DNA of 64,000 nucleotides from Alkalibacterium thalassium (GTDB lineage: Bacteria > Bacillota > Bacilli > Lactobacillales > Carnobacteriaceae_A): NCBI RefSeq assembly GCF_900101165.1, contig NZ_FNFK01000001.1:62001-126000 (forward strand), given 5' to 3'. The notes under the pieces are model-generated. The model ran no database searches, was not told where the DNA came from, and worked only from the letters and a program-made list of their open reading frames with translations. A program made the position numbers and the translations under genes. Below are positions 1 to 64,000 of this stretch, in pieces. Position 1 is the stretch's first letter, and every line of letters begins with the position of its first letter.

Positions 1-66
1 TTAGTTGCTATAGACAATTTCATAGGTGCAACTATGCTTGTTAGGAAAATTGGAATAAGAATATAA
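1..66 (+). CDS. possible 3' end of a gene cut by the window edge
   Basis: An open frame enters from the left edge and ends at TAA 64-66, coding for about 21 residues (ends KIGIRI). It is too short to recognise and may be chance. Confidence 0.15.
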   Translation, partial: LVAIDNFIGATMLVRKIGIRI

Positions 67-108
67 AGATTAACAACCGGTTTTAAAATTGGAATAGCTC
101 TGGAATAA

Positions 109-300
109 TATTTTTTTAGAGAGGACTATACCAAGCAAGTAACATATGAACAATCTGGTAAGAAACGAAAACAGGCAAGATCAATAATTCAATATAAGCG
201 TTATTTCAATGTCGATCATTCCACTGATCCTGATTTACCTGTTCTTATCTATGCACATCATCGTCGTCGTGACTGGTGGTGGAGTGAAAATGTAAGCTGA
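109..300 (+). pseudogene. remnant of a gene, no start codon
   Basis: A 63-codon open stretch begins after a TAA at 106-108, has no start codon or ribosome site, and ends at TGA 298-300. Its end is strikingly basic and aromatic (HHRRRDWWWSENVS) and looks like a real protein C-terminus, and a strong hairpin terminator follows 39 bases later. I do not recognise the family. It may be the tail of a decayed gene whose start lies left of the window or has been lost. Confidence 0.3.
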
Positions 301-338
301 AAATTTTAGCTCATCAATCACTTTCTTTCCATTATGAA

Positions 339-386
339 TACCCTATCCTCTTCAACACGCTGACTTGAAGGGGATAGGGTATTTTT
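339..386 (+). terminator. intrinsic terminator
   Basis: A 12-bp stem (AATACCCTATCC pairing with GGATAGGGTATT), extended inward by CTTCAA/TTGAAG, is followed by a T run. It closes the gene remnant upstream. Confidence 0.75.
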
Positions 387-494
387 AGTATGCAAGAGCA
401 TAGATTTCTTGCTGCAGGAGATCCAGCTTAATCACGTGAATTCAGATACTCGGTAGATTTCATCTTAAGAATACGATAAAAGTGGCATCTAAAG

Positions 495-830
495 TTGTGT
501 AGCGACAGTTTCTGCCATTTACGTCTAATTAAACTGCGCTTAGAGACAATAATAGTGACACTTTATAAAGTTACGACATGATGGATCTATAACTAGAAAG
601 AATCTAACGTCAAGTTATCTGGTGAGAAAAATATAAGCTGCAGCTAGAAAGCCTTTAGTGACAGTTTTCTTGTTGTCTACGAAATAAACTACAGCTATAA
701 GGCTGTTAGTGACATCTCCTTAAGTTTTTAAAGAATAAAATGTAACTAGACAGCGTCTAGTTATACCTTATCAAAAAGAAAGTATGTAAAGTCAAACTAG
801 AAACAGCTTAATGACAGATCTTCAGATAAA
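495..830. repeat. degenerate 51-bp-period tandem array, copy A
   Basis: No gene is seen here. A loosely conserved unit recurs with a steady period: the AGTGACA-like core begins at 501, 554, 606, 657, 708, 759 and 810 (steps of 53, 52, 51, 51, 51, 51). Better-preserved units read roughly ACTACAGCTAGA..GGCTTTTAGTGACAG. The unit near 742-762 holds a perfect dyad, TAACTAGACAGCGTCTAGTTA. A colinear relative lies at 10914-11225. Repeats and gaps are not of CRISPR type because nothing is exactly conserved. Function is unknown; a structured RNA, protein-binding array or decayed minisatellite are all possible. Confidence 0.7.
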
Positions 831-899
831 TTAATAGAAAAAATGAGCTTAGATCATATTAGAATGATCTAAGCTGGACGATACGTAAGGCTATTATAA

Positions 900-1439
900 T
901 CAATTGGAAGATTCGTCTCCACGCAAGTGATGGGCGAGTCCTTTCAGGAAATTACGTGCATACCGGTCGCCGCACTCTTTGTAGTTCCGGTGACCTTCTT
1001 TCCTTAAAACAGCACTTAATTCACTATTTGAGATGTGGACACCAGTGTCGTCTAAGATGTCCAGTATATCATCACTGGTGAGTGTAAGAGCTATTTTGAC
1101 TTTCTTTATCAGGACGTTATTTACATCTTTATCGTGCTTGATAAGTCTGGTCTGTTTAACCGGCTCACCAGTAGCAGTGACTTGTTGTCCACGCTTAAAC
1201 ACAATCAGTCCATTTAGAAATGATTCGAATAGCTGGTTGCTACATTCTTTAGCATAGGTGTTCTCGGTAAAGTCATCTTCTTCATCGGAGGTAGCTTCAG
1301 AAGACTCGACTTTCTTCAATAGCAGCTGAACCTCTTCCAAGGATAAATCTTGATGGCCTAATTTGAATATTTCCTGAGTTTCTTCATCTTTTAAATCCAG
1401 TGCGTACCTTAATCGTAATAGACGATCATTATTGTTCAT
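900..1439 (-). CDS. DUF1456 (YehS-like) protein
   Basis: This 179-aa cytoplasmic protein has the two repeated DUF1456 units of the YehS family: residues about 1-40 (NNDRLLRLRYALDLKDEE) and about 110-150 (NVLIKKVKIALTLTSDDI), joined by a charged acidic linker. Each unit resembles a small helical domain with the pattern N-x-x-L-R-(K/R)-(V/L)-R-x-A-L-x-L. The biochemical role of the family is not established. The gene stands alone between the repeat array and an untranscribed-looking gap, and is convergent with nothing obvious. The start is the ATG at 1437-1439. Confidence 0.8.
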   Translation of the reverse strand: MNNNDRLLRLRYALDLKDEETQEIFKLGHQDLSLEEVQLLLKKVESSEATSDEEDDFTENTYAKECSNQLFESFLNGLIVFKRGQQVTATGEPVKQTRLIKHDKDVNNVLIKKVKIALTLTSDDILDILDDTGVHISNSELSAVLRKEGHRNYKECGDRYARNFLKGLAHHLRGDESSN

Positions 1440-1749
1440 GTTTGCGGCCTCATTTCACAAAATTAGATTCCATACGAACAGTATAACAAAAATGAGTTAC
1501 TGTGATTAAATATATTAGACAGATATTAGATTGTTGAGCCCAACTATAGAACGTCTGTTATGATTAGTTATGTGGAAGAACGTTGGAAATAAGATCATCA
1601 AGAAGATTCTAATGACATTTTTCTAATGGATACAATTGGCACTCCTCGAAACTAAACGTAGTCCAGACTATCGAGGTCTGAATCACTGATCAAAATCATT
1701 CTGTTTTCTGTTATACTGTATTGGAGTCAACAACTTTAGGAGTGAGTAT
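1440..1749. other. intergenic region between divergent genes
   Basis: About 310 bases with no gene. The right end carries a likely SigA-type promoter for the pseudouridine synthase (TATACT near 1714-1719). The rest shows no repeat or RNA that I can support. Confidence 0.4.
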
Positions 1750-2709
1750 ATGAGTAAGAATAGAAACAATAAGCATAATAATCAGCCCAAGAAAAAGTCT
1801 GAGGTGATTCGTAAAGGAACGAAACAGGTCAATAAAAAAGGTACAACGAATTATACAGTGGAAGAGGAGACGACCCTGCTGCCGTATTTGTTGACCGTCA
1901 TCACAAACAAAAGCCGAAATGCGGTTAAATCTATACTGACTAGAGGTCAGGTGTCGGTGAACGGAGAAGAGACCACTAAGCATAATTACCCGCTTAAACC
2001 AGGCGACACAGTCAATATCATGAGCAATCAGGAATCCAAAAAACGTTCTGAATTAATGGGTGTATCCATTCTGCATGAAGATCAGGATCTTATCGTCATT
2101 AATAAGGAAGCGGGCATGCTGTCGATTTCTTCAGACGATCCGACAGAACCGACTGCCTATCACCAGTTGAGTGACTATGTAAAGAAGGAACACCCGGACA
2201 ACAAGATTTTTGTCGTGCACCGTCTGGACCGAGATACATCAGGCGTCATGCTTTATGCAAAATCGGAAAAAATAAAAGAGGCGCTTCAGAAAGACTGGAA
2301 GAATACAGTCAAGGAACGTATCTATACTGCACTGGTCGAAGGAGACGTTAAAGAAGAGCAGGGGGAGTATGCATCATGGCTGTCTGAAAGTAAAGGGATC
2401 AAGATGTACTCCAACTTGGAAGACAATGGAGGAAAACGGGCGGTTACCCACTTCCGGAAAGTTCTGGGTAACGAGAACTACTCTTTGCTTGAAGTTGAAC
2501 TGGAGACAGGTCGTAAACATCAGATTCGTGTGCACCTGAAAGAGATGGGCCACCCGATTGCCGGAGACAAGATGTATGGGGCAGAAACTAATCCCCTTAA
2601 GCGCCTTGGCCTGCACGCAACGACCCTTGTTCTCGTTCATCCAGGAACAAACAAGCTGGTGCGCTATACATCAGAAGTACCAAATAGTTTCCTTAAACGA
2701 GTGAAGTAA
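1750..2709 (+). CDS. RluA-family 23S rRNA pseudouridine synthase
   Basis: The 319-aa enzyme isomerises uridine to pseudouridine in RNA, probably 23S rRNA. After a basic N-terminus comes an S4-like RNA-binding region (about residues 33-90, KSRNAVKSILTRGQVSVNGE). The RluA/RluD catalytic domain follows with the hallmark HRLDRDTSGVMLYAKS near residue 157; its Asp (HRLDRDTSG) is the nucleophile. The C-terminal part has GRKHQIRVHLKEMGHPIAGD, also diagnostic. The exact target uridine cannot be assigned from sequence. The gene is monocistronic, with a terminator at 2739-2782. Confidence 0.92.
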   Translation: MSKNRNNKHNNQPKKKSEVIRKGTKQVNKKGTTNYTVEEETTLLPYLLTVITNKSRNAVKSILTRGQVSVNGEETTKHNYPLKPGDTVNIMSNQESKKRSELMGVSILHEDQDLIVINKEAGMLSISSDDPTEPTAYHQLSDYVKKEHPDNKIFVVHRLDRDTSGVMLYAKSEKIKEALQKDWKNTVKERIYTALVEGDVKEEQGEYASWLSESKGIKMYSNLEDNGGKRAVTHFRKVLGNENYSLLEVELETGRKHQIRVHLKEMGHPIAGDKMYGAETNPLKRLGLHATTLVLVHPGTNKLVRYTSEVPNSFLKRVK

Positions 2710-2738
2710 AGAGGTTTGTCTATAAAAATCTGAAAAAT

Positions 2739-2782
2739 TAAACCATCCGGATAAGGTGAGCGCCTATTTGGATGGTTTATTC
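2739..2782 (+). terminator. intrinsic terminator after pseudouridine synthase
   Basis: AAACCATCC pairs with GGATGGTTT across an 24-base loop region and is followed by a short T-rich stretch. Confidence 0.65.
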
Positions 2783-2963
2783 ATTACCGAGCCGTGCAGC
2801 TGCCAGATTTAAACGTCAGGCAAAAATGCTCAGATATCAATGTAAAGTGAACGATCAATTTGTTAAACTATTAAATAAGTAGAAAATATGAATAATGAAC
2901 GAAGTAGAGGGGGAATAAAATCGTTTTCATTCAGACAGGTAGCGGTGTTTTATAAAAAATCCA

Positions 2964-2991
2964 TTGCATATGATTTGAAACATGCTACAAT
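2964..2991 (+). promoter_or_regulatory. candidate promoter of the Mrp operon
   Basis: TTGCAT (2964-2969) and TACAAT (2986-2991) are separated by 16 bases, a SigA-like arrangement about 95 bases upstream of the first Mrp gene. An overlapping ORF at 2888-3103 is not credible as a gene. Confidence 0.5.
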
Positions 2992-3083
2992 CGAAGTACA
3001 GCCGAAAAGACGGGATTTTACCCGCCCATCGACTTACTTAGAGATAGACTGTCATCTACTCACGTCGGAAGGGAGGTTTTTTT

Positions 3084-3614
3084 TTGAAAACACATATGAA
3101 TGAATTGTGGGAAGACATCGTCGATAACAAGGAAGTGATTATTCTATTATCGTTAGTATGGCTTATTTTGTTTGAACAGTTCACGATTGGAGTTGCACTT
3201 TCAGGTGTATTGATGTCGATTTTAGTGGTAATATTCACCGACCGTTTCCTGTTAAAAGGTAACTATGAGCACTCTTACATGATCGGACTGGGTACGCTGG
3301 CTAAATATGTATTCCGACTGATTATTGAAATTTATCTAGCTGGAATCGATGTTATTCCTAATATCATTTCCGGTAAAGCAGACGTTCAGATCATTACTTG
3401 TCAGACTAAACTTACAGATGAACTGCTGATCGATATACTAGCCAATTCCATCACACTGACCCCTGGGACAGTTACTGTCGAGAAGAAAGGCAGTACACTG
3501 CAGGTTCTGGCGCTCAATGCACCTGGAGTGGGTGATGACCCTAGAGTAGTCATTCCACTTAAACTGGAAGATATCCTGTTACGCTACGAAGAAACACTCG
3601 ATGGAAAAGCGTAA
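3084..3614 (+). CDS. mrpE: Mrp Na+/H+ antiporter subunit E
   Basis: This 176-aa membrane protein (MnhE/MrpE family) has two or three N-terminal transmembrane helices (residues about 15-80) and a soluble C-terminal domain with the typical SITLTPGTVTVE motif near residue 122. It is the first gene of a nine-gene operon. The start is TTG 3084, 7 bases after GGGAGG; an ATG at 3096 is possible. In Mrp complexes the E subunit is structural and needed for assembly or stability rather than proton transfer. Confidence 0.9.
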   Translation: MKTHMNELWEDIVDNKEVIILLSLVWLILFEQFTIGVALSGVLMSILVVIFTDRFLLKGNYEHSYMIGLGTLAKYVFRLIIEIYLAGIDVIPNIISGKADVQIITCQTKLTDELLIDILANSITLTPGTVTVEKKGSTLQVLALNAPGVGDDPRVVIPLKLEDILLRYEETLDGKA

Positions 3615-3649
3615 AAGAAATTAGGAAGAGAGAGGAAGTTTAAAAACAA

Positions 3650-3910
3650 ATGGATTTTGATTCAATTGTTTTAGCCATTATCGCCGGCCTGTCTGTTTTC
3701 GGACTTGTCCGTGTTCTGGATGGACCGACTATATGGGACCGCATGCTTGGATTCGCACTATTTTCATCCAAGGTCATTGTTGCAGCTGTCCTGATTGGGA
3801 TTATCATCAACCGGACCTATATGATCGATGTGGCTATCATTTATGGTGTGCTCGGATTTATTGGAACGATAATGATTGCACGCTTTGTCGAAAGAAAGGG
3901 TGATGTATAA
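3650..3910 (+). CDS. mrpF: Mrp Na+/H+ antiporter subunit F
   Basis: An 86-aa protein with three predicted membrane helices and the family motif RVLDGPTIWDRMLG near residue 22. MrpF sits in the membrane arm of the antiporter; the conserved Asp of the GP-x-x-x-D region is part of the proposed ion path. Its stop overlaps the next start by one base (TAATG), so it is translationally coupled to subunit G. Confidence 0.92.
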   Translation: MDFDSIVLAIIAGLSVFGLVRVLDGPTIWDRMLGFALFSSKVIVAAVLIGIIINRTYMIDVAIIYGVLGFIGTIMIARFVERKGDV

Positions 3911-4215
3911 TGACGCAAGTAGTAGAATGGATCGCAAACCTCGTCATTATTATCGGCCTTATTTTTATGGCACTGGGCGTATTTGGGATTTTCCGTTTCA
4001 AGGATTACTTTTCACGTATTCTAGTTGCAGCTAAAGTTGATACAGTTGGCTTCATCACGATCATGTTCGGTCTGATGATCAAGCATGGCTTTGATTTCTT
4101 CAGCGGCAAGATTATTCTTGTATTGGCTTTATATCTAATCACTAACCCAATTGCTACTCATGCTATTACCCGCTCAGCCCATTTGAGTGGATACAGAATC
4201 AAGAAGGAGAGATAG
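3910..4215 (+). CDS. mrpG: Mrp Na+/H+ antiporter subunit G
   Basis: A 101-aa MnhG/PhaG-family protein with three membrane helices and the motif FGIFRFKDYFSRILVAAKVDT near residues 25-45, followed by the conserved DTVG region. It is a small structural subunit of the Mrp membrane complex. It lies between mrpF (1-base overlap) and the DUF4040 gene (6-base gap). Confidence 0.92.
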   Translation: MTQVVEWIANLVIIIGLIFMALGVFGIFRFKDYFSRILVAAKVDTVGFITIMFGLMIKHGFDFFSGKIILVLALYLITNPIATHAITRSAHLSGYRIKKER

Positions 4216-4221
4216 GAGACA

Positions 4222-4785
4222 ATGTTTCAGACATTTATATTATTGACATTACTAGTATTAGCCTGTTTCTCTGTCTTATCTGATAACTTGCGTCGGTCGA
4301 TCATTTTTCTTGGTGCCTTTTCACTGACGATTGCACTGGCCTACCTGCACTATAATGCACCCGATGTGGCGCTTGCTGAAGCGGCTATAGGGGTCGGACT
4401 GTCAACCATCATGTATTTAGTCGCTTTGAAAAAAGTATCAGTATACGACATTTGTTATGTAAATGAAGATGTGGAAACATTCAATGATGATCAGATCAAT
4501 GAGATCAGAGACTCAATCGTCCGTCCGCTTGAGCTTTTTGTGGAGCGTACAGAAGAGATCGAGCCTCAACTGGCTTATACAAACCGTACACTGGAAACAG
4601 TCATGCGCGAGGACGAACATGACTGTCTGATCCACCGTAAAGGTGATCTGACCTATATTTATGGTGATACAACTGACCAAGTTTTCCAGGATATCGTAGC
4701 TAACTTGAATGACGTCATTAAAGATATTGAAGATATCCGTGTTGTATTCAGAGATGAGGTGAGCTTAGATGCCCGAGACGAGTAG
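4222..4785 (+). CDS. DUF4040 subunit (MrpA C-terminal / MbhD-like) with soluble extension
   Basis: The 187-aa protein has three N-terminal membrane helices matching the DUF4040 domain found near the C-terminus of MrpA and as the separate MbhD subunit of membrane-bound hydrogenases; the motif APDVALAEAAIGVGLSTIMY (residues about 50-69) is the signature. From about residue 80 a soluble, acidic extension follows (DDQINEIRDSIV..DVIKDIEDI) that usual DUF4040 proteins lack; its role is unknown. The gene overlaps the next by 17 bases. Here the C-terminal part of MrpA is a free-standing protein and the antiporter part of MrpA is absent. Confidence 0.82.
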   Translation: MFQTFILLTLLVLACFSVLSDNLRRSIIFLGAFSLTIALAYLHYNAPDVALAEAAIGVGLSTIMYLVALKKVSVYDICYVNEDVETFNDDQINEIRDSIVRPLELFVERTEEIEPQLAYTNRTLETVMREDEHDCLIHRKGDLTYIYGDTTDQVFQDIVANLNDVIKDIEDIRVVFRDEVSLDARDE

Positions 4786-5467
4786 ACTGTTTCATATTGT
4801 ACGTATCGCATTTGCGGTTATTGGAGCTGGCGTGGTGCTCTTTCTGTTCCTGAATCATTCGGAACAACTGGATACACCTCTGATGGATTACTTTACTGCT
4901 GACTTCTTTGCACAGACTGGAGCTCAGAACTCTGTAGCTGCCATATACTTGAACTACCGTGTATTCGATACCTTGTTTGAAGCACTTATGCTGATGGTTT
5001 CCGTTATGGAGGTTATCAACGTCTCATGGGCTAACAAACATGCTGAACAGTATAAATTTGAAAAAGATGATTTCAATAGAAAGAACAACTCAGAAATTGT
5101 CATCCGAATGGTCGGAATCATTTATCCATTCGTTCTGCTGATCGGACTTTATATCATCATCAATGGACATGTATCGCCGGGCGGAGGATTCCAGGGTGGA
5201 GCTGTTCTGGCAACGGCTCTGATCACACGTTATCTTGTTTATCCAAACTTTGATCTGGACTTGCATACGCTCGAGAAACTGGAAAAATTCCTGTTCCTGT
5301 CCATCGTCATGACGCCTGTCCTGTATGTGTTTATGCAGCTGCAGCCTGCAGACACGACATTATCTCATCAGATTTACATGGTAACCATGAACTCACTTAT
5401 CGGACTGAAAGTATTCTCCGGACTGAGTATCATCTTTTACCGATTCGTATTCTACGAAGGAAGATAA
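4769..5467 (+). CDS. mrpB: MbhE-like segment fused to Mrp subunit B
   Basis: A 232-aa membrane protein. The N-terminal part (about residues 1-90) resembles the MbhE / extreme C-terminal region of MrpA (NYRVFDTLFEALMLMVSVM). The C-terminal part (about 95-232) is MrpB with the hallmark GHVSPGGGFQGGAVLATAL near residue 130. This layout, with MrpA tail pieces carried on separate genes D-like and E/B-like, is the arrangement known from MBH-type complexes and some Mrp operons. It starts inside the end of the preceding gene. Confidence 0.85.
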   Translation: MPETSRLFHIVRIAFAVIGAGVVLFLFLNHSEQLDTPLMDYFTADFFAQTGAQNSVAAIYLNYRVFDTLFEALMLMVSVMEVINVSWANKHAEQYKFEKDDFNRKNNSEIVIRMVGIIYPFVLLIGLYIIINGHVSPGGGFQGGAVLATALITRYLVYPNFDLDLHTLEKLEKFLFLSIVMTPVLYVFMQLQPADTTLSHQIYMVTMNSLIGLKVFSGLSIIFYRFVFYEGR

Positions 5468-5523
5468 ATCCGTCGATCTAAGTGAAATTTACTGCACGTT
5501 CCTCAACTATTAAAAGAAAGAAG

Positions 5524-5883
5524 ATGAAACCATTGGATTTTATCACTGGCGAAATTGTCGGCATTCTTTTGTTCTTCATCGGACTGTATGGTCTAATGAC
5601 GAAAAAAACGATTGTTAAAACCATTATGTCCATGTCGATCATGGAATCAGGTATATTTTTATTTTACATTACGATCAACTACACAGATGGCAGTGTGCCC
5701 CCAATCGGACAGGCACAGGAAGCTGCATTTGTCGATCCCGTTCCCTCTGCTTTGATGATCACAGCCATCGTTATCGGTACCGGTGTTACAGCGATCGGCT
5801 TGACCATGTTTATGCACTATAAACAAAAACATGGCATTACGCACTGGTCGCGTAACAGAAATCAGACAGGAAGTGAACATTAA
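5524..5883 (+). CDS. mrpC: Mrp Na+/H+ antiporter subunit C
   Basis: A NuoK-like subunit of about 119 aa with three membrane helices. It contains the MrpC hallmarks SIMESGIFLFYI (membrane Glu) and DPVPSALMITAIVIG near residues 70-85. A longer reading from GTG 5482 would add 14 residues, but ATG 5524 follows AGAAAGAAG and matches the usual family N-terminus, so I prefer it. The stop TAA abuts the TTG start of the first D-like subunit. Confidence 0.9.
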   Translation: MKPLDFITGEIVGILLFFIGLYGLMTKKTIVKTIMSMSIMESGIFLFYITINYTDGSVPPIGQAQEAAFVDPVPSALMITAIVIGTGVTAIGLTMFMHYKQKHGITHWSRNRNQTGSEH

Positions 5884-7479
5884 TTGTTAGGATTATTGGT
5901 GCTTGCTCCAATTCTAACTGGAGCAATTACTTATCTGCTGAGAAACAGGGCAGCTAAGTTATTTCTATATATTTTCCAAGTGATTTATGCCGGTCTGGCG
6001 TTCTATGTCTTCATGACTGTTAAAGAGACTGGACCGATAGTCTGGAACGTTGGCGGCTATACTGACGGCCTAGCTTTAAGTCTGTACGCTGATTCGATCT
6101 CAATCTTTATGGTCCTGATGACGGCAGTGTTTTATATTGCATTTCTAGTCTATGTTACGAGAGAGAAGTATTTCAGACCGAGATTCTACTTCCTGTTCAT
6201 GGTCCTTCAAGGTCTGATGATGGGGTTGTTCCTATCTAGTGACTTGTTCAACATCTTTGTTTTCCTTGAAGTCTCTACAGTTGTCGTATCCATCCTGATC
6301 ATGATCAATAAAGAAAAGCAGGCAATATATGATGGCATGATCTATTTCTTTGTCAATGTCATCGGCTCAGCTTTTCTTCTCTTCGGGATCGGTATGCTTT
6401 ACCGTACATTCGGACTTCTGGATATTCGTGCCTTAAAAGAGGCCATGTCCATGCTTGAAAGCCCGAGAGCAGTCGTTCTGCCTTACGGGATGATGATGGT
6501 GACTGTTTCACTTAAAACAGCAGTAACGCCATTATTCAGCTGGCTACCGAAAGCCCATGGAACACCTAGTGCGCCACCTGTTGTATCAGCCGTTTTGAGT
6601 GGCCTGTACATCAAGAGTGGGGTATACATGTTCATCCGTTTCAACGAAATGTTCAATCCAGTGATCGACATGCATGTCTTTTTCTTCTGGATAGGATTCC
6701 TGACCTCCTTGATCGGATTCATCATGGCTCTGGGTCAGAAAGACATCAAACTGATTCTGGCTTACCATACCGTTTCACAGGTCGGTCTAATCATGATGGG
6801 GATAAATATGGCTTCAGAAATTGCTTTCTGGGGTGCAGTCTACCACATCTTCAACCATGCTATATTCAAATCTACCTTATTCCTGACTGCAGGAAAGATT
6901 TACGAAGAATACGGCACCCGAAATGTCTACAAGATAAGAGGGCTGTTCAGACGGATGCCCTGGGTAGCGGTCGCAACGACATTAGCAATACTAGGTATTA
7001 CTGGAGCACCATTCTTTAACGGAAGTATTTCCAAGTATATGATTGCACACGGAACGTATGACTATACCGTTACTTTGCTTTTGAACATTATCAACTTGGG
7101 AACAACAATGTCCTTCGTTAAATATGCGACTATGCTCTTCGGAAAAAGTCCTAAGAAGGGGACAGCCAAGTCAGACTTCTATGCGTCGACTGCCTGTGTC
7201 GTTATGGGTATTGCTTCATTCTTAACTGGAATATTCGGGGAAGGACTGACTCAGTTTTTCTTCAACTATGAAGTACACGTGAACGTTGACGAATACATTC
7301 AAAAAGGGATGGTCTATGTGCTGATGATCGTTGCAGGGGTTGCATTCTACAACGGGATCATTAAACACGGGGGGCTCATCACACGAATTGGACATCTGGA
7401 ACTGACTTTTAATGGGATCATTACATCGATGGTCGGTTACTTCATTGTTCTAATTGTCTATCTGTCTTTAATTCTGTAA
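5884..7479 (+). CDS. MrpD-like antiporter subunit, paralogue 1
   Basis: The 531-aa polytopic protein (about 14 helices) belongs to the MrpD/NuoN/NuoM proton-transporter family. Residues expected for proton transfer are present: Glu129 (FVFLEVSTV), Lys211 (VSLKTAV) and Lys244 (LYIKSG). A His in ILAYHTVSQVG and a Lys in NHAIFKSTLF are also present. The start is TTG 5884, directly after the mrpC stop, with AGGAAGTG as ribosome site. It is one of three tandem D-type genes; one of them may replace the missing MrpA antiporter domain. Confidence 0.88.
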   Translation: MLGLLVLAPILTGAITYLLRNRAAKLFLYIFQVIYAGLAFYVFMTVKETGPIVWNVGGYTDGLALSLYADSISIFMVLMTAVFYIAFLVYVTREKYFRPRFYFLFMVLQGLMMGLFLSSDLFNIFVFLEVSTVVVSILIMINKEKQAIYDGMIYFFVNVIGSAFLLFGIGMLYRTFGLLDIRALKEAMSMLESPRAVVLPYGMMMVTVSLKTAVTPLFSWLPKAHGTPSAPPVVSAVLSGLYIKSGVYMFIRFNEMFNPVIDMHVFFFWIGFLTSLIGFIMALGQKDIKLILAYHTVSQVGLIMMGINMASEIAFWGAVYHIFNHAIFKSTLFLTAGKIYEEYGTRNVYKIRGLFRRMPWVAVATTLAILGITGAPFFNGSISKYMIAHGTYDYTVTLLLNIINLGTTMSFVKYATMLFGKSPKKGTAKSDFYASTACVVMGIASFLTGIFGEGLTQFFFNYEVHVNVDEYIQKGMVYVLMIVAGVAFYNGIIKHGGLITRIGHLELTFNGIITSMVGYFIVLIVYLSLIL

Positions 7480-7522
7480 ATAGGCTCAGTCTCATAAATT
7501 TTGATAGAAACGGAGTGACAGG

Positions 7523-9130
7523 ATGCTGTACTGGCTTATTATCGTACCGATCGTTATCGCAGTTATAAATGTAGGGTTTATTCACAGTGATTCAAGAAAA
7601 CTGATCGTCGGATCACAGCTTGGAATCACAGTTTACGCAACCTATCTGTTTTATCTCGTGCGTACTCAGGGCACCATAATGGACAATATGGGCGGCTATC
7701 CTCGCGCCTTTTCTATCACACTTTATGCAGACCGGATATCCATCGTATTAGTCTGGCTGACGACTTTGATGTTTTTAGGCCTGCTGATTTACGCCTATAC
7801 TGGAGATTATTTTAATACCCAGTTTGGCTTCTTATACTTAACCCTTCAGTCACTGATCATTGCACTCTTTCTGTCCACGGACTTATTCAATATTTATGTG
7901 CTTCTGGAAGTGTCGACTGTGGTCGTCGCGATCCTTATCATGTTCAACAAAGACAGGCAGGCAGTATATGACGGTATGATCTTCCTGTTCGTCAGTGTCA
8001 TCAGTTCAGGTTTCTGGCTCTTTGGTGTCGGGATGCTCTACCGGACATTCGGTCACCTGGACCTTCATGCAATACAGGAAGTCATTACAGAAGTGGAGGA
8101 TCCGCGTTCGCTTATTCTTCCATTTGGATTTATTCTGACAACGATCAGTCTGAAGATTGCTTTGTTCCCGCTCTCGAGCTGGCTGCCTAAAGCTTACGGC
8201 ACACCGAGTGCGCCACCGGTCATTCCGGCTATTTTATCAGGAGTATACGAAACTACGGGACTGTACTTATTTATTCGACTCACTGCAATGTTTTCTGAAG
8301 TCATTGAACTGAATGCCTTTTTCCTCGTTGTTGGATTTGTAACCAGCATCGTCGGATTCGTTCTGGCTGTTGCCCAGAAAGATTTGAGGCTTCTGTTGGC
8401 TTATTCCACAATCTCTCAGGTTGGACTGATGACTGTCGGATTCTCATTCGGCATCGAAGCCAGTTACTGGGGGAGCATGTATCATATGTTTGCTCACTCA
8501 CTGTTCAAGACTGTTCTTTTCCTGTCTGTCGGCGTTCTGTCGCACCATTACAAAACCCGGGATGTATACAGGATAAGAGGAGTAATGAGGACCTTGCCGG
8601 TTACAGGCTTCGCAATTATCTTCGGACTGCTTGGCATCACAGGCGCGCCACTGTTCAATGGATCCATCTCAAAGTACATGATCAGTTATGGCAGTGATTC
8701 GCCATATATTCAAGTGCTATTAAATCTGATCACTCTGGGTACACTGCTTTACAGCATGAAATTTGCAGCTATGCTGTTCGGCGAAAATACTCAACCTGAC
8801 AGCGTCAGGGAAGAGGACAGTACTCACGACATTCCTCAGTGGACGACTTTTGTCTTCGGGATACTCACTCTTCTGACGGGGCTGTTCGGAAATACCTTCT
8901 TACAGTTCCTTTACGGATACAACTTTACGATCTACCCAGGTGAATATCTGGAAAAATCAATTATCTACTTGCTACTGGTTCTCGCTGCCTTTGCCTTATA
9001 CAGAGGATGGGTCAGGGAACGGGACTTGTTTACTAAAATCGGTTATGTCGAATTGTCCTTCAATGCGATGATAACTGCACTTGTCATGTTTTTTATAGGT
9101 ATAGTCGGTTACATGTACTGGCTTACTTAA
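7523..9130 (+). CDS. MrpD-like antiporter subunit, paralogue 2 (divergent TM8)
   Basis: The 535-aa protein aligns end to end with the neighbours (same MrpD/NuoN family, about 14 helices). Glu129 and Lys211 are kept, but at the position of the conserved TM8 lysine it reads VYETTG instead of (L/F)(Y/F)IK(S/T)G. Lys244 is therefore Thr, and the residue before it is Glu. That lysine is one of the charged residues thought to carry protons through the membrane centre, so this copy may work differently. The start is ATG 7523 after GGAGTGACAGG. Confidence 0.88.
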   Translation: MLYWLIIVPIVIAVINVGFIHSDSRKLIVGSQLGITVYATYLFYLVRTQGTIMDNMGGYPRAFSITLYADRISIVLVWLTTLMFLGLLIYAYTGDYFNTQFGFLYLTLQSLIIALFLSTDLFNIYVLLEVSTVVVAILIMFNKDRQAVYDGMIFLFVSVISSGFWLFGVGMLYRTFGHLDLHAIQEVITEVEDPRSLILPFGFILTTISLKIALFPLSSWLPKAYGTPSAPPVIPAILSGVYETTGLYLFIRLTAMFSEVIELNAFFLVVGFVTSIVGFVLAVAQKDLRLLLAYSTISQVGLMTVGFSFGIEASYWGSMYHMFAHSLFKTVLFLSVGVLSHHYKTRDVYRIRGVMRTLPVTGFAIIFGLLGITGAPLFNGSISKYMISYGSDSPYIQVLLNLITLGTLLYSMKFAAMLFGENTQPDSVREEDSTHDIPQWTTFVFGILTLLTGLFGNTFLQFLYGYNFTIYPGEYLEKSIIYLLLVLAAFALYRGWVRERDLFTKIGYVELSFNAMITALVMFFIGIVGYMYWLT

Positions 9131-9160
9131 TTATGGAAATTAGAAAGAAGGTCGCACACT

Positions 9161-10765
9161 TTGCTTTACCTACTAGTCATTGGGCCGATTCTGGCCGGTA
9201 TCGTCAATATTCTGTTCAAGAAACGAGATACCCGTCCTTTCATTATCGGAGTACAGATTGCCCAGTTAGCTTATGCGCTATGGATTTTTATCCAAGTGCG
9301 TACGGATGACACCATCTTTAACTTCATGTCCGGTGTTCCGGATGGTCTGGCCATTACATTAATGGCTGATATCATCTCATCGGTGTTTGTCCTGCTTACA
9401 ACGATCATCTTCCTTATGATGCTGCTGTTTGCTTATCACAAGGAATACTTTAACACGCAGTTCGCATTTCTGTTTCTAGTTCTGCAAGGGTTGATCATTT
9501 CGTTATTCTTAAGTACTGACTTGTTCAACTTGTTCGTCATGCTGGAGGTATCGACAGTGGTCGTTGCGATCCTCATCATGTTCAATAAAGAGAAACAGGC
9601 GATATATGATGGAATGATCTATTTCTTCGTAAATGTCATCGGAACAGCGTTTCTGCTATTTGGTATCGGAATGCTTTACCGAACGACTGGATTTTTAGAT
9701 ATGAGAGCCATCAGTGAAGCAATCGTGGAAGTAGAGAGCCCAAGAGCGGTCCTTCTTCCATTTGCCTTCATGATGACGACTTTAAGTCTGAAAACTGCCG
9801 TTGTTCCTTTGTTCAGCTGGCTGCCGAAAGCGCACGGAACACCTAGTGCACCACCGGTTGTCTCTGCAGTATTATCCGGACTCTTCATTAAAACGGGTGT
9901 CTATATGTTCATCCGTTTCAGTGCGATGTTCGAACCGGTAATCCAAGTACAGGAAATTTTCTTTGTCATAGGTTTCATTACTTCCATCTTCGGATTCATC
10001 ATGGCCATGGGGCAAAATGACATTAAGATGATCCTGGCTTATTCTACAGTATCCCAGATCGGACTGATCATGATCGGTCTGAATATGGGATCTGAAATCG
10101 CCTACTGGGGCGCACTGTTCCATGTATTCAGTCATGCGTTATTTAAATCTACTTTATTTCTTGCGGCCGGTCAGGTCTATCACCAGTACGGTACGCGGGA
10201 TATACGCATGATGCGTGGTGTTTTAAGAGCGATGCCTTTAACTGGTTTTGCCCTCATATTCGGAATACTTGGTGTCACAGGAGCTCCTTTATTTAACGGA
10301 AGTATTTCCAAGTATATGATCACTTACGGCAGCTATCGCCCGATCGTCCAGTTCGGTCTTAACCTGATAAACCTCGGAACGATTACCTACTTCGTTAAAT
10401 TCGGTAGCATTCTCTTCGGAAAAGATAACCGACCTGAAGAATCTAAACCACCAAGAGAAGACTTATTGTCCGAACTGCTTGTATTCATTATGGGAGGACT
10501 GATTCTTTTGACAGGTGTATACGGACCAGTCTCTATGGATATCCTGTTTGGGTATCAAGTTGAAGTATTTACAGCAGAATATTTTGAAAAAGGGATTGTG
10601 TATGCTCTGATGATTCTTGCCGGAGTCGGTATCTACAACGGAATCATCAAACAGAGTGGTCTACTTGACCGGATCAGTCATGTCGAGCTGACATTCAATG
10701 CGGTCATCACCTCGATGACAGGCTTCTTCCTGTTCATTGCCGGTTACTTGTATTTAGTGCTTTAA
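9161..10765 (+). CDS. MrpD-like antiporter subunit, paralogue 3
   Basis: A 534-aa MrpD-family membrane protein, closest in motifs to paralogue 1. Glu129, Lys211 and Lys244 (LFIKTG) are all present, as are LPKAHGTPSAPP and SHALFKSTLFLAAG. The start is TTG 9161 after GAAAGAAGG. It is the last gene of the Mrp operon, followed by a strong terminator. The operon as a whole should couple cation export (probably Na+) to proton entry. Confidence 0.9.
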   Translation: MLYLLVIGPILAGIVNILFKKRDTRPFIIGVQIAQLAYALWIFIQVRTDDTIFNFMSGVPDGLAITLMADIISSVFVLLTTIIFLMMLLFAYHKEYFNTQFAFLFLVLQGLIISLFLSTDLFNLFVMLEVSTVVVAILIMFNKEKQAIYDGMIYFFVNVIGTAFLLFGIGMLYRTTGFLDMRAISEAIVEVESPRAVLLPFAFMMTTLSLKTAVVPLFSWLPKAHGTPSAPPVVSAVLSGLFIKTGVYMFIRFSAMFEPVIQVQEIFFVIGFITSIFGFIMAMGQNDIKMILAYSTVSQIGLIMIGLNMGSEIAYWGALFHVFSHALFKSTLFLAAGQVYHQYGTRDIRMMRGVLRAMPLTGFALIFGILGVTGAPLFNGSISKYMITYGSYRPIVQFGLNLINLGTITYFVKFGSILFGKDNRPEESKPPREDLLSELLVFIMGGLILLTGVYGPVSMDILFGYQVEVFTAEYFEKGIVYALMILAGVGIYNGIIKQSGLLDRISHVELTFNAVITSMTGFFLFIAGYLYLVL

Positions 10766-10779
10766 CAGATATCAATTGG

Positions 10780-10807
10780 AAACACCCCGCTGACCGGGGT
10801 GTTTTTC
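10780..10807 (+). terminator. terminator of the Mrp operon
   Basis: AAACACCCCG, loop CTGAC, CGGGGTGTTTTT: a perfect GC-rich stem with a T tail 15 bases after the last gene. Confidence 0.92.
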
Positions 10808-10913
10808 TTATGTCGTAGATTAGAAGGATTGTTGATCAGTATTCGCTACTTTTCAGTAGTATCAGCCGTGCAGATTAAATCGATTGCAAGCATAACTACC
10901 GTTTCTGTTATTC

Positions 10914-11225
10914 GAGATACGATGAACTGTAACTAGATACGATTATAGTGACAGCTAATCAAGATGCATAACGGCTGAACTAGAATTAGATGGTTTCTAA
11001 TGGAATGTCTGAAGATAAGTAGTCAATAAACTATAACTAGACGGCTTTTAGCGACACTTCTTTTTAAGGAGTAAAAATAAACTACAGCTATAGGCCTTCC
11101 AGCGGCATCTTTTAAAGCTCTTAAAGATTAAAATGTAACTAGACAGCGTCTAGTTATACCTTATAAAAAATGCGGAAATGAAGGTGTATCTATAAACCGT
11201 CATAATGACAGTTTATCAGGCAGTT
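10914..11225. repeat. degenerate 51-bp-period tandem array, copy B
   Basis: The AGTGACA-like core begins at 10947, 10999, 11050, 11101, 11152 and 11204 (steps 52, 51, 51, 51, 52). Units 1-6 match units 2-7 of copy A in order. The fifth unit (near 11120-11170) is almost identical to copy A over some 45 bases, including the TAACTAGACAGCGTCTAGTTA dyad. No gene is seen between 10808 and 11475. Confidence 0.7.
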
Positions 11226-11411
11226 CAGTACTTAAACTAATTCTATAGAGTAAAATCTATGGTCTTTTCTGGTCGAGTCGAGGCAGAGCGAAATACAAAG
11301 CCTTCCTTATCTTGAGAATCACAATACAAGTACAGCTAATCTGTCCCATTATAGTAGTAGATAAGTGATTAATTCTTTTCCGTTTCTTAACGGAAATTAG
11401 TCATGTGGTGA

Positions 11412-11425
11412 TGGAAGCGTTATTA
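11412..11425 (+). promoter_or_regulatory. possible catabolite-repression (cre) site
   Basis: TGGAAGCGTTATTA resembles the CcpA cre consensus with two mismatches, 50 bases before the first PTS gene. Its position and the sugar-uptake operon support it; the match is imperfect. Confidence 0.35.
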
Positions 11426-11475
11426 CATTAAGATGACTATAGATCAAACAAATAGGAAGGAAGGAAGAAACTAAC

Positions 11476-11787
11476 ATGATTAAAATTTTATTAGCTTGTT
11501 CATCAGGAATGTCAACAAGTCTGTTAGTGCAAAAAATGGAAGCGGAAGCAAAAGAGAGGGGCATTGATGCTGAAATCTGGGCAGTTGCTCAGGATAAAGC
11601 TCCGGAAGACATGAAGAAAGCGGATGTCCTGCTTATCGGACCACAGATGCGTTTCATGAAAAAGAAATTCTCAGTCACTGCTGACGAAGTGGGCATTCCA
11701 CTGGATGTTATCGATCCGGTTGCATACGGTCGCGTTGATGGAAAAGCTGTTCTTGATAAAGCACTTGAACTTACTGGCAAGAATTAA
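11476..11787 (+). CDS. PTS lactose/cellobiose-type IIB component
   Basis: A 103-aa cytoplasmic IIB protein. The phosphorylated cysteine is Cys8 in LLACSSGMSTSLLVQKM, the P-loop of the lactose/cellobiose family. It takes phosphate from IIA and gives it to the sugar carried by IIC. It is first in an operon IIB-IIC-IIA-phosphoglucosidase-regulator. The ribosome site AGGAAGGAAG lies upstream of ATG 11476. Confidence 0.93.
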   Translation: MIKILLACSSGMSTSLLVQKMEAEAKERGIDAEIWAVAQDKAPEDMKKADVLLIGPQMRFMKKKFSVTADEVGIPLDVIDPVAYGRVDGKAVLDKALELTGKN

Positions 11788-11816
11788 GCCTGACAGGGGA
11801 TTAGGAGGAAACAATA

Positions 11817-13097
11817 GTGGATAAATTTATGGAAATGTTAGAAAACATTCTGATGCCGCTGGCTGAAAAGCTTAATAACAACAGGTATCTGAGTGCTCTA
11901 AGAAACGGGTTCATGGTAGCTTTACCGATGATCATCTTTGGATCGATCTTCGTTGTAATCGCTAACCTGCCATTTCTTGACCGTGTATTAGGAGAGGACG
12001 GCTTCTCAGCTTATCAGGCTGCGCTTGGACCGGCTTCTGATGCAACACTGAGTATCATGGGGTTATTTGTTATTATTGGTATTGGATATAAGATGGTTGA
12101 ACAGCGTGGAGGGGAGGCCATTTATGGTGGTGTTGTCGCTATCGCTTCATTCCTAATCATGACGCCACAAATAGTAGAAGAAGTGGGTGGTGTGATTCCT
12201 ACCGCTTCATTAGGTGCTCAAGGGATGTTCTTAGGTATTTTTACAGCATTTATTTCTGCAGAATTATATCACTTATTCGTACGTAAAAACCTGACAATCA
12301 AAATGCCTGAAGGTGTGCCGAGTGCGGTATCCCGTTCATTCAGTGCACTGATTCCAGTAACGATTACTTTAACTATTTTCCTGGCTATTCGAATTCTGTT
12401 CAGCTTTACAGGATTTGAAACAGTACAAAACTTTATTTATACACTCGTTCAGCAGCCACTGACTGCTTTAGGTAGTGGACTGCCTGCAACACTGATCGCT
12501 GTATTACTGATCCAAGTCTTCTGGTTCTTCGGACTGCACGGACAGATCATCGTCAACTCAGTGTTTGACCCAATCTGGTATTCACTGAATGATGAGAACC
12601 TGGCTGCATTCCAAGCCGGAGAAGAGTTGCCGCACATCGTGACTAAACAGTTTATTGATACGTTCATCGTAGGTATCGGCGGATCAGGAATGACACTCGC
12701 TGTGATTATCTGTATCTTCGTTGTAGCGAAAAGTCGTCAGATGAGAGATCTGGCTAAACTGGGGGGACCATCTGGTATCTTCAACGTAAACGAACCGGTT
12801 ATCTTTGGACTGCCGATCATCATGAACCCGCTTGTAATGATTCCATGGCTTCTGGCTCCTGTAGTCGTAGCAGCTGTCACATACTTCGCTATGTCTGTCG
12901 GCTTTGCACCGAGACCGGCTGGAGTAATCGTACCATGGACCACACCAGCACTTCTGAGTGGCTATCTCGCTACCGGGAACAACCTGATGGGTGCAGTGAT
13001 GCAGCTGATCAATATGGGTATCGTCTTCGTCATCTGGTTCCCGTTTGTCAAACTGCTTGATAAACAGTACTATGGTGAAGAGATGAGCGCAGCGTAA
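11817..13097 (+). CDS. celB: PTS lactose/cellobiose-type IIC permease
   Basis: A 426-aa membrane permease of the lactose/cellobiose/chitobiose EIIC family with about 10 helices. Family motifs are seen: LRNGFMVALPMIIFGSIF near residue 28, WFFGLHGQ near residue 238, and GIFNVNEPVIFGLPIIMNP near residue 320 (substrate-site Asn-Glu-Pro). The start is GTG 11817 after GGAGGAAACAATA. The sugar is probably cellobiose or another beta-glucoside, judging from the GH1 gene downstream. Confidence 0.93.
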   Translation: MDKFMEMLENILMPLAEKLNNNRYLSALRNGFMVALPMIIFGSIFVVIANLPFLDRVLGEDGFSAYQAALGPASDATLSIMGLFVIIGIGYKMVEQRGGEAIYGGVVAIASFLIMTPQIVEEVGGVIPTASLGAQGMFLGIFTAFISAELYHLFVRKNLTIKMPEGVPSAVSRSFSALIPVTITLTIFLAIRILFSFTGFETVQNFIYTLVQQPLTALGSGLPATLIAVLLIQVFWFFGLHGQIIVNSVFDPIWYSLNDENLAAFQAGEELPHIVTKQFIDTFIVGIGGSGMTLAVIICIFVVAKSRQMRDLAKLGGPSGIFNVNEPVIFGLPIIMNPLVMIPWLLAPVVVAAVTYFAMSVGFAPRPAGVIVPWTTPALLSGYLATGNNLMGAVMQLINMGIVFVIWFPFVKLLDKQYYGEEMSAA

Positions 13098-13125
13098 CCG
13101 ACTAACTAATTTAAATAAAATAGAC

Positions 13126-13162
13126 AGGACGAATTCCCTTCATCGGGAGTTCGCCTTTCTTT
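13126..13162 (+). terminator. intercistronic hairpin between IIC and IIA
   Basis: AGGaCGAAtTCCC, loop TTCATC, GGGAgTTCGcCTT and then TTTCTTTTCTT. It looks like a leaky terminator or an RNA stabiliser splitting the PTS operon, because the downstream genes clearly belong to the same pathway. Confidence 0.6.
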
Positions 13163-13185
13163 TCTTAAAAACAGGGGGAACAACT

Positions 13186-13494
13186 ATGAATGATAAAATG
13201 AACGAGATCGCTTTTCAGATCATACTCTTTGCCGGAAACGGGAAATCGAGTGCAATGGAAGCTATACAGGAAGCAAAAGAAGGCAACTTTGATGAAGCCG
13301 AAGCAAAATTAAAAGAAGCCGGTGAAGAACTTGGAAAAGCACACGGATTCCAGACAGAACTGCTTCACCAGGAAGCTCAGGGTAACGGACAGGGTGTCAA
13401 TATTATCCTGGTTCACTCACAGGATCATCTGATGACAGCTATGACCGTCAGAGACCTGGCAGTAGAAATCATCGAACTATACAAATTTAAGTAG
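13186..13494 (+). CDS. PTS lactose/cellobiose-type IIA component
   Basis: A 102-aa helical IIA protein. It carries AHGFQTELLHQEAQG and VHSQDHLMTAMT; the His of VHSQDHLM is the conserved phosphorylated histidine of the LacF/CelC family. It passes phosphate from HPr to IIB. ATG 13186 follows AGGGGGAAC, and the phosphoglucosidase starts 12 bases after its stop. Confidence 0.93.
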   Translation: MNDKMNEIAFQIILFAGNGKSSAMEAIQEAKEGNFDEAEAKLKEAGEELGKAHGFQTELLHQEAQGNGQGVNIILVHSQDHLMTAMTVRDLAVEIIELYKFK

Positions 13495-13506
13495 GGGGAC
13501 GTTAAC

Positions 13507-14892
13507 ATGACAGTAGAATATCAGTTTCCGGAAGGCTTCTGGTGGGGCAGTGCCGCATCAGCGACACAAATGGAAGGCAGCAGAAATGGCGTATCAGGTG
13601 AGACAATCTGGGACCAATGGTTTGAAAATGAACCGAACCGTTTCTTTGACGGGGTAGGGCCGCATCAGACCTCGGATTTCTATAATCGATATAAAGAAGA
13701 CATCAGCAACATGAAAAAAATCGGTCATAATACGTTCCGTCTGTCTCTGTCGTGGGCGCGCCTGATCCCTGGGGGGCAAGGTGAAGTCAATGAGGAAGCC
13801 GTGACTTTTTACAATAACGTCATCGATGAATTGCTGGCCAACGATATTGAACCTTTCGTTAACCTGTTCCACTTTGATATACCGATCGAGATGCAGAACA
13901 GAGGCGGATGGGAAAGCAGAGAAGTGATCGCTGCTTATGTGGACTATGCTAAAATCGCATTTGACCTGTTCGGAGACCGAGTCAAGACCTGGTTTACATT
14001 CAACGAACCGATCGTACCTGTTGAAGGAGGCTACCTATATGACTTCCATTATCCAAATGTAGTGGATGCCAGACGTGCCATTCAAGTCGCCTACAACACA
14101 ATGATCGCTCATGCCAAAGTGGTCGATCTGTATCATCAGGAACAGAACGGGAAGATTGGGATCATTTTGAATCTGACACCATCTTATCCACGCAGTCAGA
14201 ACCCTGCAGACTTGAAGGCTTCTCACATCTGTGACCTGTTCTTCAATAGAAGTTTCCTTGATCCGGCTGTTAAAGGGGAGTACCCGGAAGACCTGATCAG
14301 CTTACTTGAAGAACACGGTCATCTCCCTGAGACTCAACTTGATGATAAAGATTTACTTGAAAATAATATTGTCGACTTGTTGGGTGTGAACTACTATCAG
14401 CCTCGTCGAGTAAAAGCTAAAGATCACCTGCCAAATCCATACTCACCTTTCATGCCGGACTGGTTCTTCGATAACTATGAGATGCCCGGTCGTAAAATGA
14501 ACCCATATAGAGGATGGGAGATTTACGAAAAAGGCATTTATGATATAATGATAAATCTAAGAGATAATTATGGAAATATTGAATCGTTCATATCCGAAAA
14601 TGGAATGGGTGTACAGGATGAAGACCGTTTCCTGAAAGACGGACGTATCGAAGACGATTACCGGATTGACTTTATCAGCGGTCACCTGAAGTGGCTTCAC
14701 AAAGCTGCTCAGGAAGGCTGTAATGTGAAAGGCTATCATTTATGGACCTTTATGGATAACTGGTCATGGATGAACGCTTATAAAAACAGATATGGATTCT
14801 ACTCTGTCGATCTTGAAACAGGGGAGCGCACAGCTAAGAAGAGTGCATCCTGGTTCGCAGACGTATCTAAACAGAACGGATTTAACGCCTAA
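13507..14892 (+). CDS. 6-phospho-beta-glucosidase, GH1
   Basis: The 461-aa cytoplasmic enzyme hydrolyses the phosphorylated disaccharide imported by the PTS. The GH1 signature FPEGFWWGSAASATQMEG is at the N-terminus. The acid/base Glu is in TFNEPI (near residue 165) and the nucleophile Glu in ISENGMG (near residue 362); WTFMDNWSW lies near residue 416. Length is normal for the family. The start follows AGGGGGACG. The exact phospho-sugar preference is not readable from sequence. Confidence 0.93.
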   Translation: MTVEYQFPEGFWWGSAASATQMEGSRNGVSGETIWDQWFENEPNRFFDGVGPHQTSDFYNRYKEDISNMKKIGHNTFRLSLSWARLIPGGQGEVNEEAVTFYNNVIDELLANDIEPFVNLFHFDIPIEMQNRGGWESREVIAAYVDYAKIAFDLFGDRVKTWFTFNEPIVPVEGGYLYDFHYPNVVDARRAIQVAYNTMIAHAKVVDLYHQEQNGKIGIILNLTPSYPRSQNPADLKASHICDLFFNRSFLDPAVKGEYPEDLISLLEEHGHLPETQLDDKDLLENNIVDLLGVNYYQPRRVKAKDHLPNPYSPFMPDWFFDNYEMPGRKMNPYRGWEIYEKGIYDIMINLRDNYGNIESFISENGMGVQDEDRFLKDGRIEDDYRIDFISGHLKWLHKAAQEGCNVKGYHLWTFMDNWSWMNAYKNRYGFYSVDLETGERTAKKSASWFADVSKQNGFNA

Positions 14893-14982
14893 CTCACACA
14901 CCAAGCGTAGCTACGGAGATTGCTGCGCTTTTGTGTGTATGCAGACCATTGTCTAAAACTACCAATGAAAGGAGTGAAACCA

Positions 14983-16923
14983 TTGGAATCTCGCACCGAC
15001 CGCATACTGAAAGAACTGATGGGATCCGACCGCCCACTGACCGGCAGTTATCTAGCAAGCAAGCTGGAAGTGACGTCGCGAACGGTCAGAGAAGACATTA
15101 AAGCGTTGAATGATGAGCTGGCTGGTCACGGGGCAGAAATTATAGCCAAACGCGGCAGAGGATATGATCTGATCATTGAAGACAGTGCATCGTTCCGATC
15201 ATTTTTAAACGAGCTGATTCAGTCATACGCTTCAGAAGAATCGATCCCGACGACACCCGACAGCCGGATCTACTATATGTTGAAACGCCTGTTGTTGTCT
15301 GAATCGTATATCAAAGCAGATGATCTTGCAGAAGAAATGCATGTATCAAAATCAACGCTTCAAAGCGACTTGAAAATCCTGCGCAGCATTTTCGAGAAAC
15401 ATGATCTTCAGGTTGACAGTAAGCCCAACTACGGCATGATTCTCACAGGATATGAGCTGAATCGTCGCTTTGCAATGTCCGAGTATTTATTTAACAGGAA
15501 CTCATCCTCTCCAGATCTGATTTGGATGGATCAGCTGGCAAAGATCGTCGGCTTGTCCAATGATAAGATGAACGAGGTATGGATTGTTCTGCTGGATGAA
15601 CTGAGAGAAAATCAGATTTCGTTGTCTGACATTGCCATCAACAATCTGTTCGTTCATATCAGTATCGCTTATAAGCGGATCAGTGAAGGCCATCACGTGG
15701 CGCTCGTTCAGCAGGAAATTCAGGACATCGAAATGAAAAAGGAATTTACTGTAGCTGAGCAGCTGATCGGTAAAATCGAAGAGACTCTAGGAGTGGATTT
15801 TCCTAAAGTTGAAATCATTTATATTGCAATCCATTTGATGGGGACAAAACTGGTAACAGAAAATCAGCTTCATACGAATGATGTCCAGCAGATCATAGAC
15901 GAGAAAATCATCAGCCTGACCGAGAACATGCTCAATGCTGTTGAAGATCGCTATGCACTTGGAATCAGTGAAGACGAGGAACTCAAACTAGGACTTGGGC
16001 TTCATCTGAAACCCGCCATGAACCGCTACAAATTCAATATGAACATTAGAAACCCGATGCTGGAAGACATCAAGAATAATTATCCGCTGGCATTCGAAGC
16101 GGGCATCATCGCTTCTCTAGCCCTTAACGAAGAATTAGGAGTGTCGATCGATGAAAATGAAGTCGCCTATATCGCCCTGCACATAGGCGCAGCGATAGAA
16201 CGGAAGAAAGTCCAGAACCGGCCGAAAACCTGTTATATTGTCTGTGCTTCCGGTGTCGGCAGTGCACAGCTGATCCGATACCGGGTGGAAGCAGAATTCC
16301 GATCGCTGATTAAAGTTCTGGGAGTGACTGAGTTTTACAAGGTCAAGGACATCACGTTTGAGGACACAGATTTCATTATCAGTTCAGTTCCAATCAAAGA
16401 GACACTTCCTGTGCCGGTCATCGAAGTAAACGCGATTCTAGGCAGCAAAGATCTGGTCAGGATCGACCAGTTCGTTTCTTCCAATAAAGATAAAGTACTG
16501 GACTATCTGCCTGAGCGTAATGTCTTTCTAAATAAGTCGCTCAACTCTCAGAAAGAGGTCATCGATTTTCTGGCATCTCATGCTTCTCAAGTCGACAGTC
16601 TGCCTGATCATTACAAGCAGCTGATTTATGATCGTGAGGAAATCGCACCAACGGCATATGGAAATATGATCGCTGTGCCGCACCCGATTTCGCCACAATC
16701 GAAACAGACCTTCCTGACGATCTGCACATTAAAGCGGCCGATCGACTGGGGCGAACGGAAAGTACAGTTTGTCTGCCTCTTGAACGTCAAGAAAGACAGC
16801 CAGGAGAACCTTCGGGACTTGTATGATATACTGGGACGCATCGTTAATGACTCCGCATTGATCCAAAGGCTGTTATCAGCTCGATCGTACCAGGAGTTTA
16901 TCAGTTATCTTATTACTGACTGA
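14983..16923 (+). CDS. LicR/ManR-type PRD transcription activator with EIIB and EIIA domains
   Basis: A 646-aa regulator starting at TTG 14983, 6 bases after AAAGGAGTG. Domain order: a DeoR-like HTH (about 1-60, GSYLASKLEVTSRTVREDI), a second Mga-type HTH (about 100-150, KADDLAEEMHVSKSTLQSDL), two PRD domains with conserved His (IAIHLMGTKL; IALHIGAAIER), a BglG-type EIIB domain (CYIVCASGVGSAQL, near 415) and a Fru-type EIIA domain (GNMIAVPHP). Such proteins activate their PTS operon when not phosphorylated by the EII proteins. It is the last gene of the operon and very probably its activator. Confidence 0.9.
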   Translation: MESRTDRILKELMGSDRPLTGSYLASKLEVTSRTVREDIKALNDELAGHGAEIIAKRGRGYDLIIEDSASFRSFLNELIQSYASEESIPTTPDSRIYYMLKRLLLSESYIKADDLAEEMHVSKSTLQSDLKILRSIFEKHDLQVDSKPNYGMILTGYELNRRFAMSEYLFNRNSSSPDLIWMDQLAKIVGLSNDKMNEVWIVLLDELRENQISLSDIAINNLFVHISIAYKRISEGHHVALVQQEIQDIEMKKEFTVAEQLIGKIEETLGVDFPKVEIIYIAIHLMGTKLVTENQLHTNDVQQIIDEKIISLTENMLNAVEDRYALGISEDEELKLGLGLHLKPAMNRYKFNMNIRNPMLEDIKNNYPLAFEAGIIASLALNEELGVSIDENEVAYIALHIGAAIERKKVQNRPKTCYIVCASGVGSAQLIRYRVEAEFRSLIKVLGVTEFYKVKDITFEDTDFIISSVPIKETLPVPVIEVNAILGSKDLVRIDQFVSSNKDKVLDYLPERNVFLNKSLNSQKEVIDFLASHASQVDSLPDHYKQLIYDREEIAPTAYGNMIAVPHPISPQSKQTFLTICTLKRPIDWGERKVQFVCLLNVKKDSQENLRDLYDILGRIVNDSALIQRLLSARSYQEFISYLITD

Positions 16924-16941
16924 TCACGAATAGAAATACCG

Positions 16942-16977
16942 GGCTTGCCAGGCTGCTGGTGAGCTTTTTTGTTTTTA
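16942..16977 (+). terminator. terminator of the PTS operon
   Basis: GGCTTGCCAG, loop GCTG, CTGGTGAGCTTTTTT, 19 bases after the regulator stop. Confidence 0.85.
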
Positions 16978-17362
16978 ATATGTTTCAGTGCAGATTTTAG
17001 AACGGGATCGAGCGTAATAAAGTTCAGTTAGCAAAACGTTTCTAAACTACATTCTGCAGCTCTTATTATGCACTTCGATTACATTCAGTCTGTCTGAATT
17101 GCATTGTTCAAAGAATCAGTGAAGTTCAGATGGACATTTAGGTTTTGAACTACAGTCTATACCTACCAGAATCCACTTCAGAGTATAGAGGAAATCTTAA
17201 CTAAACTTACTATGTCTGAGGAACGACAATTAGCGACAAGATTTTCTTCCAAACCTTCATTTAGTCCTTCCGACCCATTTAACATACGATCGCCTTCTGA
17301 TATAATGAATGAAATTAATAAGCATTTATATATCATTTTTTTTAGAAGGAGTGATACAGGTC
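16978..17362. other. non-coding interval
   Basis: No gene is seen. A faint relative of the 51-bp repeat may end at 17232 (TTAGCGACAAGATTTTCTT), but no period is visible. The ribosome site GAAGGAGTGAT near 17345 belongs to the next gene. Confidence 0.35.
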
Positions 17363-18823
17363 ATGTCTAAAGTTGATAAAACGATTAATTTCTTAAACCT
17401 GGCCATAAGAGCAGGGCTGTTTCTGTTTCTGCCTGGGTATTTTCTAATAAATCTAGCGTTTCAAGGTCTTTTTAACAGCTCTTTACCGATGACATTAGCC
17501 ACATCAATCAGTTATCTTGCACTATGCGTCAAATTACTCCACGATAACTATAAACAGATAGATCAGCATATATCACTGAGTAATAGAGAGAAGCTTGAGA
17601 ATTACATACGAAATGGGGAATGGGAAGAGTTTGACCGACACGACAATATATTAGTTGTACGGCCGAGATTTGATTCACCCTTTCGATTTATTGTCAATGA
17701 CAAGGTATCAATCTCGTACAATGAGATGCGTATTAAATTAACCGGTCCATTGAAATATGTGGAAATGATTGAACAATCGGTTACTGGAACTAAAGATGAA
17801 AGCAAACACGGATGGACCTCAATGATTTGGAAAGTTGTTGTCTTCACCGTCGTTTCTTTTCCTTTTTTGAGCGAATCCAGGCTGATGTTCAACATCAATA
17901 TGCTTCGGCACAACGTATCAGCCGACAATAACGAGGCTGAAGTGGTGGAACACGAGGGGGCAGGCAGTACGCCTCAGAACATCAACAATCAGGGCGTGGC
18001 GGTGGAACATGGAGAGGATATCTTCTATATTCATAATTATCAGTCACTGATCAGAACTAATCAGGATCTTGAATTTGAACGTTTATTAAAAGCTTCTGAA
18101 GAGTCAGTTACATTATCTGATTTGAATATTGCTGGAGACTGGTTGTATTACACAGCTGGACAGGAAATTAGAAGAGTGCGTCTGGACGGATCGGACCGGG
18201 AAACCTTATATGATATCGGATATGCCATGAATTTGAACGTGATGAATGACCGCCTGTATTTTATTGATTACTCCGGGAATCACAACTTGTTTAGTATGAC
18301 TTTGAACGGACAGGATCTTAAGCGCATAGCCGATATTGAAGCTATGGATCTGACTGTCTATGAAGATGAACTTCTAGTCAGTACTTTTGACCAGGTCATG
18401 CGATTCAGCCTTGACGGCAGTGAGAGTGAAACAATTATTGAAGAATATGCTTCCAATCTTCTGCGTTTTAATGATCATTACTACTACATCGATTCCGAAG
18501 GCTATCTGACGAAGCAGTCCGTTCATTCCTCAACTCGTCGTGTACGGACCCGAGTACTTGAGCGTCCTATCGACAGATATACCTTAACTGACGATGCATT
18601 TATTTATGTTCAGGACAGCCACGTCTATTCAAATGTGGACCGCGGACTCTTTATTTCAGATCATGATGGAGAAACTAAAACCAGGATCCATCCCTATGGA
18701 AATACTCATAACTTGACGATTATTGGGGATCACCTCTTATTTACACTGGTAAATGATTATTCAGAGAATACCGTCATGAGTTATAACATTACTAGCGGTG
18801 AGCTGAATGAGCTGTACGATTAA
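17363..18823 (+). CDS. membrane-anchored protein with DUF5050-like propeller
   Basis: A 486-aa protein starting at ATG 17363 (site GAAGGAGTGATACAGG). It has two membrane helices near residues 15-60, a cytoplasmic segment, and a third helix near residue 160 (MIWKVVVFTVVSFPFL). The exported C-terminal half (about 230-486) has repeated strands such as GDWLYYTAGQEIRRVRLDGSD and NDRLYFIDYSGNHNLFSMTLNGQD, the pattern of DUF5050 beta-propellers. Function is unknown; it may sense or bind something at the cell surface. It probably pairs with the next gene, 65 bases downstream. Confidence 0.7.
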   Translation: MSKVDKTINFLNLAIRAGLFLFLPGYFLINLAFQGLFNSSLPMTLATSISYLALCVKLLHDNYKQIDQHISLSNREKLENYIRNGEWEEFDRHDNILVVRPRFDSPFRFIVNDKVSISYNEMRIKLTGPLKYVEMIEQSVTGTKDESKHGWTSMIWKVVVFTVVSFPFLSESRLMFNINMLRHNVSADNNEAEVVEHEGAGSTPQNINNQGVAVEHGEDIFYIHNYQSLIRTNQDLEFERLLKASEESVTLSDLNIAGDWLYYTAGQEIRRVRLDGSDRETLYDIGYAMNLNVMNDRLYFIDYSGNHNLFSMTLNGQDLKRIADIEAMDLTVYEDELLVSTFDQVMRFSLDGSESETIIEEYASNLLRFNDHYYYIDSEGYLTKQSVHSSTRRVRTRVLERPIDRYTLTDDAFIYVQDSHVYSNVDRGLFISDHDGETKTRIHPYGNTHNLTIIGDHLLFTLVNDYSENTVMSYNITSGELNELYD

Positions 18824-18888
18824 TTATTCCCGTGTGGTTAGATTCAGGAAGCGATTTTTATAGATAACAGGAAGAAAGGTGCTGACGC

Positions 18889-19407
18889 ATGTCAGATAAA
18901 CACTGCCCATATTGCGGACAAGAAGAAACGGAAGAAAATTGTGGAGAAGCGCAAGCTGCCCGTAAATATATCTGCCAGGTGTGTGATCAGTCTTTTGGTG
19001 GAACTAAGGACAGTCCGGAACTACATTGTGACGAAGTCTATTTTTCACATGGTGGTTTTTTCTCCGGCAACCAGTCCCTTAGAATTGAAGAGAGGGACGG
19101 TTATGCAGACTTGACTGTTTCTTCACCTTTCAGCGAAACAGAAGGCGGTGACGTGCGCTTCAGGATCATGCTATGTGAATGGATGGTTATCAAGACGACT
19201 CTGTTTTATGATCTATTCGTAATGGACTGGCAAGAGGCATACAATGACCCTACTATCCTTGACGGAACGCAGTGGGAACTCAAACTGACTTTCGATGACA
19301 GGGAAAGTGTGAAATCTGTCGGATCGAATGCCTTTCCGGCTTTATATGATGACCTCTTGGAGCTATTCACTCCTTACTTCGACCAAGGTGCTTTTGAAAG
19401 AGACTAA
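18889..19407 (+). CDS. zinc-ribbon protein of unknown function
   Basis: A 172-aa protein whose N-terminus holds four cysteines arranged as a zinc ribbon (CPYCGQ at 5-10 and CQVCDQ near 30). The rest is soluble and unrecognised. ATG 18889 follows GAAGAAAGGTG. A terminator follows at 19431. Confidence 0.7.
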   Translation: MSDKHCPYCGQEETEENCGEAQAARKYICQVCDQSFGGTKDSPELHCDEVYFSHGGFFSGNQSLRIEERDGYADLTVSSPFSETEGGDVRFRIMLCEWMVIKTTLFYDLFVMDWQEAYNDPTILDGTQWELKLTFDDRESVKSVGSNAFPALYDDLLELFTPYFDQGAFERD

Positions 19408-19430
19408 AAATATTTATAAATATTACACAG

Positions 19431-19460
19431 ACGATGGAGCATAAACTTCATCGTTTTTTG
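19431..19460 (+). terminator. intrinsic terminator
   Basis: ACGATGGAG, loop CATAAA, CTTCATCGTTTTTT. Confidence 0.85.
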
Positions 19461-19654
19461 TGCATAATTTATTCACAATAATGGGGAGTATATGAATCAA
19501 TAAATGCATTAGGTCGTTTATGATATTTCAAAATATCTCGAAACAGATGTCCTTCGTTTGTTGTTTAAAATATATTTCTCTTTGAGACTCCAATCCTCTT
19601 GTCAATGTATAAAACGAATAATATACTTAATGAAATAAGTTGGGAGTGAAGATT

Positions 19655-20998
19655 ATGCGTAAGTCAACTGGGGTAAAGACAATCAGGAAAAAAGACACCT
19701 TATATGAAGCCGACAAGGTAAACCGATTCAACATCAAACTTCAGAGGGGGATACTTGTTGCTATAGTGGTGCAGGCTATACTGAATATGGGGCTGTCCTA
19801 CGCACTTGATGTTGCATTATATGTGGGTATTGCACTGGCTATAAGTAACTTCATGTATTACATAAAAATCAATCCGTATATTCAGTCATTCGTAATAGGT
19901 TCGGGTGGTGCTTTGGCAGGGCTCATCCTTATGATCAACCTGGGGGCCAGTTACCGCTGGTTCTTCACCTTGTATATTTCACTTGCCATGGTTGCCCTTA
20001 ACTTCAACAAGACCTTGATCCTGGCCTATACAGTCGTCATGACAAGTGTGATGGTCAGTCTGTTTGCTATCGATCCGCTGGCGGTTCTGCCTTCAGGAGA
20101 GACCAGTGAATTTATCTCATTCATGTTTCTCTTCAATGTAACTGTCTTCGTGACCTATTTTCTGGTAAAATGGGGCAATGATTATGTGACGAGTGCCCGG
20201 GAGAAAGAACAAGAAGCCCAGCAGCTGGTTGCTAGACTGGACGGTATTTTGTCATCTACGAATAAAAGTGTAGAGGTTCTCGACAGTGGAATAACAGAAC
20301 TGACGAATAACATGTCCAGCATCACAGATGTCAGTATATCAATCAGTGCTGCTACTCAGGAGATTGCTGCAGGGGTCATGAGTAAGGCTGCCGGCATTCA
20401 GAAACTGTATGCCACCGTTAAAAGTAACAGCCAGAATCTAAATGAAGTAAGTGATGCGAGTACCAGAATTGCTTCTAAAGCTAATAGCTCGTTGAAAACT
20501 GCTCAGGAAAATCAGGAGTCGGTCCGGTCATCTTTAGAACAGATGGGTACCATCAAACAAGTGATTGACGATGTGGATACAAAAATGACCGCCTTGAATC
20601 AGAAGATCGAAAGCATAAAGGAAATATTCGAGGGGCTGATTGCTGTATCTAAACAGACAGAAATGCTGTCACTGAATGCATCGATCGAAGCTGCACGTTC
20701 AGGAGAGCATGGAAAAGGCTTTGCTGTCGTCGCTACAGAGATTCGTCAGCTTGCAGATATCTCTAAAGCCAATGTCGATCAGGCTTCCTTACTCATTAAT
20801 GACATGACAAATGTGAAAGAAGAGACACTGAACGGTGTAAGAGAAGGGAAGAAGGCTGCCGATAAAGGACTTGATCTGATCGACCGTCTGTCGGATAAAG
20901 TTGACGAAGCACTGGAATCCTTTGTCCATGTCAAGCAACTGACGGAAACTGAAGCCCGGACCATCCAGTCATTGACTGAGTCGTTCACTTTAACGTAA
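19655..20998 (+). pseudogene. methyl-accepting chemotaxis protein, 3' end lost at an IS scar
   Basis: A 447-aa receptor with about six N-terminal membrane helices (residues 25-170), no large external domain, and a cytoplasmic signalling hairpin. The tip motif [21 protein letters not shown] is near residue 340. The arm before the tip is about 175 residues and the arm after it only about 100, so roughly 75 residues are missing. The reading frame stops at TAA 20996-20998, which lies inside a 29-bp copy of an IS200/IS605 left end (20990-21018). The start is ATG 19655 after GGGAGTGAAG. Coiled-coil dimer signalling is probably impaired. Confidence 0.85.
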
Positions 20999-21018
20999 TT
21001 CCGAAAGAAGTCTCCCAC
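20990..21018. repeat. IS200/IS605 left-end scar
   Basis: These 29 bases are identical to 24090-24118, the left end of the intact IS element downstream. The scar contains a TTAAC target and the 5' arm of the left-end hairpin, and breaks off at the CTCCCAC arm, where MutS2-like coding sequence begins. Confidence 0.88.
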
Positions 21019-22402
21019 CTCAACGAATCGGTCGATGATCCAGGACAGTCTGATTGTCAATAAAAATGGACACTATACGATTCCAGTTAAATCGTCTTAT
21101 AAGAACAAGATTTCAGGAAACATTGTGGACCAGTCAAGTAAAGGGACGACCGTTTATATCGAGCCCTCCGCAGTGACCAAACTGAATGAACAGATTGCCT
21201 TGCTTAAATCACAAGAGCAGGCGGAGGAGTATCAGATTCTCGCTGAGCTGACGGGGACTTTCTTTGAAACGGAACAAGCCATCAATGAAGCAATCGAGCT
21301 GGTCACACTTCTTGATACCCTGTTCGCCAGGGCAAAATACAGCCGATCGATCGATGGCGTGACTCCTCGTGTAAACAAAGAGGAACGAATCAGGATCAGA
21401 AGAGGCCGTCATCCTCTACTCAAAGGAGAGAGTGTGCCGCTGGATTTTGAACTGGGCACAAACTACCGAGGACTGGTTATTACTGGCGCCAACGCCGGGG
21501 GCAAGACGGTCGTATTAAAAACAGTCGGCCTTCTGACTCTTATGACGATGTTCGGCCTGCAGATTCCTGCAGCAGAAGGAACAGAGATCGCTGTAATGAA
21601 CAAGATTTTCGTAGATATCGGAGATCAGCAGGCAATAGAAAATGCCTTAAGCACCTTTTCCGGTCATATGAAAAATATTTCTGAAATTATGACAAAAGTC
21701 GGGCGTCACACCCTGGTGCTGTTAGATGAACTAGGAAGTGGAACTGAACCGAATGAAGGAGCTTCTCTGGCTATTGCGATTATGGAAAGCTTGTACAAAC
21801 AAGGCGCACTGGTTGTAACGACGACCCACTACGGGGAAATCAAGCAGTTCGCAACCGATCACGAAGACATCCTTCCTGCCGCTATGGCCTTCGACCGGGA
21901 CACTCTGACACCCAAGTATATCCTCAAAGTAGGGGAAGTGGGAGAGAGCCAGGCTTTATGGATCGCCAGAAAGATGGCCATGCCGGACAAGCTGATTAAT
22001 AAAGCGGCTCTTTATATTCAGAACAAAACCTACTCTACTGAGAAACAGTCTTTCAAACCTGCCAGCCTGAAGCAAACAGGTTCAGCTAGACTGGAACCGT
22101 CGCTGCGCTTTCAGAAAGGGGACCGTGTGCTCCTGACAGACCGGGACATCATTGGACTCGTGTATTCTGACGGAGGCGAGCAGACGCTTCAAGTGTTTGT
22201 GAAAGACGAGATCCAGGAGGTCAGGCGAAAACGTGTGACACTGAACGCTCGAGCCCGTCAGCTTTATCCGGACGGGTACGATCTGGACAGTCTGTTTACC
22301 GACTACCATGTGAGAAAACGGGAAAGAGACCTGGAACGCGGATCGAAAAAAGCGCATAAAGCACTGGATAAAGAGATGCGGAACAGACGAATGAAGAAGT
22401 AA
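21019..22402 (+). pseudogene. MutS2-like ATPase, 5' end missing
   Basis: The open frame encodes the core and ATPase of a MutS2-family protein: DNRYVIPVK-like segment (NKNGHYTIPVK), connector YIEPSAVTKLNEQ, Walker A GANAGGKTV near residue 150 of the fragment, Walker B LVLLDELGSGTEP, and the THYGE switch. There is no C-terminal Smr nuclease domain, so it is the shorter paralogue type rather than full MutS2. About 150 N-terminal residues are missing. Coding sequence resumes right after the IS scar with no proper start; ATG 21035 lacks a ribosome site. Confidence 0.85.
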
Positions 22403-22444
22403 GACACTGACCATTAGATAGAATAAAACAGTAAAAGAACATAA

Positions 22445-22486
22445 AAGACCAGGCAGCTTATTTATTTTAGCAGTCTGGTCTTAAAG
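22445..22486 (+). terminator. intrinsic terminator after MutS2-like gene
   Basis: AAGACCAGGCAGCT pairs with AGCAGTCTGGTCTT around an AT loop. The following T tail is weak. Confidence 0.65.
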
Positions 22487-22823
22487 TTTATTTGATGGTT
22501 ATCCACCGATCAACTTGAAAATGTTACTTCATCAAGTAGAGAGGATATGTTTTGGGCACCTGTCAACGATCTTATTAGATCTGCCATCGATATCTTTGGT
22601 AATTAAACTGTCGGAGGGGGTTGGTGCCTCAGTTTTAAATGATTCAGTAGAAATTGTTAAAGAGCTTCCTTTACTTAGTTTATTGGTCAATTTGATGTTT
22701 ACATAGCTGATGTTTTTATATATGATAAAATATGACTATTACCTATTTACTAGTATTATAAAACCGACGTCTTCCTAATAAATGTAACACAATAAACTGT
22801 TTTAGAAAGGAGCGGAAAGAGGA

Positions 22824-23632
22824 TTGAAGAAAAATAAAGTGAACAGGATAAAGATTATCACTGTACTTGCATTTTTGAGTGCGGCCATTCTTTCTTTCGC
22901 AACAAATGATTTTTCAGTAATTCAGACGGTTGATGCACAGGAGCAAGACTCTTTGAATGATAGTGATTGATCCGATTCTAAACCGGAAACTAAACCAGAA
23001 TCAGAAGTGGAACCGAAACAGGATAAAAAAGAGGAACCGAAAAAGGAATCAAATCAGAACTCAAAATCTCCTAAGGAAGAAGAATCGAGCTCTAAACCTA
23101 AAGATCCTCTGTCTGGTGGATCTGAAGGTAGCAGCAGTGGGCATCCGAGAAAACGGCTCCTAAAGAAACTAATAATCAAAAAAACAATAGCTCTTCGCTG
23201 AAACAGGAAGAATCTTCTTCAGAAAACGGCAGATCGACAAGAAGTACTTCACAACCTAACGATAACAATTTCCCTAACTCTTCCATCCTAACAGAGGAAG
23301 TAAATCAGGAAACAGAAAGTAAATCAGTTGTAGATGAACCAGAAGATACTGGTCTGGACCTGACCGAAGAAGAAGTAGATTTAGTAGCAGAAGAAGAGGA
23401 CAGTACGTCAGAAGAAACTCCTTTTGAAGCGACTGTTCAAGCTGATCCACTTGAAATGGAAGACATTAGTTATACCCCGTCTGACGAGGAAGAGACGGAC
23501 AGAAAACCGGTCCTATTGTCTACTGAAAGTATCCACACTAATCGCTCACACACGGTTGGAATGACCATTATAGGTATGTCCCTCATCGGAATAAGCAGCA
23601 TCACTTGGTACAGTTTTAAAAAGTCTAATTAA
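22824..23632 (+). pseudogene. acidic, lysine/proline-rich surface protein, broken
   Basis: TTG 22824 (after AGGAGCGGAAAGAGG) opens a good signal peptide (residues 1-39: basic start, hydrophobic core ending VDAQE). An in-frame TGA at 22968 interrupts it. The frame continues (SDSKPETKPESEVEPK) until a frameshift near 23145-23160 (GAGAAAACGG). The downstream frame then runs through Ser/Glu-rich sequence to a C-terminal membrane helix (GMTIIGMSLIGISSITWYSF) and KKSN at 23632. This is the design of a cell-wall surface protein, although no clear LPXTG is visible. Two lesions make it a likely pseudogene. Confidence 0.75.
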
Positions 23633-23647
23633 ACATAATTATGAAAG

Positions 23648-23688
23648 TCAAGAGAGACTGGGACGTTTACGTCCAGCCTCTCTTTTTT
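23648..23688 (+). terminator. intrinsic terminator after surface-protein remnant
   Basis: AAGAGAGaCTGGaCG, short loop, CGTCCAGcCTCTCTTTTTT. Confidence 0.9.
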
Positions 23689-24094
23689 ACTAGCTGTTTT
23701 AAGAAGTTCACTGCAAGTTCTTACACTAAGGTCGTTGCGATCACTTATCGCCATTAATCGTTGCCTTTATCAAACGACTGCTGAAGGTCAGTCTTCTATC
23801 AACATACAAGGTTGTAGCTGTTTCATAGATGGTTTCTCTGAAGGTTAACCATGGGACTGCCGAAGCCACTTCTTATATTTTCTACCAATAATTTCAATCC
23901 GCATTAAGCTATTGATATAGGAAAAAAAAAGCAAGCGCTGATGCGTTTTAATAAGCAATAAAAAGGTTGAATTAAAGCAAAAAGAGTATATCTGACTGCA
24001 AGCGATCCTGGTCAAGTCCACTTTTGTTTTACCGGGAGACTTGTGCTAGGTATCCCAGTTGAAGCATCGATTTCTTATTTTTGAATACGTTAAC
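23689..24094. other. non-coding interval before the IS element
   Basis: About 400 bases with no credible gene. The right end supplies the insertion target GTTAAC (24089-24094). Confidence 0.4.
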
Positions 24095-24253
24095 GTAATT
24101 CCGAAAGAAGTCTCCCACTTCTAAACGTATGGGTGCGAAGCACCAGTGAAAGTGGGAGATGAATTTCGGTCAAGAGGTTGCTTGAAATGGTTAATCTGTC
24201 CTTTTTATTGTATACTATATTCAGTGGTAACTAACCTAAAGGATGTCATATCA

Positions 24254-24655
24254 GTGGAATTGGACAGCAATAACCATTCAGTCTTCTCCATGTATTACCA
24301 CCTTGTCTTAGTTATAAAGTATCGAAGAAAAGTCATCACTCCTTCTGTTTCGGATTATGCCAGAGATGTGTTTCTAAGAATTAGTGCAAACTACAATATC
24401 ACTCTCATCGAATGGAATGAAGATAGAGACCACATTCATATCCTGTTCAAAGCTCAGCCGAATACAGATTTGTCTAAATTCATCAATGCATACAAAAGTG
24501 CCAGTTCTCGACTTTTTAAAAAGAACTTTCCAGAAGTAAAACAGAAATTATGGAAAGAAATGGTTTGGTCAAGGAGTTTTTGCTTGTTGACAGCAGGCGG
24601 CGCTCCAATTGGAATCATCAAAAAATACATTGAAAACCAAGGCGAAGTGAGGTGA
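24254..24655 (+). CDS. tnpA: IS200/IS605 transposase TnpA (Y1 HUH)
   Basis: A 133-aa single-strand transposase. The HUH motif is DHIHILF (near residue 70) and the catalytic tyrosine is in IIKKYIENQ near residue 126. I place the start at GTG 24254, 10 bases after AAAGGATG; a longer reading from 24146 would run through the left-end hairpin. It acts as a dimer that cuts and joins single-stranded IS ends. Its stop overlaps the tnpB start by 4 bases. Confidence 0.92.
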   Translation: MELDSNNHSVFSMYYHLVLVIKYRRKVITPSVSDYARDVFLRISANYNITLIEWNEDRDHIHILFKAQPNTDLSKFINAYKSASSRLFKKNFPEVKQKLWKEMVWSRSFCLLTAGGAPIGIIKKYIENQGEVR

Positions 24656-25740
24656 CAAATATGTTGAAAGCTTACAAGTACAGATTATACCCAACCGAGC
24701 AGCAAAAAGACTACTTCGCCAATTGTTTCGGATGCGCCCGCTTCATCTACAACCAAATGCTCAGCGAAAAAATCGACCACTACAAAGAAACGAAACAAAT
24801 GCTCCAAAATACACCGGCTCAGTACAAAAAAGAATTTCCGTTTTTGAAAGAAGTGGACAGTCTAGCCTTGGCGAATGCCCAGCAGAACCTGGAAAGAGCC
24901 TATAAAAACTTTTTCCGAGATAAGTCGGTCGGTTTTCCGAAGTTCAAATCCAAACACAAGTCAAAAGCGAGTTACACCACCAACAATCAAGGCGGAAATA
25001 TCCGATTGGAAGACGGGAAAATCAAACTTCCAAAAATTGGTTTCGTGAAACTGAAGCAACACAGAACGTTTGAAGGAGTCATCAAGTCGTGCACCATTTC
25101 AATGAACAAGTCGGGAAAATATTTCGTTTCTATTCTGGTGAAATCAGAAGAGGGAAAAATGGAATTCACCAAAAGGAAAATCGGGATTGATTTAGGCCTT
25201 TCCGATTTCGCTATCACCACCAACGATTTAGGTGAGGTAAAGAAACACGAAAACCCCAAACATCTGTATAAAGCAGAAAAGCGACTCAAGAAAGCCCAGC
25301 GTTCGTTGTCCCGCAAACAAAAAGGTGGGAAGAACCGAAACAAAGCCCGCTTGCAAGTCGCCAAGAAACACGAAAAAATTTCTAACCAGCGAAAAGACTT
25401 CTTGCACAAACTAACGAAGAAAATTACAGACGAAAACCAAGTCATCGTAATCGAAACGTTGTCCAGTAAGAACCTGATGAAAAACCGTAAACTGGCAAAA
25501 AGCATCGGCGATGCCGGATGGCATGAATTCGTCCGCCAGTTGGAATACAAAGCAGAACAAAAAGGCCGTACAATCATCAAAGCGGACAGGTTCTATCCAT
25601 CTAGCCAGATGTGTTCTGCCTGCGGACACCGTGACGGCAAGAAACCCCTCCACATACGCCAGTGGGAGTGCCCACACTGCGGAGAACACCTTGACCGGGA
25701 CATCAATGCTAGTAAGAACCTTTTGGCGTTAGCCAAGTAA
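24652..25740 (+). CDS. tnpB: TnpB RNA-guided nuclease
   Basis: A 362-aa TnpB. The N-terminal helix-turn-helix/OrfB region begins LKAYKYRLYPTEQQ. RuvC residues are present: Asp in KIGIDLGLSDFA (near 182), Glu in VIVIETLSSKN (near 265) and Asp in DRDINASKN (near 350). A zinc ribbon CSACGHRDG..CPHCGEH lies between. TnpB proteins cut DNA next to the IS target motif using an RNA from the IS right end. All catalytic residues are intact, so it may be active. Confidence 0.93.
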   Translation: MTNMLKAYKYRLYPTEQQKDYFANCFGCARFIYNQMLSEKIDHYKETKQMLQNTPAQYKKEFPFLKEVDSLALANAQQNLERAYKNFFRDKSVGFPKFKSKHKSKASYTTNNQGGNIRLEDGKIKLPKIGFVKLKQHRTFEGVIKSCTISMNKSGKYFVSILVKSEEGKMEFTKRKIGIDLGLSDFAITTNDLGEVKKHENPKHLYKAEKRLKKAQRSLSRKQKGGKNRNKARLQVAKKHEKISNQRKDFLHKLTKKITDENQVIVIETLSSKNLMKNRKLAKSIGDAGWHEFVRQLEYKAEQKGRTIIKADRFYPSSQMCSACGHRDGKKPLHIRQWECPHCGEHLDRDINASKNLLALAK

Positions 25741-25884
25741 AAGATAACCTACGAGGAAGGGACTGCCTTTTGAGCCTACCCACATCTGATTCCTCTGTCT
25801 GTACGAAACCTGTGCAAGCAAGAATGGAGTTCGTAGGAAGCCCCCACTTCAAAATCCAAAGGATTTAAGTGGTGGGTAGTTCAA
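25741..25884 (+). ncRNA. putative TnpB guide (omega/re) RNA at the IS right end
   Basis: The 144 bases after tnpB are non-coding, and the end carries a strong stem (CCCCCACTT..AATCC with GGATTT.AGTGGTGGG). In this family the RNA spans the tnpB 3' end and right end and finishes with a guide copied from flanking DNA. Here the guide would start near 25885 (GTGGACAATATTAGTGATTT). Inferred from position and folding only. Confidence 0.55.
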
Positions 25885-25938
25885 GTGGACAATATTAGTG
25901 ATTTTTACATCGTATTCTCCTCGCTATGCATAGTAGTC

Positions 25939-25965
25939 TTGATATACAAACAAGTGGAGTATAAT
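25939..25965 (+). promoter_or_regulatory. candidate promoter of pyruvate oxidase gene
   Basis: TTGATA (25939-25944) and TATAAT (25960-25965), 15 bases apart, 44 bases before the start codon. Confidence 0.5.
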
Positions 25966-26008
25966 TGAATGTAGAGATGTTTACCAATCACAGGAGGATG
26001 ATCGACTG

Positions 26009-27847
26009 ATGACTAATAATACAGATAAAATAGAAGCAGGCGTTGCCGCAGTGAAGGTGCTGGAAAGCTGGGGTGTCAAGCAGGTTTATGGCTTGCCCGC
26101 TGGATCGCTGAACTCGTGGATGGACGCACTGAAACATGAAGAGACGGCTATCGACTTCGTTCAGGTACGTCACGAGGAAGTCGGTGCACTGGCCGCTTCG
26201 ATGCAATATAAATTCAGTGGAGAAATCGGTGTCGCATTAGGTTCTGGCGGACCTGGCGCAACTCATCTGATGAACGGACTCTATGATGCGAGAGAAGACG
26301 GCGTACCTATGCTTGCTATCATAGGACAGCGAGCTGAGAATGAAATCAACATGGATGCCTTTCAGGAAATGAACCACAACCCAGTGTTCGCAGACGTGGC
26401 CATCTATAATCGACGTGTGGCGTATCCGGAACAGCTGCCGAAAATCATCGACGAAGCGATTCGTACCGCCATTACCCGCAAAGGTGTCGCGGCAGTCGAA
26501 GTGCCCGTCAGTTACGGCTGGGAGGAAATCGACCGTGAAAGCTGGTATTCATCTGCAAATGCGCACCGGACACCACCTTATCCAATTCCTGAAGAGAAAG
26601 ATATCGAAGAAGCGGCCAGAATACTGGAGAATGCGAAGCGGCCGGTCATTTATGCTGGAATCGGCACTCGGGGGAATGGGGATGCCGTAATGGCTCTGTC
26701 CCGCAAACTGAAGGCACCCGTGGCTGTCACTGGAATTAATTACGACACCTTCCCGCATGACTTCGAAGCACTCTTAGGATCAGCCAACCGGGTCTCTAGA
26801 AAACCGGCAGTAGAAGTGTTCGACGAAGCGGACGTTGTGTTGTTCGCCGGTAGCAATTATCCCTTCACCGAAGTGACAGGTGTGTTCGACCACGTCGATA
26901 AATTCATCCAGATCGATATCGATCCTTACAAACTAGGGAAGAGACACCCAGTCGACGTTGCCATCTTAGGCGATGCCGGTTCAGTCATTCGGTCCATCAC
27001 GGACAAGGTTTCAGAAAAACCGGAAAGCGCCTGGTACCGTGCCAACCTGAATAACATCAAGAACTGGGCTGCTTATATCGATAAGCTGGAAAACAAGAAG
27101 GAAGGTAAGCTGCAGATTTATCAGGCTTACCAGGCCATAAACCAGGTAGCAGATGACGACGCCATCTATTCCATAGACGTGGGGAACACCACCCAGACTT
27201 CCGTACGTCACTTGAAGATGTCACCTAAGAACATGTGGCGGACATCAGGTGTGTTTGCGACGATGGGTAATGGGCTGCCGGGTGCTATTTCCGCCAAAAA
27301 ATCCTTCCCCGTCAGGCAAGTGTGGGATCTGACAGGAGACGGAGCATTCTCAATGGTCATGCAGGATATCGTCACGTGCGTTCAGTACAATTTGCCAAGC
27401 ATCCATGTCGTTTTCTCAAATGAAGAGTATGCCTTCATCAAAGCAGAGCAGGAGGACACCAATCACTATTACTATGGTGTCGACTTCCAGTCCGTCGACT
27501 ACGCGAAGATAGCCGAAGCTCAAGGGGCTGCCGGACTGACGGTAAGTGAAATCAGCGACCTGCATGACGTCTTCCAGAAAGCTGTCGATCTAGAAAAATC
27601 TGGAAAGACTGTAGTCGTCAACGTGAAAATAAACGACGACCGTCCGATACCGGCTGAAGCACTGAAATTAGATCCAGCCTTATATCCAGAAGAAGAGATT
27701 CGCGCATTTAAAGAACGGTACGAAGCAGAAGAACTCGTTCCATTCAGTCAGTTTCTGAAAGATGAAGGGCTGGAGTCATTCGTACAGCAGCGTCAAAGCA
27801 AATCTACACAGAATTACTCTAAGGTGGATGCTGAGGAGCAGATTTGA
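26009..27847 (+). CDS. spxB: pyruvate oxidase
   Basis: A 612-aa thiamine-diphosphate and FAD enzyme that turns pyruvate, phosphate and O2 into acetyl phosphate, CO2 and H2O2. The N-terminal PYR domain has the catalytic Glu region (VRHEEVGALAASMQY, near residue 52). A central FAD domain follows (about 190-350), then the PP domain with GDGAFSMVMQDIVTCVQYN and FSNEEYAFIKAEQEDTNHYYYG near 447-490, typical of the lactic-acid-bacterial SpxB/Pox group. It is monocistronic, starting at ATG 26009 after AGGAGGATGATCG, with a strong terminator downstream. Confidence 0.92.
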   Translation: MTNNTDKIEAGVAAVKVLESWGVKQVYGLPAGSLNSWMDALKHEETAIDFVQVRHEEVGALAASMQYKFSGEIGVALGSGGPGATHLMNGLYDAREDGVPMLAIIGQRAENEINMDAFQEMNHNPVFADVAIYNRRVAYPEQLPKIIDEAIRTAITRKGVAAVEVPVSYGWEEIDRESWYSSANAHRTPPYPIPEEKDIEEAARILENAKRPVIYAGIGTRGNGDAVMALSRKLKAPVAVTGINYDTFPHDFEALLGSANRVSRKPAVEVFDEADVVLFAGSNYPFTEVTGVFDHVDKFIQIDIDPYKLGKRHPVDVAILGDAGSVIRSITDKVSEKPESAWYRANLNNIKNWAAYIDKLENKKEGKLQIYQAYQAINQVADDDAIYSIDVGNTTQTSVRHLKMSPKNMWRTSGVFATMGNGLPGAISAKKSFPVRQVWDLTGDGAFSMVMQDIVTCVQYNLPSIHVVFSNEEYAFIKAEQEDTNHYYYGVDFQSVDYAKIAEAQGAAGLTVSEISDLHDVFQKAVDLEKSGKTVVVNVKINDDRPIPAEALKLDPALYPEEEIRAFKERYEAEELVPFSQFLKDEGLESFVQQRQSKSTQNYSKVDAEEQI

Positions 27848-27956
27848 ATAGTATTATTAAGAATCAGCAGTAGTTAAGATTACCAATGAAGCGATGCAGT
27901 TTAATTAAAAATACAATTTTTCTTTCTATGAACTGATAATAAATAAACAAACTTAA

Positions 27957-28012
27957 CGCCCAACTTGTTTCATTTTCATTTGACTTATATGAAACAAGTT
28001 GGGCGGTTTTAT
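27957..28012 (+). terminator. terminator downstream of pyruvate oxidase
   Basis: A 17-bp perfect stem: CGCCCAACTTGTTTCAT at 27957-27973 pairs with ATGAAACAAGTTGGGCG at 27989-28005, followed by GTTTTATT. The AT-rich gap 28013-28252 that follows holds no gene. Confidence 0.85.
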
Positions 28013-28252
28013 TATAGGATTATTTGCTATAAGTATATATGCCCGTTATTAATCGATGCGTATCAGAGAAATAATAGCTACTTGCGGTTCTCTAAATTCT
28101 ATTGTATAGAACGTTTATTATTTTGATGTTTTTTGCTTTTTAACCACATAGCATCCCTTTATTTTTAAACAAAACTAATATATACTAAATAATAATTTTA
28201 CATATCGAATTAGTTAACTATCATAGTGAAAAAAATTAGGAGGATGCAAACA

Positions 28253-29911
28253 TTGACCGATAAAAAGACGTATTCACTCTCTATTTATTTACATAAGACT
28301 ACAGTAGAAGATTTTGAAGATTGTTTAGATACAAATATTGATAAAGATAATGATCATTTTCAAGAATTTAAAATTGACAGAAAAAAAGTAGGCACTAAAG
28401 GGAAAATTTATATATCTTATTCATCGGGCACCGTACCTGATTGGGGTAATGATTTACAAAATTTTTTGACAGAAGATGAGAAAATTTCTTTAGGAGAAGG
28501 AAATACTAATAGAGGTGTATTGATTTTAAAAGTTGATAAAAGGTTTATGAGCGTTACTTTTGGATATGGTAAACATATGCTTGACGCTTCAACTATAATT
28601 CAAGATTTTGGAATCAAAGTTGCTGCTAACATGATAGACTCCTCTCAAATCAAAAGTTTAAGCTCACTAAATATTGAAGATATTGTTATTGATATACAGA
28701 GACAGTCTTCTTCATACAGTAATCAAAACCAACTTCAAGTCGATACTTTTCGAGATATTTTAAAGGAAGTTGCTGGAGCACCCAGCAGAAGAGCAGGCGA
28801 TTCTTCACCTAAATTTATTGCGGGAACTGATTCATTAAAAGCTACCAAAAAGATGGAATTGATGTCACTACTACCAGATTTAAAGTATTATTTGGACCAA
28901 TACTATAAAGATAATTACAAAAATAACAACTTTAAGTGGTTAGATAATGTTACTAGAGTTAAAGATAGTATATTAAAAGATGATCTCGACTTAGTATTAG
29001 AAAGAGCTATAATCAAGAGTGAAAAAACTATAAATATATCTGCCAATAGAACTTTAAATTGGAACAACGTAGAAGGATTTTTTTTGTCCGGTATGAGAAA
29101 GAAATTAGATAAATCAAATTTTGACATTAATATACAATATGATGAATACTTCTCCAACCTAAGATGTAATTCGACAGTTGATATTATAAAAAAATTAAAA
29201 AGAGACAATTTACTATACTGGGATTCAGAAATTGATGGTTTTAGAAAAGTTTCAAATGTATACCAAGGTATTAATTTTGAGTGCTTATTAAAAGATACTA
29301 AATATTTGCTTACTCATGGAGAGTGGTTAAGAGTTGATCCTGACTATTACAAAGAAGTACAAAGCCAAGTAAGCGATATTGAAAAAGAAACAAGCGTTAA
29401 GCTTATTCCTTTTGACAAGAGAAAAGCAGCAGATAATGATGACAAAAAATATTACGAAAAGCACTATAATCGAGACTTAGCAAATTCAAATAAAGACTAT
29501 TATTTACTAGACAGTAAAAACTTCATGGTTCCCGGATTTGGTAATAGTAGCATAGAGCCCTGCGATGTCATAACTAGGAAAAAAGAATTAATTCACGTTA
29601 AAATACTTAACGGATCTTCTAGTATGAGTCACCTGTTAGCTCAAGGTTTAGTCAGTGCTCAACAATTAGTACGATCTGATTTTCAAGAACATATAAATAA
29701 AGAAATTGGTTTGGAAGGAGAAAACGCACTATTAAAACCAGGGGATCAACTTAGTGAATATAAAGTTGTCTTTGCAATTATCTCAGATGACTCAAGAGAT
29801 ATATACAATATGCTTCCTTTTTTCACTATGGTAAATCTAGTTAGAACTGTAGAAAATTTACGTCAAATGAATATAAAATACTCAGTAGCGAAAATAGAAG
29901 TTATAGAATGA
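28253..29911 (+). CDS. DUF6119 / TIGR04141 family protein
   Basis: A protein of about 553 aa, start TTG 28253, 9 bases after AGGAGG. The N-terminus (TYSLSIYLHKTTVEDFEDCL) and GRGVLILKVDKRFMSVTFGYGKHML-type segment match the 'sporadically distributed' TIGR04141 family. The C-terminal half has a nuclease-like look (FMVPGFGNSSIEPCDVIT, KELIHVKILNGSSSMSHLLAQG), suggesting a restriction-endonuclease-like fold, but this is inference. It is far more AT-rich than its neighbours, with many Asn/Lys/Ile codons, a sign of transfer. Position beside hsdM suggests a restriction or defence role. It has its own terminator. Confidence 0.7.
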   Translation: MTDKKTYSLSIYLHKTTVEDFEDCLDTNIDKDNDHFQEFKIDRKKVGTKGKIYISYSSGTVPDWGNDLQNFLTEDEKISLGEGNTNRGVLILKVDKRFMSVTFGYGKHMLDASTIIQDFGIKVAANMIDSSQIKSLSSLNIEDIVIDIQRQSSSYSNQNQLQVDTFRDILKEVAGAPSRRAGDSSPKFIAGTDSLKATKKMELMSLLPDLKYYLDQYYKDNYKNNNFKWLDNVTRVKDSILKDDLDLVLERAIIKSEKTINISANRTLNWNNVEGFFLSGMRKKLDKSNFDINIQYDEYFSNLRCNSTVDIIKKLKRDNLLYWDSEIDGFRKVSNVYQGINFECLLKDTKYLLTHGEWLRVDPDYYKEVQSQVSDIEKETSVKLIPFDKRKAADNDDKKYYEKHYNRDLANSNKDYYLLDSKNFMVPGFGNSSIEPCDVITRKKELIHVKILNGSSSMSHLLAQGLVSAQQLVRSDFQEHINKEIGLEGENALLKPGDQLSEYKVVFAIISDDSRDIYNMLPFFTMVNLVRTVENLRQMNIKYSVAKIEVIE

Positions 29912-29942
29912 GATAGTAACTTTAAATGTTATCTTTATATAT

Positions 29943-29989
29943 AAGAGTGGTTATGTTGTATGTCAAAGAATTTAACCACTCTTTTTTTA
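29943..29989 (+). terminator. terminator after the DUF6119 gene
   Basis: AAGAGTGGTTA pairs with TAACCACTCTT followed by TTTTT. Confidence 0.9.
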
Positions 29990-30054
29990 TATCTTCAAGT
30001 AATATATACTAATAGTTAAAGATAATCACTGAATTTAAAGGAGCAAGACCACTT

Positions 30055-30780
30055 ATGGCTAAAGAACAAACTAAAACAATTTACCAATCTTTATGGAACA
30101 GCGCTGATATCTTACGTTCAAAAATGGATGCAAGTGAGTATAAGAACTATACACTAGGATTAATTTTCTACAAGTATCTTTCAGACAACATGCTTCATCA
30201 CGTGGCTGAACTTCTTGAAAAACAAGTCAATGATTTAAAAGAGGCTCAGGAAGTTTATACAGAAGCCTTCAATGATCCTGAAATAAAAAGTGACTTGATC
30301 GATGAACTAAAATTCGATTTCTCATATGTAATAGAACCGGAGTTAACGTTCACTGCTTTGATGCAATCCATATACAAAGGTCAATTCCAGCTGGAAGATT
30401 TGGCTCAGGCATTTCGTAATATCGAGCAAAGCAGCGAATTATTTGAAGACTTATTTGAAGACATAGATCTCTATTCCAAAAAGCTAGGCGCATCTGTACA
30501 GAAGCAGAATCAGACCATTTCAGCTGTGATGAAAGAGCTTGCAACCATAGATATGGCTCACCAGGGGGATGTCTTAGGCGATGCTTATGAATATTTAATT
30601 GGCGAGTTTGCATCTGACTCTGGTAAAAAAGCCGGAGAATTTTATACACCTCAGCCAGTATCCACCTTAATGACTCAAATTGTTCTGCATGGTAAAAAAG
30701 ACAAAAAAGGGTTCACCGTATATGAGAGAATCATTCAGAAAATGATACAATTTAATAAAGCCCAAAGGTACTGTGCATAG
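30055..30780 (+). pseudogene. hsdM: type I restriction-modification DNA methylase HsdM, 5' fragment
   Basis: ATG 30055 (site AAAGGAGCAAG) starts an HsdM N-terminal helical domain (residues 1-150, TIYQSLWNSADILRSKMDASE) and the beginning of the methylase domain (AYEYLIGEFASDSGKKAGEFYTPQPVS, near 185-210). Intact HsdM would continue GFTVYDPTxGSGSLL, the SAM-binding motif. Here the match ends at GFTVY (about 30722) and unrelated codons run to TAG 30780. The NPPY motif and the rest are absent, as are hsdS and hsdR. The protein cannot methylate. Confidence 0.88.
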
Positions 30781-30894
30781 GGGTATGCAAAGTGCAAAAA
30801 GGGTATGCATTACATGGAGCCGGGATATGCCGGTTATTTTTATATCGAGAATTAAAAGACTTACATTATGATTACGTTTGAAAGAGGTGGTAAT

Positions 30895-31365
30895 GTGAAT
30901 TTAATCAACGAGATTAATACGATCATTATAGAAGTATCTTCTGTTTTAGGAAAGCCAATTGAAAAACATAACTATAAAATAATTGACAGAGGTATCCCGC
31001 ACCAACCAAAGACTCTCCCTATTCAATCGATGGGGATTTACACATTTTGGTATGATGGAGAGTTTCTAAAGATAGGGAAAGCTGGACCTAATAGCAATGC
31101 TAGATTTTTTAGCCAACACTACAATCCTAGATCAGCAAAAAGCACATTAGCAGCTTCAATTTTAGAAGATAAGGCAATGCAGGGAAAAGGCATTAATGAA
31201 GGTAATGTAGGGCAGTGGATAAAGAACAATTGTCGCAGGATTGATATTCTGCTAGATTCTGATTTAGGAATATTCTCTTTAGAACTAATAGAAGCAGCAT
31301 TACACTATAAATATGAACCTGTTTATGAAGGGTTTGCAGCACAAAGAAAAATTCATAAAGTATAA
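30895..31365 (+). CDS. GIY-YIG-like nuclease domain protein
   Basis: A protein of about 156 aa. I choose GTG 30895, shortly after AAAGAGGTGG. The segment GIYTFWYDGEFLKIGKAG (near residue 40) resembles the GIY-(x)n-(Y/K)IG core. NARFFSQHY and a later ELIEAALHYKYEPVYEG supply the Arg/His and metal-binding Glu expected of the fold. It may be a phage or defence nuclease. It sits directly after the broken hsdM. The assignment rests on motif shape only. Confidence 0.5.
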   Translation: MNLINEINTIIIEVSSVLGKPIEKHNYKIIDRGIPHQPKTLPIQSMGIYTFWYDGEFLKIGKAGPNSNARFFSQHYNPRSAKSTLAASILEDKAMQGKGINEGNVGQWIKNNCRRIDILLDSDLGIFSLELIEAALHYKYEPVYEGFAAQRKIHKV

Positions 31366-31410
31366 ATAATATCGACCATAGAAAAGGAAACTCAATATTC
31401 GGAGGTTATT

Positions 31411-32160
31411 ATAAGGGCATTATATTTGATTAAGTATGGAAAGGAAGAGCACCTAAAACAAATTGTTGATGGTTTTCTTCGATTTTCTCCATCACAGACG
31501 TACGTGGAAATGGAAGAGCTGCTCCACAATAAGGGTCAAGGTGATCTTCTGGATGGAAAAATGAAAATAAGGCTTGAGAACGCTAAAATGTACGATCCAG
31601 ATACTAATGAGCTGAAAGGAGAAATTCCAAATTGCGTAGCTACAATATCAATTCAGGATGTGAATGATATGCCTATATTTTGTATCTCTCATTATGGAGT
31701 TGATGATACCAAAAGTTATAAAAATATCAGATCCTATAAAATATCTCTTTGTCCGGACAAATTGAACTATATAAAGCAGGATTTTCGTGAGGCAACACAT
31801 GCGCTAATAATTCTTGAACCAGATAAATTTATAGCCGGAGTCCAAGCGATCAAAGGTCCTCAAATAATACACGATCAGATACGCTATTATGATTATGAAA
31901 GTAACTCGCTCCAAATGTATATGTATTTAGCCACAGGTAATACGGAGAATAAGTTTAATGAGAAGTTGACACTAACATATGAAAACAGATATCGTCATTT
32001 ATTATGTAAAGATATAGATTTTGAAAAACAGCAAGAGTACCGATTTATTGTGTTGGACGAGTTGATTACTGCACCAATTTTTTACCAGCATGAGTTTGTA
32101 TCTGAATATTTAATTGTACCAATTGATAGTTTGGAACAAGAGATAGATATAAAATTCTAG
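31411..32160 (+). CDS. unknown protein, non-standard start likely
   Basis: The frame encodes about 245-250 aa. The only good ribosome site, GGAGG 31401-31405, points to ATT 31408 or ATA 31411, not to TTG 31426, which is 20 bases away. The extra residues (RALYLIKYGKEEHL) look native. No known domain recognised. Features include LLHNKGQGDLLDGKMKI, a cysteine-poor soluble sequence and a C-terminal YRFIVLDELI. It lies 45 bases after the GIY-YIG-like gene and may share its transcript. Confidence 0.55.
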   Translation: MRALYLIKYGKEEHLKQIVDGFLRFSPSQTYVEMEELLHNKGQGDLLDGKMKIRLENAKMYDPDTNELKGEIPNCVATISIQDVNDMPIFCISHYGVDDTKSYKNIRSYKISLCPDKLNYIKQDFREATHALIILEPDKFIAGVQAIKGPQIIHDQIRYYDYESNSLQMYMYLATGNTENKFNEKLTLTYENRYRHLLCKDIDFEKQQEYRFIVLDELITAPIFYQHEFVSEYLIVPIDSLEQEIDIKF

Positions 32161-32299
32161 GTCTCCTCTTAGACTTGTTCTGTTAATGATGTGTGGTTAA
32201 TTTTTAAACATGGTATTAATGAAATCTATAATTTGGAAAAAACCGCGAATTACAATAAAGAAATAATCAGCATAGACAGTGATAGATAAGCGCTAACAT

Positions 32300-32944
32300 T
32301 TATTCTTTTATCGTAAGGTCTGCTTGTGGTGGGTTAGGATAGATTTCATTTATCAACATTACCAGAGCTTCGTTCAATTCATACCGTTCAATTTTACCTC
32401 GATACTCCAAATCACGCATGTAATCAATTGCGCTATCCATGTCTTCAAATAATCGATTCTCTCGTTTCGGCATCATTGATGTAAGATAAAGATCATGAAG
32501 GCTATTAAAAAAATTGGAGAAACCCTCAGCGGTAAGAAACTTGTTTAAGGACTTTCTATTATCTTCCCACATGTAGCTGCTATCATTTTCAGGATGTGTA
32601 ATTTCCATGATGGCTTTCAAAGCATCCCCACTTAAGCCCGTGAAATTACATGCTTTCTCCAACGAAAATGAGTTTTCATCAGTTTCACCAATTAGATATC
32701 CAATATTTACATTAAAGAAATCAGCAATGAGAACTAAGGTGTCAAACTTAGGAAAGCTAACTTCTCCGTTTTTATGGACAGCTCCGATATTCAACCATCC
32801 GCTAACAGCCTTTTGTCCATACCTAGTTCCGTATTTGGTATTTAATGCTTCCGCTAGAGAGGATTGAGTATACCCCCCAGCTTCCATGCACTTTTTCAAT
32901 CTTTCATTCCAGAATTTCGCTTTTTTCCTCAATAAGTCGTCCAT
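32300..32944 (-). CDS. XRE-type helix-turn-helix regulator
   Basis: A 214-aa protein from ATG 32944 (site AGGAGGTGTTTTATCC). The HTH occupies about residues 15-70: MEAGGYTQSSLAEALN, then VSGWLN and the typical FPKFDTLVLIADFFNVNIGYLIGE. The C-terminus has no S24 peptidase signature. It is divergent from the 33063 gene and probably represses itself and that gene; a lysogeny repressor role is possible. Confidence 0.8.
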   Translation of the reverse strand: MDDLLRKKAKFWNERLKKCMEAGGYTQSSLAEALNTKYGTRYGQKAVSGWLNIGAVHKNGEVSFPKFDTLVLIADFFNVNIGYLIGETDENSFSLEKACNFTGLSGDALKAIMEITHPENDSSYMWEDNRKSLNKFLTAEGFSNFFNSLHDLYLTSMMPKRENRLFEDMDSAIDYMRDLEYRGKIERYELNEALVMLINEIYPNPPQADLTIKE

Positions 32945-33062
32945 GGGATAAAACACCTCCTTTAATATATATATTATGTCATTTATAAGTCTTGTGCAAC
33001 ATAAACCATAATGATAATATTTAGTTATAGAAAAACCAGTAGAAAATCGTGGAGGTGCAGAC

Positions 33063-33503
33063 ATGGATATTCAATCAAGAGCAAACCATACTATTGACGG
33101 AAACATAAATGAGAATAAGAAGAAAAGCTTTATTGAAAAAGCTAAAGAACATAAGAAGGAAATAGCAATTGGGGCAGTGGCTATACTTTCAGTGGTGACG
33201 ATTGTGCTTGTTGTAAAAAACAAGGCTACCATAGAAGCAGCCATCAAATCAACACACACTAAGGGTGGCCTAGCAAATAGTTTAAAAGGTAGAAATAATG
33301 TTGCTCCAACAATATCAGAAGTAACCCCTACAAACATTCCAAGTAATACTCCAATTGTAGAAATCAATGTCAGGGGCCATATTCGAAATCTCCCTGAAGG
33401 TTGGAACCCCTCGGCAAGTAATAAAGAAGTTGCAAGAAATTTAGGGTATTGTTTAGACGAACATCAAACATGGGTAAATCCTTATACAAAAATAGCAGCT
33501 TAA
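33063..33503 (+). CDS. small single-pass membrane protein, unknown
   Basis: A 146-aa protein with a lysine-rich N-terminus, one membrane helix (IAIGAVAILSVVTIVLVV, residues about 35-52) and a soluble C-terminal part ending in a short motif (LGYCLDEHQTWVNPYTKIAA). ATG 33063 follows GGAGGTGCAGAC. It is divergent from the XRE gene. Function unknown. Confidence 0.6.
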   Translation: MDIQSRANHTIDGNINENKKKSFIEKAKEHKKEIAIGAVAILSVVTIVLVVKNKATIEAAIKSTHTKGGLANSLKGRNNVAPTISEVTPTNIPSNTPIVEINVRGHIRNLPEGWNPSASNKEVARNLGYCLDEHQTWVNPYTKIAA

Positions 33504-33560
33504 ATTGCTAAGGATAAGCGTACAGTGAATTGTCGTAAAAGGGGCAGAAAGGATGGTCAA

Positions 33561-33848
33561 ATGAAAAGAAAGGAAGTTTTATATGCACTTCGAGCAGGAG
33601 AATTTGATGGTATAAGTCATTCATATGAGCCATATAAAGGGTATGGGAAAAACAGTCATCAGTTGGAAATGAGTGTCTCTGGCGGAAGTATTGAAGTCAC
33701 AAAGGTTACAACAGGAAAATCCTTTAACGGGAAGGAAAATGAGAGATGGGAAGATAGAACACCTGAAGTATTAAGTGATTCCAAGGCGTTAGATTTTATT
33801 GAGAGTCATCCTTACTACTTTTCACAAAGAAGACCCGATTTGTTTTAG
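33561..33848 (+). CDS. small unknown protein
   Basis: A 95-aa soluble protein starting at ATG 33561 after AGAAAGGATGG. It begins KRKEVLYALRAGEFDG and has no recognised domain. It is convergent with the serine recombinase, and a hairpin separates them. Confidence 0.55.
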   Translation: MKRKEVLYALRAGEFDGISHSYEPYKGYGKNSHQLEMSVSGGSIEVTKVTTGKSFNGKENERWEDRTPEVLSDSKALDFIESHPYYFSQRRPDLF

Positions 33849-33875
33849 AACGAAATGTGGAGCCTTAATAGAAGA

Positions 33876-33905
33876 AAAACAGCTCGCCATAGTGCGGGCT
33901 GTTTC
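33876..33905 (-). terminator. hairpin between convergent genes
   Basis: AACAGCtCGC, loop CATAGT, GCGgGCTGTT. On the minus strand it is followed by TTTTCTTC, so it would end the recombinase transcript. Confidence 0.7.
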
Positions 33906-33916
33906 GCTGTAAAATG

Positions 33917-35509
33917 TTAGATATTTATTTCTGTCCCGTTCTTGAAAACAAAATTCATATCGTCGGCGCTATTGACTGTCACGTGCTCAATCATACTGTG
34001 CCAGAGGAGTGGATCAAAGTCTGTGAGCAGTTCATCTTGCTTCTTAAGTTCGTCGAGAAAAGCTGTCATTGTTTGGCGTCTGGTTACTTTTTCTTTAATC
34101 TGCCCGGATACATTTTCTAAATCTTCTTTGGTAGTGTCAAACCTCTGTACCAAGCCATCGTATCTTCGTTGGTACTCTCCTTGATCTAAGGCAACATTGG
34201 CGTTTTCATTAATGCATTGTTGTATCAGCTCAGTGACAATCTCCATTTCATTCTGAAGCTCGGCCTGTTTGGTTTCTAAGGGACCAGTGTCATAAAGAAT
34301 ATCCTTCATGGATTCAAAGTTTGCTATGATTTCATCTTTGTCTTCAAGGAGCTTATTAGCAGCCTTCACGAAGAGCTCTTTTAGAGTATCATCATCAAGG
34401 TGGGGAGTGGAGCATTTTTCCTGTCCTTTGAACTTGTGGTTACATTGCCATACTGTGCGTCGATATTTGCTGTTTGAATGCCATACCTTTGAACCGTACC
34501 AGCTTCCACATGAGCCACATTTTATCTTGCCAGAGAATATATGAACACCGCTGTGACGATTGTTTGCAGGGGTTCTCTTTTCTAACTCGTTCTGGACCAG
34601 GTCGAAGACCGCTGGCTCAATAATCGCTTCATGGTTATTTTCAACATAGTATTGAGGAATTTCTCCCTCGTTGGCTTTCTTCTTTTTAGTAAGAAAATCT
34701 ACGGTGTAGCTTTTCTGCAAAAGTGCATCTCCTTTATATTTTTCGTTTGTGAGGATGCGCTTGATGGTGCCTGCGTTCCACTTATCTTTCTTGGCGGGTG
34801 ATAAAATCCCCTCTGCTGTAAGCTGCTTGGCAATACCGTAAGGAGTCATGCCTTGCAGGAACATGCTGAAGATCCTCTGGATTATGACTGCTTCATTAGG
34901 GTTCAAGACAAGGTTGCCATCTTCACCCCGATCGTAACCGAGGAAGTGCCCGAAGGGAACTGTAACCTTCCCGTCTGCAAATCTCTTGCGCTGTCCCCAT
35001 GTGACGTTCTCTGAAATGCTGCGGCTTTCTTCCTGGGCAAGGGATGACATGATGGTGATTAGAAGTTCGCCTTTAGAATCTAAGGTCCAGATATTTTCCT
35101 TCTCAAAATAGATTTCGATTCCTTTCTCTTTCAATTGTCGAACGGTTGTGAGGCTGTCTACTGTGTTTCTTGCAAATCGGCTGACTGACTTGGTAACGAT
35201 AAGGTCAATCTTTCCGCTTAAGGCGTCCTGGATCATGCGCCTAAAGCCTTCACGCTTTTTGGTGTTGGTACCGGATATCCCTTCATCGGTATAAACCTTC
35301 ACGAACTCCCAGTCGTCTCGACTCTTAATAAAATTAGTGTAATAATCGACCTGCGCCTCATAGCTTGTGAACTGTTCTTCGCTGTCGGTGGATACGCGAG
35401 CGTAGCCAGCTGTGCGGCGTTTTCTTTGCTCATTAATTGGCGTGGAAGAAAACTGCCTGAGTGTAGCAGGTATGGTTTTAACGTTTTTAGTTGTCTTTGT
35501 TCTGCTCAT
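33917..35509 (-). CDS. large serine recombinase (integrase), second of a pair
   Basis: A 530-aa recombinase. The resolvase domain (about 30-180) has the nucleophile Ser in GYARVSTDSEEQ and KSVSRFARNTVDSL. Then comes the Recombinase domain (RKRFADGKVTVPFGHFLGYD to about 290), a zinc ribbon (CGSCGSWYG, with QCNHK and CSTPHLDD) and a coiled coil (about 390-480). It overlaps the upstream recombinase by 23 bases and is the last gene of the minus-strand block. Such enzymes integrate and excise phages at short att sites. Confidence 0.93.
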   Translation of the reverse strand: MSRTKTTKNVKTIPATLRQFSSTPINEQRKRRTAGYARVSTDSEEQFTSYEAQVDYYTNFIKSRDDWEFVKVYTDEGISGTNTKKREGFRRMIQDALSGKIDLIVTKSVSRFARNTVDSLTTVRQLKEKGIEIYFEKENIWTLDSKGELLITIMSSLAQEESRSISENVTWGQRKRFADGKVTVPFGHFLGYDRGEDGNLVLNPNEAVIIQRIFSMFLQGMTPYGIAKQLTAEGILSPAKKDKWNAGTIKRILTNEKYKGDALLQKSYTVDFLTKKKKANEGEIPQYYVENNHEAIIEPAVFDLVQNELEKRTPANNRHSGVHIFSGKIKCGSCGSWYGSKVWHSNSKYRRTVWQCNHKFKGQEKCSTPHLDDDTLKELFVKAANKLLEDKDEIIANFESMKDILYDTGPLETKQAELQNEMEIVTELIQQCINENANVALDQGEYQRRYDGLVQRFDTTKEDLENVSGQIKEKVTRRQTMTAFLDELKKQDELLTDFDPLLWHSMIEHVTVNSADDMNFVFKNGTEINI

Positions 35510-37211
35510 GTTTTTTCCTCCATGCCGCTTTCATTTTCTCAGCTTGCCTTTTTTTTCTTTCCTCTGACCAGGCGGGTTGTCTGCGTTTAAACTGCCATTG
35601 TTTTGTGATCTTACTGCCATCCTTCAGCTGAAAGAGAAGTTCTGTGTTGGAAACAACAGTGATGCTATCAACTTTTTCTTTAAAGATACCTTCATCAAAT
35701 TCTTTAATGGAAAGGACATCGCTAGATATAGTTTTTAACATGTTCTCTTCCAATCCGCTGTGGCCGCAATCTGTGTGAGGGGGACAGCGCCAATGGTGGG
35801 CCTTCTGACCACTTACTCGGGGGCTTGTGTTTCTGCGTAGGTTTTGCTCGCACTTACTGCAGTTTATTTTTCCGGTGAAGCAAGTGATGTTTCCAGAGCT
35901 TCTTGGGTTCTTCTTGCTGTAGGCTGATTTTGCAGCGCGAGCTTCCGGTGTCCACCAATCCTTCCTGGCCGTGGATTTCCAATGTTGAGGAATAACGCTA
36001 CCGTCATGTAAATGAAAGATGAGTTCATCTTTTCCATTCACCACAACTTTTTCGACTTGATCCAGGAAAAAATCTTCATCAAATTCTTCCAAGCCGAGTA
36101 CCTGGGCACAGGCACCTTGGAGTATCTTCTCTGGGATGTTTTTGGCGCTGCACTCTGACACGCCTTTACGGTCTTTAGTCTGGCAAGTCCAAATGTAATA
36201 AACATCACTTGAATGCTTGCTTTGTCTTTTGCCGCTGCGTCTATAGCTGACACCACAGTTTCCACACTTTATCTTGCTTGTAAAGCAGGTGGTGTTGATA
36301 GATGGATTTGCGAATACCCCCAATTCTCTGCGTCGTGCGATTTCAGCTTGTACCTTTTCATAAGTTTCTAAGTCAATTATTGCTTCGTGAGAATCTTCTA
36401 CCCAGTACTGAGGTAGTTCTCCGTTGTTGGGCTTTAACTTGTGTGTGATATGGTCCTCAATAAAACCCTTTTGTAAAAGCATGTTACCGGTATACTTTTC
36501 ATTCTTAAGGATCGCCCGAATTGAGGTGTTTGAAAAACGTCCACCGGTATATGATTTGACACCCATTTCTTCAAGCTGTACTTCTGTTTGTTCGGCGGAC
36601 ATTCCTTTGAGGAAATTATCATAAATCAGCTTTACAATCTTGGCCTCCTCTGGCTCAATAACAAAGTGCTCTCCATTCCAGCGATAGCCATAAATACAAA
36701 ATGAATTAGGCTTTCCTTTTTGGAAATTCCTTCGAATAGCCCATTTTACATTTTCACTTGTGGAGCGGCTTTCTTCCTGGGCAAAGGAAGCGAGGATGGA
36801 GAGCATCAGCTCACCGTCACCACTCATTGAATTGATATTCTCTTTCTCGAACCTTACCTCAACTCCGATGTCTCGAAGGTGGCGTACTGTTTGCAGTAGA
36901 TCTACGGTATTTCTAGCAAATCGCGATATGGACTTGGTTAGTACAATATCGATTTTGCCAGCATCACAATCTTCCAGCAGTCGCTTGAACTCATCCCGGT
37001 CTTCAGTCGTACCTGAAATCCCTTCATCTGCATAAACACCAGCATATTCCCATTCACGATGAGTCTGGATGTATTTGCTATAAAAGCTGACTTGCGCTGA
37101 AAGAGAGTGTAACGTTCTGCCTTTTTCTTCGGAAACTCTCGCATAAGCAGCAACCTTTTTTCTTGTAGGCATTACCGGAGCGGAAGGTTCGATTTTATTG
37201 ATTTTCCGCAT
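35487..37211 (-). CDS. large serine recombinase, first of a pair
   Basis: A 574-aa recombinase from ATG 37211 (site GAAAGGAGTGAG). The catalytic Ser is in AAYARVSEEKGRT near residue 20, with SISRFARNTVDLL near 90. The Recombinase domain and a zinc ribbon (CGNCGVSYRRSG) follow; a second zinc ribbon-like segment (CSKCEQNLRRN) and two repeats of a basic WKxxARKDWW / WKFKRRQPAWSEE type end the protein. Duplicated C-terminal modules are unusual. It may act with the downstream recombinase as an obligate pair. Confidence 0.92.
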   Translation of the reverse strand: MRKINKIEPSAPVMPTRKKVAAYARVSEEKGRTLHSLSAQVSFYSKYIQTHREWEYAGVYADEGISGTTEDRDEFKRLLEDCDAGKIDIVLTKSISRFARNTVDLLQTVRHLRDIGVEVRFEKENINSMSGDGELMLSILASFAQEESRSTSENVKWAIRRNFQKGKPNSFCIYGYRWNGEHFVIEPEEAKIVKLIYDNFLKGMSAEQTEVQLEEMGVKSYTGGRFSNTSIRAILKNEKYTGNMLLQKGFIEDHITHKLKPNNGELPQYWVEDSHEAIIDLETYEKVQAEIARRRELGVFANPSINTTCFTSKIKCGNCGVSYRRSGKRQSKHSSDVYYIWTCQTKDRKGVSECSAKNIPEKILQGACAQVLGLEEFDEDFFLDQVEKVVVNGKDELIFHLHDGSVIPQHWKSTARKDWWTPEARAAKSAYSKKNPRSSGNITCFTGKINCSKCEQNLRRNTSPRVSGQKAHHWRCPPHTDCGHSGLEENMLKTISSDVLSIKEFDEGIFKEKVDSITVVSNTELLFQLKDGSKITKQWQFKRRQPAWSEERKKRQAEKMKAAWRKKHEQNKDN

Positions 37212-37228
37212 AAACTCACTCCTTTCAA

Positions 37229-37262
37229 CACTATACATCACTCTAAAAGGCTATGAAGTCAA
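37229..37262 (-). promoter_or_regulatory. promoter-like element, copy C (recombinase genes)
   Basis: On the minus strand TTGACT is followed after 17 bases by GATGTATAGT with TTTTAGAGTGAT in between. This matches copies at 54511 and 55837 in position and core. It lies just upstream of the recombinase ribosome site, inside the end of the 59-aa gene. Confidence 0.5.
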
Positions 37263-37430
37263 GTTAATGTGAGAGAATAGTGTACCTAGTAAGGGCTTGT
37301 ATTTTTCAAGAAGATACTCATCGATTAAGGCAAATTCCTCGGGGGTAATTATGCTTTTTTCAAGCATGGATTTTGCAATAGAAAGACTTGATTGGTATTG
37401 CTTTTCAGCTCTGAATTGATCGTCTGTCAT
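37251..37430 (-). CDS. 59-aa SHOCT-like protein of recombinase modules
   Basis: A short gene of 59 aa with the pattern SIAKSMLEKSIITPEEFALIDEYL near residue 17, the SHOCT-like helical hairpin often found beside serine recombinases in Firmicute elements. Its ATG (37430) overlaps the stop of the preceding gene by four bases. Role unknown; possibly it helps recombination or excision. Confidence 0.8.
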   Translation of the reverse strand: MTDDQFRAEKQYQSSLSIAKSMLEKSIITPEEFALIDEYLLEKYKPLLGTLFSHINLTS

Positions 37431-37846
37431 AGTACATCACTGCCTTTGAAGCGGTCGTTTATATAGCAGTCATGGGAACAATACTTTCTCTTTGAATTGC
37501 CATAAGCGGTAAAGGAGCAACCGCAATAAGCGCAGGTGAAGGAGTAGATGGCTTTCTTATTAACCTTGTCCTGATTCGAGTTCCACCATGTAATACGACA
37601 ATCTTGGTTACAGAATTTCAATTTCTTTTTTCCTGAGATCTGTATAAGCTCTTTACCGCAGTGTTTACAGTATTCCTTATCGGGAGTAACTGTAGCTGAG
37701 TGATTGGCCTTGATCCCTCCTAACTTATTTCTTTGGCAGTGGGAAGTAACAGTACTTTTTGAAAGACCTAGGGCTTGAGCGATTGTTGCATACCCGAACC
37801 CTTTAGCCCTAAGGTCAGCTATTTGATTTTTTTGTTCTCCAGTCAT
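37427..37846 (-). CDS. HTH and zinc-ribbon regulator of the recombinase module
   Basis: A 139-aa protein from ATG 37846 (site GGAGGATTAATA); a longer reading to 37966 would cross a terminator and is rejected. A sigma-70-region-4-like HTH (residues 1-40, GYATIAQALGLSKSTVTSHC) is followed by two zinc-binding segments (CKHCGKEL..CNQDC and CAYCGCSF..CSHDC). It probably binds DNA and regulates or assists the recombinases with which it is translationally coupled. Confidence 0.7.
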   Translation of the reverse strand: MTGEQKNQIADLRAKGFGYATIAQALGLSKSTVTSHCQRNKLGGIKANHSATVTPDKEYCKHCGKELIQISGKKKLKFCNQDCRITWWNSNQDKVNKKAIYSFTCAYCGCSFTAYGNSKRKYCSHDCYINDRFKGSDVL

Positions 37847-37925
37847 TATTAATCCTCCAATCGGAGGGTAGAAATCCCTCTCACCATTCACAGGACAGAA
37901 GAGAGCATATTGAGTACTGAAAAAT

Positions 37926-37968
37926 AAAAAAATGCCGCCAAGTGCAAGAAAAGCACCTAGCGGCAAAG
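37926..37968 (-). terminator. terminator of the prophage late operon
   Basis: On the minus strand GCCGCTAGGTGC, loop TTTTCTT, GCACTTGGCGGC followed by ATTTTTTTATTTT. It lies just after the amidase stop and separates lysis genes from the recombinase module. Confidence 0.88.
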
Positions 37969-37974
37969 AATTAA

Positions 37975-38673
37975 TTATTCAGTTTTGATAAAGGCATCTG
38001 TAAAGCCTGCAGCTTTTACTTTGGCCAGCATAGCATCAGCATTGGACTTGACGCTGTAAGCCCCGACCTGGACCCTGTAAAGCTTCTGAGGCGGGGGAGT
38101 GGAAGGAGTAGGAGCCGTCAGCAGCTTTTTAACATCAGCCCTGAAAGTATCCATACTCTTACCATGCCTAGAAAACCAGTGACGAGGATCTCCGTGATTG
38201 CTGGCGATTTTCTTCTGATAGCCCTCGTAGTGGCCAATGATGTCTTTCTCTGTCAGGTCATAGAGTTTACAAAGGTAAGCACAAAGCTCCGTGGCTTCTT
38301 TATAAACTGTATTGAAATAAGAGGCGTCGGACAGGTTGTCTTCGCAGATTTCAAATCCGATGTGACTGTTGTTGGCGTCACCACCTGCATGCCACCCTCT
38401 ATGATCCCATGGCAGGGTCTGATAGGTAGCGACGGTTCCATTTTTAAGTTTTCCGATAAAGGCATGGACACAGACTTGTCTGCCACTTGGTCTATGCTGG
38501 TTCCAATGATTGTTGTACTGGTTTTCTCCCAAGATGCCATCATCTGGACCAACGTATCTACGTAGATATGGATTGTTAGCTCCGGTGCTGTGGACCATAA
38601 TGCCCTTGGGCTTGATTTTTCTACCTGCTTTATAGCATTCATTTTCTGTAAAGATAAGTTTTTTTAGGTTCAT
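37975..38673 (-). CDS. phage endolysin: N-acetylmuramoyl-L-alanine amidase with SPOR domain
   Basis: A 232-aa endolysin that cleaves the bond between muramic acid and the stem peptide. The Amidase_2 domain spans about 20-175, with zinc-ligand histidines in GIMVHSTG and HYEGYQKK..SNHGDPRHW, and WHAGG in between. After a proline linker (PTPSTPPP) a C-terminal SPOR-type wall-binding repeat follows (YRVQVGAYSVKSNADAML). It follows the holin region and ends the late operon. Confidence 0.92.
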   Translation of the reverse strand: MNLKKLIFTENECYKAGRKIKPKGIMVHSTGANNPYLRRYVGPDDGILGENQYNNHWNQHRPSGRQVCVHAFIGKLKNGTVATYQTLPWDHRGWHAGGDANNSHIGFEICEDNLSDASYFNTVYKEATELCAYLCKLYDLTEKDIIGHYEGYQKKIASNHGDPRHWFSRHGKSMDTFRADVKKLLTAPTPSTPPPQKLYRVQVGAYSVKSNADAMLAKVKAAGFTDAFIKTE

Positions 38674-38748
38674 AGATTTTCCCTCCTACGATTTGTTGCA
38701 ATCTATAGATAAATAAAAAAACCACAGGCTTGGCCTATGACGCTTCTA

Positions 38749-38925
38749 CTAGAATAGGTATTCTTGATCAGTTATGTCGTCTTCATTTAAATCTCTTGTC
38801 TCATTTTCTTTCCCGCAAACCGGGCATGTGCCATAATAATCTCTAAATGTTAAACTTCCTTCTAAGTGCATTAAATACTTCACTAAGATTAACGTCGCAC
38901 CACAATGGCATTTGATTTTGGTCAC
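38749..38925 (-). CDS. small zinc-binding protein in lysis region
   Basis: About 58 aa, read from GTG 38925, 6 bases after GGAGGGG (an ATG at 38931 touches the ribosome site). Cysteines CHCG and CPVCG form a probable zinc knuckle. It resembles the neighbouring 60-aa protein and may be its paralogue. Function unknown. Confidence 0.55.
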   Translation of the reverse strand: MTKIKCHCGATLILVKYLMHLEGSLTFRDYYGTCPVCGKENETRDLNEDDITDQEYLF

Positions 38926-38974
38926 TTTCATCCCCTCCAAAAGCATTATGCGAAGGGGATGACATTTTATACAG

Positions 38975-39157
38975 CTAATCCAGTTTTCCTTCATTAAAAA
39001 TCTGATCGCTGTTTTCATGCCAAAAGAAGTCTAGAGTTTTGTGGCAGCATGGACATTCCTCTTGATAAATCCTGATTACCATTTTGTCACTGTTGAGTAT
39101 TTTGTAATTGATGACACATAGTGGCTCCTTGCAATAACTACAATTTATAAATACCAT
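38975..39157 (-). CDS. small zinc-binding protein in lysis region, paralogue
   Basis: A 60-aa protein with CSYCKE and CPCCHK, starting at ATG 39157 after GGAGGTGTTCAA. The start region overlaps one arm of a perfect 10-bp inverted repeat (39155-39164 / 39191-39200). Function unknown. Confidence 0.6.
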   Translation of the reverse strand: MVFINCSYCKEPLCVINYKILNSDKMVIRIYQEECPCCHKTLDFFWHENSDQIFNEGKLD

Positions 39158-39200
39158 TTGAACACCTCCATAACTTACATATGCAGAAAATGTTCAAATG
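39155..39200. repeat. inverted repeat over a translation start
   Basis: CATTTGAACA and TGTTCAAATG are exact reverse complements separated by 26 bases that contain the ribosome site of the 60-aa gene. In RNA it could close over that site; in DNA it could be an operator. Confidence 0.5.
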
Positions 39201-39213
39201 GCAAAATCATTTA

Positions 39214-39630
39214 TTACTTTGTTCCATCTTTATCTCCACCGCCTTTGAGTTGTTCCAAAACATCGCGGAGCTTTTCTGGAATAGGCAGTCCAAGTCTTGT
39301 GGCATTTTCAATGATGCTGATTCCTTCATTGGATAGGTAGAAGAAAATCACTGCTGTTCTGATAATGCTGCCATCACCGATAATATTTTGGTCAATAATG
39401 TGCGCTACACCTACTAATGCAAATATCAGCACCTTTTTAAAAATCCCTCTATATCCAATCTCGCTAGAAAGTACTCTGTCCACAATGGCACACATAATAC
39501 CCGTAACATAATCAATGGCAACAAATGCAACTAGTGCATACAGAAATCCATCAACTCCTCCCAAAAACCACCCTAAAAATCCACCTAGTGCAGCTAAGCT
39601 AAGCTGCGTCCAGTTCCATATTTCTCTCAT
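39214..39630 (-). CDS. phage holin (Phage_holin_4 / toxin-secretion holin family)
   Basis: A 138-aa membrane protein with about three helices and the family motif FVAIDYVTGIMCA near residue 36, then YRGIFKKVLIFALVGVAH. Holins make the membrane pores that release or trigger the endolysin. The charged tail ends GGGDKDGTK. Confidence 0.88.
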   Translation of the reverse strand: MREIWNWTQLSLAALGGFLGWFLGGVDGFLYALVAFVAIDYVTGIMCAIVDRVLSSEIGYRGIFKKVLIFALVGVAHIIDQNIIGDGSIIRTAVIFFYLSNEGISIIENATRLGLPIPEKLRDVLEQLKGGGDKDGTK

Positions 39631-39688
39631 CTTTATCCTCCTTTTAAAAAACTTCTAACTGAGCCATCGGGCACCTAAGAAATCTTTT

Positions 39689-42520
39689 CTATACACCTTT
39701 CCAAACTTCAGGAAGGCTGTTGTAATCACTAAAAGTGCTACTGAACGTGTATCTATTATCCTCTGGAATCCCTAGCCCGTTTATAATGCTCATTGCTTCT
39801 CTATGCTGTGATGCCCCTATCCCGTTAAATGACTGACTAAAGGCAAGCTCAGGAATCTCATCTAGTCTAGGGAATAAAAACATGCTATTTACCACAAGAT
39901 TTGTACACTGGAAAAATGCAAATGAAAATAATGAATGCCCAGAAGTTCGAAGCCTCTGGGGCATTTGAAATACACCATTCATACTTACCTCGGGACAACC
40001 TGTAAACAAATAACTACAGAAAAAATTACCTGCAGTTATTAAAGATTGAGGCAACTGAAACTTCTCTCCCATTTGCAAGCGCTGACAAGATGAGAACATG
40101 CCCATCATAAAAAAGTTGCCAACAGTTGTGATTCCTTCCCAACCAACGAAAGAAGTATCATGCATATTTCTTAAAAAGCGACAGTTGATAAAGGTTTTGG
40201 TCCATTCATTGTCAGGTGCCTGGAAATTCTCTAGCTGATCTACAGTCCGAGTCATATTTGGGGATATATCCATATCAACACCAATCAATAAATACTTGTT
40301 GCCTAAGCTATCGTGAGGGGCATCTGTAAACTCAGAATATCCAAAAGCAGATGCCCAAGAAAATCTCTCACTATTTGGTCTAATGGTAATTTGATACTCT
40401 CCTGCAGGGTAGGTATGGTTTGGGGCATTTACAGAAGAATCCATTGATGAAACCCCTTCATAAATACCACTTGTACCATCTCCCCAGTCCACACGCCAAT
40501 CAAAGGGTCTTCCAGAAACCTCTCCTCCTGAGATAGGAACATAATAAGTGAAGGGGACGTCAGAGTAGACATACAATACAATCCTGTTATTCCGATCACT
40601 CTCTTTATAGGCTTGCATCTTATGGGCGTAGCTTTGATGTCTTGTTACGATGGGAAACAAGCAATGGGGATTTTCTATTAACAAATACAACCATGCGCTG
40701 GATACCACGCTGGGCCAGACATGAAACTCCCACGGAAGGCTGGCATAAGTTTTTGTCGTATAAATAACGCCACCGGGGGAGTTGTTGCAGTTTTGAAGAT
40801 CAATTGTTGCATCTAAAAATCGTTTAGCTTCTCCAATCTTTCCTAAAGAAATGCATAAGGTTACATACCCCAATGTGCCTTCTGTCCAAACAAGTTCTGG
40901 TGCTCCATCATAACTGCCGCCTCGACTGCTATACGGCTTGAATCCCTCGGTCACCCCATCTAAAGAATAGGTTTGATTATAGTACTCAGGTTCACTACTT
41001 TGATAAATGTTTTCATTTATAACCAGGTATTCATCCAAGGTAGTTTCTCTGCATTTTGGTGGAATGATCGCAGGACTCAAGATGGATAGTGCACTCTTTC
41101 CAGCCCACGTTGTACAATCTAGAGCCCAAGCCTCGTCCACTCCTTCAGCGCTGCAGCCTTGATAGAAGCGCTCATTATCAGTGTCATATAACGTGAGCAC
41201 CAACTGTTCCTTCATCTTATCCGCAGCTACTTTATATTTTTCTTCCCCCGTAAGGAGTGATGCTCCGTGTAAAGCCTGTAGCGCACTACACTGATGTTCC
41301 GTGGAACACCATCTAATCTCCGTAGGATCGTAACTGTAATCATCCATGTTATAGGACCCATAGCCACCGGTTAAAAGTCCGTACCTTAGATCATCTCGAT
41401 TGGTCACTTGCCTTGATAAAAGCCAGTCAGAAGCTTTAGTGATCATTGCCATAAAGGAACGATCTCCAGTAATAAGTGTGTAATAGCACATCCCCCAAAC
41501 TGTCCAACCGATGGCACCGGTTCGAATATACCCCTCAAATAATTGCCCGATGTAGATGTCGTAGCTGAAATTAAAGCTACCATCTGTGCCTTGTTCATGT
41601 TCCATTCTGTTTAAAATTTCCTTGCAAAGCTCATAATCTCCACTTACGGTAAATACCAGCAGTGCTAGACCAACATCATAGGCCCAACATCGAGAGTTCA
41701 GCATATAACCATAAGCTCCCAGGGCAGAGTTTCCTTCTTTATCATATTGGGGATCATCTGGAGGAATATAAAAAGATGCTGGCAACCTTCCATAAGAACT
41801 ATTACTTCTTGCTCCAGATATTCCTACAACAATATAATTAAAACTCCCTGATTGCCAAACTTGCTGAATCACCTTTGCAATTTTGAGTCCACTAAAAACC
41901 TTTTGGGTATAGAAGACGTGCCTGCCTCCACCCATATCCCAAACATCCATCTCATCTGATAAATACTCTGCATCCACAAAGCTAAAAAGACGAACTTTAA
42001 AGTTTACGAATCTAGAATATGGATAATCAATGATGACGCCATCTTTTACGAGTCTGAACTCTTTGAAGCCTTTTCCAACAGGGATGTCCTCCCAATAGGA
42101 ATAGGTGTATTCTTCTCCAGTTTCAGGGTCCGTTTCTGTGACCGTTACATATTTTTGCGATCGCCATGTACCATCAGCTCTTAAAGGGCATGATAATACA
42201 AAGTACGGTATATCTGTAATGGCATATACCTCAACAGAGTATCCAGTAGTATCTGGAAGACCAAACCAGATTCCTGATACCACGCCTTCATAATCTGGAC
42301 CGTAGTAGCTATCAACATTAATATGTTTTGGGAAGATCTTCTCATCTTCATTTGGAAGACCTTGAACTGTTCCCCATATGAGATTATTTGCATAACTATC
42401 AGCATAGTCTTCAGCGAAATTAACGGTATAGAGCCACTGAGATACATCCATCTGTGCCTTTATAAACTCCAGAGCTTTTTGGCTGGCTTCATCATATTTT
42501 GCACCCTGAAAAATACGCAT
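39689..42520 (-). CDS. 943-aa tail protein with six-hairpin-glycosidase-like, PKD-like and BspA-like regions
   Basis: Probably a receptor-binding or tail-tip enzyme. The N-terminal 240 residues look like a tail-attachment and beta-rich region. Residues about 245-610 have evenly spaced aromatic/helical segments (YMLNSRCWAYDVGLALL, GWTVWGMCYYTLITGD, STEHQCSALQALHGASLLTG, PELVWTEGTLGYVTLCISLG, WPSVVSSAWLYLL) as in (alpha/alpha)6 toroid glycosidases or lyases. About 640-725 is a PKD-like fold (WRVDWGDGTSG..NHTYPAGEYQITI). About 780-890 has BspA-type repeats (FTGCPEVSMNG, FFQCTNLVVNS). The likely substrate is a host surface glycan; domain calls are inferred from pattern. Confidence 0.65.
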   Translation of the reverse strand: MRIFQGAKYDEASQKALEFIKAQMDVSQWLYTVNFAEDYADSYANNLIWGTVQGLPNEDEKIFPKHINVDSYYGPDYEGVVSGIWFGLPDTTGYSVEVYAITDIPYFVLSCPLRADGTWRSQKYVTVTETDPETGEEYTYSYWEDIPVGKGFKEFRLVKDGVIIDYPYSRFVNFKVRLFSFVDAEYLSDEMDVWDMGGGRHVFYTQKVFSGLKIAKVIQQVWQSGSFNYIVVGISGARSNSSYGRLPASFYIPPDDPQYDKEGNSALGAYGYMLNSRCWAYDVGLALLVFTVSGDYELCKEILNRMEHEQGTDGSFNFSYDIYIGQLFEGYIRTGAIGWTVWGMCYYTLITGDRSFMAMITKASDWLLSRQVTNRDDLRYGLLTGGYGSYNMDDYSYDPTEIRWCSTEHQCSALQALHGASLLTGEEKYKVAADKMKEQLVLTLYDTDNERFYQGCSAEGVDEAWALDCTTWAGKSALSILSPAIIPPKCRETTLDEYLVINENIYQSSEPEYYNQTYSLDGVTEGFKPYSSRGGSYDGAPELVWTEGTLGYVTLCISLGKIGEAKRFLDATIDLQNCNNSPGGVIYTTKTYASLPWEFHVWPSVVSSAWLYLLIENPHCLFPIVTRHQSYAHKMQAYKESDRNNRIVLYVYSDVPFTYYVPISGGEVSGRPFDWRVDWGDGTSGIYEGVSSMDSSVNAPNHTYPAGEYQITIRPNSERFSWASAFGYSEFTDAPHDSLGNKYLLIGVDMDISPNMTRTVDQLENFQAPDNEWTKTFINCRFLRNMHDTSFVGWEGITTVGNFFMMGMFSSCQRLQMGEKFQLPQSLITAGNFFCSYLFTGCPEVSMNGVFQMPQRLRTSGHSLFSFAFFQCTNLVVNSMFLFPRLDEIPELAFSQSFNGIGASQHREAMSIINGLGIPEDNRYTFSSTFSDYNSLPEVWKGV

Positions 42521-42532
42521 TTTAAATCACCT

Positions 42533-43573
42533 CTACTCTTCATCTGGTAAAGTACAATAAAATACAAGAGAAGTTAATGTTTCTTCACCGCTTGCTTGAA
42601 TCATGGCCCCAACATATTTATCTTCTAGCATAAGAAACTCCATAAGTACCTCACCGCCTTTCGCACTTATAAAATATGTCGGTTTATCTTTGTAAGCTGT
42701 TCTAAAGTAAAAAGTTCCACTTCCGATAATGTCTCCGAATTCTGCTGTGTATTTCGCTGTAATTTGCTCTAATGAGTCTACCCGATTGGATACATCTGAT
42801 AGATTATATTCAATCTTATAGAAAGTATTTGAAACGCTAGGACGAAACTTTCCCACCTCAACACGGATGTTAAATCGGTAAAATGGATTATACTCAAGAG
42901 AGATGATCCTGGTTTTTACATTGATACCTAATGGATTGAAGAAGATGTGAACATTATCGCCAACAGCTAAATCCATCAGCTTGAAAAAGGAAATATCGTA
43001 GGATGATGCATTCTCCCTGGAGTCATGGGATAGAGCCACGTTTGTAACATTCTTTGAACCCATCACCGGGATATAATCATTGGAGCCTCTATGGCTACGA
43101 ATATTAATGCTATAGCCATCGTACTGGATTTCACCACCCAAAATAGCAATGAACTGCATAAGAGCAGCTCGCCTGGAAACCTTCTGGTTGATTTTCATCG
43201 TGACGCTTTCTGTAAAATCCACAATCCCAGCTGAAAAGGGAGTGCCTGCAAGGAGCTGGGATAATCCTCCAAAAGGATCACCCGTGAAGTCAAACTCAGT
43301 AATGTTGTACATCTCGTGATTGAGTAGGTAGGAAACATGCTCGCAGAGAACGGAGCAGGTAGGGAGGCTCCCTTGAATTGATTTACTAATTTGGACCAGT
43401 TCAAAATACTGATTATCTAGTTTTGCAATTTGCTTTGTTTTTAAAGCCAGTGCAGACTTCGCCATAACAGTAAATGAGAGGGTGAACTCACCCTCTAAGG
43501 TTTCTCTTATATTTGAGCTGATGACTTTGTTAACGGACTGAATCAGGGTTGCTCCTGCGTAAATTTCAATCAA
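42533..43573 (-). CDS. tail hub / prophage endopeptidase-type tail protein
   Basis: A 346-aa structural protein, similar in pattern to the N-terminal hub domain of Tal/gp27-like proteins (LEGEFTLSFTVMAK at the start, the central SRRAALMQFIAILGGEIQYDGYSI, and a beta-rich C-terminus). It follows the tape measure gene directly, where a Dit gene would often come first; no separate Dit is seen. It probably closes the tail tube and carries the 943-aa protein. Confidence 0.75.
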   Translation of the reverse strand: MIEIYAGATLIQSVNKVISSNIRETLEGEFTLSFTVMAKSALALKTKQIAKLDNQYFELVQISKSIQGSLPTCSVLCEHVSYLLNHEMYNITEFDFTGDPFGGLSQLLAGTPFSAGIVDFTESVTMKINQKVSRRAALMQFIAILGGEIQYDGYSINIRSHRGSNDYIPVMGSKNVTNVALSHDSRENASSYDISFFKLMDLAVGDNVHIFFNPLGINVKTRIISLEYNPFYRFNIRVEVGKFRPSVSNTFYKIEYNLSDVSNRVDSLEQITAKYTAEFGDIIGSGTFYFRTAYKDKPTYFISAKGGEVLMEFLMLEDKYVGAMIQASGEETLTSLVFYCTLPDEE

Positions 43574-43591
43574 GAGATCGCCTCCTTTCTA

Positions 43592-45766
43592 TTAACTCCC
43601 TGCCACACCAAGGTTTCTAACTGTGACAGTATTTTGGTTCCACTGAAGCTGTGCAATAACTCTTGTCAAAATATTACCGTCAATGGTAAGAGGAATAGTC
43701 ACATCAAAAACAGCTCCTTCAGAACCTCCAAGATTTCCTGATACTTGAGAATTAAGATCGAGATCAAAATCAGTAGGTATGGCTCCTTGCATATCATCTT
43801 CTACACCACTCATCGCTTCTGTAAATCCTTCACCAATACCTTCACTCATGTTAGCGCCAATACCGGCAAATACTTTTGATGGCGACCGGATACCGAGTAC
43901 CCTTTTGACACCGCCTACTATGCCATTAACCATACTTTTTACGCGCTCACCAAGCCAACCAATCATCGATGAGATACCATCCCATAAACCTCTTGCGATA
44001 TTCCGACCCACTTCAACAATAGAAGGGAGGGCTCTACCGAGACCTAAAACTATGGCTGTAATGATTTGAGGAAGTTGAGAAACGACCTGGGGAATGGCTC
44101 TGATTAAGCCCATCCCCAGTTGAATGGTTAGCTGAACACCCATTTCAATGAGTCTGGGTAGATTGCTGGTAATAAATCCAACAATACTGTTGATGATCTG
44201 GGGCAAAGATTCAATTAGAGTAGGGAGTGCATTTAAAAGTCCTTGAGCCAATCCACTAATTAGTTGAAAGGCAGCATCCAGAATTAAGCTCATATTATCG
44301 ATTAAAGTGGTAGCAATCAAAATGACTGCTTCAATCATTGCTGGAATCAGTTCAGGCAGAGCCAATCCTAACCCTTCTACAAGAGCAGTAATTAGCTGTA
44401 TAGCCGCATCTATTAAAAGCGGCAAATTCTCAATGAGTGCTCCAACAATTGTCATGACCGCATCTACAGCTGCTGGAATCAGTTCTGGAAGTAGGCTCAG
44501 CAAGGTTTCCAGAACCTGGCTGAATAAATCCGTTACTGTACTAAGAAGAACTGGCAGAAGGTCTCCAATGGCCATAAGGATCGCATCCATTGCTGCAGGT
44601 AGAGCAGTAACCACATTTTCTAATATTGGTACAATATTAATAACTACTGACTGAAAAGCATCTACGAGATTTTGGGTTAAGTTGGTCATATCCGCATCTG
44701 CATTTCCCAGACCTGCAGTAAACGAACCTAGTGCAGCTTGTAGAAGACCTATGGAACCTGTGACGGTTTGGGTGGATTCTCTGGCAAAGTTCCCCGCATA
44801 CTGCTCCGTATTTTCAAAGAACATCTGCATGGCCACTTCAGCTTTTTCTGCATTTGTTGCCGATGCCCATGTAAAATCTAATCCTTTGGCAAGAGCATAG
44901 GCTTCGATATTTGTGGCATTCATGGCAACTCCCAAGTTATCCATCATGGTGAAGTTACCCTTAGCAGCACCAGCAACAGAATCAAGGGCAACCTGCATAT
45001 CGATGCCCATAACGGAGGCCATATCTGCAGCTCGTTGCATGGCTTTCTCCGTAAGTTCTAAACTCTTTTGTTGTTCAACACCAGAGCCTTGAAAAAGCGC
45101 TCCCATCTTATTGGCTGTGGCCAAATATTGACTCTGGGACACACCTAGATTTTTGTAGGCTTCCTCACCAGTTTTCTGAATAGAAGAAGCGTACTTTCCA
45201 AATACAGCTTCGGAACCACCAAGATTCTGTTCAAGCTCACCAAACTGCTGGACAATCTCAGTTCCAAGTTTTATAGTAGCAGCACCTGCTGCAAGAGCCA
45301 CAGAACCCATTGCAGTTCCGATCCCCTTAAGAACTCCTCCAAACTTCTCAAACTTCCCACCAGCACCTTCTGCGGACTTACCGGATTCTTCTAACTGTTC
45401 TCTGAGGTTATTCGCATCAACAGTAGAATCCTCCAGTTCCTTTTCCATTTTATTCAGATCTGCATTTGCATTATTAAGCTGAACCTGCCAGGCTTTTGTT
45501 CGCTTATCATTTTCCCCAAAGGATTCAGCGGCATTCTTCAGAGCAGCTTCAAGGGTTGTGACTTTTTCCTTTTGAGCATCGATTTCTTTGTTTAAGACTT
45601 CATTTCTAGCGGTTACTGCTTGGAGTGATTTGTCTTGCTTATCAAACTGTGAGGTAACCAGATTCATTTCTGAACCTAGTATCTTAAAGTCCTGATTAAT
45701 TTCGCGAAGTGCATTTTTAAATTCCTTTTCGCCTTCAAGGCCAATCTTCAGTCCAAAGTCTGACAT
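43592..45766 (-). CDS. tail tape measure protein
   Basis: A 724-aa protein from ATG 45766 (site GGAGGTGAAAGT). The N-terminal coiled coil (about 20-145), the TMP domain (about 180-370, with small-residue-rich MGALFQGSGVEQQKSLELTEKAM) and long hydrophobic repeats of the ALPELIPAMIEAVILIATTL kind (about 380-600) are typical. At about 0.15 nm per residue it predicts a siphovirus tail of roughly 110 nm (inference). The frame upstream of ATG 45766 runs through a terminator and is rejected. Confidence 0.92.
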   Translation of the reverse strand: MSDFGLKIGLEGEKEFKNALREINQDFKILGSEMNLVTSQFDKQDKSLQAVTARNEVLNKEIDAQKEKVTTLEAALKNAAESFGENDKRTKAWQVQLNNANADLNKMEKELEDSTVDANNLREQLEESGKSAEGAGGKFEKFGGVLKGIGTAMGSVALAAGAATIKLGTEIVQQFGELEQNLGGSEAVFGKYASSIQKTGEEAYKNLGVSQSQYLATANKMGALFQGSGVEQQKSLELTEKAMQRAADMASVMGIDMQVALDSVAGAAKGNFTMMDNLGVAMNATNIEAYALAKGLDFTWASATNAEKAEVAMQMFFENTEQYAGNFARESTQTVTGSIGLLQAALGSFTAGLGNADADMTNLTQNLVDAFQSVVINIVPILENVVTALPAAMDAILMAIGDLLPVLLSTVTDLFSQVLETLLSLLPELIPAAVDAVMTIVGALIENLPLLIDAAIQLITALVEGLGLALPELIPAMIEAVILIATTLIDNMSLILDAAFQLISGLAQGLLNALPTLIESLPQIINSIVGFITSNLPRLIEMGVQLTIQLGMGLIRAIPQVVSQLPQIITAIVLGLGRALPSIVEVGRNIARGLWDGISSMIGWLGERVKSMVNGIVGGVKRVLGIRSPSKVFAGIGANMSEGIGEGFTEAMSGVEDDMQGAIPTDFDLDLNSQVSGNLGGSEGAVFDVTIPLTIDGNILTRVIAQLQWNQNTVTVRNLGVAGS

Positions 45767-45787
45767 ACTTTCACCTCCTTCAGGGCA

Positions 45788-45812
45788 TAAAAAAAACACC
45801 TCTTACAGTGTT
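45788..45812 (-). terminator. hairpin plus T run in the tape-measure leader
   Basis: Minus strand AACAC, TGTAAGAG, GTGTT then TTTTTT, followed at once by TTATGCCC and the ribosome site. A similar leader lies before the HNH gene. Confidence 0.6.
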
Positions 45813-45823
45813 GGGTAGAATTT

Positions 45824-46033
45824 TTATAGAAACTCTGGTATAACATCATCGATTGTATAATCTACTCTTGGTTTTGATATGCCAGTAAACTGCTTGTGGC
45901 ACTCCCAAAGATCCATCAGATAACCAATTGGTAAAAGCCAGACTTCATCTTCGTTTCTATTTAGGTGGACGGTGCCATAATAAATGAGTCGGGTAAATAA
46001 CTCTTGATCACTTACCCGACCACTTCGTTTTTT
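45824..46033 (-). CDS. tail assembly chaperone, -1 frame extension (gpGT T-part)
   Basis: A 67-codon frame without a start codon overlaps the end of the preceding chaperone gene in the -1 frame. It would be read by slippage at AAAAAAC (minus strand, 46033-46027), giving a fusion that ends in VIPEFL at 45824. It encodes QELFTRLIYYGTVHLNRNED and VWLLPIGYLMDLWECHKQF. This is the arrangement of lambda G/GT and of many tailed phages, placed as expected between tail tube and tape measure. Confidence 0.8.
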   Translation of the reverse strand, partial: KKRSGRVSDQELFTRLIYYGTVHLNRNEDEVWLLPIGYLMDLWECHKQFTGISKPRVDYTIDDVIPEFL

Positions 46034-46422
46034 GATGGTTCACTCTCCACATTTCTTTTCGTGCCTTTCATCATACTGGCCATAATGGCATTCTTGTAAT
46101 TAGCCAGGTCAAAGGGAGTGGTAAGAAGCTCCACTTCATCTTCTGTGAGAAGTTCTTTTCTATCATCCTTGTTCCTAATATTGTGGATCAGGATGGATTG
46201 GTTTGCCAGAAGGGTGATGAGCCAAACCACCTCCTCGAGCGCCATTTCAAAGTTCTCGGTTTTCATGAGCTTATCGCCTAAATTCTCAAGAGCACCATAG
46301 CGCTTGGCAATTTCCTTTGTCGCTTTGGTGGTGAGAATCATCTTAAACTCTGTACCGCCAATATCAATGGTAGTGCTTCTTTCTTCTGCTGCCTCATCAA
46401 CTTTTAATTTTTCATCTGCCAT
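46012..46422 (-). CDS. tail assembly chaperone (gpG-like)
   Basis: A 136-aa protein from ATG 46422 (site GGGAGGGTTGATC). It has the chaperone pattern: an N-terminal strand region (TIDIGGTEFKMILTTKATKEIAKRYG) and a helical part, ending SEPSKNEVVG. The codons TCA AAA AAC near the end form an A AAA AAC heptamer for -1 frameshifting. It binds the tape measure during tail assembly. Confidence 0.82.
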   Translation of the reverse strand: MADEKLKVDEAAEERSTTIDIGGTEFKMILTTKATKEIAKRYGALENLGDKLMKTENFEMALEEVVWLITLLANQSILIHNIRNKDDRKELLTEDEVELLTTPFDLANYKNAIMASMMKGTKRNVESEPSKNEVVG

Positions 46423-46436
46423 GATCAACCCTCCCA

Positions 46437-47318
46437 TTAAGAAACAACAACAGTAGCCACTGTAGTCGTCACGTTTTGTGCACCACTAGAGCTTAAGACA
46501 CAGTAGTAGTAATAGGTATCGGCCAAGAGATCTGTTGGAATATCAAAGCTGGCCGATGTCTCCCCATTAATGGCAGTACCGCCAGTGGTGCTATCAATGG
46601 TGTTTTCATACCACTGATAGGTCACTGGATTTGAAGTGTTGGAATTTGCCACAACAGAAAGGCTTCCAGAAATACTGCCTGCGGTTACTTCAGTTAAGCT
46701 TGCCGGCTGGGTTGTGATGGTTATGGTTGGGGTTACGGCTGTAAAGTCTGGTTCATATACGGATGTGAACCAGCTTGTAATTGTTGATGCCGCTACACCA
46801 TTATCTCCTTCAGTAACTTCCGCTTTCCAAGGATGTTTGCTTTCTCCGTCTAGTTTGTTTCTTCTAAAGACGGTTCCTTCTATGGTGGGACTGCTAAAAG
46901 TAATGGAGTCGCCTTTGGTGGCAAGGCTTGTGGCGGGAACAGAGAAGATAACCCTGTAGAGCCAAAAGTAGCGATATTTTCCATTGGCCTTCTTGGCACG
47001 AAACCCAACTGCCACAGGGCTACCACCATCTTCACTTCTTGAAACCACCACATTGTTGCTGTCGATTTTACATCCTGTCAAATCCTGTGCTACCAATGAT
47101 CCGATATCATCAATGCCGAGTGTCAGGGCACCACTCTTAAATTCTTTAACCACCTCGCTGGCTCCATCATCTGCATAGAGAATGGCTTCAATGAGCTCGA
47201 TGCTCAGTTCTGCAGTCATGGCTTTAGCCAGCACTTTAGGGGTGCCATAGGTTTCGATGCCATTTTGATCCTCCGTGATTTTTGCATAAAATAGAGAGTC
47301 CAATCCTATCGTTGCCAT
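46437..47318 (-). CDS. major tail (tube) protein with C-terminal Ig-like domain
   Basis: A 293-aa tail tube subunit. The N-terminal 190 residues match the phi13-type major tail protein pattern (GLDSLFYAKITEDQNG, KAMTAELSIELIEAILYADDG, FRAKKANGKYRYFWLYRV). From about 200 a bacterial Ig-like domain follows (ITITTQPASLTEVTAGSISG, VTYQWYENTIDSTTGG, TYYYYCVLSS). Such domains decorate the tail and may bind cell-surface sugars. Confidence 0.88.
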   Translation of the reverse strand: MATIGLDSLFYAKITEDQNGIETYGTPKVLAKAMTAELSIELIEAILYADDGASEVVKEFKSGALTLGIDDIGSLVAQDLTGCKIDSNNVVVSRSEDGGSPVAVGFRAKKANGKYRYFWLYRVIFSVPATSLATKGDSITFSSPTIEGTVFRRNKLDGESKHPWKAEVTEGDNGVAASTITSWFTSVYEPDFTAVTPTITITTQPASLTEVTAGSISGSLSVVANSNTSNPVTYQWYENTIDSTTGGTAINGETSASFDIPTDLLADTYYYYCVLSSSGAQNVTTTVATVVVS

Positions 47319-47663
47319 TTATTCTTCCTCCGTTTCATATTCTTTCATTACGTCAATGGCGTAATGATGAAATTTAGTATTATTCTCGTAGCCAACATAC
47401 TGTCTATCCGTTATGGTTATCCCGCCAGATTGCAGGGCTTTTGTCAGTTCCTTTTTGCGCTTCATATAGTTCTTCTTCGTGAAAAGAGAAAGCCGAGCTT
47501 CTGAAAGAATCATATAGGCCTCATTGTCTGCAAAGAGATCAAGCCTATCAGACATGGGAGTGATAACCAGATATTCATCAGGCGGCGTATCAGAAAACAC
47601 TCCGGTTTCCACAGGAATGTTCAGGGGTCCGAGTATGTGGTTTAAATCCGCAAGTAAGCTCAT
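47319..47663 (-). CDS. tail terminator / minor structural protein
   Basis: A 114-aa protein placed between the HK97 gp10-like and tail tube genes, the usual slot for the tail terminator. The pattern (VETGVFSDTPPDEYLVITPMSDR, then ALQSGGITITDRQYVGYEN and YAIDVMKEY) fits this family. It overlaps the previous gene by four bases. Confidence 0.72.
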   Translation of the reverse strand: MSLLADLNHILGPLNIPVETGVFSDTPPDEYLVITPMSDRLDLFADNEAYMILSEARLSLFTKKNYMKRKKELTKALQSGGITITDRQYVGYENNTKFHHYAIDVMKEYETEEE

Positions 47664-48091
47664 AGCTTTTCAATCTCCTTATCCAGTTCTGATTTCATAG
47701 TTTCAATGCAGGCCTTCCGCGATGCTGACTTTGCGGGCTTCAAGAAGGGTTTAGGCGGCTGACCTGATTTACCGTACTCAAGGATATTTGCAATCTTAGC
47801 ATTGGCATCTCCATCACCACGAGGTTCATTAAAGCCAACCTTGACATTGAAGTTTCCATTTCGATCTAGCTTAGTGGGAGAGAGGCCTAGGGAAGATACC
47901 AGCTCGCCAGTTGAACGGCTTTTTTCTTTGGTTTCGTTCCCAATAACGCCTTTAAGGTTGGTTTTCACTTTATCCAGAACAACCTCACCACCAGCTTCTA
48001 AAACATTAGAGATGATTTCATCGGTCTTATCACCAAGTTTTGAGAGCTTCATCAGAAAGTCATCGGGCATTTTCATGGTTGCTTTAGCCAC
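47660..48091 (-). CDS. HK97 gp10-family head-tail joining protein
   Basis: A 143-aa protein from GTG 48091, 6 bases after AAGGAGGTGG. The gp10/tail-component signature is seen (ILEYGKSGQPPKPFLKPA near residue 100), along with an amphipathic N-terminal helix. It overlaps the head closure gene by 8 bases. Confidence 0.82.
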   Translation of the reverse strand: MAKATMKMPDDFLMKLSKLGDKTDEIISNVLEAGGEVVLDKVKTNLKGVIGNETKEKSRSTGELVSSLGLSPTKLDRNGNFNVKVGFNEPRGDGDANAKIANILEYGKSGQPPKPFLKPAKSASRKACIETMKSELDKEIEKL

Positions 48092-48416
48092 TTGGAACCA
48101 CCTCCTTGGCCAGCACTTCAATGTACATCCCGCGGCCTTTCACATCCTCAACAGATGTTATTTCAAATCTCTTATCACTATGGATGATCACCATAGACGT
48201 TGTTATGGTTGTACCAGGGATGCAGCGAAAGCGAAAAAGGTCTGTGGCTTCTGAAAAGGATGCTCTGTTTGCCCATTTTTCATTGCCATGGCGACCTTCA
48301 CGGTAGGCTCTGACAGAAGCTACAATGTTATCAACTTCAGTTTTAAAGCCTTCGGGATCTTTTATGGTGACGCTCTCAATGATGTCAATAAAGGTATTCA
48401 TTTTCCCAAAGCTCAT
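48084..48416 (-). CDS. head closure / head-tail adaptor protein
   Basis: A 110-aa protein from ATG 48416 (site GGAAGGTG). It has the SPP1 gp16-like pattern (VRAYREGRHGNEKWANRASFSEATDLFRFR, here cited by its key WANRA and RFRC segments) and a beta barrel. It plugs the connector and docks the tail. Confidence 0.8.
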   Translation of the reverse strand: MSFGKMNTFIDIIESVTIKDPEGFKTEVDNIVASVRAYREGRHGNEKWANRASFSEATDLFRFRCIPGTTITTSMVIIHSDKRFEITSVEDVKGRGMYIEVLAKEVVPSG

Positions 48417-48418
48417 GA

Positions 48419-48727
48419 CTACACCTTCCAATCCCGATCAAGTCGCAGCAGGAGATTGACTGTATTCCATACCTGCTGTCCAGCCTGAACATTATCTGAG
48501 AAAAAACCACCGGTGCTGCCGTCCCTGGATTCATAAAAGTGGGACGACAGCATGATGATGGCTTGCTGTGTGGTGGCTGGCATAACTGCTTCCACGTAGT
48601 GGTTCTCTGGAAGATGCTGATAACTTTCTGCATACCTCGTGGCGGCGGTGATGTACATTTCAAGTAGTTCATCATCAGCCGAGTGATCAAGAATAAGATT
48701 TGCTTTTACTTTTTCCAGCAGTGTCAT
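48419..48727 (-). CDS. head-tail connector (gp6-like adaptor)
   Basis: A 102-aa helical protein. MTLLEKVKANLILDHSADDELLEMY is typical for phage connector adaptors that sit below the portal (LLEKVKxxLxx-D-x-D). The WNTVNLLLRLDR segment is at the end. Confidence 0.85.
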   Translation of the reverse strand: MTLLEKVKANLILDHSADDELLEMYITAATRYAESYQHLPENHYVEAVMPATTQQAIIMLSSHFYESRDGSTGGFFSDNVQAGQQVWNTVNLLLRLDRDWKV

Positions 48728-48745
48728 ACCGCCACCATCCTTTCA

Positions 48746-48958
48746 TTAGTCTGAAATCATAAGCCCTGCAGCCTTAAGTTTGGTGAGAAGGGTATTAAAA
48801 TCCGTTACCAAATCTTCAACCGTGGCAGCAGTACTTGCGGCTTGATTGTCAAGAACAGGGAGGCCAGTAACGACCGCCCCATCCTTGATTTCAAGCGTTC
48901 CACCAATAACGGTTTTTTCACCGCCCTGTTCGGTATAGTTCTTTGTGTTATAGCTCAT
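48746..48958 (-). CDS. head fiber-like protein
   Basis: A 70-aa protein (SYNTKNYTEQGGEKTVIGGT, then ATVEDLVTDFNTLLTKLKAAGLM) matching the head fiber family found next to capsid genes. It probably decorates the capsid. Confidence 0.75.
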   Translation of the reverse strand: MSYNTKNYTEQGGEKTVIGGTLEIKDGAVVTGLPVLDNQAASTAATVEDLVTDFNTLLTKLKAAGLMISD

Positions 48959-48970
48959 AGTGCACCTCCA

Positions 48971-50179
48971 TTACGCTTTCTGCTGAAGCACTTTAATGGC
49001 TTCAGGCAGAATCAGTTTTCCATCCACACGCTGAGTGGCAACAAAACCTACCTGGCCAGTGGCTGCATAGAGCTCATTAAGTCTCTTGAATACTCTGCCT
49101 TGACGATCCGCAACCCAGTAGTAGCCAAAGTCACCGAAGATGATGGACTTTGCAGATGCAGCGATGGTAGGAACGTAGGACGAAGTGTAAACAGGTCTAT
49201 TCAGAATGGTATCTGGTGTTCCTGCCTGAAGTGAAGGCTGCCAGATATACTGACCCTGACCATCTTTCAGCTTCCTAATTGCCTTAATGGTGGCATCGTT
49301 CATAACGAATACGGATTTGTTTCTGTAAGGCGATTTAAGAGAGTAGAAGAGGTCCAAAATCTCATCAATGGTAATAGCTGTAGCACTTGCAGCAGTTACA
49401 CCGATCTGTGCTCCACCAGTGGCAGCAAGAATACCCGTAGGCTTACCAGAGCCATCTCCAGTAAAGAAGGCATCTTCTTCCTTGTTACCAATACGTCTTG
49501 CAAACTCCCTGGCGATATAGTTCTCAAGATTAAAGACGCTGTCATTAAGAAGCTCTTCAGATACCTTGATCATGGTACCAAGCTTATAAGCGCCTATGGA
49601 AACCTGTCCAAAGCTATCATCGCTTTCAGGAATTGCACCTTCCTCATCAATCCAAGAAGCGGTACCTTTGGAAGCCACCACTGGAATCTTACGATCGCCA
49701 GAAGCAGTGGAGATGACATTGGCCAGCTTTCTGAAGATATTCTCTTCATTAAGGGACTCAATGAGGGTACGCTCAAACTCATCTGGTACAAGGTACCCTC
49801 CTTCAGTGTCAGTACCAATCTGCAGTGCGTTCTTAATCATAGGATCGAGGCCTTCACCAGCACGGGTTCTCATGGCATTCCAGAAAGCTTTCTGGTATTC
49901 TGCAGAGGCTCTTCCGCCTTTGGATTCCATACCCTGGAAGATAGGTTTTCCGGTAAGTGGTGTGTTAAGTGGCTTTGAAAGCTCACGGTCTAGCGCTTCT
50001 TGCTTTTCAAGGCGGTCGATTTCCTTACCAAGGGCAACCACATCCGCTTCCATCTTTTCATAGGTTGCAGTGTCTTCAGCAGATACAATTCCATCTGTAC
50101 CTCTTTTGGTATCCAGGAAGGCTTTAGCAGCTTCCCAGGACTTTGCTCTTTTTTCACGCAGTTCAAGAATTTTATTCAT
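48971..50179 (-). CDS. major capsid protein, HK97 family
   Basis: A 402-aa protein. The N-terminal about 100 residues are helical delta/scaffold sequence, probably removed by the upstream protease. The HK97 fold follows (MIKNALQIGTDTEGGYLVPDEF near 110, FVMNDATIKAIRKLKDGQGQYIW near 295, and the C-terminal FVATQRVDGKLILPEA). ATG 50179 follows AGGAGGAAAACACT. Confidence 0.93.
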   Translation of the reverse strand: MNKILELREKRAKSWEAAKAFLDTKRGTDGIVSAEDTATYEKMEADVVALGKEIDRLEKQEALDRELSKPLNTPLTGKPIFQGMESKGGRASAEYQKAFWNAMRTRAGEGLDPMIKNALQIGTDTEGGYLVPDEFERTLIESLNEENIFRKLANVISTASGDRKIPVVASKGTASWIDEEGAIPESDDSFGQVSIGAYKLGTMIKVSEELLNDSVFNLENYIAREFARRIGNKEEDAFFTGDGSGKPTGILAATGGAQIGVTAASATAITIDEILDLFYSLKSPYRNKSVFVMNDATIKAIRKLKDGQGQYIWQPSLQAGTPDTILNRPVYTSSYVPTIAASAKSIIFGDFGYYWVADRQGRVFKRLNELYAATGQVGFVATQRVDGKLILPEAIKVLQQKA

Positions 50180-50198
50180 AGTGTTTTCCTCCTAAAAT

Positions 50199-50897
50199 TT
50201 AGTGTTGAATCAAAGAAAGCCGCTTTTCTAGCGACTCAATAGGGGTGCCAGTATTCTCTTTTGCTAGTTTGGGTTTTACCTTATCCAGCAGAGAGTTGGT
50301 TACAGCTCTGCGGCTGAAGGCATAGGTAAAGTCCTCAGTCTGATTTCGTTTCTTTTCATCCTCCAAGATGCCATCAGCAAAGCCAAGCTCGATGGCCTTC
50401 TTTGCATTGAGCCAGGTTTCTGCATCCATAAGATGGGAGAGCTTTGTCCTTGATCGACCTGTCTTGATTTCGTAGGCATTGATGATGCTCTCTTTAACTT
50501 CAGAAAGCATGGCGATGGCTTTTTTCATTTCCTCGCTGTCTCCAATGGCCACCGTAAGGGGGTTATGGACCATCATGAGGGCAGTTGGTGCCATAAGCAC
50601 CGTTGTCCCCGCCATGGCGATGACTGAGGCGGCTGAGGCTGCAATACCGTCAATCTTTACGGTAACAGTACCCTTGTAATCCATCAGCATGGCGTAAATC
50701 TGACTAGCAGCAATGCAATCACCTCCTGGAGAATTGAGCCAAATAACTATGTCACCCTCACCGGCAGTAAGCTCTGCTTTAAATGCCTTAGGGGTGACAT
50801 CATCGTCAAACCATGAGTCTTCGGCAATAACGCCGTCTAGATATAGTGTTCGGACGCCAGTGTTTTCATCACGCGCCCAGTTCCAAAACTTCTTCAT
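50199..50897 (-). CDS. ClpP-like prohead protease
   Basis: A 232-aa serine protease that matures the capsid. The ClpP fold has the nucleophile Ser in IAASAASVIAMAG (near residue 92) and the His in MMVHNPLT (near 116); INSPGGD-like WLNSPGGDCIAAS is near 55. It lies between portal (4-base overlap) and capsid genes. Confidence 0.92.
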   Translation of the reverse strand: MKKFWNWARDENTGVRTLYLDGVIAEDSWFDDDVTPKAFKAELTAGEGDIVIWLNSPGGDCIAASQIYAMLMDYKGTVTVKIDGIAASAASVIAMAGTTVLMAPTALMMVHNPLTVAIGDSEEMKKAIAMLSEVKESIINAYEIKTGRSRTKLSHLMDAETWLNAKKAIELGFADGILEDEKKRNQTEDFTYAFSRRAVTNSLLDKVKPKLAKENTGTPIESLEKRLSLIQH

Positions 50898-52150
50898 TTC
50901 GGTTCCTCCGTTTCTTTGATATTTGCGAACGCGCCTGCGTCCTGTAATTTTGTCATTGCGCCGTTGATGAGGTAGAGGTCGCCACCAAAGGATTCTGGAA
51001 TTCTATCCAGATTTTCTAGCTCTCTGATATCATTGGCGCTCATCCAGCCATTCTGCCGGGCAGTAGCATAGCCACTCATACGACTTACATAGTCACCACG
51101 CAGAAGGCCATCCACATTAAACTTGATAAACACATTAGGTTTCTCGCTTTCCATAAGCAGTGCCCTACACATGGACTGTTCCCAGCGGACCACCCAAGGG
51201 TCGAGAGTGTATTTTACGAACTCAAGTGATTGCTGTTCGATGTTACTAAAGGATGACTTCTCTAAATCAGCAAGCATATGAGGGGGCACTCTAAAGATAC
51301 GAGCGATCTCATTGATCTGAAACTTTCTGGTTTCAAGGAACTGTGCCTGCTCAGGAGATATACCTATAGGCTGATACTTCATACCTTCCTCAAGGACAGC
51401 TACCCGGTGGGCATTACCACTTCCTTGATAAGCTGCATTCCAGGATTCTTTTATCCTTGCAGGGTCCTTGATAGTACCAGGATGTTCCAGGACACCACCC
51501 GGTGAAGCACCATTAGCAAAAAACTTAGCTCCATATTCTTCAGTAGCTATGGCTAGGCCCACAGCATTTTTTGCCATGGCAATGGGTGAATAACCTACCA
51601 GTCCGTCAAAGCCAAGTCCTGGGATATGAAGGACGTCTGATGGTGAAAGATACACTTGATGCTCTTTGCCAAGAGTAGGGACATCCTCATTGCCACGCTG
51701 GTACAAATAGAAAAGCCGACCACTTGAATCGCGATCGACCGTCATTTTGTTTGGCATGAGTGGGTAGAGAGAAATCACTTCACCACGTGCATTTCTAATT
51801 ATCTGAGCATAGGCATTTCCCCATAATAAAAGATGACTCATTAGCGTCTCTCTAAACGCAAAAGAAGTCATCTCAGGGTTTGGTTCATCATGAAGCAGTT
51901 TATATAGCGGGTGTTTTAAGTTTTTCTCCTTGCCACCTGAATCGTTGTATTTGTAGACATGAAGTGGTATACCCGCCAGCGTCTCAGATAAGATTCTCAC
52001 GCAGCTGTACACTGCGGTCATCTGCATGGCGGTTTGCTCATTGACCGGTTTTCCAGCACTAGTACTTCCAAAAAAGAAGCTGTATCGGCTGCCACCAAGA
52101 GCATCTTTAGGCTTATCACGTGCCTTGAATATTCCTTGCAGTATTCCCAT
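50894..52150 (-). CDS. portal protein, HK97 family
   Basis: A 418-aa portal that forms the DNA entry ring. HK97-type motifs are MTAVYSCVRILSETLAGIPLHVY near residue 42, LLLWGNAYAQIIRN, and FSNIEQQSLEFVKYTLDPW. I choose ATG 52150, 9 bases after GGAGG; ATG 52156 is too close to the site. Confidence 0.93.
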   Translation of the reverse strand: MGILQGIFKARDKPKDALGGSRYSFFFGSTSAGKPVNEQTAMQMTAVYSCVRILSETLAGIPLHVYKYNDSGGKEKNLKHPLYKLLHDEPNPEMTSFAFRETLMSHLLLWGNAYAQIIRNARGEVISLYPLMPNKMTVDRDSSGRLFYLYQRGNEDVPTLGKEHQVYLSPSDVLHIPGLGFDGLVGYSPIAMAKNAVGLAIATEEYGAKFFANGASPGGVLEHPGTIKDPARIKESWNAAYQGSGNAHRVAVLEEGMKYQPIGISPEQAQFLETRKFQINEIARIFRVPPHMLADLEKSSFSNIEQQSLEFVKYTLDPWVVRWEQSMCRALLMESEKPNVFIKFNVDGLLRGDYVSRMSGYATARQNGWMSANDIRELENLDRIPESFGGDLYLINGAMTKLQDAGAFANIKETEEPK

Positions 52151-52168
52151 GGACATCAACCTCCTTTC

Positions 52169-53734
52169 CTAAAATACGAATAGTCCTCTGTCATCATAAA
52201 CAGAATTACCAGTTTCTCCGCCACAGCGAATCGCTCGGTCAAGAGCCATGATCGTGGCAACAGCACCGTCAATCTTTTCTGTGGATTTCTCTTTGTCTGC
52301 TTTGATATTCCCAGCAGGATCAGTTCTAATAAAAATGTTATCCATCATCCAGCGGAGAACAGGATGACCACCGTGAGCGATTTTTTCTTCCAAAGTCAGC
52401 TTCATTAATTCTTTTGTAGGCGGAGACATGTCTTTAAATCCCTGACCAAAAGGGACAACGGTGAACCCTAAATTTTCTAGGTTCTGTGTCATCTGAACTG
52501 CTCCCCAGCGGTCAAAGGCAATCTCACGGATGTTATATTTCATCCCAAGCTCCTCAATGAATGTCTCAATGAATCCATAGTGAACAACATTGCCTTCGGT
52601 AGTTAGAAGGAAGCCTTGTTTTTCCCAAACATCATAATTCACATGATCCCGTCTAACCCTAAGGTCTATGCTGTCTTCCGGTATCCAGAAGTAAGGGAGT
52701 ATCACATATTTGTCGTCTTCATCCTGTGGTGGGAAGACAAGTACGAAGGCTGTTATGTCAGTGGAAGAAGAAAGATCCAAACCACCATAGCAGACGCGAC
52801 CTTTGAGGCTTTCTGGATTAACGGGGAAAGCACAGGCATCCCATTTGTCCATGGGCATCCAGCGAATAGCCTGCTTAACCCATTGATTGAGTCGTAGTTG
52901 CCTGAAGCTGTTTTCTTCAGCAGGGTTTTGTCTTGCTGACTCATAAGCCATTTTTACTTTATCCATGCTGACAGTGATGCCGAGGGATGGATTTGCTTTC
53001 TTCCAGACCTTTGGATCAGACCAGTCATCTTCAAGATCTGCGCCATAAATGACGGGGTAGAAGGTAGGATCGTTCTTTCTTCCTGCCATGATATCCAGTG
53101 CTTTTTGATGAACCTCCCAGCAGATACTGTTTTGATTATCTCCAGCAGTGGTGATTAAAAAGTACAAGGGCTGCATCCTGGCATCACCACTACCTTTGGT
53201 CATAACATCATAGAGCTTTCGGTTTGGTTGAGTGTGGAGCTCATCGAAGACAACGCCATGGGTGTTGAAGCCGTGCTTGTTTCCTACATCCGCTGAAAGC
53301 ACTTGATAAATGCTTCCGGTGGGTTGGTAGATAAGTCTTTTTTGTGAGTCCAGAATCTTTACCCGCTTGGATAAGGCAGGGCACATTCGCACCATATCAG
53401 CAGCCACGTTAAAAACGATGGAGGCTTGGTTACGATCTGCAGCGCAGCCATAAACCTCAGCACGTTCTTCGTTATCTCCGCAGGTTAAGAGCAGGGCAAC
53501 AGCCGCTGCAAGCTCACTTTTTCCCATCTTCTTTGGTATCTCTACATAAGCTGTATTAAACTGGCGATAGCCATTTGCTTTTATGGTTCCAAATAAATCC
53601 CGGATGATTTGCTCTTGCCAATCTATCAGTTCAAAGGGTTTCCCAGCCCAGGTTCCTTTGGTGTGGGAGAGGCATTCAATAAAACCTACTGCATAGTCCG
53701 CCATCTCCTTGCTGTAATAGGAATCCTTCGCCAT
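52169..53734 (-). CDS. terminase large subunit
   Basis: A 521-aa (or longer) packaging motor and nuclease. Walker A-like IPKKMGKSELAAA is near residue 68 and Walker B GVVFDELH near residue 163. The nuclease domain has GGLDLSSSTDITAFVLVF near 313 and a later acidic site. ATG 53734 has no ribosome site. The frame stays open upstream through IRKLKKYKPTSY, a typical terminase N-terminus, and AAGGAGG near 53780 points to ATC 53770, a non-standard start. Confidence 0.92.
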   Translation of the reverse strand: MAKDSYYSKEMADYAVGFIECLSHTKGTWAGKPFELIDWQEQIIRDLFGTIKANGYRQFNTAYVEIPKKMGKSELAAAVALLLTCGDNEERAEVYGCAADRNQASIVFNVAADMVRMCPALSKRVKILDSQKRLIYQPTGSIYQVLSADVGNKHGFNTHGVVFDELHTQPNRKLYDVMTKGSGDARMQPLYFLITTAGDNQNSICWEVHQKALDIMAGRKNDPTFYPVIYGADLEDDWSDPKVWKKANPSLGITVSMDKVKMAYESARQNPAEENSFRQLRLNQWVKQAIRWMPMDKWDACAFPVNPESLKGRVCYGGLDLSSSTDITAFVLVFPPQDEDDKYVILPYFWIPEDSIDLRVRRDHVNYDVWEKQGFLLTTEGNVVHYGFIETFIEELGMKYNIREIAFDRWGAVQMTQNLENLGFTVVPFGQGFKDMSPPTKELMKLTLEEKIAHGGHPVLRWMMDNIFIRTDPAGNIKADKEKSTEKIDGAVATIMALDRAIRCGGETGNSVYDDRGLFVF

Positions 53735-53788
53735 GTAAGAGGTTGGTTTATACTTCTTAAGTTTTCGGATATGCGGACACCTCCTTTA

Positions 53789-53819
53789 AAAAGACATAAA
53801 AAATAGACCATAAGGTCTT
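53789..53819 (-). terminator. hairpin plus T run in the large-terminase leader
   Basis: Minus strand AGACC, TTAT, GGTCT, ATTTTTTATG, then the ribosome site AAAGGAGGTG. The short stem makes it a weak terminator. Confidence 0.5.
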
Positions 53820-53876
53820 CTGTAACGAGGAAAAGAGCTATGCAGCCCTGTTCCGTCATGCGTTTTTGTCTTGTTG

Positions 53877-54101
53877 TTAATTGTATTCCTTCATGAATAT
53901 TTCAAGTGCAGCTTGCGCATTGGCGTCGATGGGTTCGATGTCCCAGCCTCTATCAAAGTTTGCAATGATCTGGCCATCTCGCTTTAGCATCAGTTTTGAT
54001 ATTCTACCCTCATCAATGCCGTAAGGGGAGCCTAAGTCAAAGCATTTGATCCAGTAATGTATGGTTCTGTTCTCGACTTCGATTTTACCTTTTCTCCACA
54101 T
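53877..54101 (-). CDS. small phage protein, unknown
   Basis: A 74-aa protein (WRKGKIEVENRTIHYWIKCF, ISKLMLKRDGQIIANFDRGWD). It is of a type common in Firmicute siphoviruses upstream of terminase; I know no function. Confidence 0.65.
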   Translation of the reverse strand: MWRKGKIEVENRTIHYWIKCFDLGSPYGIDEGRISKLMLKRDGQIIANFDRGWDIEPIDANAQAALEIFMKEYN

Positions 54102-54115
54102 GGTCTAAGCCCTCC

Positions 54116-54472
54116 TTAAATCCTAACCAAGATTGCTGGTAGAATTTGCTTTTCGCCGGTCTGCCAGTCGGTGTAGCTTGTCTTAACCTTGGTAAGTCCG
54201 TCCATCCTGCAGCCGTGCTTTTCAAATTCGGATAGGGTTGCGATCAGCCCTGAGAAGGTGCTTGAAATGGTGATGTGGTCTATTCCGTAGGCTCTACAGG
54301 CTTTAACAATGTGTTCAATGTCGCAATCCCAAATGACCTCAGAAAAGTCGATGGTGTCGTTTCCTGCTTCCTTGCTTCTTTCGTAGGCCCAGTACATTGT
54401 GCTGTTGATTCCAGACTCCTTAAAGTTTACGCCGGTTGCTTTAGCTTCTTCAAATGCTTTGATTTCTTTCAT
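54116..54472 (-). CDS. small phage protein, unknown
   Basis: A 118-aa protein from ATG 54472 (site GGAGGATGAGAAC). It has IEHIVKACRAYGIDHITISST and FSGLIATLSEFEKHGC; no known function. Promoter-like element copy A lies just upstream. Confidence 0.65.
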   Translation of the reverse strand: MKEIKAFEEAKATGVNFKESGINSTMYWAYERSKEAGNDTIDFSEVIWDCDIEHIVKACRAYGIDHITISSTFSGLIATLSEFEKHGCRMDGLTKVKTSYTDWQTGEKQILPAILVRI

Positions 54473-54510
54473 GTTCTCATCCTCCATTTAGTGTGGTTTT
54501 GTTTTGGTAT

Positions 54511-54546
54511 TACATATATCACTCTAAACGAGAATAATAGCAAGTC
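54511..54546 (-). promoter_or_regulatory. promoter-like element, copy A
   Basis: On the minus strand GACTTGCTATT, eight bases, TTAGAGTGATATATGTA. It reads as -35 TTGCTA, 17-base spacer, -10 GATATA, about 39 bases before the 54472 start. The same element with identical spacing is at 55837-55872. Confidence 0.55.
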
Positions 54547-54584
54547 ATTTCTGTAGTAATAGAGCAGGTTTTAAGTCTCCCAAA

Positions 54585-54896
54585 TTAATCTTCAATCGCA
54601 CAGTAACGGCAGTAGGAGTAGCCCTCAGGATTGGTGAGTATCTTTTCACCGGTGTCTTTGTTAATGACCCTAATGCATCGAAGCTCACCTTTTTCGTTGG
54701 TCCCACCATCTGACTTCTTGATCCAGGGCTGATCCTCTAGAAAATCACTGGTGAACTTCTTGAACTCTGAATCACTGAGTTCAACTTCTCGAATCACAGT
54801 GTATTCGGAGCCAATGACGCCATCTTCCTTTGCTTCTTCAGTTGCTTCTTTTAGTTCCTTAAAGTTGTAGAACTTTCGACCAAATAAAGCCTTCAT
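54585..54896 (-). CDS. small phage protein, unknown
   Basis: A 103-aa acidic protein (FYNFKELKEATEEAKEDG at the start, ending YSYCRYCAIED, with a CRYC pair). It overlaps the previous gene by four bases. Function unknown. Confidence 0.65.
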   Translation of the reverse strand: MKALFGRKFYNFKELKEATEEAKEDGVIGSEYTVIREVELSDSEFKKFTSDFLEDQPWIKKSDGGTNEKGELRCIRVINKDTGEKILTNPEGYSYCRYCAIED

Positions 54897-55141
54897 TGCT
54901 GTGACTCCTTCCTAGAATTTTCATCGATTACCTTACAGGAATCAATGCCGTAAACCACATTCAAGCTGCTGCCGTTGTCCCACTGGACCATGATAGAGCC
55001 TGTGTCATCCACGCCCCACACGGTGCCTTTTGTGCCCGCTGGTGGTGCTTGCACATCATCCATCCAAAGGAGCTGAACCCTGGCGCCAGTGGGGTACTGC
55101 TTGCGTAGGTGGGCCAGTCTTTCTTTACTGATCGGTTTCAT
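54893..55141 (-). CDS. DUF4314-like small protein
   Basis: An 82-aa protein from ATG 55141 (site AAAGGAGGTGCTCCAA). The SH3-like pattern is YPTGARVQLLWMDDVQAPP, GTKGTVWGVDDTGSIMVQWD and SSLNVVYG. It overlaps the upstream gene by 17 bases. Function unknown. Confidence 0.75.
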   Translation of the reverse strand: MKPISKERLAHLRKQYPTGARVQLLWMDDVQAPPAGTKGTVWGVDDTGSIMVQWDNGSSLNVVYGIDSCKVIDENSRKESQQ

Positions 55142-55808
55142 TTGGAGCACCTCCTTTGAAGGCACTGCTTCCTGAAAGGTTTTGAAGGAGAATCTTTCTA
55201 TGGGCTTTGAATTCCTCTCCGATAAATCCAAGGCGGAGAAGGAAGCAGCGGAATGCGTATTTTTCATTGTCGACTTCTTTCTCTTTTACAGTAATTCTCT
55301 TTTGGGTTTTCGCCATCTCACACAGCTTTGTAATGAACTGGGAGTAGGCTTTTATCTCATCTGGATTTGGCAGTTTTGAAAACCAAGGGAAGCTTATGCG
55401 TTCCTCATCGGCTTTAATGGGAAGGGCATCTACATTCAAAGCTTTCTTAATGAGGTTGCCTTTTGCTTCTAGCAGTTTGGCTAGCTTCTCCAGGTCTTCA
55501 TCGGAGAGGGAGTCTTTTGGTATCTGGATGATGAGTCCAGTTTCCTCGGTCTCTACTTCAGCAGGAGCTGGTTCATCCACCTCAGGTTCAAACCCTGCCA
55601 CTTGTAGCTTTTTTATCAGCGTCTTGATATCGTCCTGAGCTACTTCGGTGTCAAAGGTTAATTCTCCGTCTTTTCCGACGTGGTAGGGTCCGACCTGGTA
55701 AGCGCAGGATGGGACACCCAGGTATTTTGAAGGAACCTCTGTGATTTCACTGATGAGCTTTACCAGCTTTTTACGTTCGTTACCGGTTACGTTGTAATTG
55801 ATTTTCAT
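55125..55808 (-). CDS. phage 'virulence-related' type protein, unknown
   Basis: A 227-aa protein. The N-terminus (INYNVTGNERKKLVKLISEI, YQVGPYHVGKDGELTF) and the C-terminus (AFRCFLLRLGFIGEEFKAHRKILL) flank a Pro/Glu linker (EVDEPAPAEVETEETG). It resembles proteins annotated as virulence-related in Firmicute phages, with no proven function. Element copy B is its likely promoter. Confidence 0.65.
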   Translation of the reverse strand: MKINYNVTGNERKKLVKLISEITEVPSKYLGVPSCAYQVGPYHVGKDGELTFDTEVAQDDIKTLIKKLQVAGFEPEVDEPAPAEVETEETGLIIQIPKDSLSDEDLEKLAKLLEAKGNLIKKALNVDALPIKADEERISFPWFSKLPNPDEIKAYSQFITKLCEMAKTQKRITVKEKEVDNEKYAFRCFLLRLGFIGEEFKAHRKILLQNLSGSSAFKGGAPNETDQ

Positions 55809-55836
55809 GGTATTGACCTCCTTGTTTTTTGCTTAC

Positions 55837-55872
55837 TACATATATCACTCTAAGTGATGTAAATAGCAAGTC
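55837..55872 (-). promoter_or_regulatory. promoter-like element, copy B
   Basis: Minus strand GACTTGCTATT, eight bases, TTAGAGTGATATATGTA, 29 bases before the 55808 start. This copy also contains the short dyad TCACT-TAG-AGTGA. Confidence 0.55.
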
Positions 55873-55890
55873 TATCTTTCGATAGTTGTG

Positions 55891-57123
55891 TTAATTATTT
55901 TCAGGGAGGTCACTGTAACGGTATTCTTTGCCATCACGCAGGAGATAGACATCATCTGAAGTCTGTATTCCGGAAATGTAGCGTTCAACAATAACGTCAC
56001 AAAACTTCTCATCAAGCTCAATGGTGTGGCAGATTCGCTGGGTCTGATCGCAGGCAATGAGGGTGCTACCAGAACCGCCAAAGGGATCGAGGACGATGCA
56101 ATTGCTAAGACTTGAATTGAGAATAGGATGGGCCACAAGAGCCACCGGCTTCATTGTTGGATGAGAGCCATTCTTCTTCGGCTTTTCAAATTCCCAGATG
56201 GTTGTTTGCTTTCGATCCGCGTACCAATTGTGCTTGCCTTTTTTCTTCCATCCAAAGAGCACAGGTTCATGCTGCCACTGGTATGGAGACCGACCAAGGA
56301 CCAGGGATTGCTTTTTCCAGATACAGGTACCGGAGAGGTAGAAGCCGGCTTCAGAAAAGGCTCTTCTAAAGTTCAGTCCTTCCGTATCTGCATGGAAAAC
56401 ATAGATAGAGGAGTCCTCGGTCATGACAGCTTCCGTATTAGTAAAGGCAGCCAGTAGGAATTCATAGAAAGCAGAATCTCCCATGTTGTCGTTTTTGATT
56501 TTACCGGCAGACCCTTCATAGTTTACATTGTAAGGGGGATCTGTCACCACTAGGTTTGCCAGCTTTCCATCCATGAGAAGCGTGAAGGTTTCAGCTTTGG
56601 TGGAATCACCGCAAACCAGCCTATGAGGACCAAGCTTCCAGACGTCACCAAGTTTTGTCATGGCGGGTTTTTCCAGCTCTGCATCCACATCAAATTCATC
56701 ATCGTGAATTCCTTCCTTCAGGGAATCTTTAAACAGGTCATCCAGCTCAGAAGGATCAAAACCAGTAAGGGAGACATCAAAGTCAGCACCCTGCAGGTCA
56801 GCAATAAGAAGAGCTAGCTTATCTTTATCCCAGTCGCCGCTGATTTTATTGAGGGCAATGTTGAGCGCCTTTTCTTTATCTTCATCCATCTCGATGACCA
56901 CACACTCAACTTCGGTCATTCCTAAATCCAGGAGCACTTTTAATCTCTGGTGGCCGCCTACAACTCTGCCAGTGGTCTTGTTCCAGATGACTGGTTCTAC
57001 ATATCCAAACTGCTCAATGGAACGTTTGAGTTTATCGTATTCCGCATCCCCAGGTTTTAAATCCTTACGCGGATTATAGTCAGCGGGAAGTAAGAGCTTC
57101 GTTTTCAGTTTTTCAATCTTCAT
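55891..57123 (-). CDS. DNA methyltransferase with ParB-like N-terminal domain
   Basis: A 410-aa enzyme. A ParB/sulfiredoxin-like domain (about 1-110: YNPRKDLKPGD, GGHQRLKVLLDLG) is fused to an N4/N6-type methylase. The catalytic motif DPPYNVNY is near residue 200; the SAM motif LDPFGGSGSTLIA near 355 comes after it, a beta-class order. It methylates amino groups of A or C in phage or host DNA. Its start lies inside the 3' end of metK (11-base overlap), so the two are translated together. Confidence 0.88.
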   Translation of the reverse strand: MKIEKLKTKLLLPADYNPRKDLKPGDAEYDKLKRSIEQFGYVEPVIWNKTTGRVVGGHQRLKVLLDLGMTEVECVVIEMDEDKEKALNIALNKISGDWDKDKLALLIADLQGADFDVSLTGFDPSELDDLFKDSLKEGIHDDEFDVDAELEKPAMTKLGDVWKLGPHRLVCGDSTKAETFTLLMDGKLANLVVTDPPYNVNYEGSAGKIKNDNMGDSAFYEFLLAAFTNTEAVMTEDSSIYVFHADTEGLNFRRAFSEAGFYLSGTCIWKKQSLVLGRSPYQWQHEPVLFGWKKKGKHNWYADRKQTTIWEFEKPKKNGSHPTMKPVALVAHPILNSSLSNCIVLDPFGGSGSTLIACDQTQRICHTIELDEKFCDVIVERYISGIQTSDDVYLLRDGKEYRYSDLPENN

Positions 57124-58279
57124 ATCTTTCCGCCACCTTTCTTAAGTTTAGATTGAAATCCACGTTCTCCCACGGGAAGAGAGAGGAGTTGAAATGTCCG
57201 TAGGTTGCTGTATCGGAGTAGATTGCATTTCGAAGGCGTAGCTTTTCAATGATAGCAGCTGGACGTAAGTTAAAAATCTCTTTTACCAGTTCACTTAAAT
57301 CCTCATCACTGATTTTCCCTGTGCCAAAGGATGTCACATTAACCGCTACTGGATTTGCTTTTCCGATGGCATAAGAAATAGCGACCTCGCATTTATCAGC
57401 AAGCCCGCTCCAAACAATATTCTTAGCAATGTACCTGGCCATATAAGCGCCGCTTCTATCAACCTTAGTTGGGTCCTTTCCGCAAAGAGCTCCACCACCG
57501 TGAGAAGCTAGACCACCATAAGTGTCCACCATGATCTTTCTTCCAGTAAGTCCCGTATCAGCAGCAGGACCACCTTCAACAAATCTGCCTGAAGGATTGA
57601 TGAGAATTTCGGTTTCATCATCTAAGGGGAAATCTTCGAAGCACTGCCAGAGAACGTTGTTTAAGATATCTGATTCTAATCTCTTTTGAGTTTTGTCCTT
57701 ATGGTGCTGCACAGAAACTACTACAGTCTTAATACGGATAGGTTTATCCCCATCGTACTCAACAGTGACTTGTGCTTTTCCATCAGGAAGGATACCCTTG
57801 ATGATTTTTCCTTTACGACATTCATCAATACGCTTTACGATTCTATGAGATAAAAGTAAAGGTAGAGGTAACAGTTCACGAGTTTCGTTGGTAGCATATC
57901 CATATACAGTGCCTTGATCACCAGCACCGATGGAACCGTACGGATCAATAATTCCATTTCTTGCTTCAAGTGCTGTATCCACACCAGCAGCAATATCTAC
58001 ACTTTGATGATGTACAAACACAAATACTGTAAATCTCCAAGGACTGTATCCCACTTCACGAAGTGCATTTTTCACGATAAGGCGGATGTTAATTTTTTCG
58101 CTGCAGGTGATCTCGCCCGCTACGATGATTTTCCCTTTAGTAGCCATGACCTCACAGGCAACACGTGAAGCTTTGTCTCTGCGAAGGCAAGCATCCAAAA
58201 TGCTATCAGCGATTAAATCAGAAAGCTTATCTGGATGTCCTTTGCAGACACTTTCTGCGGTTCTGTAGTTTTTACTCAT
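57113..58279 (-). CDS. metK: S-adenosylmethionine synthetase
   Basis: A 388-aa enzyme (ATG 58279, site GGGAGATAATGAT) that makes SAM from ATP and methionine. Conserved motifs are present: GHPDKLSDLIAD (ATP-site His and Asp), GAGDQGTVYGYATNET, and DTYGGLASHGGGALCGKDPTKVDRS with the active-site lysines. One segment, VHHQSVDIAAGVD, replaces the usual bacterial loop, so it is a phage-type variant. It overlaps the methyltransferase gene and probably supplies its cofactor. Confidence 0.92.
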   Translation of the reverse strand: MSKNYRTAESVCKGHPDKLSDLIADSILDACLRRDKASRVACEVMATKGKIIVAGEITCSEKINIRLIVKNALREVGYSPWRFTVFVFVHHQSVDIAAGVDTALEARNGIIDPYGSIGAGDQGTVYGYATNETRELLPLPLLLSHRIVKRIDECRKGKIIKGILPDGKAQVTVEYDGDKPIRIKTVVVSVQHHKDKTQKRLESDILNNVLWQCFEDFPLDDETEILINPSGRFVEGGPAADTGLTGRKIMVDTYGGLASHGGGALCGKDPTKVDRSGAYMARYIAKNIVWSGLADKCEVAISYAIGKANPVAVNVTSFGTGKISDEDLSELVKEIFNLRPAAIIEKLRLRNAIYSDTATYGHFNSSLFPWENVDFNLNLRKVAERYED

Positions 58280-58316
58280 ATCATTATCTCCCATCTGTTT
58301 TTATTTTGTAGTTCTT

Positions 58317-58346
58317 ATTGACGCTCGACCGGAAAGGTAGTACAAT
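58317..58346 (+). promoter_or_regulatory. promoter of the reversed gene
   Basis: TTGACG (58317-58322) and TACAAT (58341-58346), 18 bases apart. The -10 lies at the end of the first copy of a 17-bp direct repeat. Confidence 0.6.
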
Positions 58347-58380
58347 ATAAATAACCAGTCAATCGGAATGGTAGTACAAT
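58330..58380 (+). repeat. 17-bp direct repeats, probable operator
   Basis: CGGAAAGGTAGTACAAT (58330-58346) recurs as CGGAATGGTAGTACAAT (58364-58380), one mismatch, 34 bases apart. They overlap the promoter and leader of the next gene, so its DNA-binding product may bind here. Confidence 0.6.
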
Positions 58381-58394
58381 TAAGGAGGGTTTAT

Positions 58395-59117
58395 ATGCCA
58401 CGAAAAAATTACATGACAATCAATGCTCATGAAACAGTTCAACAAATGTTCGATGAATTTGTAGCTATCAAAGAAACACCAAAGACCGTCGCTTTGAATG
58501 ATATGCTTGAAATGTATATGCTTGCTAAAGACGAAGATCTTTATTTTGAACTTAAGCGAAAATACCTTAATGTTGAAGGTGTTAAGCAAATGCTTTCTGA
58601 CCGTGATAATGAGTCACCTATTACTTCCGAGGAATTGTTCTTGTTTATGAAGCTTGGTTTTTCTTATGACAATCAGGGCAACGAATATAATGGACATGAA
58701 ACAATGCAGGCCTATATCTCTGATGAAGCTATCAGAGGATATACCTGGTTTTCAACGCAAGCTCTTTATTACGGAATGTCTCAAAAGAGAGTTGATGAAT
58801 ACAATAAAGCCATTCAATTAGGTAAAAAGATTTCACTACTATTCTGTATTGGTGAAAAAGCTGGCGGTGAAAACGACATAGCTTATAAGGCGGATGTTTT
58901 AGAAATTGTTTCATTTAAACAGCCCTCCGCTTTGGATTCAAACGATTATCCAAGTCTATGGCACGGCGAAACAGCAAGAATATGGATTAAGCTAAAAAAC
59001 ATTCAAGAAGAAAATACACTCACAGCAAGATTATTTAAAGTCACTTCCACAGATGCTGATCTTCAACAAGTGATCAACAACAGTCAATATCACTTTGGAT
59101 ATGTGAGTTTAAAGTAG
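58395..59117 (+). CDS. DNA-binding (RHH-like) protein with C-terminal domain of unknown type
   Basis: A 240-aa protein, the only plus-strand gene in the 37-64 kb block. ATG 58395 follows AAGGAGGG. The N-terminus (YMTINAHETVQQMFDEFV, KTVALNDMLEMYML) has the strand-helix-helix look of a ribbon-helix-helix. The middle contains a helical YISDEAIRGYTWFSTQ region. The end (KISLLFCIGEKAGG, RIWIKLKNIQEE) faintly resembles EVE/PUA-type folds that bind modified bases; this is weak. It sits between terS and metK with its own promoter and terminator, like a phage moron. Confidence 0.6.
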   Translation: MPRKNYMTINAHETVQQMFDEFVAIKETPKTVALNDMLEMYMLAKDEDLYFELKRKYLNVEGVKQMLSDRDNESPITSEELFLFMKLGFSYDNQGNEYNGHETMQAYISDEAIRGYTWFSTQALYYGMSQKRVDEYNKAIQLGKKISLLFCIGEKAGGENDIAYKADVLEIVSFKQPSALDSNDYPSLWHGETARIWIKLKNIQEENTLTARLFKVTSTDADLQQVINNSQYHFGYVSLK

Positions 59118-59124
59118 TAGTTTA

Positions 59125-59154
59125 GGCAACTGGTAATTCGGTTGCCTTTTTTTA
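59125..59154 (+). terminator. terminator of the reversed gene
   Basis: GGCAAC, loop, GTTGCC and TTTTTTT. The T run overlaps the end of the convergent small terminase gene. Confidence 0.85.
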
Positions 59155-59703
59155 TTTGCCCCTACGAGCAGAAAGAAGTCTTTCCATCACATCATCCTGA
59201 GGATTTGCTCCTTTGTAATCACCAGTACAGTTTTCTTTTACAATCTGGAATATCTCAAACCATAGACGATTGGTCTGGTTCATGTAGTTTTGTCCCATGG
59301 ATACATAAGGACTTTGAATGGCATTTCCTGTGGTGGGGTGCTTAGCAAGAAAACCATATTCAGTAATAGCTTCTTCACATTGAATCCACCTGGCAACACT
59401 CATGGAATACCTTTCAAGGAGCTGTGGAGAAACCAGAGCAGCGCAGCCACGCTTATCCAGCCACTGCCATGTGGCTTTGTAGATTTCACCAGCCACCAGT
59501 GCTTTACCATCTTTTTGAATGGCTTCAAGCATCTTATTTGGTTCAGGCATTTCTTGTCCCTCAAGATCTGCCGTATCGGAAAACTCCATCACAGTCAGTT
59601 TCCTACCACCAAGATTTCCTTCGGCTATTTTGTCAGCCAGAGGTTTCTTTTTTGCCCCTGCACCAACACGAGCGCCACCTCTGTTCGTACCGTCTTTTGC
59701 CAA
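59152..59703 (-). CDS. terminase small subunit, P27 family
   Basis: A 183-aa protein starting at TTG 59703 after AAAGGAGGTGTGATCA. The P27 pattern is seen: a Gly/Arg-rich start (NRGGARVGAGAKKKP), a P-E-P turn and helical DNA-binding and oligomer regions (RYSMSVARWIQCEEAI, YGFLAKHPTTGNAIQSPYVS). It recognises phage DNA for packaging. It is unusually far (5.4 kb) from the large subunit. Confidence 0.9.
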   Translation of the reverse strand: MAKDGTNRGGARVGAGAKKKPLADKIAEGNLGGRKLTVMEFSDTADLEGQEMPEPNKMLEAIQKDGKALVAGEIYKATWQWLDKRGCAALVSPQLLERYSMSVARWIQCEEAITEYGFLAKHPTTGNAIQSPYVSMGQNYMNQTNRLWFEIFQIVKENCTGDYKGANPQDDVMERLLSARRGK

Positions 59704-59807
59704 TGATCACACCTCCTTTACAAAGTGGGGGCTATACCCCCGTTTGAATCTGCGTTTTTTAACACGACACCCCAGCCCGCTGTCCGAATTAAAAAGTCCT
59801 AGGGATT

Positions 59808-60167
59808 TTACCTCCCCCAGCGGTCACCACTCTCAGCAGTGATCTTTGAGTGACATGACTTACAAAGGGCCATCAGGTTACTTGTTTCATTGCCGCCGCC
59901 TTTGGAGAGAGGGAGGATGTGGTGGACTTCTTCAGCAGCTTTAATTCGTCCGTTCTTATCACACTCCTCACAAAGAGGATGGGCTTTGATGTAGCGGTCC
60001 CTGATGCGTTTCCAGGACCTACCATAGCGCTTGTTGGAAGCAGGGTCGCGTTGGTACTGGTTGTATCGTTTTGTTACCACCTTCTTATGCTCAGCGCAGT
60101 ATTGCTCGCTGTCAGCAAGCCGACCGCAGCCTGGGTAAGCACAAGGACGCTTAGGTTTATATGGCAT
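59808..60167 (-). CDS. HNH endonuclease
   Basis: A 119-aa protein from ATG 60167 (site AAAAGGAGGTGAACTC). The HNH core is CEECDKNGRIKAAEEVHHIL, then NETSNLMALCKSCHS; four cysteines bind a structural zinc. HNH genes next to small terminase are typical of cos phages, where they assist DNA cutting for packaging. Confidence 0.9.
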   Translation of the reverse strand: MPYKPKRPCAYPGCGRLADSEQYCAEHKKVVTKRYNQYQRDPASNKRYGRSWKRIRDRYIKAHPLCEECDKNGRIKAAEEVHHILPLSKGGGNETSNLMALCKSCHSKITAESGDRWGR

Positions 60168-60189
60168 GAGTTCACCTCCTTTTGGGCAT

Positions 60190-60226
60190 AAGAAAAGCCC
60201 TCGTGGGGTGTTCCCAAGAAGGCTCG
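60190..60226 (-). terminator. hairpin in the HNH leader
   Basis: Minus strand AGCC-TTCTTGGG, ACA, CCCCACGA-GGGCT then TTTCTTATGCCC and the ribosome site, the same design as before the tape measure gene. Confidence 0.5.
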
Positions 60227-60244
60227 TTTGCATTGTGACTCACT

Positions 60245-60293
60245 TTATATATAAGCACACATCGTAGGTATCATTCTATGTTATTTAGTATCC
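60245..60293 (-). promoter_or_regulatory. repeated upstream element, copy D (HNH)
   Basis: A 49-base element alike in about three quarters of positions to 60505-60553. On the minus strand it reads GGATAC..CATAGAATGATACC..TTATAT: two GATAC repeats then a TTATAT -10-like box. Confidence 0.5.
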
Positions 60294-60295
60294 AA

Positions 60296-60487
60296 CTAAT
60301 CAAAGATACCAGTTTTTAATAGGATTTCTTTGTGGGGCTTACATTCTTTACAGACATAGTGTCTGTCCCTGAGATAGTTTAAGGATCTTACTTCATCACC
60401 ACAGAAGCGGCAGTGGGGGAAGTAGTAGGTCATCCTTCCAGCCTTTGAGATTCTGATGTTGTCTTCTTTAGCTTCACGGTAGCTCAT
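60296..60487 (-). CDS. small zinc-binding phage protein
   Basis: A 63-aa protein with CRFCGDE and CKECKPH, a zinc-knuckle layout. ATG 60487 follows GGAGGTTTATAAAA. It sits between the DUF1492 and HNH genes, with a repeated element on each side. Function unknown. Confidence 0.65.
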   Translation of the reverse strand: MSYREAKEDNIRISKAGRMTYYFPHCRFCGDEVRSLNYLRDRHYVCKECKPHKEILLKTGIFD

Positions 60488-60504
60488 TTTTATAAACCTC
60501 CATT

Positions 60505-60553
60505 TTACATATAATCACATGCGGTGGGTATCATTCTATGGTTTTAGGTATCC
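60505..60553 (-). promoter_or_regulatory. repeated upstream element, copy E
   Basis: The second copy of the 49-base element, 260 bases right of the first, just upstream of the 63-aa gene and overlapping the last codons of the DUF1492 gene. GGTATCATTCTATG is identical in both copies. Confidence 0.5.
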
Positions 60554-60972
60554 TGATTTAAAATCTTACTGCAAACTTCCAAGGCAGCGTTATGCATTTT
60601 GTAGAGATGGTGGATGGTGTAACACATATCCACTGCGATCTTTTCCCAGGTTAGAAAACAAAGGTAGCGCTTCTCAAGAAGCGTCTGGTACTCAGAGTTT
60701 TCTATGGACTTGATGATGGTCATAATTTCACGTTTAGTATCTACAAGACTAATGATGTCCTGATTGATTTCTTCCTGCAGGTCGATGATTCTTGCAATCA
60801 CATCAGCCATTGTGGATGTTGAGCGGTTCGGATTTCTTGGCATTGAGCTCAAAGTCGATGTGGCTCTTGTTGCCAGTGCATTTAAAGATTCCAATTGCTC
60901 AAACTTGCTACGGATCCGATGGTCAATGCGATAAGCTTTTGAGAAGTATTCTCTTGCGTTTTGTTTATTCAT
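60544..60972 (-). CDS. DUF1492 / sigma-70-region-4-like phage regulator
   Basis: A 142-aa helical protein. The C-terminus (QTLLEKRYLCFLTWEKIAVDMCYTIHHLYKMHN) has the L-x-x-RY-x-x-x-x-W-x-x-I-A pattern of DUF1492 and related late-gene activators. Its position just before the packaging genes suggests that it turns on late transcription, perhaps through the repeated elements next to it. Confidence 0.75.
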   Translation of the reverse strand: MNKQNAREYFSKAYRIDHRIRSKFEQLESLNALATRATSTLSSMPRNPNRSTSTMADVIARIIDLQEEINQDIISLVDTKREIMTIIKSIENSEYQTLLEKRYLCFLTWEKIAVDMCYTIHHLYKMHNAALEVCSKILNQDT

Positions 60973-61031
60973 GTCAGCCCTCCGAATATTTTAGATTTCA
61001 CTCGGATTGGCGAGGATTGTCATAGGTTGTC

Positions 61032-62401
61032 TTAGATTTTCAGATCTGCCTTTACGGCATTGATTAGTGCAGCTTGGGTGCTGTTCTTTTCTCTTAGTGC
61101 TTTAAGAATACGTGCATCGATGGTGTCCTTGGTAATGATGTGTTGAACAACAACGGTATTTTCTGTTTGTCCTTGTCTCCATAGACGGGCATTGGTTTGC
61201 TGGTAGAGTTCCAAGCTCCAGGTCAGACCAAACCAAATGAGAGTGGAGCCGCCTTGTTGAAGGTTCAGGCCATGTCCTGCAGAAGCGGGGTGTATTAAAG
61301 CTACAGGTAATTCACCACTGTTCCAGCTCCTAATGCTTTCAGAAGAATCAAGGCGAGAGAACTTTATTTTATTGTGCCTCAGCCTTTCTGTGATGCGCTC
61401 AAGGTCATGCCTAAACCAATAGGCAACCAGGACGGGCTTTCCATTAGCGGCTTCAATTAGATCTTCTAGTGCATCCAGCTTTCTGTCATGGATTCTGATT
61501 ATCTCTTGAGTATCGGAGTAGACAGCTCCATTGGCCATTTGAGACAGTTTACCAGAAAGAGAAGCAGCATTGGCTGCGGTGATATCTCCACCAGGAAGCT
61601 GAAGGACCAGGTCGCGCTTTAATTCCTCATAGCGTTTACGCTCTGGTTCTGATAGCTTTACTGGATACTCTGAACTGATGAGTTCTGGCATCTTCAAATG
61701 GTCAGTGGATTTCATGGATATGGTAATGTCGGAAATCTGTCGGTAGATGGCATCTTCTGCAAAGGGTAGAGGCTTGTAACTAAAGATAATCTGGCCATTA
61801 CGCTTATCTGGAATAAAGTAGTCGTCTCGATACTTGCCAATGAATCTACCCAGGCGTTTACCCATATCCAGAAGCCTAAACTCAGCCCATAGATCCATGA
61901 GTCCGTTTCCTGTAGGAGTACCAGTTAAACCCACCACTCTTTTGATGTGGGGACGAACTTTCATCAGGGCTTTAAATCTTTTAGATTTGTGATTCTTAAA
62001 GGATGAAAGCTCGTCGATGATCACCATGTCATAGTTGAAAGGGATGCCGCTGTCTTCCACAAGCCACCGGACATTTTCTCTGTTGATGATGTAGATATCA
62101 GCTTTCTTCATAAGTGCAGCTTTTCTTTCTGATTCAGTACCAATAGCTACTGACCAGATAAGATGGTCTAGGTGTGACCATTTCTCAAGTTCTTGGGGCC
62201 ACGTATCTCGTGCCACACGAAGAGGGGCAACCACCAAAACCTTATGAACCTTAAAGCTGTCAAAGAGTAAATTGCTTATAGAGGTAAGGGTCAGCACAGT
62301 TTTTCCTAACCCAAGCCCATATCAAGAAATATGGCAGCAATAGGATTGTTTTCGATGTAGGCACTTGCGTATTGCTGATAATCATGTGGTATGAACTTCA
62401 T
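61032..62401 (-). pseudogene. SNF2-family helicase, frameshifted in Walker A
   Basis: ATG 62401 (site GGAGGTGATGCCAA) starts a phage SNF2 helicase (KFIPHDYQQYASAYIENNP, FLDMGLG) that hits TAG at 62306-62308. Five extra bases (62310-62314 region, TTGGG on the minus strand) split MGLGKT. The other frame resumes as LGKTVLTLTSISNLL and continues to 61032 with all later motifs: DELSSFKN, GLTGTPTGNG, and QGGSTLIWFGLTWSLELYQQTNARLWRQGQ. It is either a real lesion or a sequencing error. Intact members aid phage replication or recombination. Confidence 0.8.
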
Positions 62402-62685
62402 TTGGCATCACCTCCCATGTCGGATACTATTGTCTTTATTCCTGCTACGCTATCCAGAACATAAACCTTGAAGCCAAGATCGCGAAGGAGCTTATGTCTT
62501 GCCAGTTGTAAGGGCCTAGGTTTCTTTCCAGGTGCTTTGACTTCAACAAAAGCAATTCTACCTCCGGGGAGAAGGATTAACCTATCCGGCATGCCATCAA
62601 AACCAGGGCTGACAAACTTTGGTGCAATGCCGCCCATGCTTTTTACGGTGAGTACTAACTTTTGCTCAATGAATTTTTCATTCAT
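62398..62685 (-). CDS. VRR-NUC domain nuclease
   Basis: A 95-aa stand-alone VRR-NUC protein (PD-(D/E)XK fold): IEQKLVLTVKSMGG, GMPDRLILLPGGRIAFVEVKAPG with the catalytic D and E-x-K, and LRDLGFKVYVLDS. It is a common partner of the SNF2 helicase in phage replication modules. Its stop overlaps the helicase ATG by four bases. Confidence 0.92.
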   Translation of the reverse strand: MNEKFIEQKLVLTVKSMGGIAPKFVSPGFDGMPDRLILLPGGRIAFVEVKAPGKKPRPLQLARHKLLRDLGFKVYVLDSVAGIKTIVSDMGGDAK

Positions 62686-63221
62686 AGCTCATATATCCTT
62701 TCTACTGGATCCACAAGGTCAAAAGCGGCGTAGGTAGCAGCTAGAAAGCTAGTGATGGGACGTCCTTTATGTTTCCAGATGAATTTCCCATTGCAGCTGA
62801 CGCCATAGTGGTTCTGGTTGAATCTGCTTTGCTGAATGTTGACCCAGTTGTCTTGGTATTTAAGACTAAACCCACCATAGCGGTTTTCTTTCCATTTACG
62901 GTTTGGGAAGTTACTTCTTCGTTTTGCTCGATTTTTCATGAGACGCTCACGTTCTTTAGAAGCAAGGACGTCGCCTTCCATGATGCCGGCACATATGCAG
63001 CCAACCTTTATGTCTTCAAAGTAATCATCATGATGCATCACATGAATGAACCTGACCCTAGTGCAACCACAAAGTTCACAGGTATAAAGGCCATCACTAG
63101 AGTTTTCTTCTTCAATATCAACCACATCATCACAGTACCAACCATCCAGTGGTGCGTTCCATTTTTTCAGTTGCCTTTGACACCGGGCAATATATGCAGA
63201 GTTGACTTCGTTATTTTTCAT
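62682..63221 (-). CDS. zinc-finger phage protein, unknown
   Basis: A 179-aa protein. A zinc-binding pattern (CELCGCTRVR, VGCICAG) lies near residues 50-80, and a C-terminal SFLAATYAAFDLVDPVERIYEL follows. It overlaps the VRR-NUC gene by four bases, so it belongs to the replication module. Function unknown. Confidence 0.65.
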   Translation of the reverse strand: MKNNEVNSAYIARCQRQLKKWNAPLDGWYCDDVVDIEEENSSDGLYTCELCGCTRVRFIHVMHHDDYFEDIKVGCICAGIMEGDVLASKERERLMKNRAKRRSNFPNRKWKENRYGGFSLKYQDNWVNIQQSRFNQNHYGVSCNGKFIWKHKGRPITSFLAATYAAFDLVDPVERIYEL

Positions 63222-63459
63222 TTCATTGACCTCCTTAGTTAAGCTGTTCCTATAACCCAGAAATCCCTTACGCGCGCAAATGTGCGTATTTCGAGTCTTA
63301 CTGGTATTATTTTTTATATTTCTAATTAGATAAAGATATTAGGAACACAGGAACAAAACTTATGTGGGGGCCTAGCGGCGGCCCCTTTGGGGTGTTCCTG
63401 AAAGTGTTCCTATCCTGATATTCCTGGAACAAAACCTGTTCCAGGAACAGTTCCTAGAA
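63222..63459. other. GGAACA-rich gap, possible replication or regulatory site
   Basis: No gene. Hexamer GGAACA or its complement recurs ten times between 63342 and 63502, and a GC-rich GGCGGCCCC/GGGG hairpin lies near 63376-63395. Confidence 0.45.
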
Positions 63460-64000
63460 TTAGCTGTTTCCAGGAACAGACCTGGGAACAGACTTAGGAA
63501 CAAACATGTACTGTGGTCCATAAAGGGTAGTTCTATCTTTTTTCGGTAGACGTTCCCAGTCCAGTTTTATGAGAATTGCAGAGAGCTCATTGGAGTCGGT
63601 GCGCTTAAGATTTGACCGATCCTTACCAAAACACTCACACCAGATTTCCATATTGCAGACGCTTTGCCTCTTATTGGTGCCAGTGCGACCAATGCCGCCA
63701 AGCTCAACACCACTTAAGAAGTTTCTTCTTTCGAATAGATCCATCTGTTCCCAATCATCAGGGAGAAGTGTATCCAGGTATTCTCTGACCAAACCTTCAC
63801 GTTCATCGGATTCCATGGCATCACGCTGTTCAGCCTTGGCTAACTGCTCCATGGAGGAGTCCAGATAGAGTTTTTCGCCAGCCTTGACGTATACCAGAGC
63901 CTCAGCCCAAATCTGCTGGATCTCTTCAGCGGTAATTTGCCATGAATGTTTGCTTCCACCACCTGGAGTTTTAACAGGCCAGAAACGACGATTTCCTGTT
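63460..64000 (-). CDS. VapE-type (virulence-associated E) protein, C-terminal part, cut by window edge
   Basis: The frame is open from the right edge to TAA 63460 (about 179 residues seen). GNRRFWPVK at the edge is the typical C-terminal motif of VapE/D5-type phage ATPases; a Trp-rich helical part follows, then YLDTLLPDDWEQ and a tail FVPKSVPRSVPGNS. These are phage replication or primase-helicase proteins. The ATPase domain lies outside the window. Confidence 0.82.
   Translation of the reverse strand, partial: TGNRRFWPVKTPGGGSKHSWQITAEEIQQIWAEALVYVKAGEKLYLDSSMEQLAKAEQRDAMESDEREGLVREYLDTLLPDDWEQMDLFERRNFLSGVELGGIGRTGTNKRQSVCNMEIWCECFGKDRSNLKRTDSNELSAILIKLDWERLPKKDRTTLYGPQYMFVPKSVPRSVPGNS

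Follow-up and report, generated by a model that had tools for sequence, protein, structure and literature searches.

A type I methyltransferase gene, hsdM, ends abruptly in the window (the whole stretch of 64,000 nucleotides analysed here, G000:C61:62001-126000 of a 2.36-Mb draft genome), and the question raised by this locus is what has cut the gene, and why at that point. The sequence-only reading had placed a prophage attachment site within hsdM, at 30700-30895; this is supported by the present analysis, in which both junctions, and the prophage between them, have been located. The match to HsdM ends before the SAM motif, as had been noticed: 30055-30723 codes for residues 1-223, which match Pfam HsdM_N (5.5e-24) and, over profile positions 2-51 of 311 only, N6_Mtase, while the break falls directly after VY, at 30723, ahead of the motif DPTMGSG. 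The N-terminal half, as it stands in the window (30055..30725, plus strand), comprises these residues and the first two bases of the Asp codon.

A search of the same genome placed the rest of the N6_Mtase profile (positions 51-310, or 52-310 in the Pfam scan of right halves) at C61:150184-150951, on the same strand. This second half, reading DPTMGSGSLLL..., lies on the same contig, 57,463 bp downstream of the first. Host sequence resumes at C61:150187 (L010:18187) as DPTMGSGSLLLN..., and the right junction reads ...AACATA-GATCCAACAATGGGATCG, i.e. DPTMGSGSLLLNVQKY, with an open frame of 320 aa. The C-terminal half is followed on its 3' side by full-length HsdS (388 aa) and HsdR (1019 aa), both matched by PADLOC profiles over nearly their whole length; hsdM (in halves), hsdS and hsdR of the target type I restriction-modification (R-M) system are all present together, and the prediction that hsdM would resume from its SAM motif at the other prophage end, followed by hsdS and hsdR, is borne out from C61:150187 onward. 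Related genomes hold unbroken homologues, with open frames of 542 aa (G026), 575 aa (G011), 540 aa (G028) and others, and G011 reads GTATAT-GAT-CC where the break falls in the studied genome. Because the other half is on the same contig and relatives have the gene uninterrupted, the cut is, to judge from the assembled DNA, real and reciprocal. In a further related genome, the homologous hsdM is split by an apparent frameshift in an A-rich stretch just before the motif (G019:C2:185328-185343, L013), perhaps a slippage switch.

At the left end stands GTATATGAGAG, at the right GAACATAGATCC; set against the unbroken gene of a relative, the left side matches up to and including GA and the right side from GA onward. 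The only bases common to both ends are GA, found at window 30724-30725 (plus strand) and at C61:150187-150188, again 57,463 bp apart; we presume this dinucleotide to be the point of crossover, and the core of attL. The short sequence GTATATGA, previously suggested as a duplicated crossover, is not duplicated and is ruled out, the two ends having just GA in common. A core of two bases fits serine recombinases. The sites compared by alignment had been picked for GA, and their agreement at these two bases is no separate evidence for the core.

Sequence 3' of the break had been read as foreign to hsdM, and indeed the phage end begins at 30724, its first bases being conserved in two relatives, G375 and G009. 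The phage half of attL (30724..30755, plus strand), with the arm GA-N17-TGATACAATTTAA, forms an inverted repeat with the right end, and the same arm recurs in relatives. Two left-end cargo ORFs follow on the plus strand, one of 165 aa (30868..31365), without Pfam match and replaced by other genes in G009, the other of 244 aa (31426..32160), without Pfam or PADLOC match. A repressor-like helix-turn-helix protein, conserved in G009, is encoded on the minus strand (32300..32944; HTH_3, E 0.00039, below the Pfam cut-off), as are the genes described next. Serine recombinases had been noted to the right of the break, and two large serine recombinases (LSRs) were found there along with tailed-phage genes: LSR1, the presumed integrase (33917..35509, 530 aa; Pfam Resolvase, Recombinase and Zn_ribbon_recom; PHROG 95, integrase), and its partner LSR2 (35487..37241, 584 aa; Pfam Resolvase, Recombinase and zinc ribbon; PHROG 95). 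A second recombinase gene adjoins LSR1 in 49 of 56 listed relative loci, several of the other 7 being cut by contig ends.

Packaging, head, tail and endolysin genes were recognized by PHROG: endolysin (37975..38673; PHROG 15001, 4.4e-81), tail tape measure protein (43592..45799; PHROG 58), major tail protein (46437..47318; PHROG 88), major head protein (48971..50179; PHROG 10), head maturation protease (50199..50897; PHROG 94), portal protein (50894..52159; PHROG 12) and terminase large subunit (52169..53734; PHROG 9, 6.7e-189), besides a phage DNA helicase (61032..62297; PHROG 62). The phage IMGVR 517045, assigned in its record to Ca. Heliusvirales, matches window 28000-46000 in two megablast pieces, at 85.5% and covering 16% of that region; a blastn comparison over 44.6 of its 57.2 kb gave seven pieces at 66-81%. 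On account of these matches and of the structural, packaging and lysis genes just listed, we take the 57,463 bp between the hsdM halves to be a tailed prophage. It extends past the window to attR at C61:150188, beyond which hsdM (DPTMGSG...), hsdS and hsdR are found.

When the two ends are joined, the resulting attP shows an inverted repeat, imperfect but in register about GA: TTGTATCA-N17-GA-N17-TGATACAA. Matches occur at 17 of 30 positions, which 68 of 20,000 shuffles reach, and the longest matching run is 8, equalled in length by 37 of 20,000 shuffles. As a prediction from this join, the full pattern was looked for in IMG/VR viral contigs and found four times; in two of these (L254 and L257) it lies about 1 kb and 0.15 kb from LSR1 relatives (62%), while the other two are without an LSR1 relative in the DNA examined.

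We propose that LSR1, perhaps with LSR2, integrates the 57,463-bp prophage by crossover at GA, in the codon for the Asp of the SAM motif. Insertion would part the SAM motif of HsdM from its N-terminus and from the upstream side of the operon, and for this reason the type I system should be off during lysogeny; exact excision should restore it, HsdS and HsdR being otherwise full-length. That LSR1 is the responsible enzyme, that R-M is off, that the element excises and that the phage benefits, we infer. In the branch of LSR1 relatives that share the attP arm, attachment would likewise take place at DPxxGSG, or at DPPY in type III Mod, across methyltransferase families. We regard it as very probable that an LSR-integrated prophage sits in hsdM at the GA of the Asp codon, and that this arm-sharing branch uses the catalytic-motif codons of whichever methyltransferase family offers them. 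Read directly from the DNA are the two ends with their 2-bp core, the attP arms, and an attP that stands unoccupied in phage contigs; the same codon is cut in at least five kinds of methyltransferase, and integrases that are nearly identical occur in different kinds.

The wider part of this proposal was drawn from 161 loci, made up of the best 80 LSR1 relatives from named genomes, the best 80 from viral contigs, and L078; at least 1 kb of 3' flank is available in 122 of them. On the strand opposite to LSR1 and 3' of it, a script looked for GA-N17-TGATACAA where the frame leading into GA stays open for at least 30 codons; no methyltransferase motif was demanded. Perfect arms, with 8 of 8 matches, were found at 38 sites in the expected orientation, versus none in the reversed sequence and none on the other strand; allowing 7 or 8 matches, the 161 loci gave 63 sites versus 3 and 7 in the two controls. 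DNA methyltransferases hold 34 of the 38 perfect-arm ends (32 of 36 without the duplicate records L165 and L185). Recognition was by Pfam above cut-off in 11 cases, by PADLOC in 11 (L167 weakly), and in the other 12 indirectly: L085, L186 and L199 through the right half in L085's genome, the rest through similarity to those already recognized. The four ends outside recognized methyltransferases lie in a BspA-type LRR gene (L116), in a serine recombinase gene (L142) and, for L094 and L212, in sequences without identification.

At 18 further loci the best arm has 7 of 8 matches, and 11 of these are in methyltransferases, 7 not. Among the 56 loci with 7 or 8 arm matches, four (L102, L103, L151, L218) were taken as chance and two (L215, L216) as serine-recombinase-like by eye, all six standing outside the methyltransferase counts; best sites with 6 of 8 matches were left out of the counts. 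Altogether, with the 7/8 arms and L101 included, methyltransferase loci number 46 of 161, or 43 without the duplicates L165, L185 and L194, L152 being assigned by eye only. For L101, the site at 15550, in a uracil methyltransferase gene, was discarded as a chance match, the likely true site being an hsdM cut with an imperfect arm. The script gave no site at 73 of the 161 loci, and the methyltransferase rule, as far as sequence can show it, is therefore limited to LSR1 relatives with this attP arm. At L116:2848, L142:5671 and L215/L216:11727, relatives whose arm resembles it (GATATGTA.. or GAAATGTA..) lie in BspA-type LRR or serine-recombinase-like genes and may form a sub-lineage of different specificity.

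Judged by the residue at which pairwise and profile alignments end, the cut falls in the catalytic motif (DPxxGSG or DPPY), at its Asp or Glu codon. Targets are of at least five kinds: type I HsdM, BREX PglX, type III Mod, MmeI-like type IIG, and a large-polyvalent-protein type. Thus, in Acetobacterium dehalogenans (L079), whose LSR1 is 94% identical to the studied one, the same phage end is found in a pglX gene beside brxC, not in hsdM; PADLOC recognized BrxC at this locus, and BrxC with BrxA/BrxB at L115. Type III Mod is cut just before DPPY at L080/L165 and L082, and another N6-methyltransferase, weakly typed as IIG, is cut at L167. The type could not be assigned for L152, L172 and L177, the last of which matches both type I and type II profiles.

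Right ends were sought in 25 genomes or records with the pattern TTGTATCA-N17-GANCC, which gave 15 matches in 13 of them, versus 2 for the reversed pattern. In 10 of the 15, one being the studied genome, the frame from GA begins DPxxG, DPPYNTG, DPPFNTG or EPSCGTG, although the GANCC of the pattern favours a proline codon and starts in DP are not a blind result. Left and right halves agree in type within a genome for L083/L253 and L137/L241 (HsdM), L093/L251, L109/L248 and L134/L245 (Mod), L085/L246, and, by eye, L119/L242. They disagree in G130 (left Mod, right HsdM-like) and G129 (left HsdM, right MmeI-like), which must therefore hold further elements. Where both ends share a contig they are about 52.9 kb (L083), 55.7 kb (L085) and 55.3 kb (L134) apart. 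Nine right halves were scanned with Pfam, L242 (the G134 right half), with a stop after 28 codons, standing outside the scan. Four of the nine (the studied genome, L241, L243 and L253) match from N6_Mtase position 52; L244 matches best to MmeI_Mtase from position 25, with N6_Mtase position 52 as a lower match; L245, L248 and L251 match from N6_N4_Mtase position 7, and L246 starts later.

We also scanned 398 genomes of the phylum by DNA pattern, with no protein as guide. The left-arm pattern GA-N16-TTGATACAATTTAA, of which the studied genome's own left end is not an exact fit, gave 8 matches (control 1), 6 of them in methyltransferases: four HsdM (29-43% to the studied HsdM), and, both by eye, one Mod and one N6/IIG-like. 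The remaining two are in no recognizable gene, one at a contig edge, the other without a reading frame. The right-arm pattern TTGTATCAAA-N13-TAGA, which places no demand on the bases that follow, gave 26 matches in 23 genomes (control 7); in seven, one being the studied genome, a methyltransferase motif follows in frame, as judged by eye, whereas two (L275, L289) look like decayed motifs and 17 look like chance. Both ends were found on one contig in G375 and G274, 56,956 bp and 53,675 bp apart. No LSR was found near the left ends of G338 (in about 8 kb), G350 (about 2.6 kb), G486 (about 1 kb) and G156 (an 8-kb stretch), and the sole LSR found in G339 is distant, with 24-27% identity; in these five the element is either decayed or cut off by contig ends. 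G156 also features a 2,962-bp remnant (G156:C1:1125370-1128332, L301), both of whose ends lie in an N6-methyltransferase gene; no recombinase turned up there, and the remnant has the look of a phage scar.

Why methyltransferases should be hit is a separate matter, and the reading that survives best among the alternatives, to which we give somewhat less than an even chance, is that of a safe-harbour habit: these are abundant, non-essential genes with a very conserved DNA stretch, and loss of defence would be a side effect. Such is the usual logic of att sites. The host retains a further HsdM, whose open frame runs to 534 aa (G000:C78), and at L085, L186 and L199 the targets belong to the large polyvalent proteins, not to any known defence system. 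The available text of Durrant et al. (2022, PMC10083194) reports that LSR targets are not enriched within or near anti-phage defence genes. Left unexplained are the fact that nearly the same enzyme strikes unrelated families, at motif I of N6_Mtase and at DPPY of Mod, and the R-M genes of their own that several elements bring.

Near its right end, the studied prophage encodes its own HsdS and HsdR along with two HsdM-like proteins (L010:4228-12270), and the G375 prophage a type III Mod and Res pair (L294:8048-13072). We searched 12 right-end stretches with R-M proteins and, besides the studied prophage, 5 of the 12 hold a clear methyltransferase and restriction subunit: G009 (L077), G135 (L305, HsdR by eye), G274 (L311), G134 (L313) and G375 (L294). 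The G134 element is about 20 kb long and may not be a phage. Weaker cases are L309, where both subunits match weakly, L306 and L312, each with a single weak Mod-like match, and L307 and L310, with helicase-like matches only; no R-M protein matched in L304 and L308, both of which are short stretches. Two details of this cargo deserve mention. The HsdM-like protein at L010:4228-6702 has 824 aa, with the best PADLOC match to type I methyltransferases at 334-783 and, by eye, an ADP-ribosylglycohydrolase in its first 330 residues, a fusion that would be odd. An element inserted in a type III mod gene (L305:753-10537) carries, immediately inward of its right end, HsdM, HsdS and HsdR together with what looks by eye like a McrB/McrC-like pair.

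A bolder interpretation, which we offer tentatively and hold to be rather unlikely, is that the integrase lineage evolved as counter-defence, reading the catalytic-motif codons of defence methyltransferases of any family. Each lysogenization would take out one R-M or BREX system and spare the cell the self-killing that follows in type II systems when only the methyltransferase is lost, and the prophage would often substitute its own R-M, so that host and later progeny bear the DNA marks of the phage. In types I, III and IIG and in BREX the methyltransferase is also required for restriction; its knock-out should therefore be safe for the cell.

The same safety underlies a less probable explanation, according to which the integrase is loose in specificity and insertions in methyltransferases are merely the survivors, since their loss is harmless or useful; the bias would then come from selection, not from the site. 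Insertions outside methyltransferases exist (L116, L142 and perhaps L094 and L212). Moreover, DNA weight matrices, class-balanced and trained without the tested class, lack the power to predict Mod sites from the other classes, about 1,800 to 13,700 better sites per 2.5 Mb being found, and they are poor for HsdM (0 to about 1,600 better sites per 2.5 Mb), although the LP and IIGb sites, one example each, were found cleanly, with no better background site. As a full account of targeting the matrices thus fail for Mod and are weak for HsdM. Against a bias due to selection stands the position of the cuts: a selected knock-out would take any position in a gene, yet the cuts lie at the same codon, in a scan that asked just for GA, the arm and an open frame. 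As the cut lies in the Asp or Glu codon, whose first two bases are GA, something in the DNA must be read. We infer that attB is degenerate, perhaps recognized by many weak contacts over DNA coding for a hydrophobic strand and then D-P-x-x-x-S/T-G; selection may sharpen the methyltransferase bias.

Very unlikely, in our judgement, is the narrower view that hsdM is the single attachment gene of this phage, as rumA or comK are for other phages, and that nothing wider is involved. The target is hsdM in the studied genome, G009 and G375, and in streptococcal ICEs serine integrase triplets insert in hsdM, mutT or traG, with direct repeats of 2-8 bp, according to the available parts of Ambroset et al. 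(2016, PMC4701971). This view is contradicted by near-identical integrases with different targets. LSR1 proteins 94% identical to each other are found at the studied HsdM and at the PglX of L079; G375, with LSR1 94% and LSR2 97% identical to those of the window, has as its target an HsdM only 29% identical to the studied one over the N-terminal half. LSRs 97-98% identical are found in Mod (L134) and in another N6-methyltransferase (L229 and L238, by Pfam below cut-off or pairwise matches only), LSRs 94% identical in HsdM (L173) and in a HSDR_N_2/N6 protein (L177), and LSRs 93% identical in the polyvalent protein of L085 and in L172. On a tree of 47 LSR1 proteins, target class, in 8 groups, changes 23 times, the minimum being 7 and the mean of the shuffles 28.5, with none of 200 shuffles as low; on this quick tree, in which 15 of 43 inner branches are open, target classes appear mixed, yet partly clustered, and the clustering weighs against the wide reading.

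The element itself is an LSR prophage, and as such of a known kind. It resembles the streptococcal ICEs, as described in the text available (PMC4701971), in the large serine recombinases placed in a row, the short repeats, the disrupted hsdM and the genes sometimes found between integrases and target; it differs in being a tailed phage, and in having two recombinase genes in the window, not three. The ICEs have separate specificities for separate elements in that account, whereas the LSR1 lineage takes pglX, mod, MmeI-like and other genes at the same codon. In the accessible portions of Durrant et al. (PMC10083194), multi-targeting is assigned when LSRs clustered at 90% have more than 3 target clusters at 50% identity, and 63% of the multi-targeting clade has DUF4368. 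The core dinucleotide, and near-identical LSRs with different target gene clusters, are common to those enzymes and to ours; LSR1 and LSR2 differ from the clade, as described there, in having no DUF4368 by Pfam and in that their recognized targets are nearly all DNA methyltransferases. The LSR1 set at about 94% identity has three target clusters (the studied hsdM, the A. dehalogenans pglX and the G375 hsdM); a candidate fourth, in G350, has the same arm, with no LSR in the 2.6 kb available.

The Streptococcus suis rum prophages (phi-SsuFJNP3_rum, Phi-m46.1 type; MN270260) carry a related recombinase, with 80% DNA identity over 128 bases. A 2-bp GA core is cited for Phi-m46.1 in the available text of PMC10269897, which places the rum junction at the 3' end of rumA (HHVEC) and not at its DPPR motif; these prophages follow a different rule, and a link to the RumA DPPR motif was accordingly rejected, the junction sequence being at the gene's 3' end.

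In active lysogeny, as with the Listeria comK prophage, a gene is split exactly and restored by excision. The exact split of hsdM, which excision would likewise restore, is comparable. Site-specific phage integration in one conserved gene has long been known; a lineage with sites at the active-site codon of unrelated defence methyltransferases is new. Our literature search, in which subscription journals were thinly covered and bioRxiv was absent, found no paper whose title or abstract points to LSRs with targets across the defence methyltransferases, and the cross-methyltransferase rule is not described in the available text of PMC9652813, PMC12829572, PMC10269897 and PMC7168690. If the rule holds, lysogeny directly alters the R-M and BREX set of a bacterium, which bears on the loss and swapping of defence systems; split methyltransferase genes become readable as phage scars, and the DNA specificity of the integrase becomes a well-defined puzzle. 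The rule contrasts with the absence of enrichment of LSR targets in defence genes reported by the large survey, and one enzyme targeting across gene families would be of interest to those seeking integrases for genome engineering.

Finally, we give practically no credence to the idea of two nested or tandem elements, with the true prophage ending at about 33.85 kb or before the right-end R-M genes and the remainder being separate islands: although both ends carry genes that differ between relatives, G375 and G009 conserve the outermost 86-122 bp of the element at the left junction and the outermost 259-284 bp at the right one, the variable genes lying inward of both, and the element holds one perfect left and one perfect right arm, at its ends, with one-mismatch sites scattered as by chance. 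An att site at 33.85 kb, the competing placement named by the sequence-only reading, was not found and is rejected on these same grounds, the phage end starting at 30724.

Some other features of the ends and their surroundings may be recorded. The left-end cargo of the G009 element includes a 538-aa protein with a TIR-like start by eye and no PADLOC match (L078:7581-9197). At G009:C3:1-86 (L077), the right phage end is followed by GATCCAA, as in hsdM, and then by unrelated DNA to the contig edge, perhaps an IS in the C-terminal half of hsdM. An ORF near the right end of the studied prophage (L010:16964-17752) resembles, by eye, an APH-type phosphotransferase. On the host side, a DUF6119 protein (Pfam PF19614, 1.3e-121) is encoded at window 28226-29911, directly upstream of the hsdM operon, and at 24146-25740 a short transposase precedes a TnpB-like ORF, the two looking by eye like an IS200/IS605-type pair.
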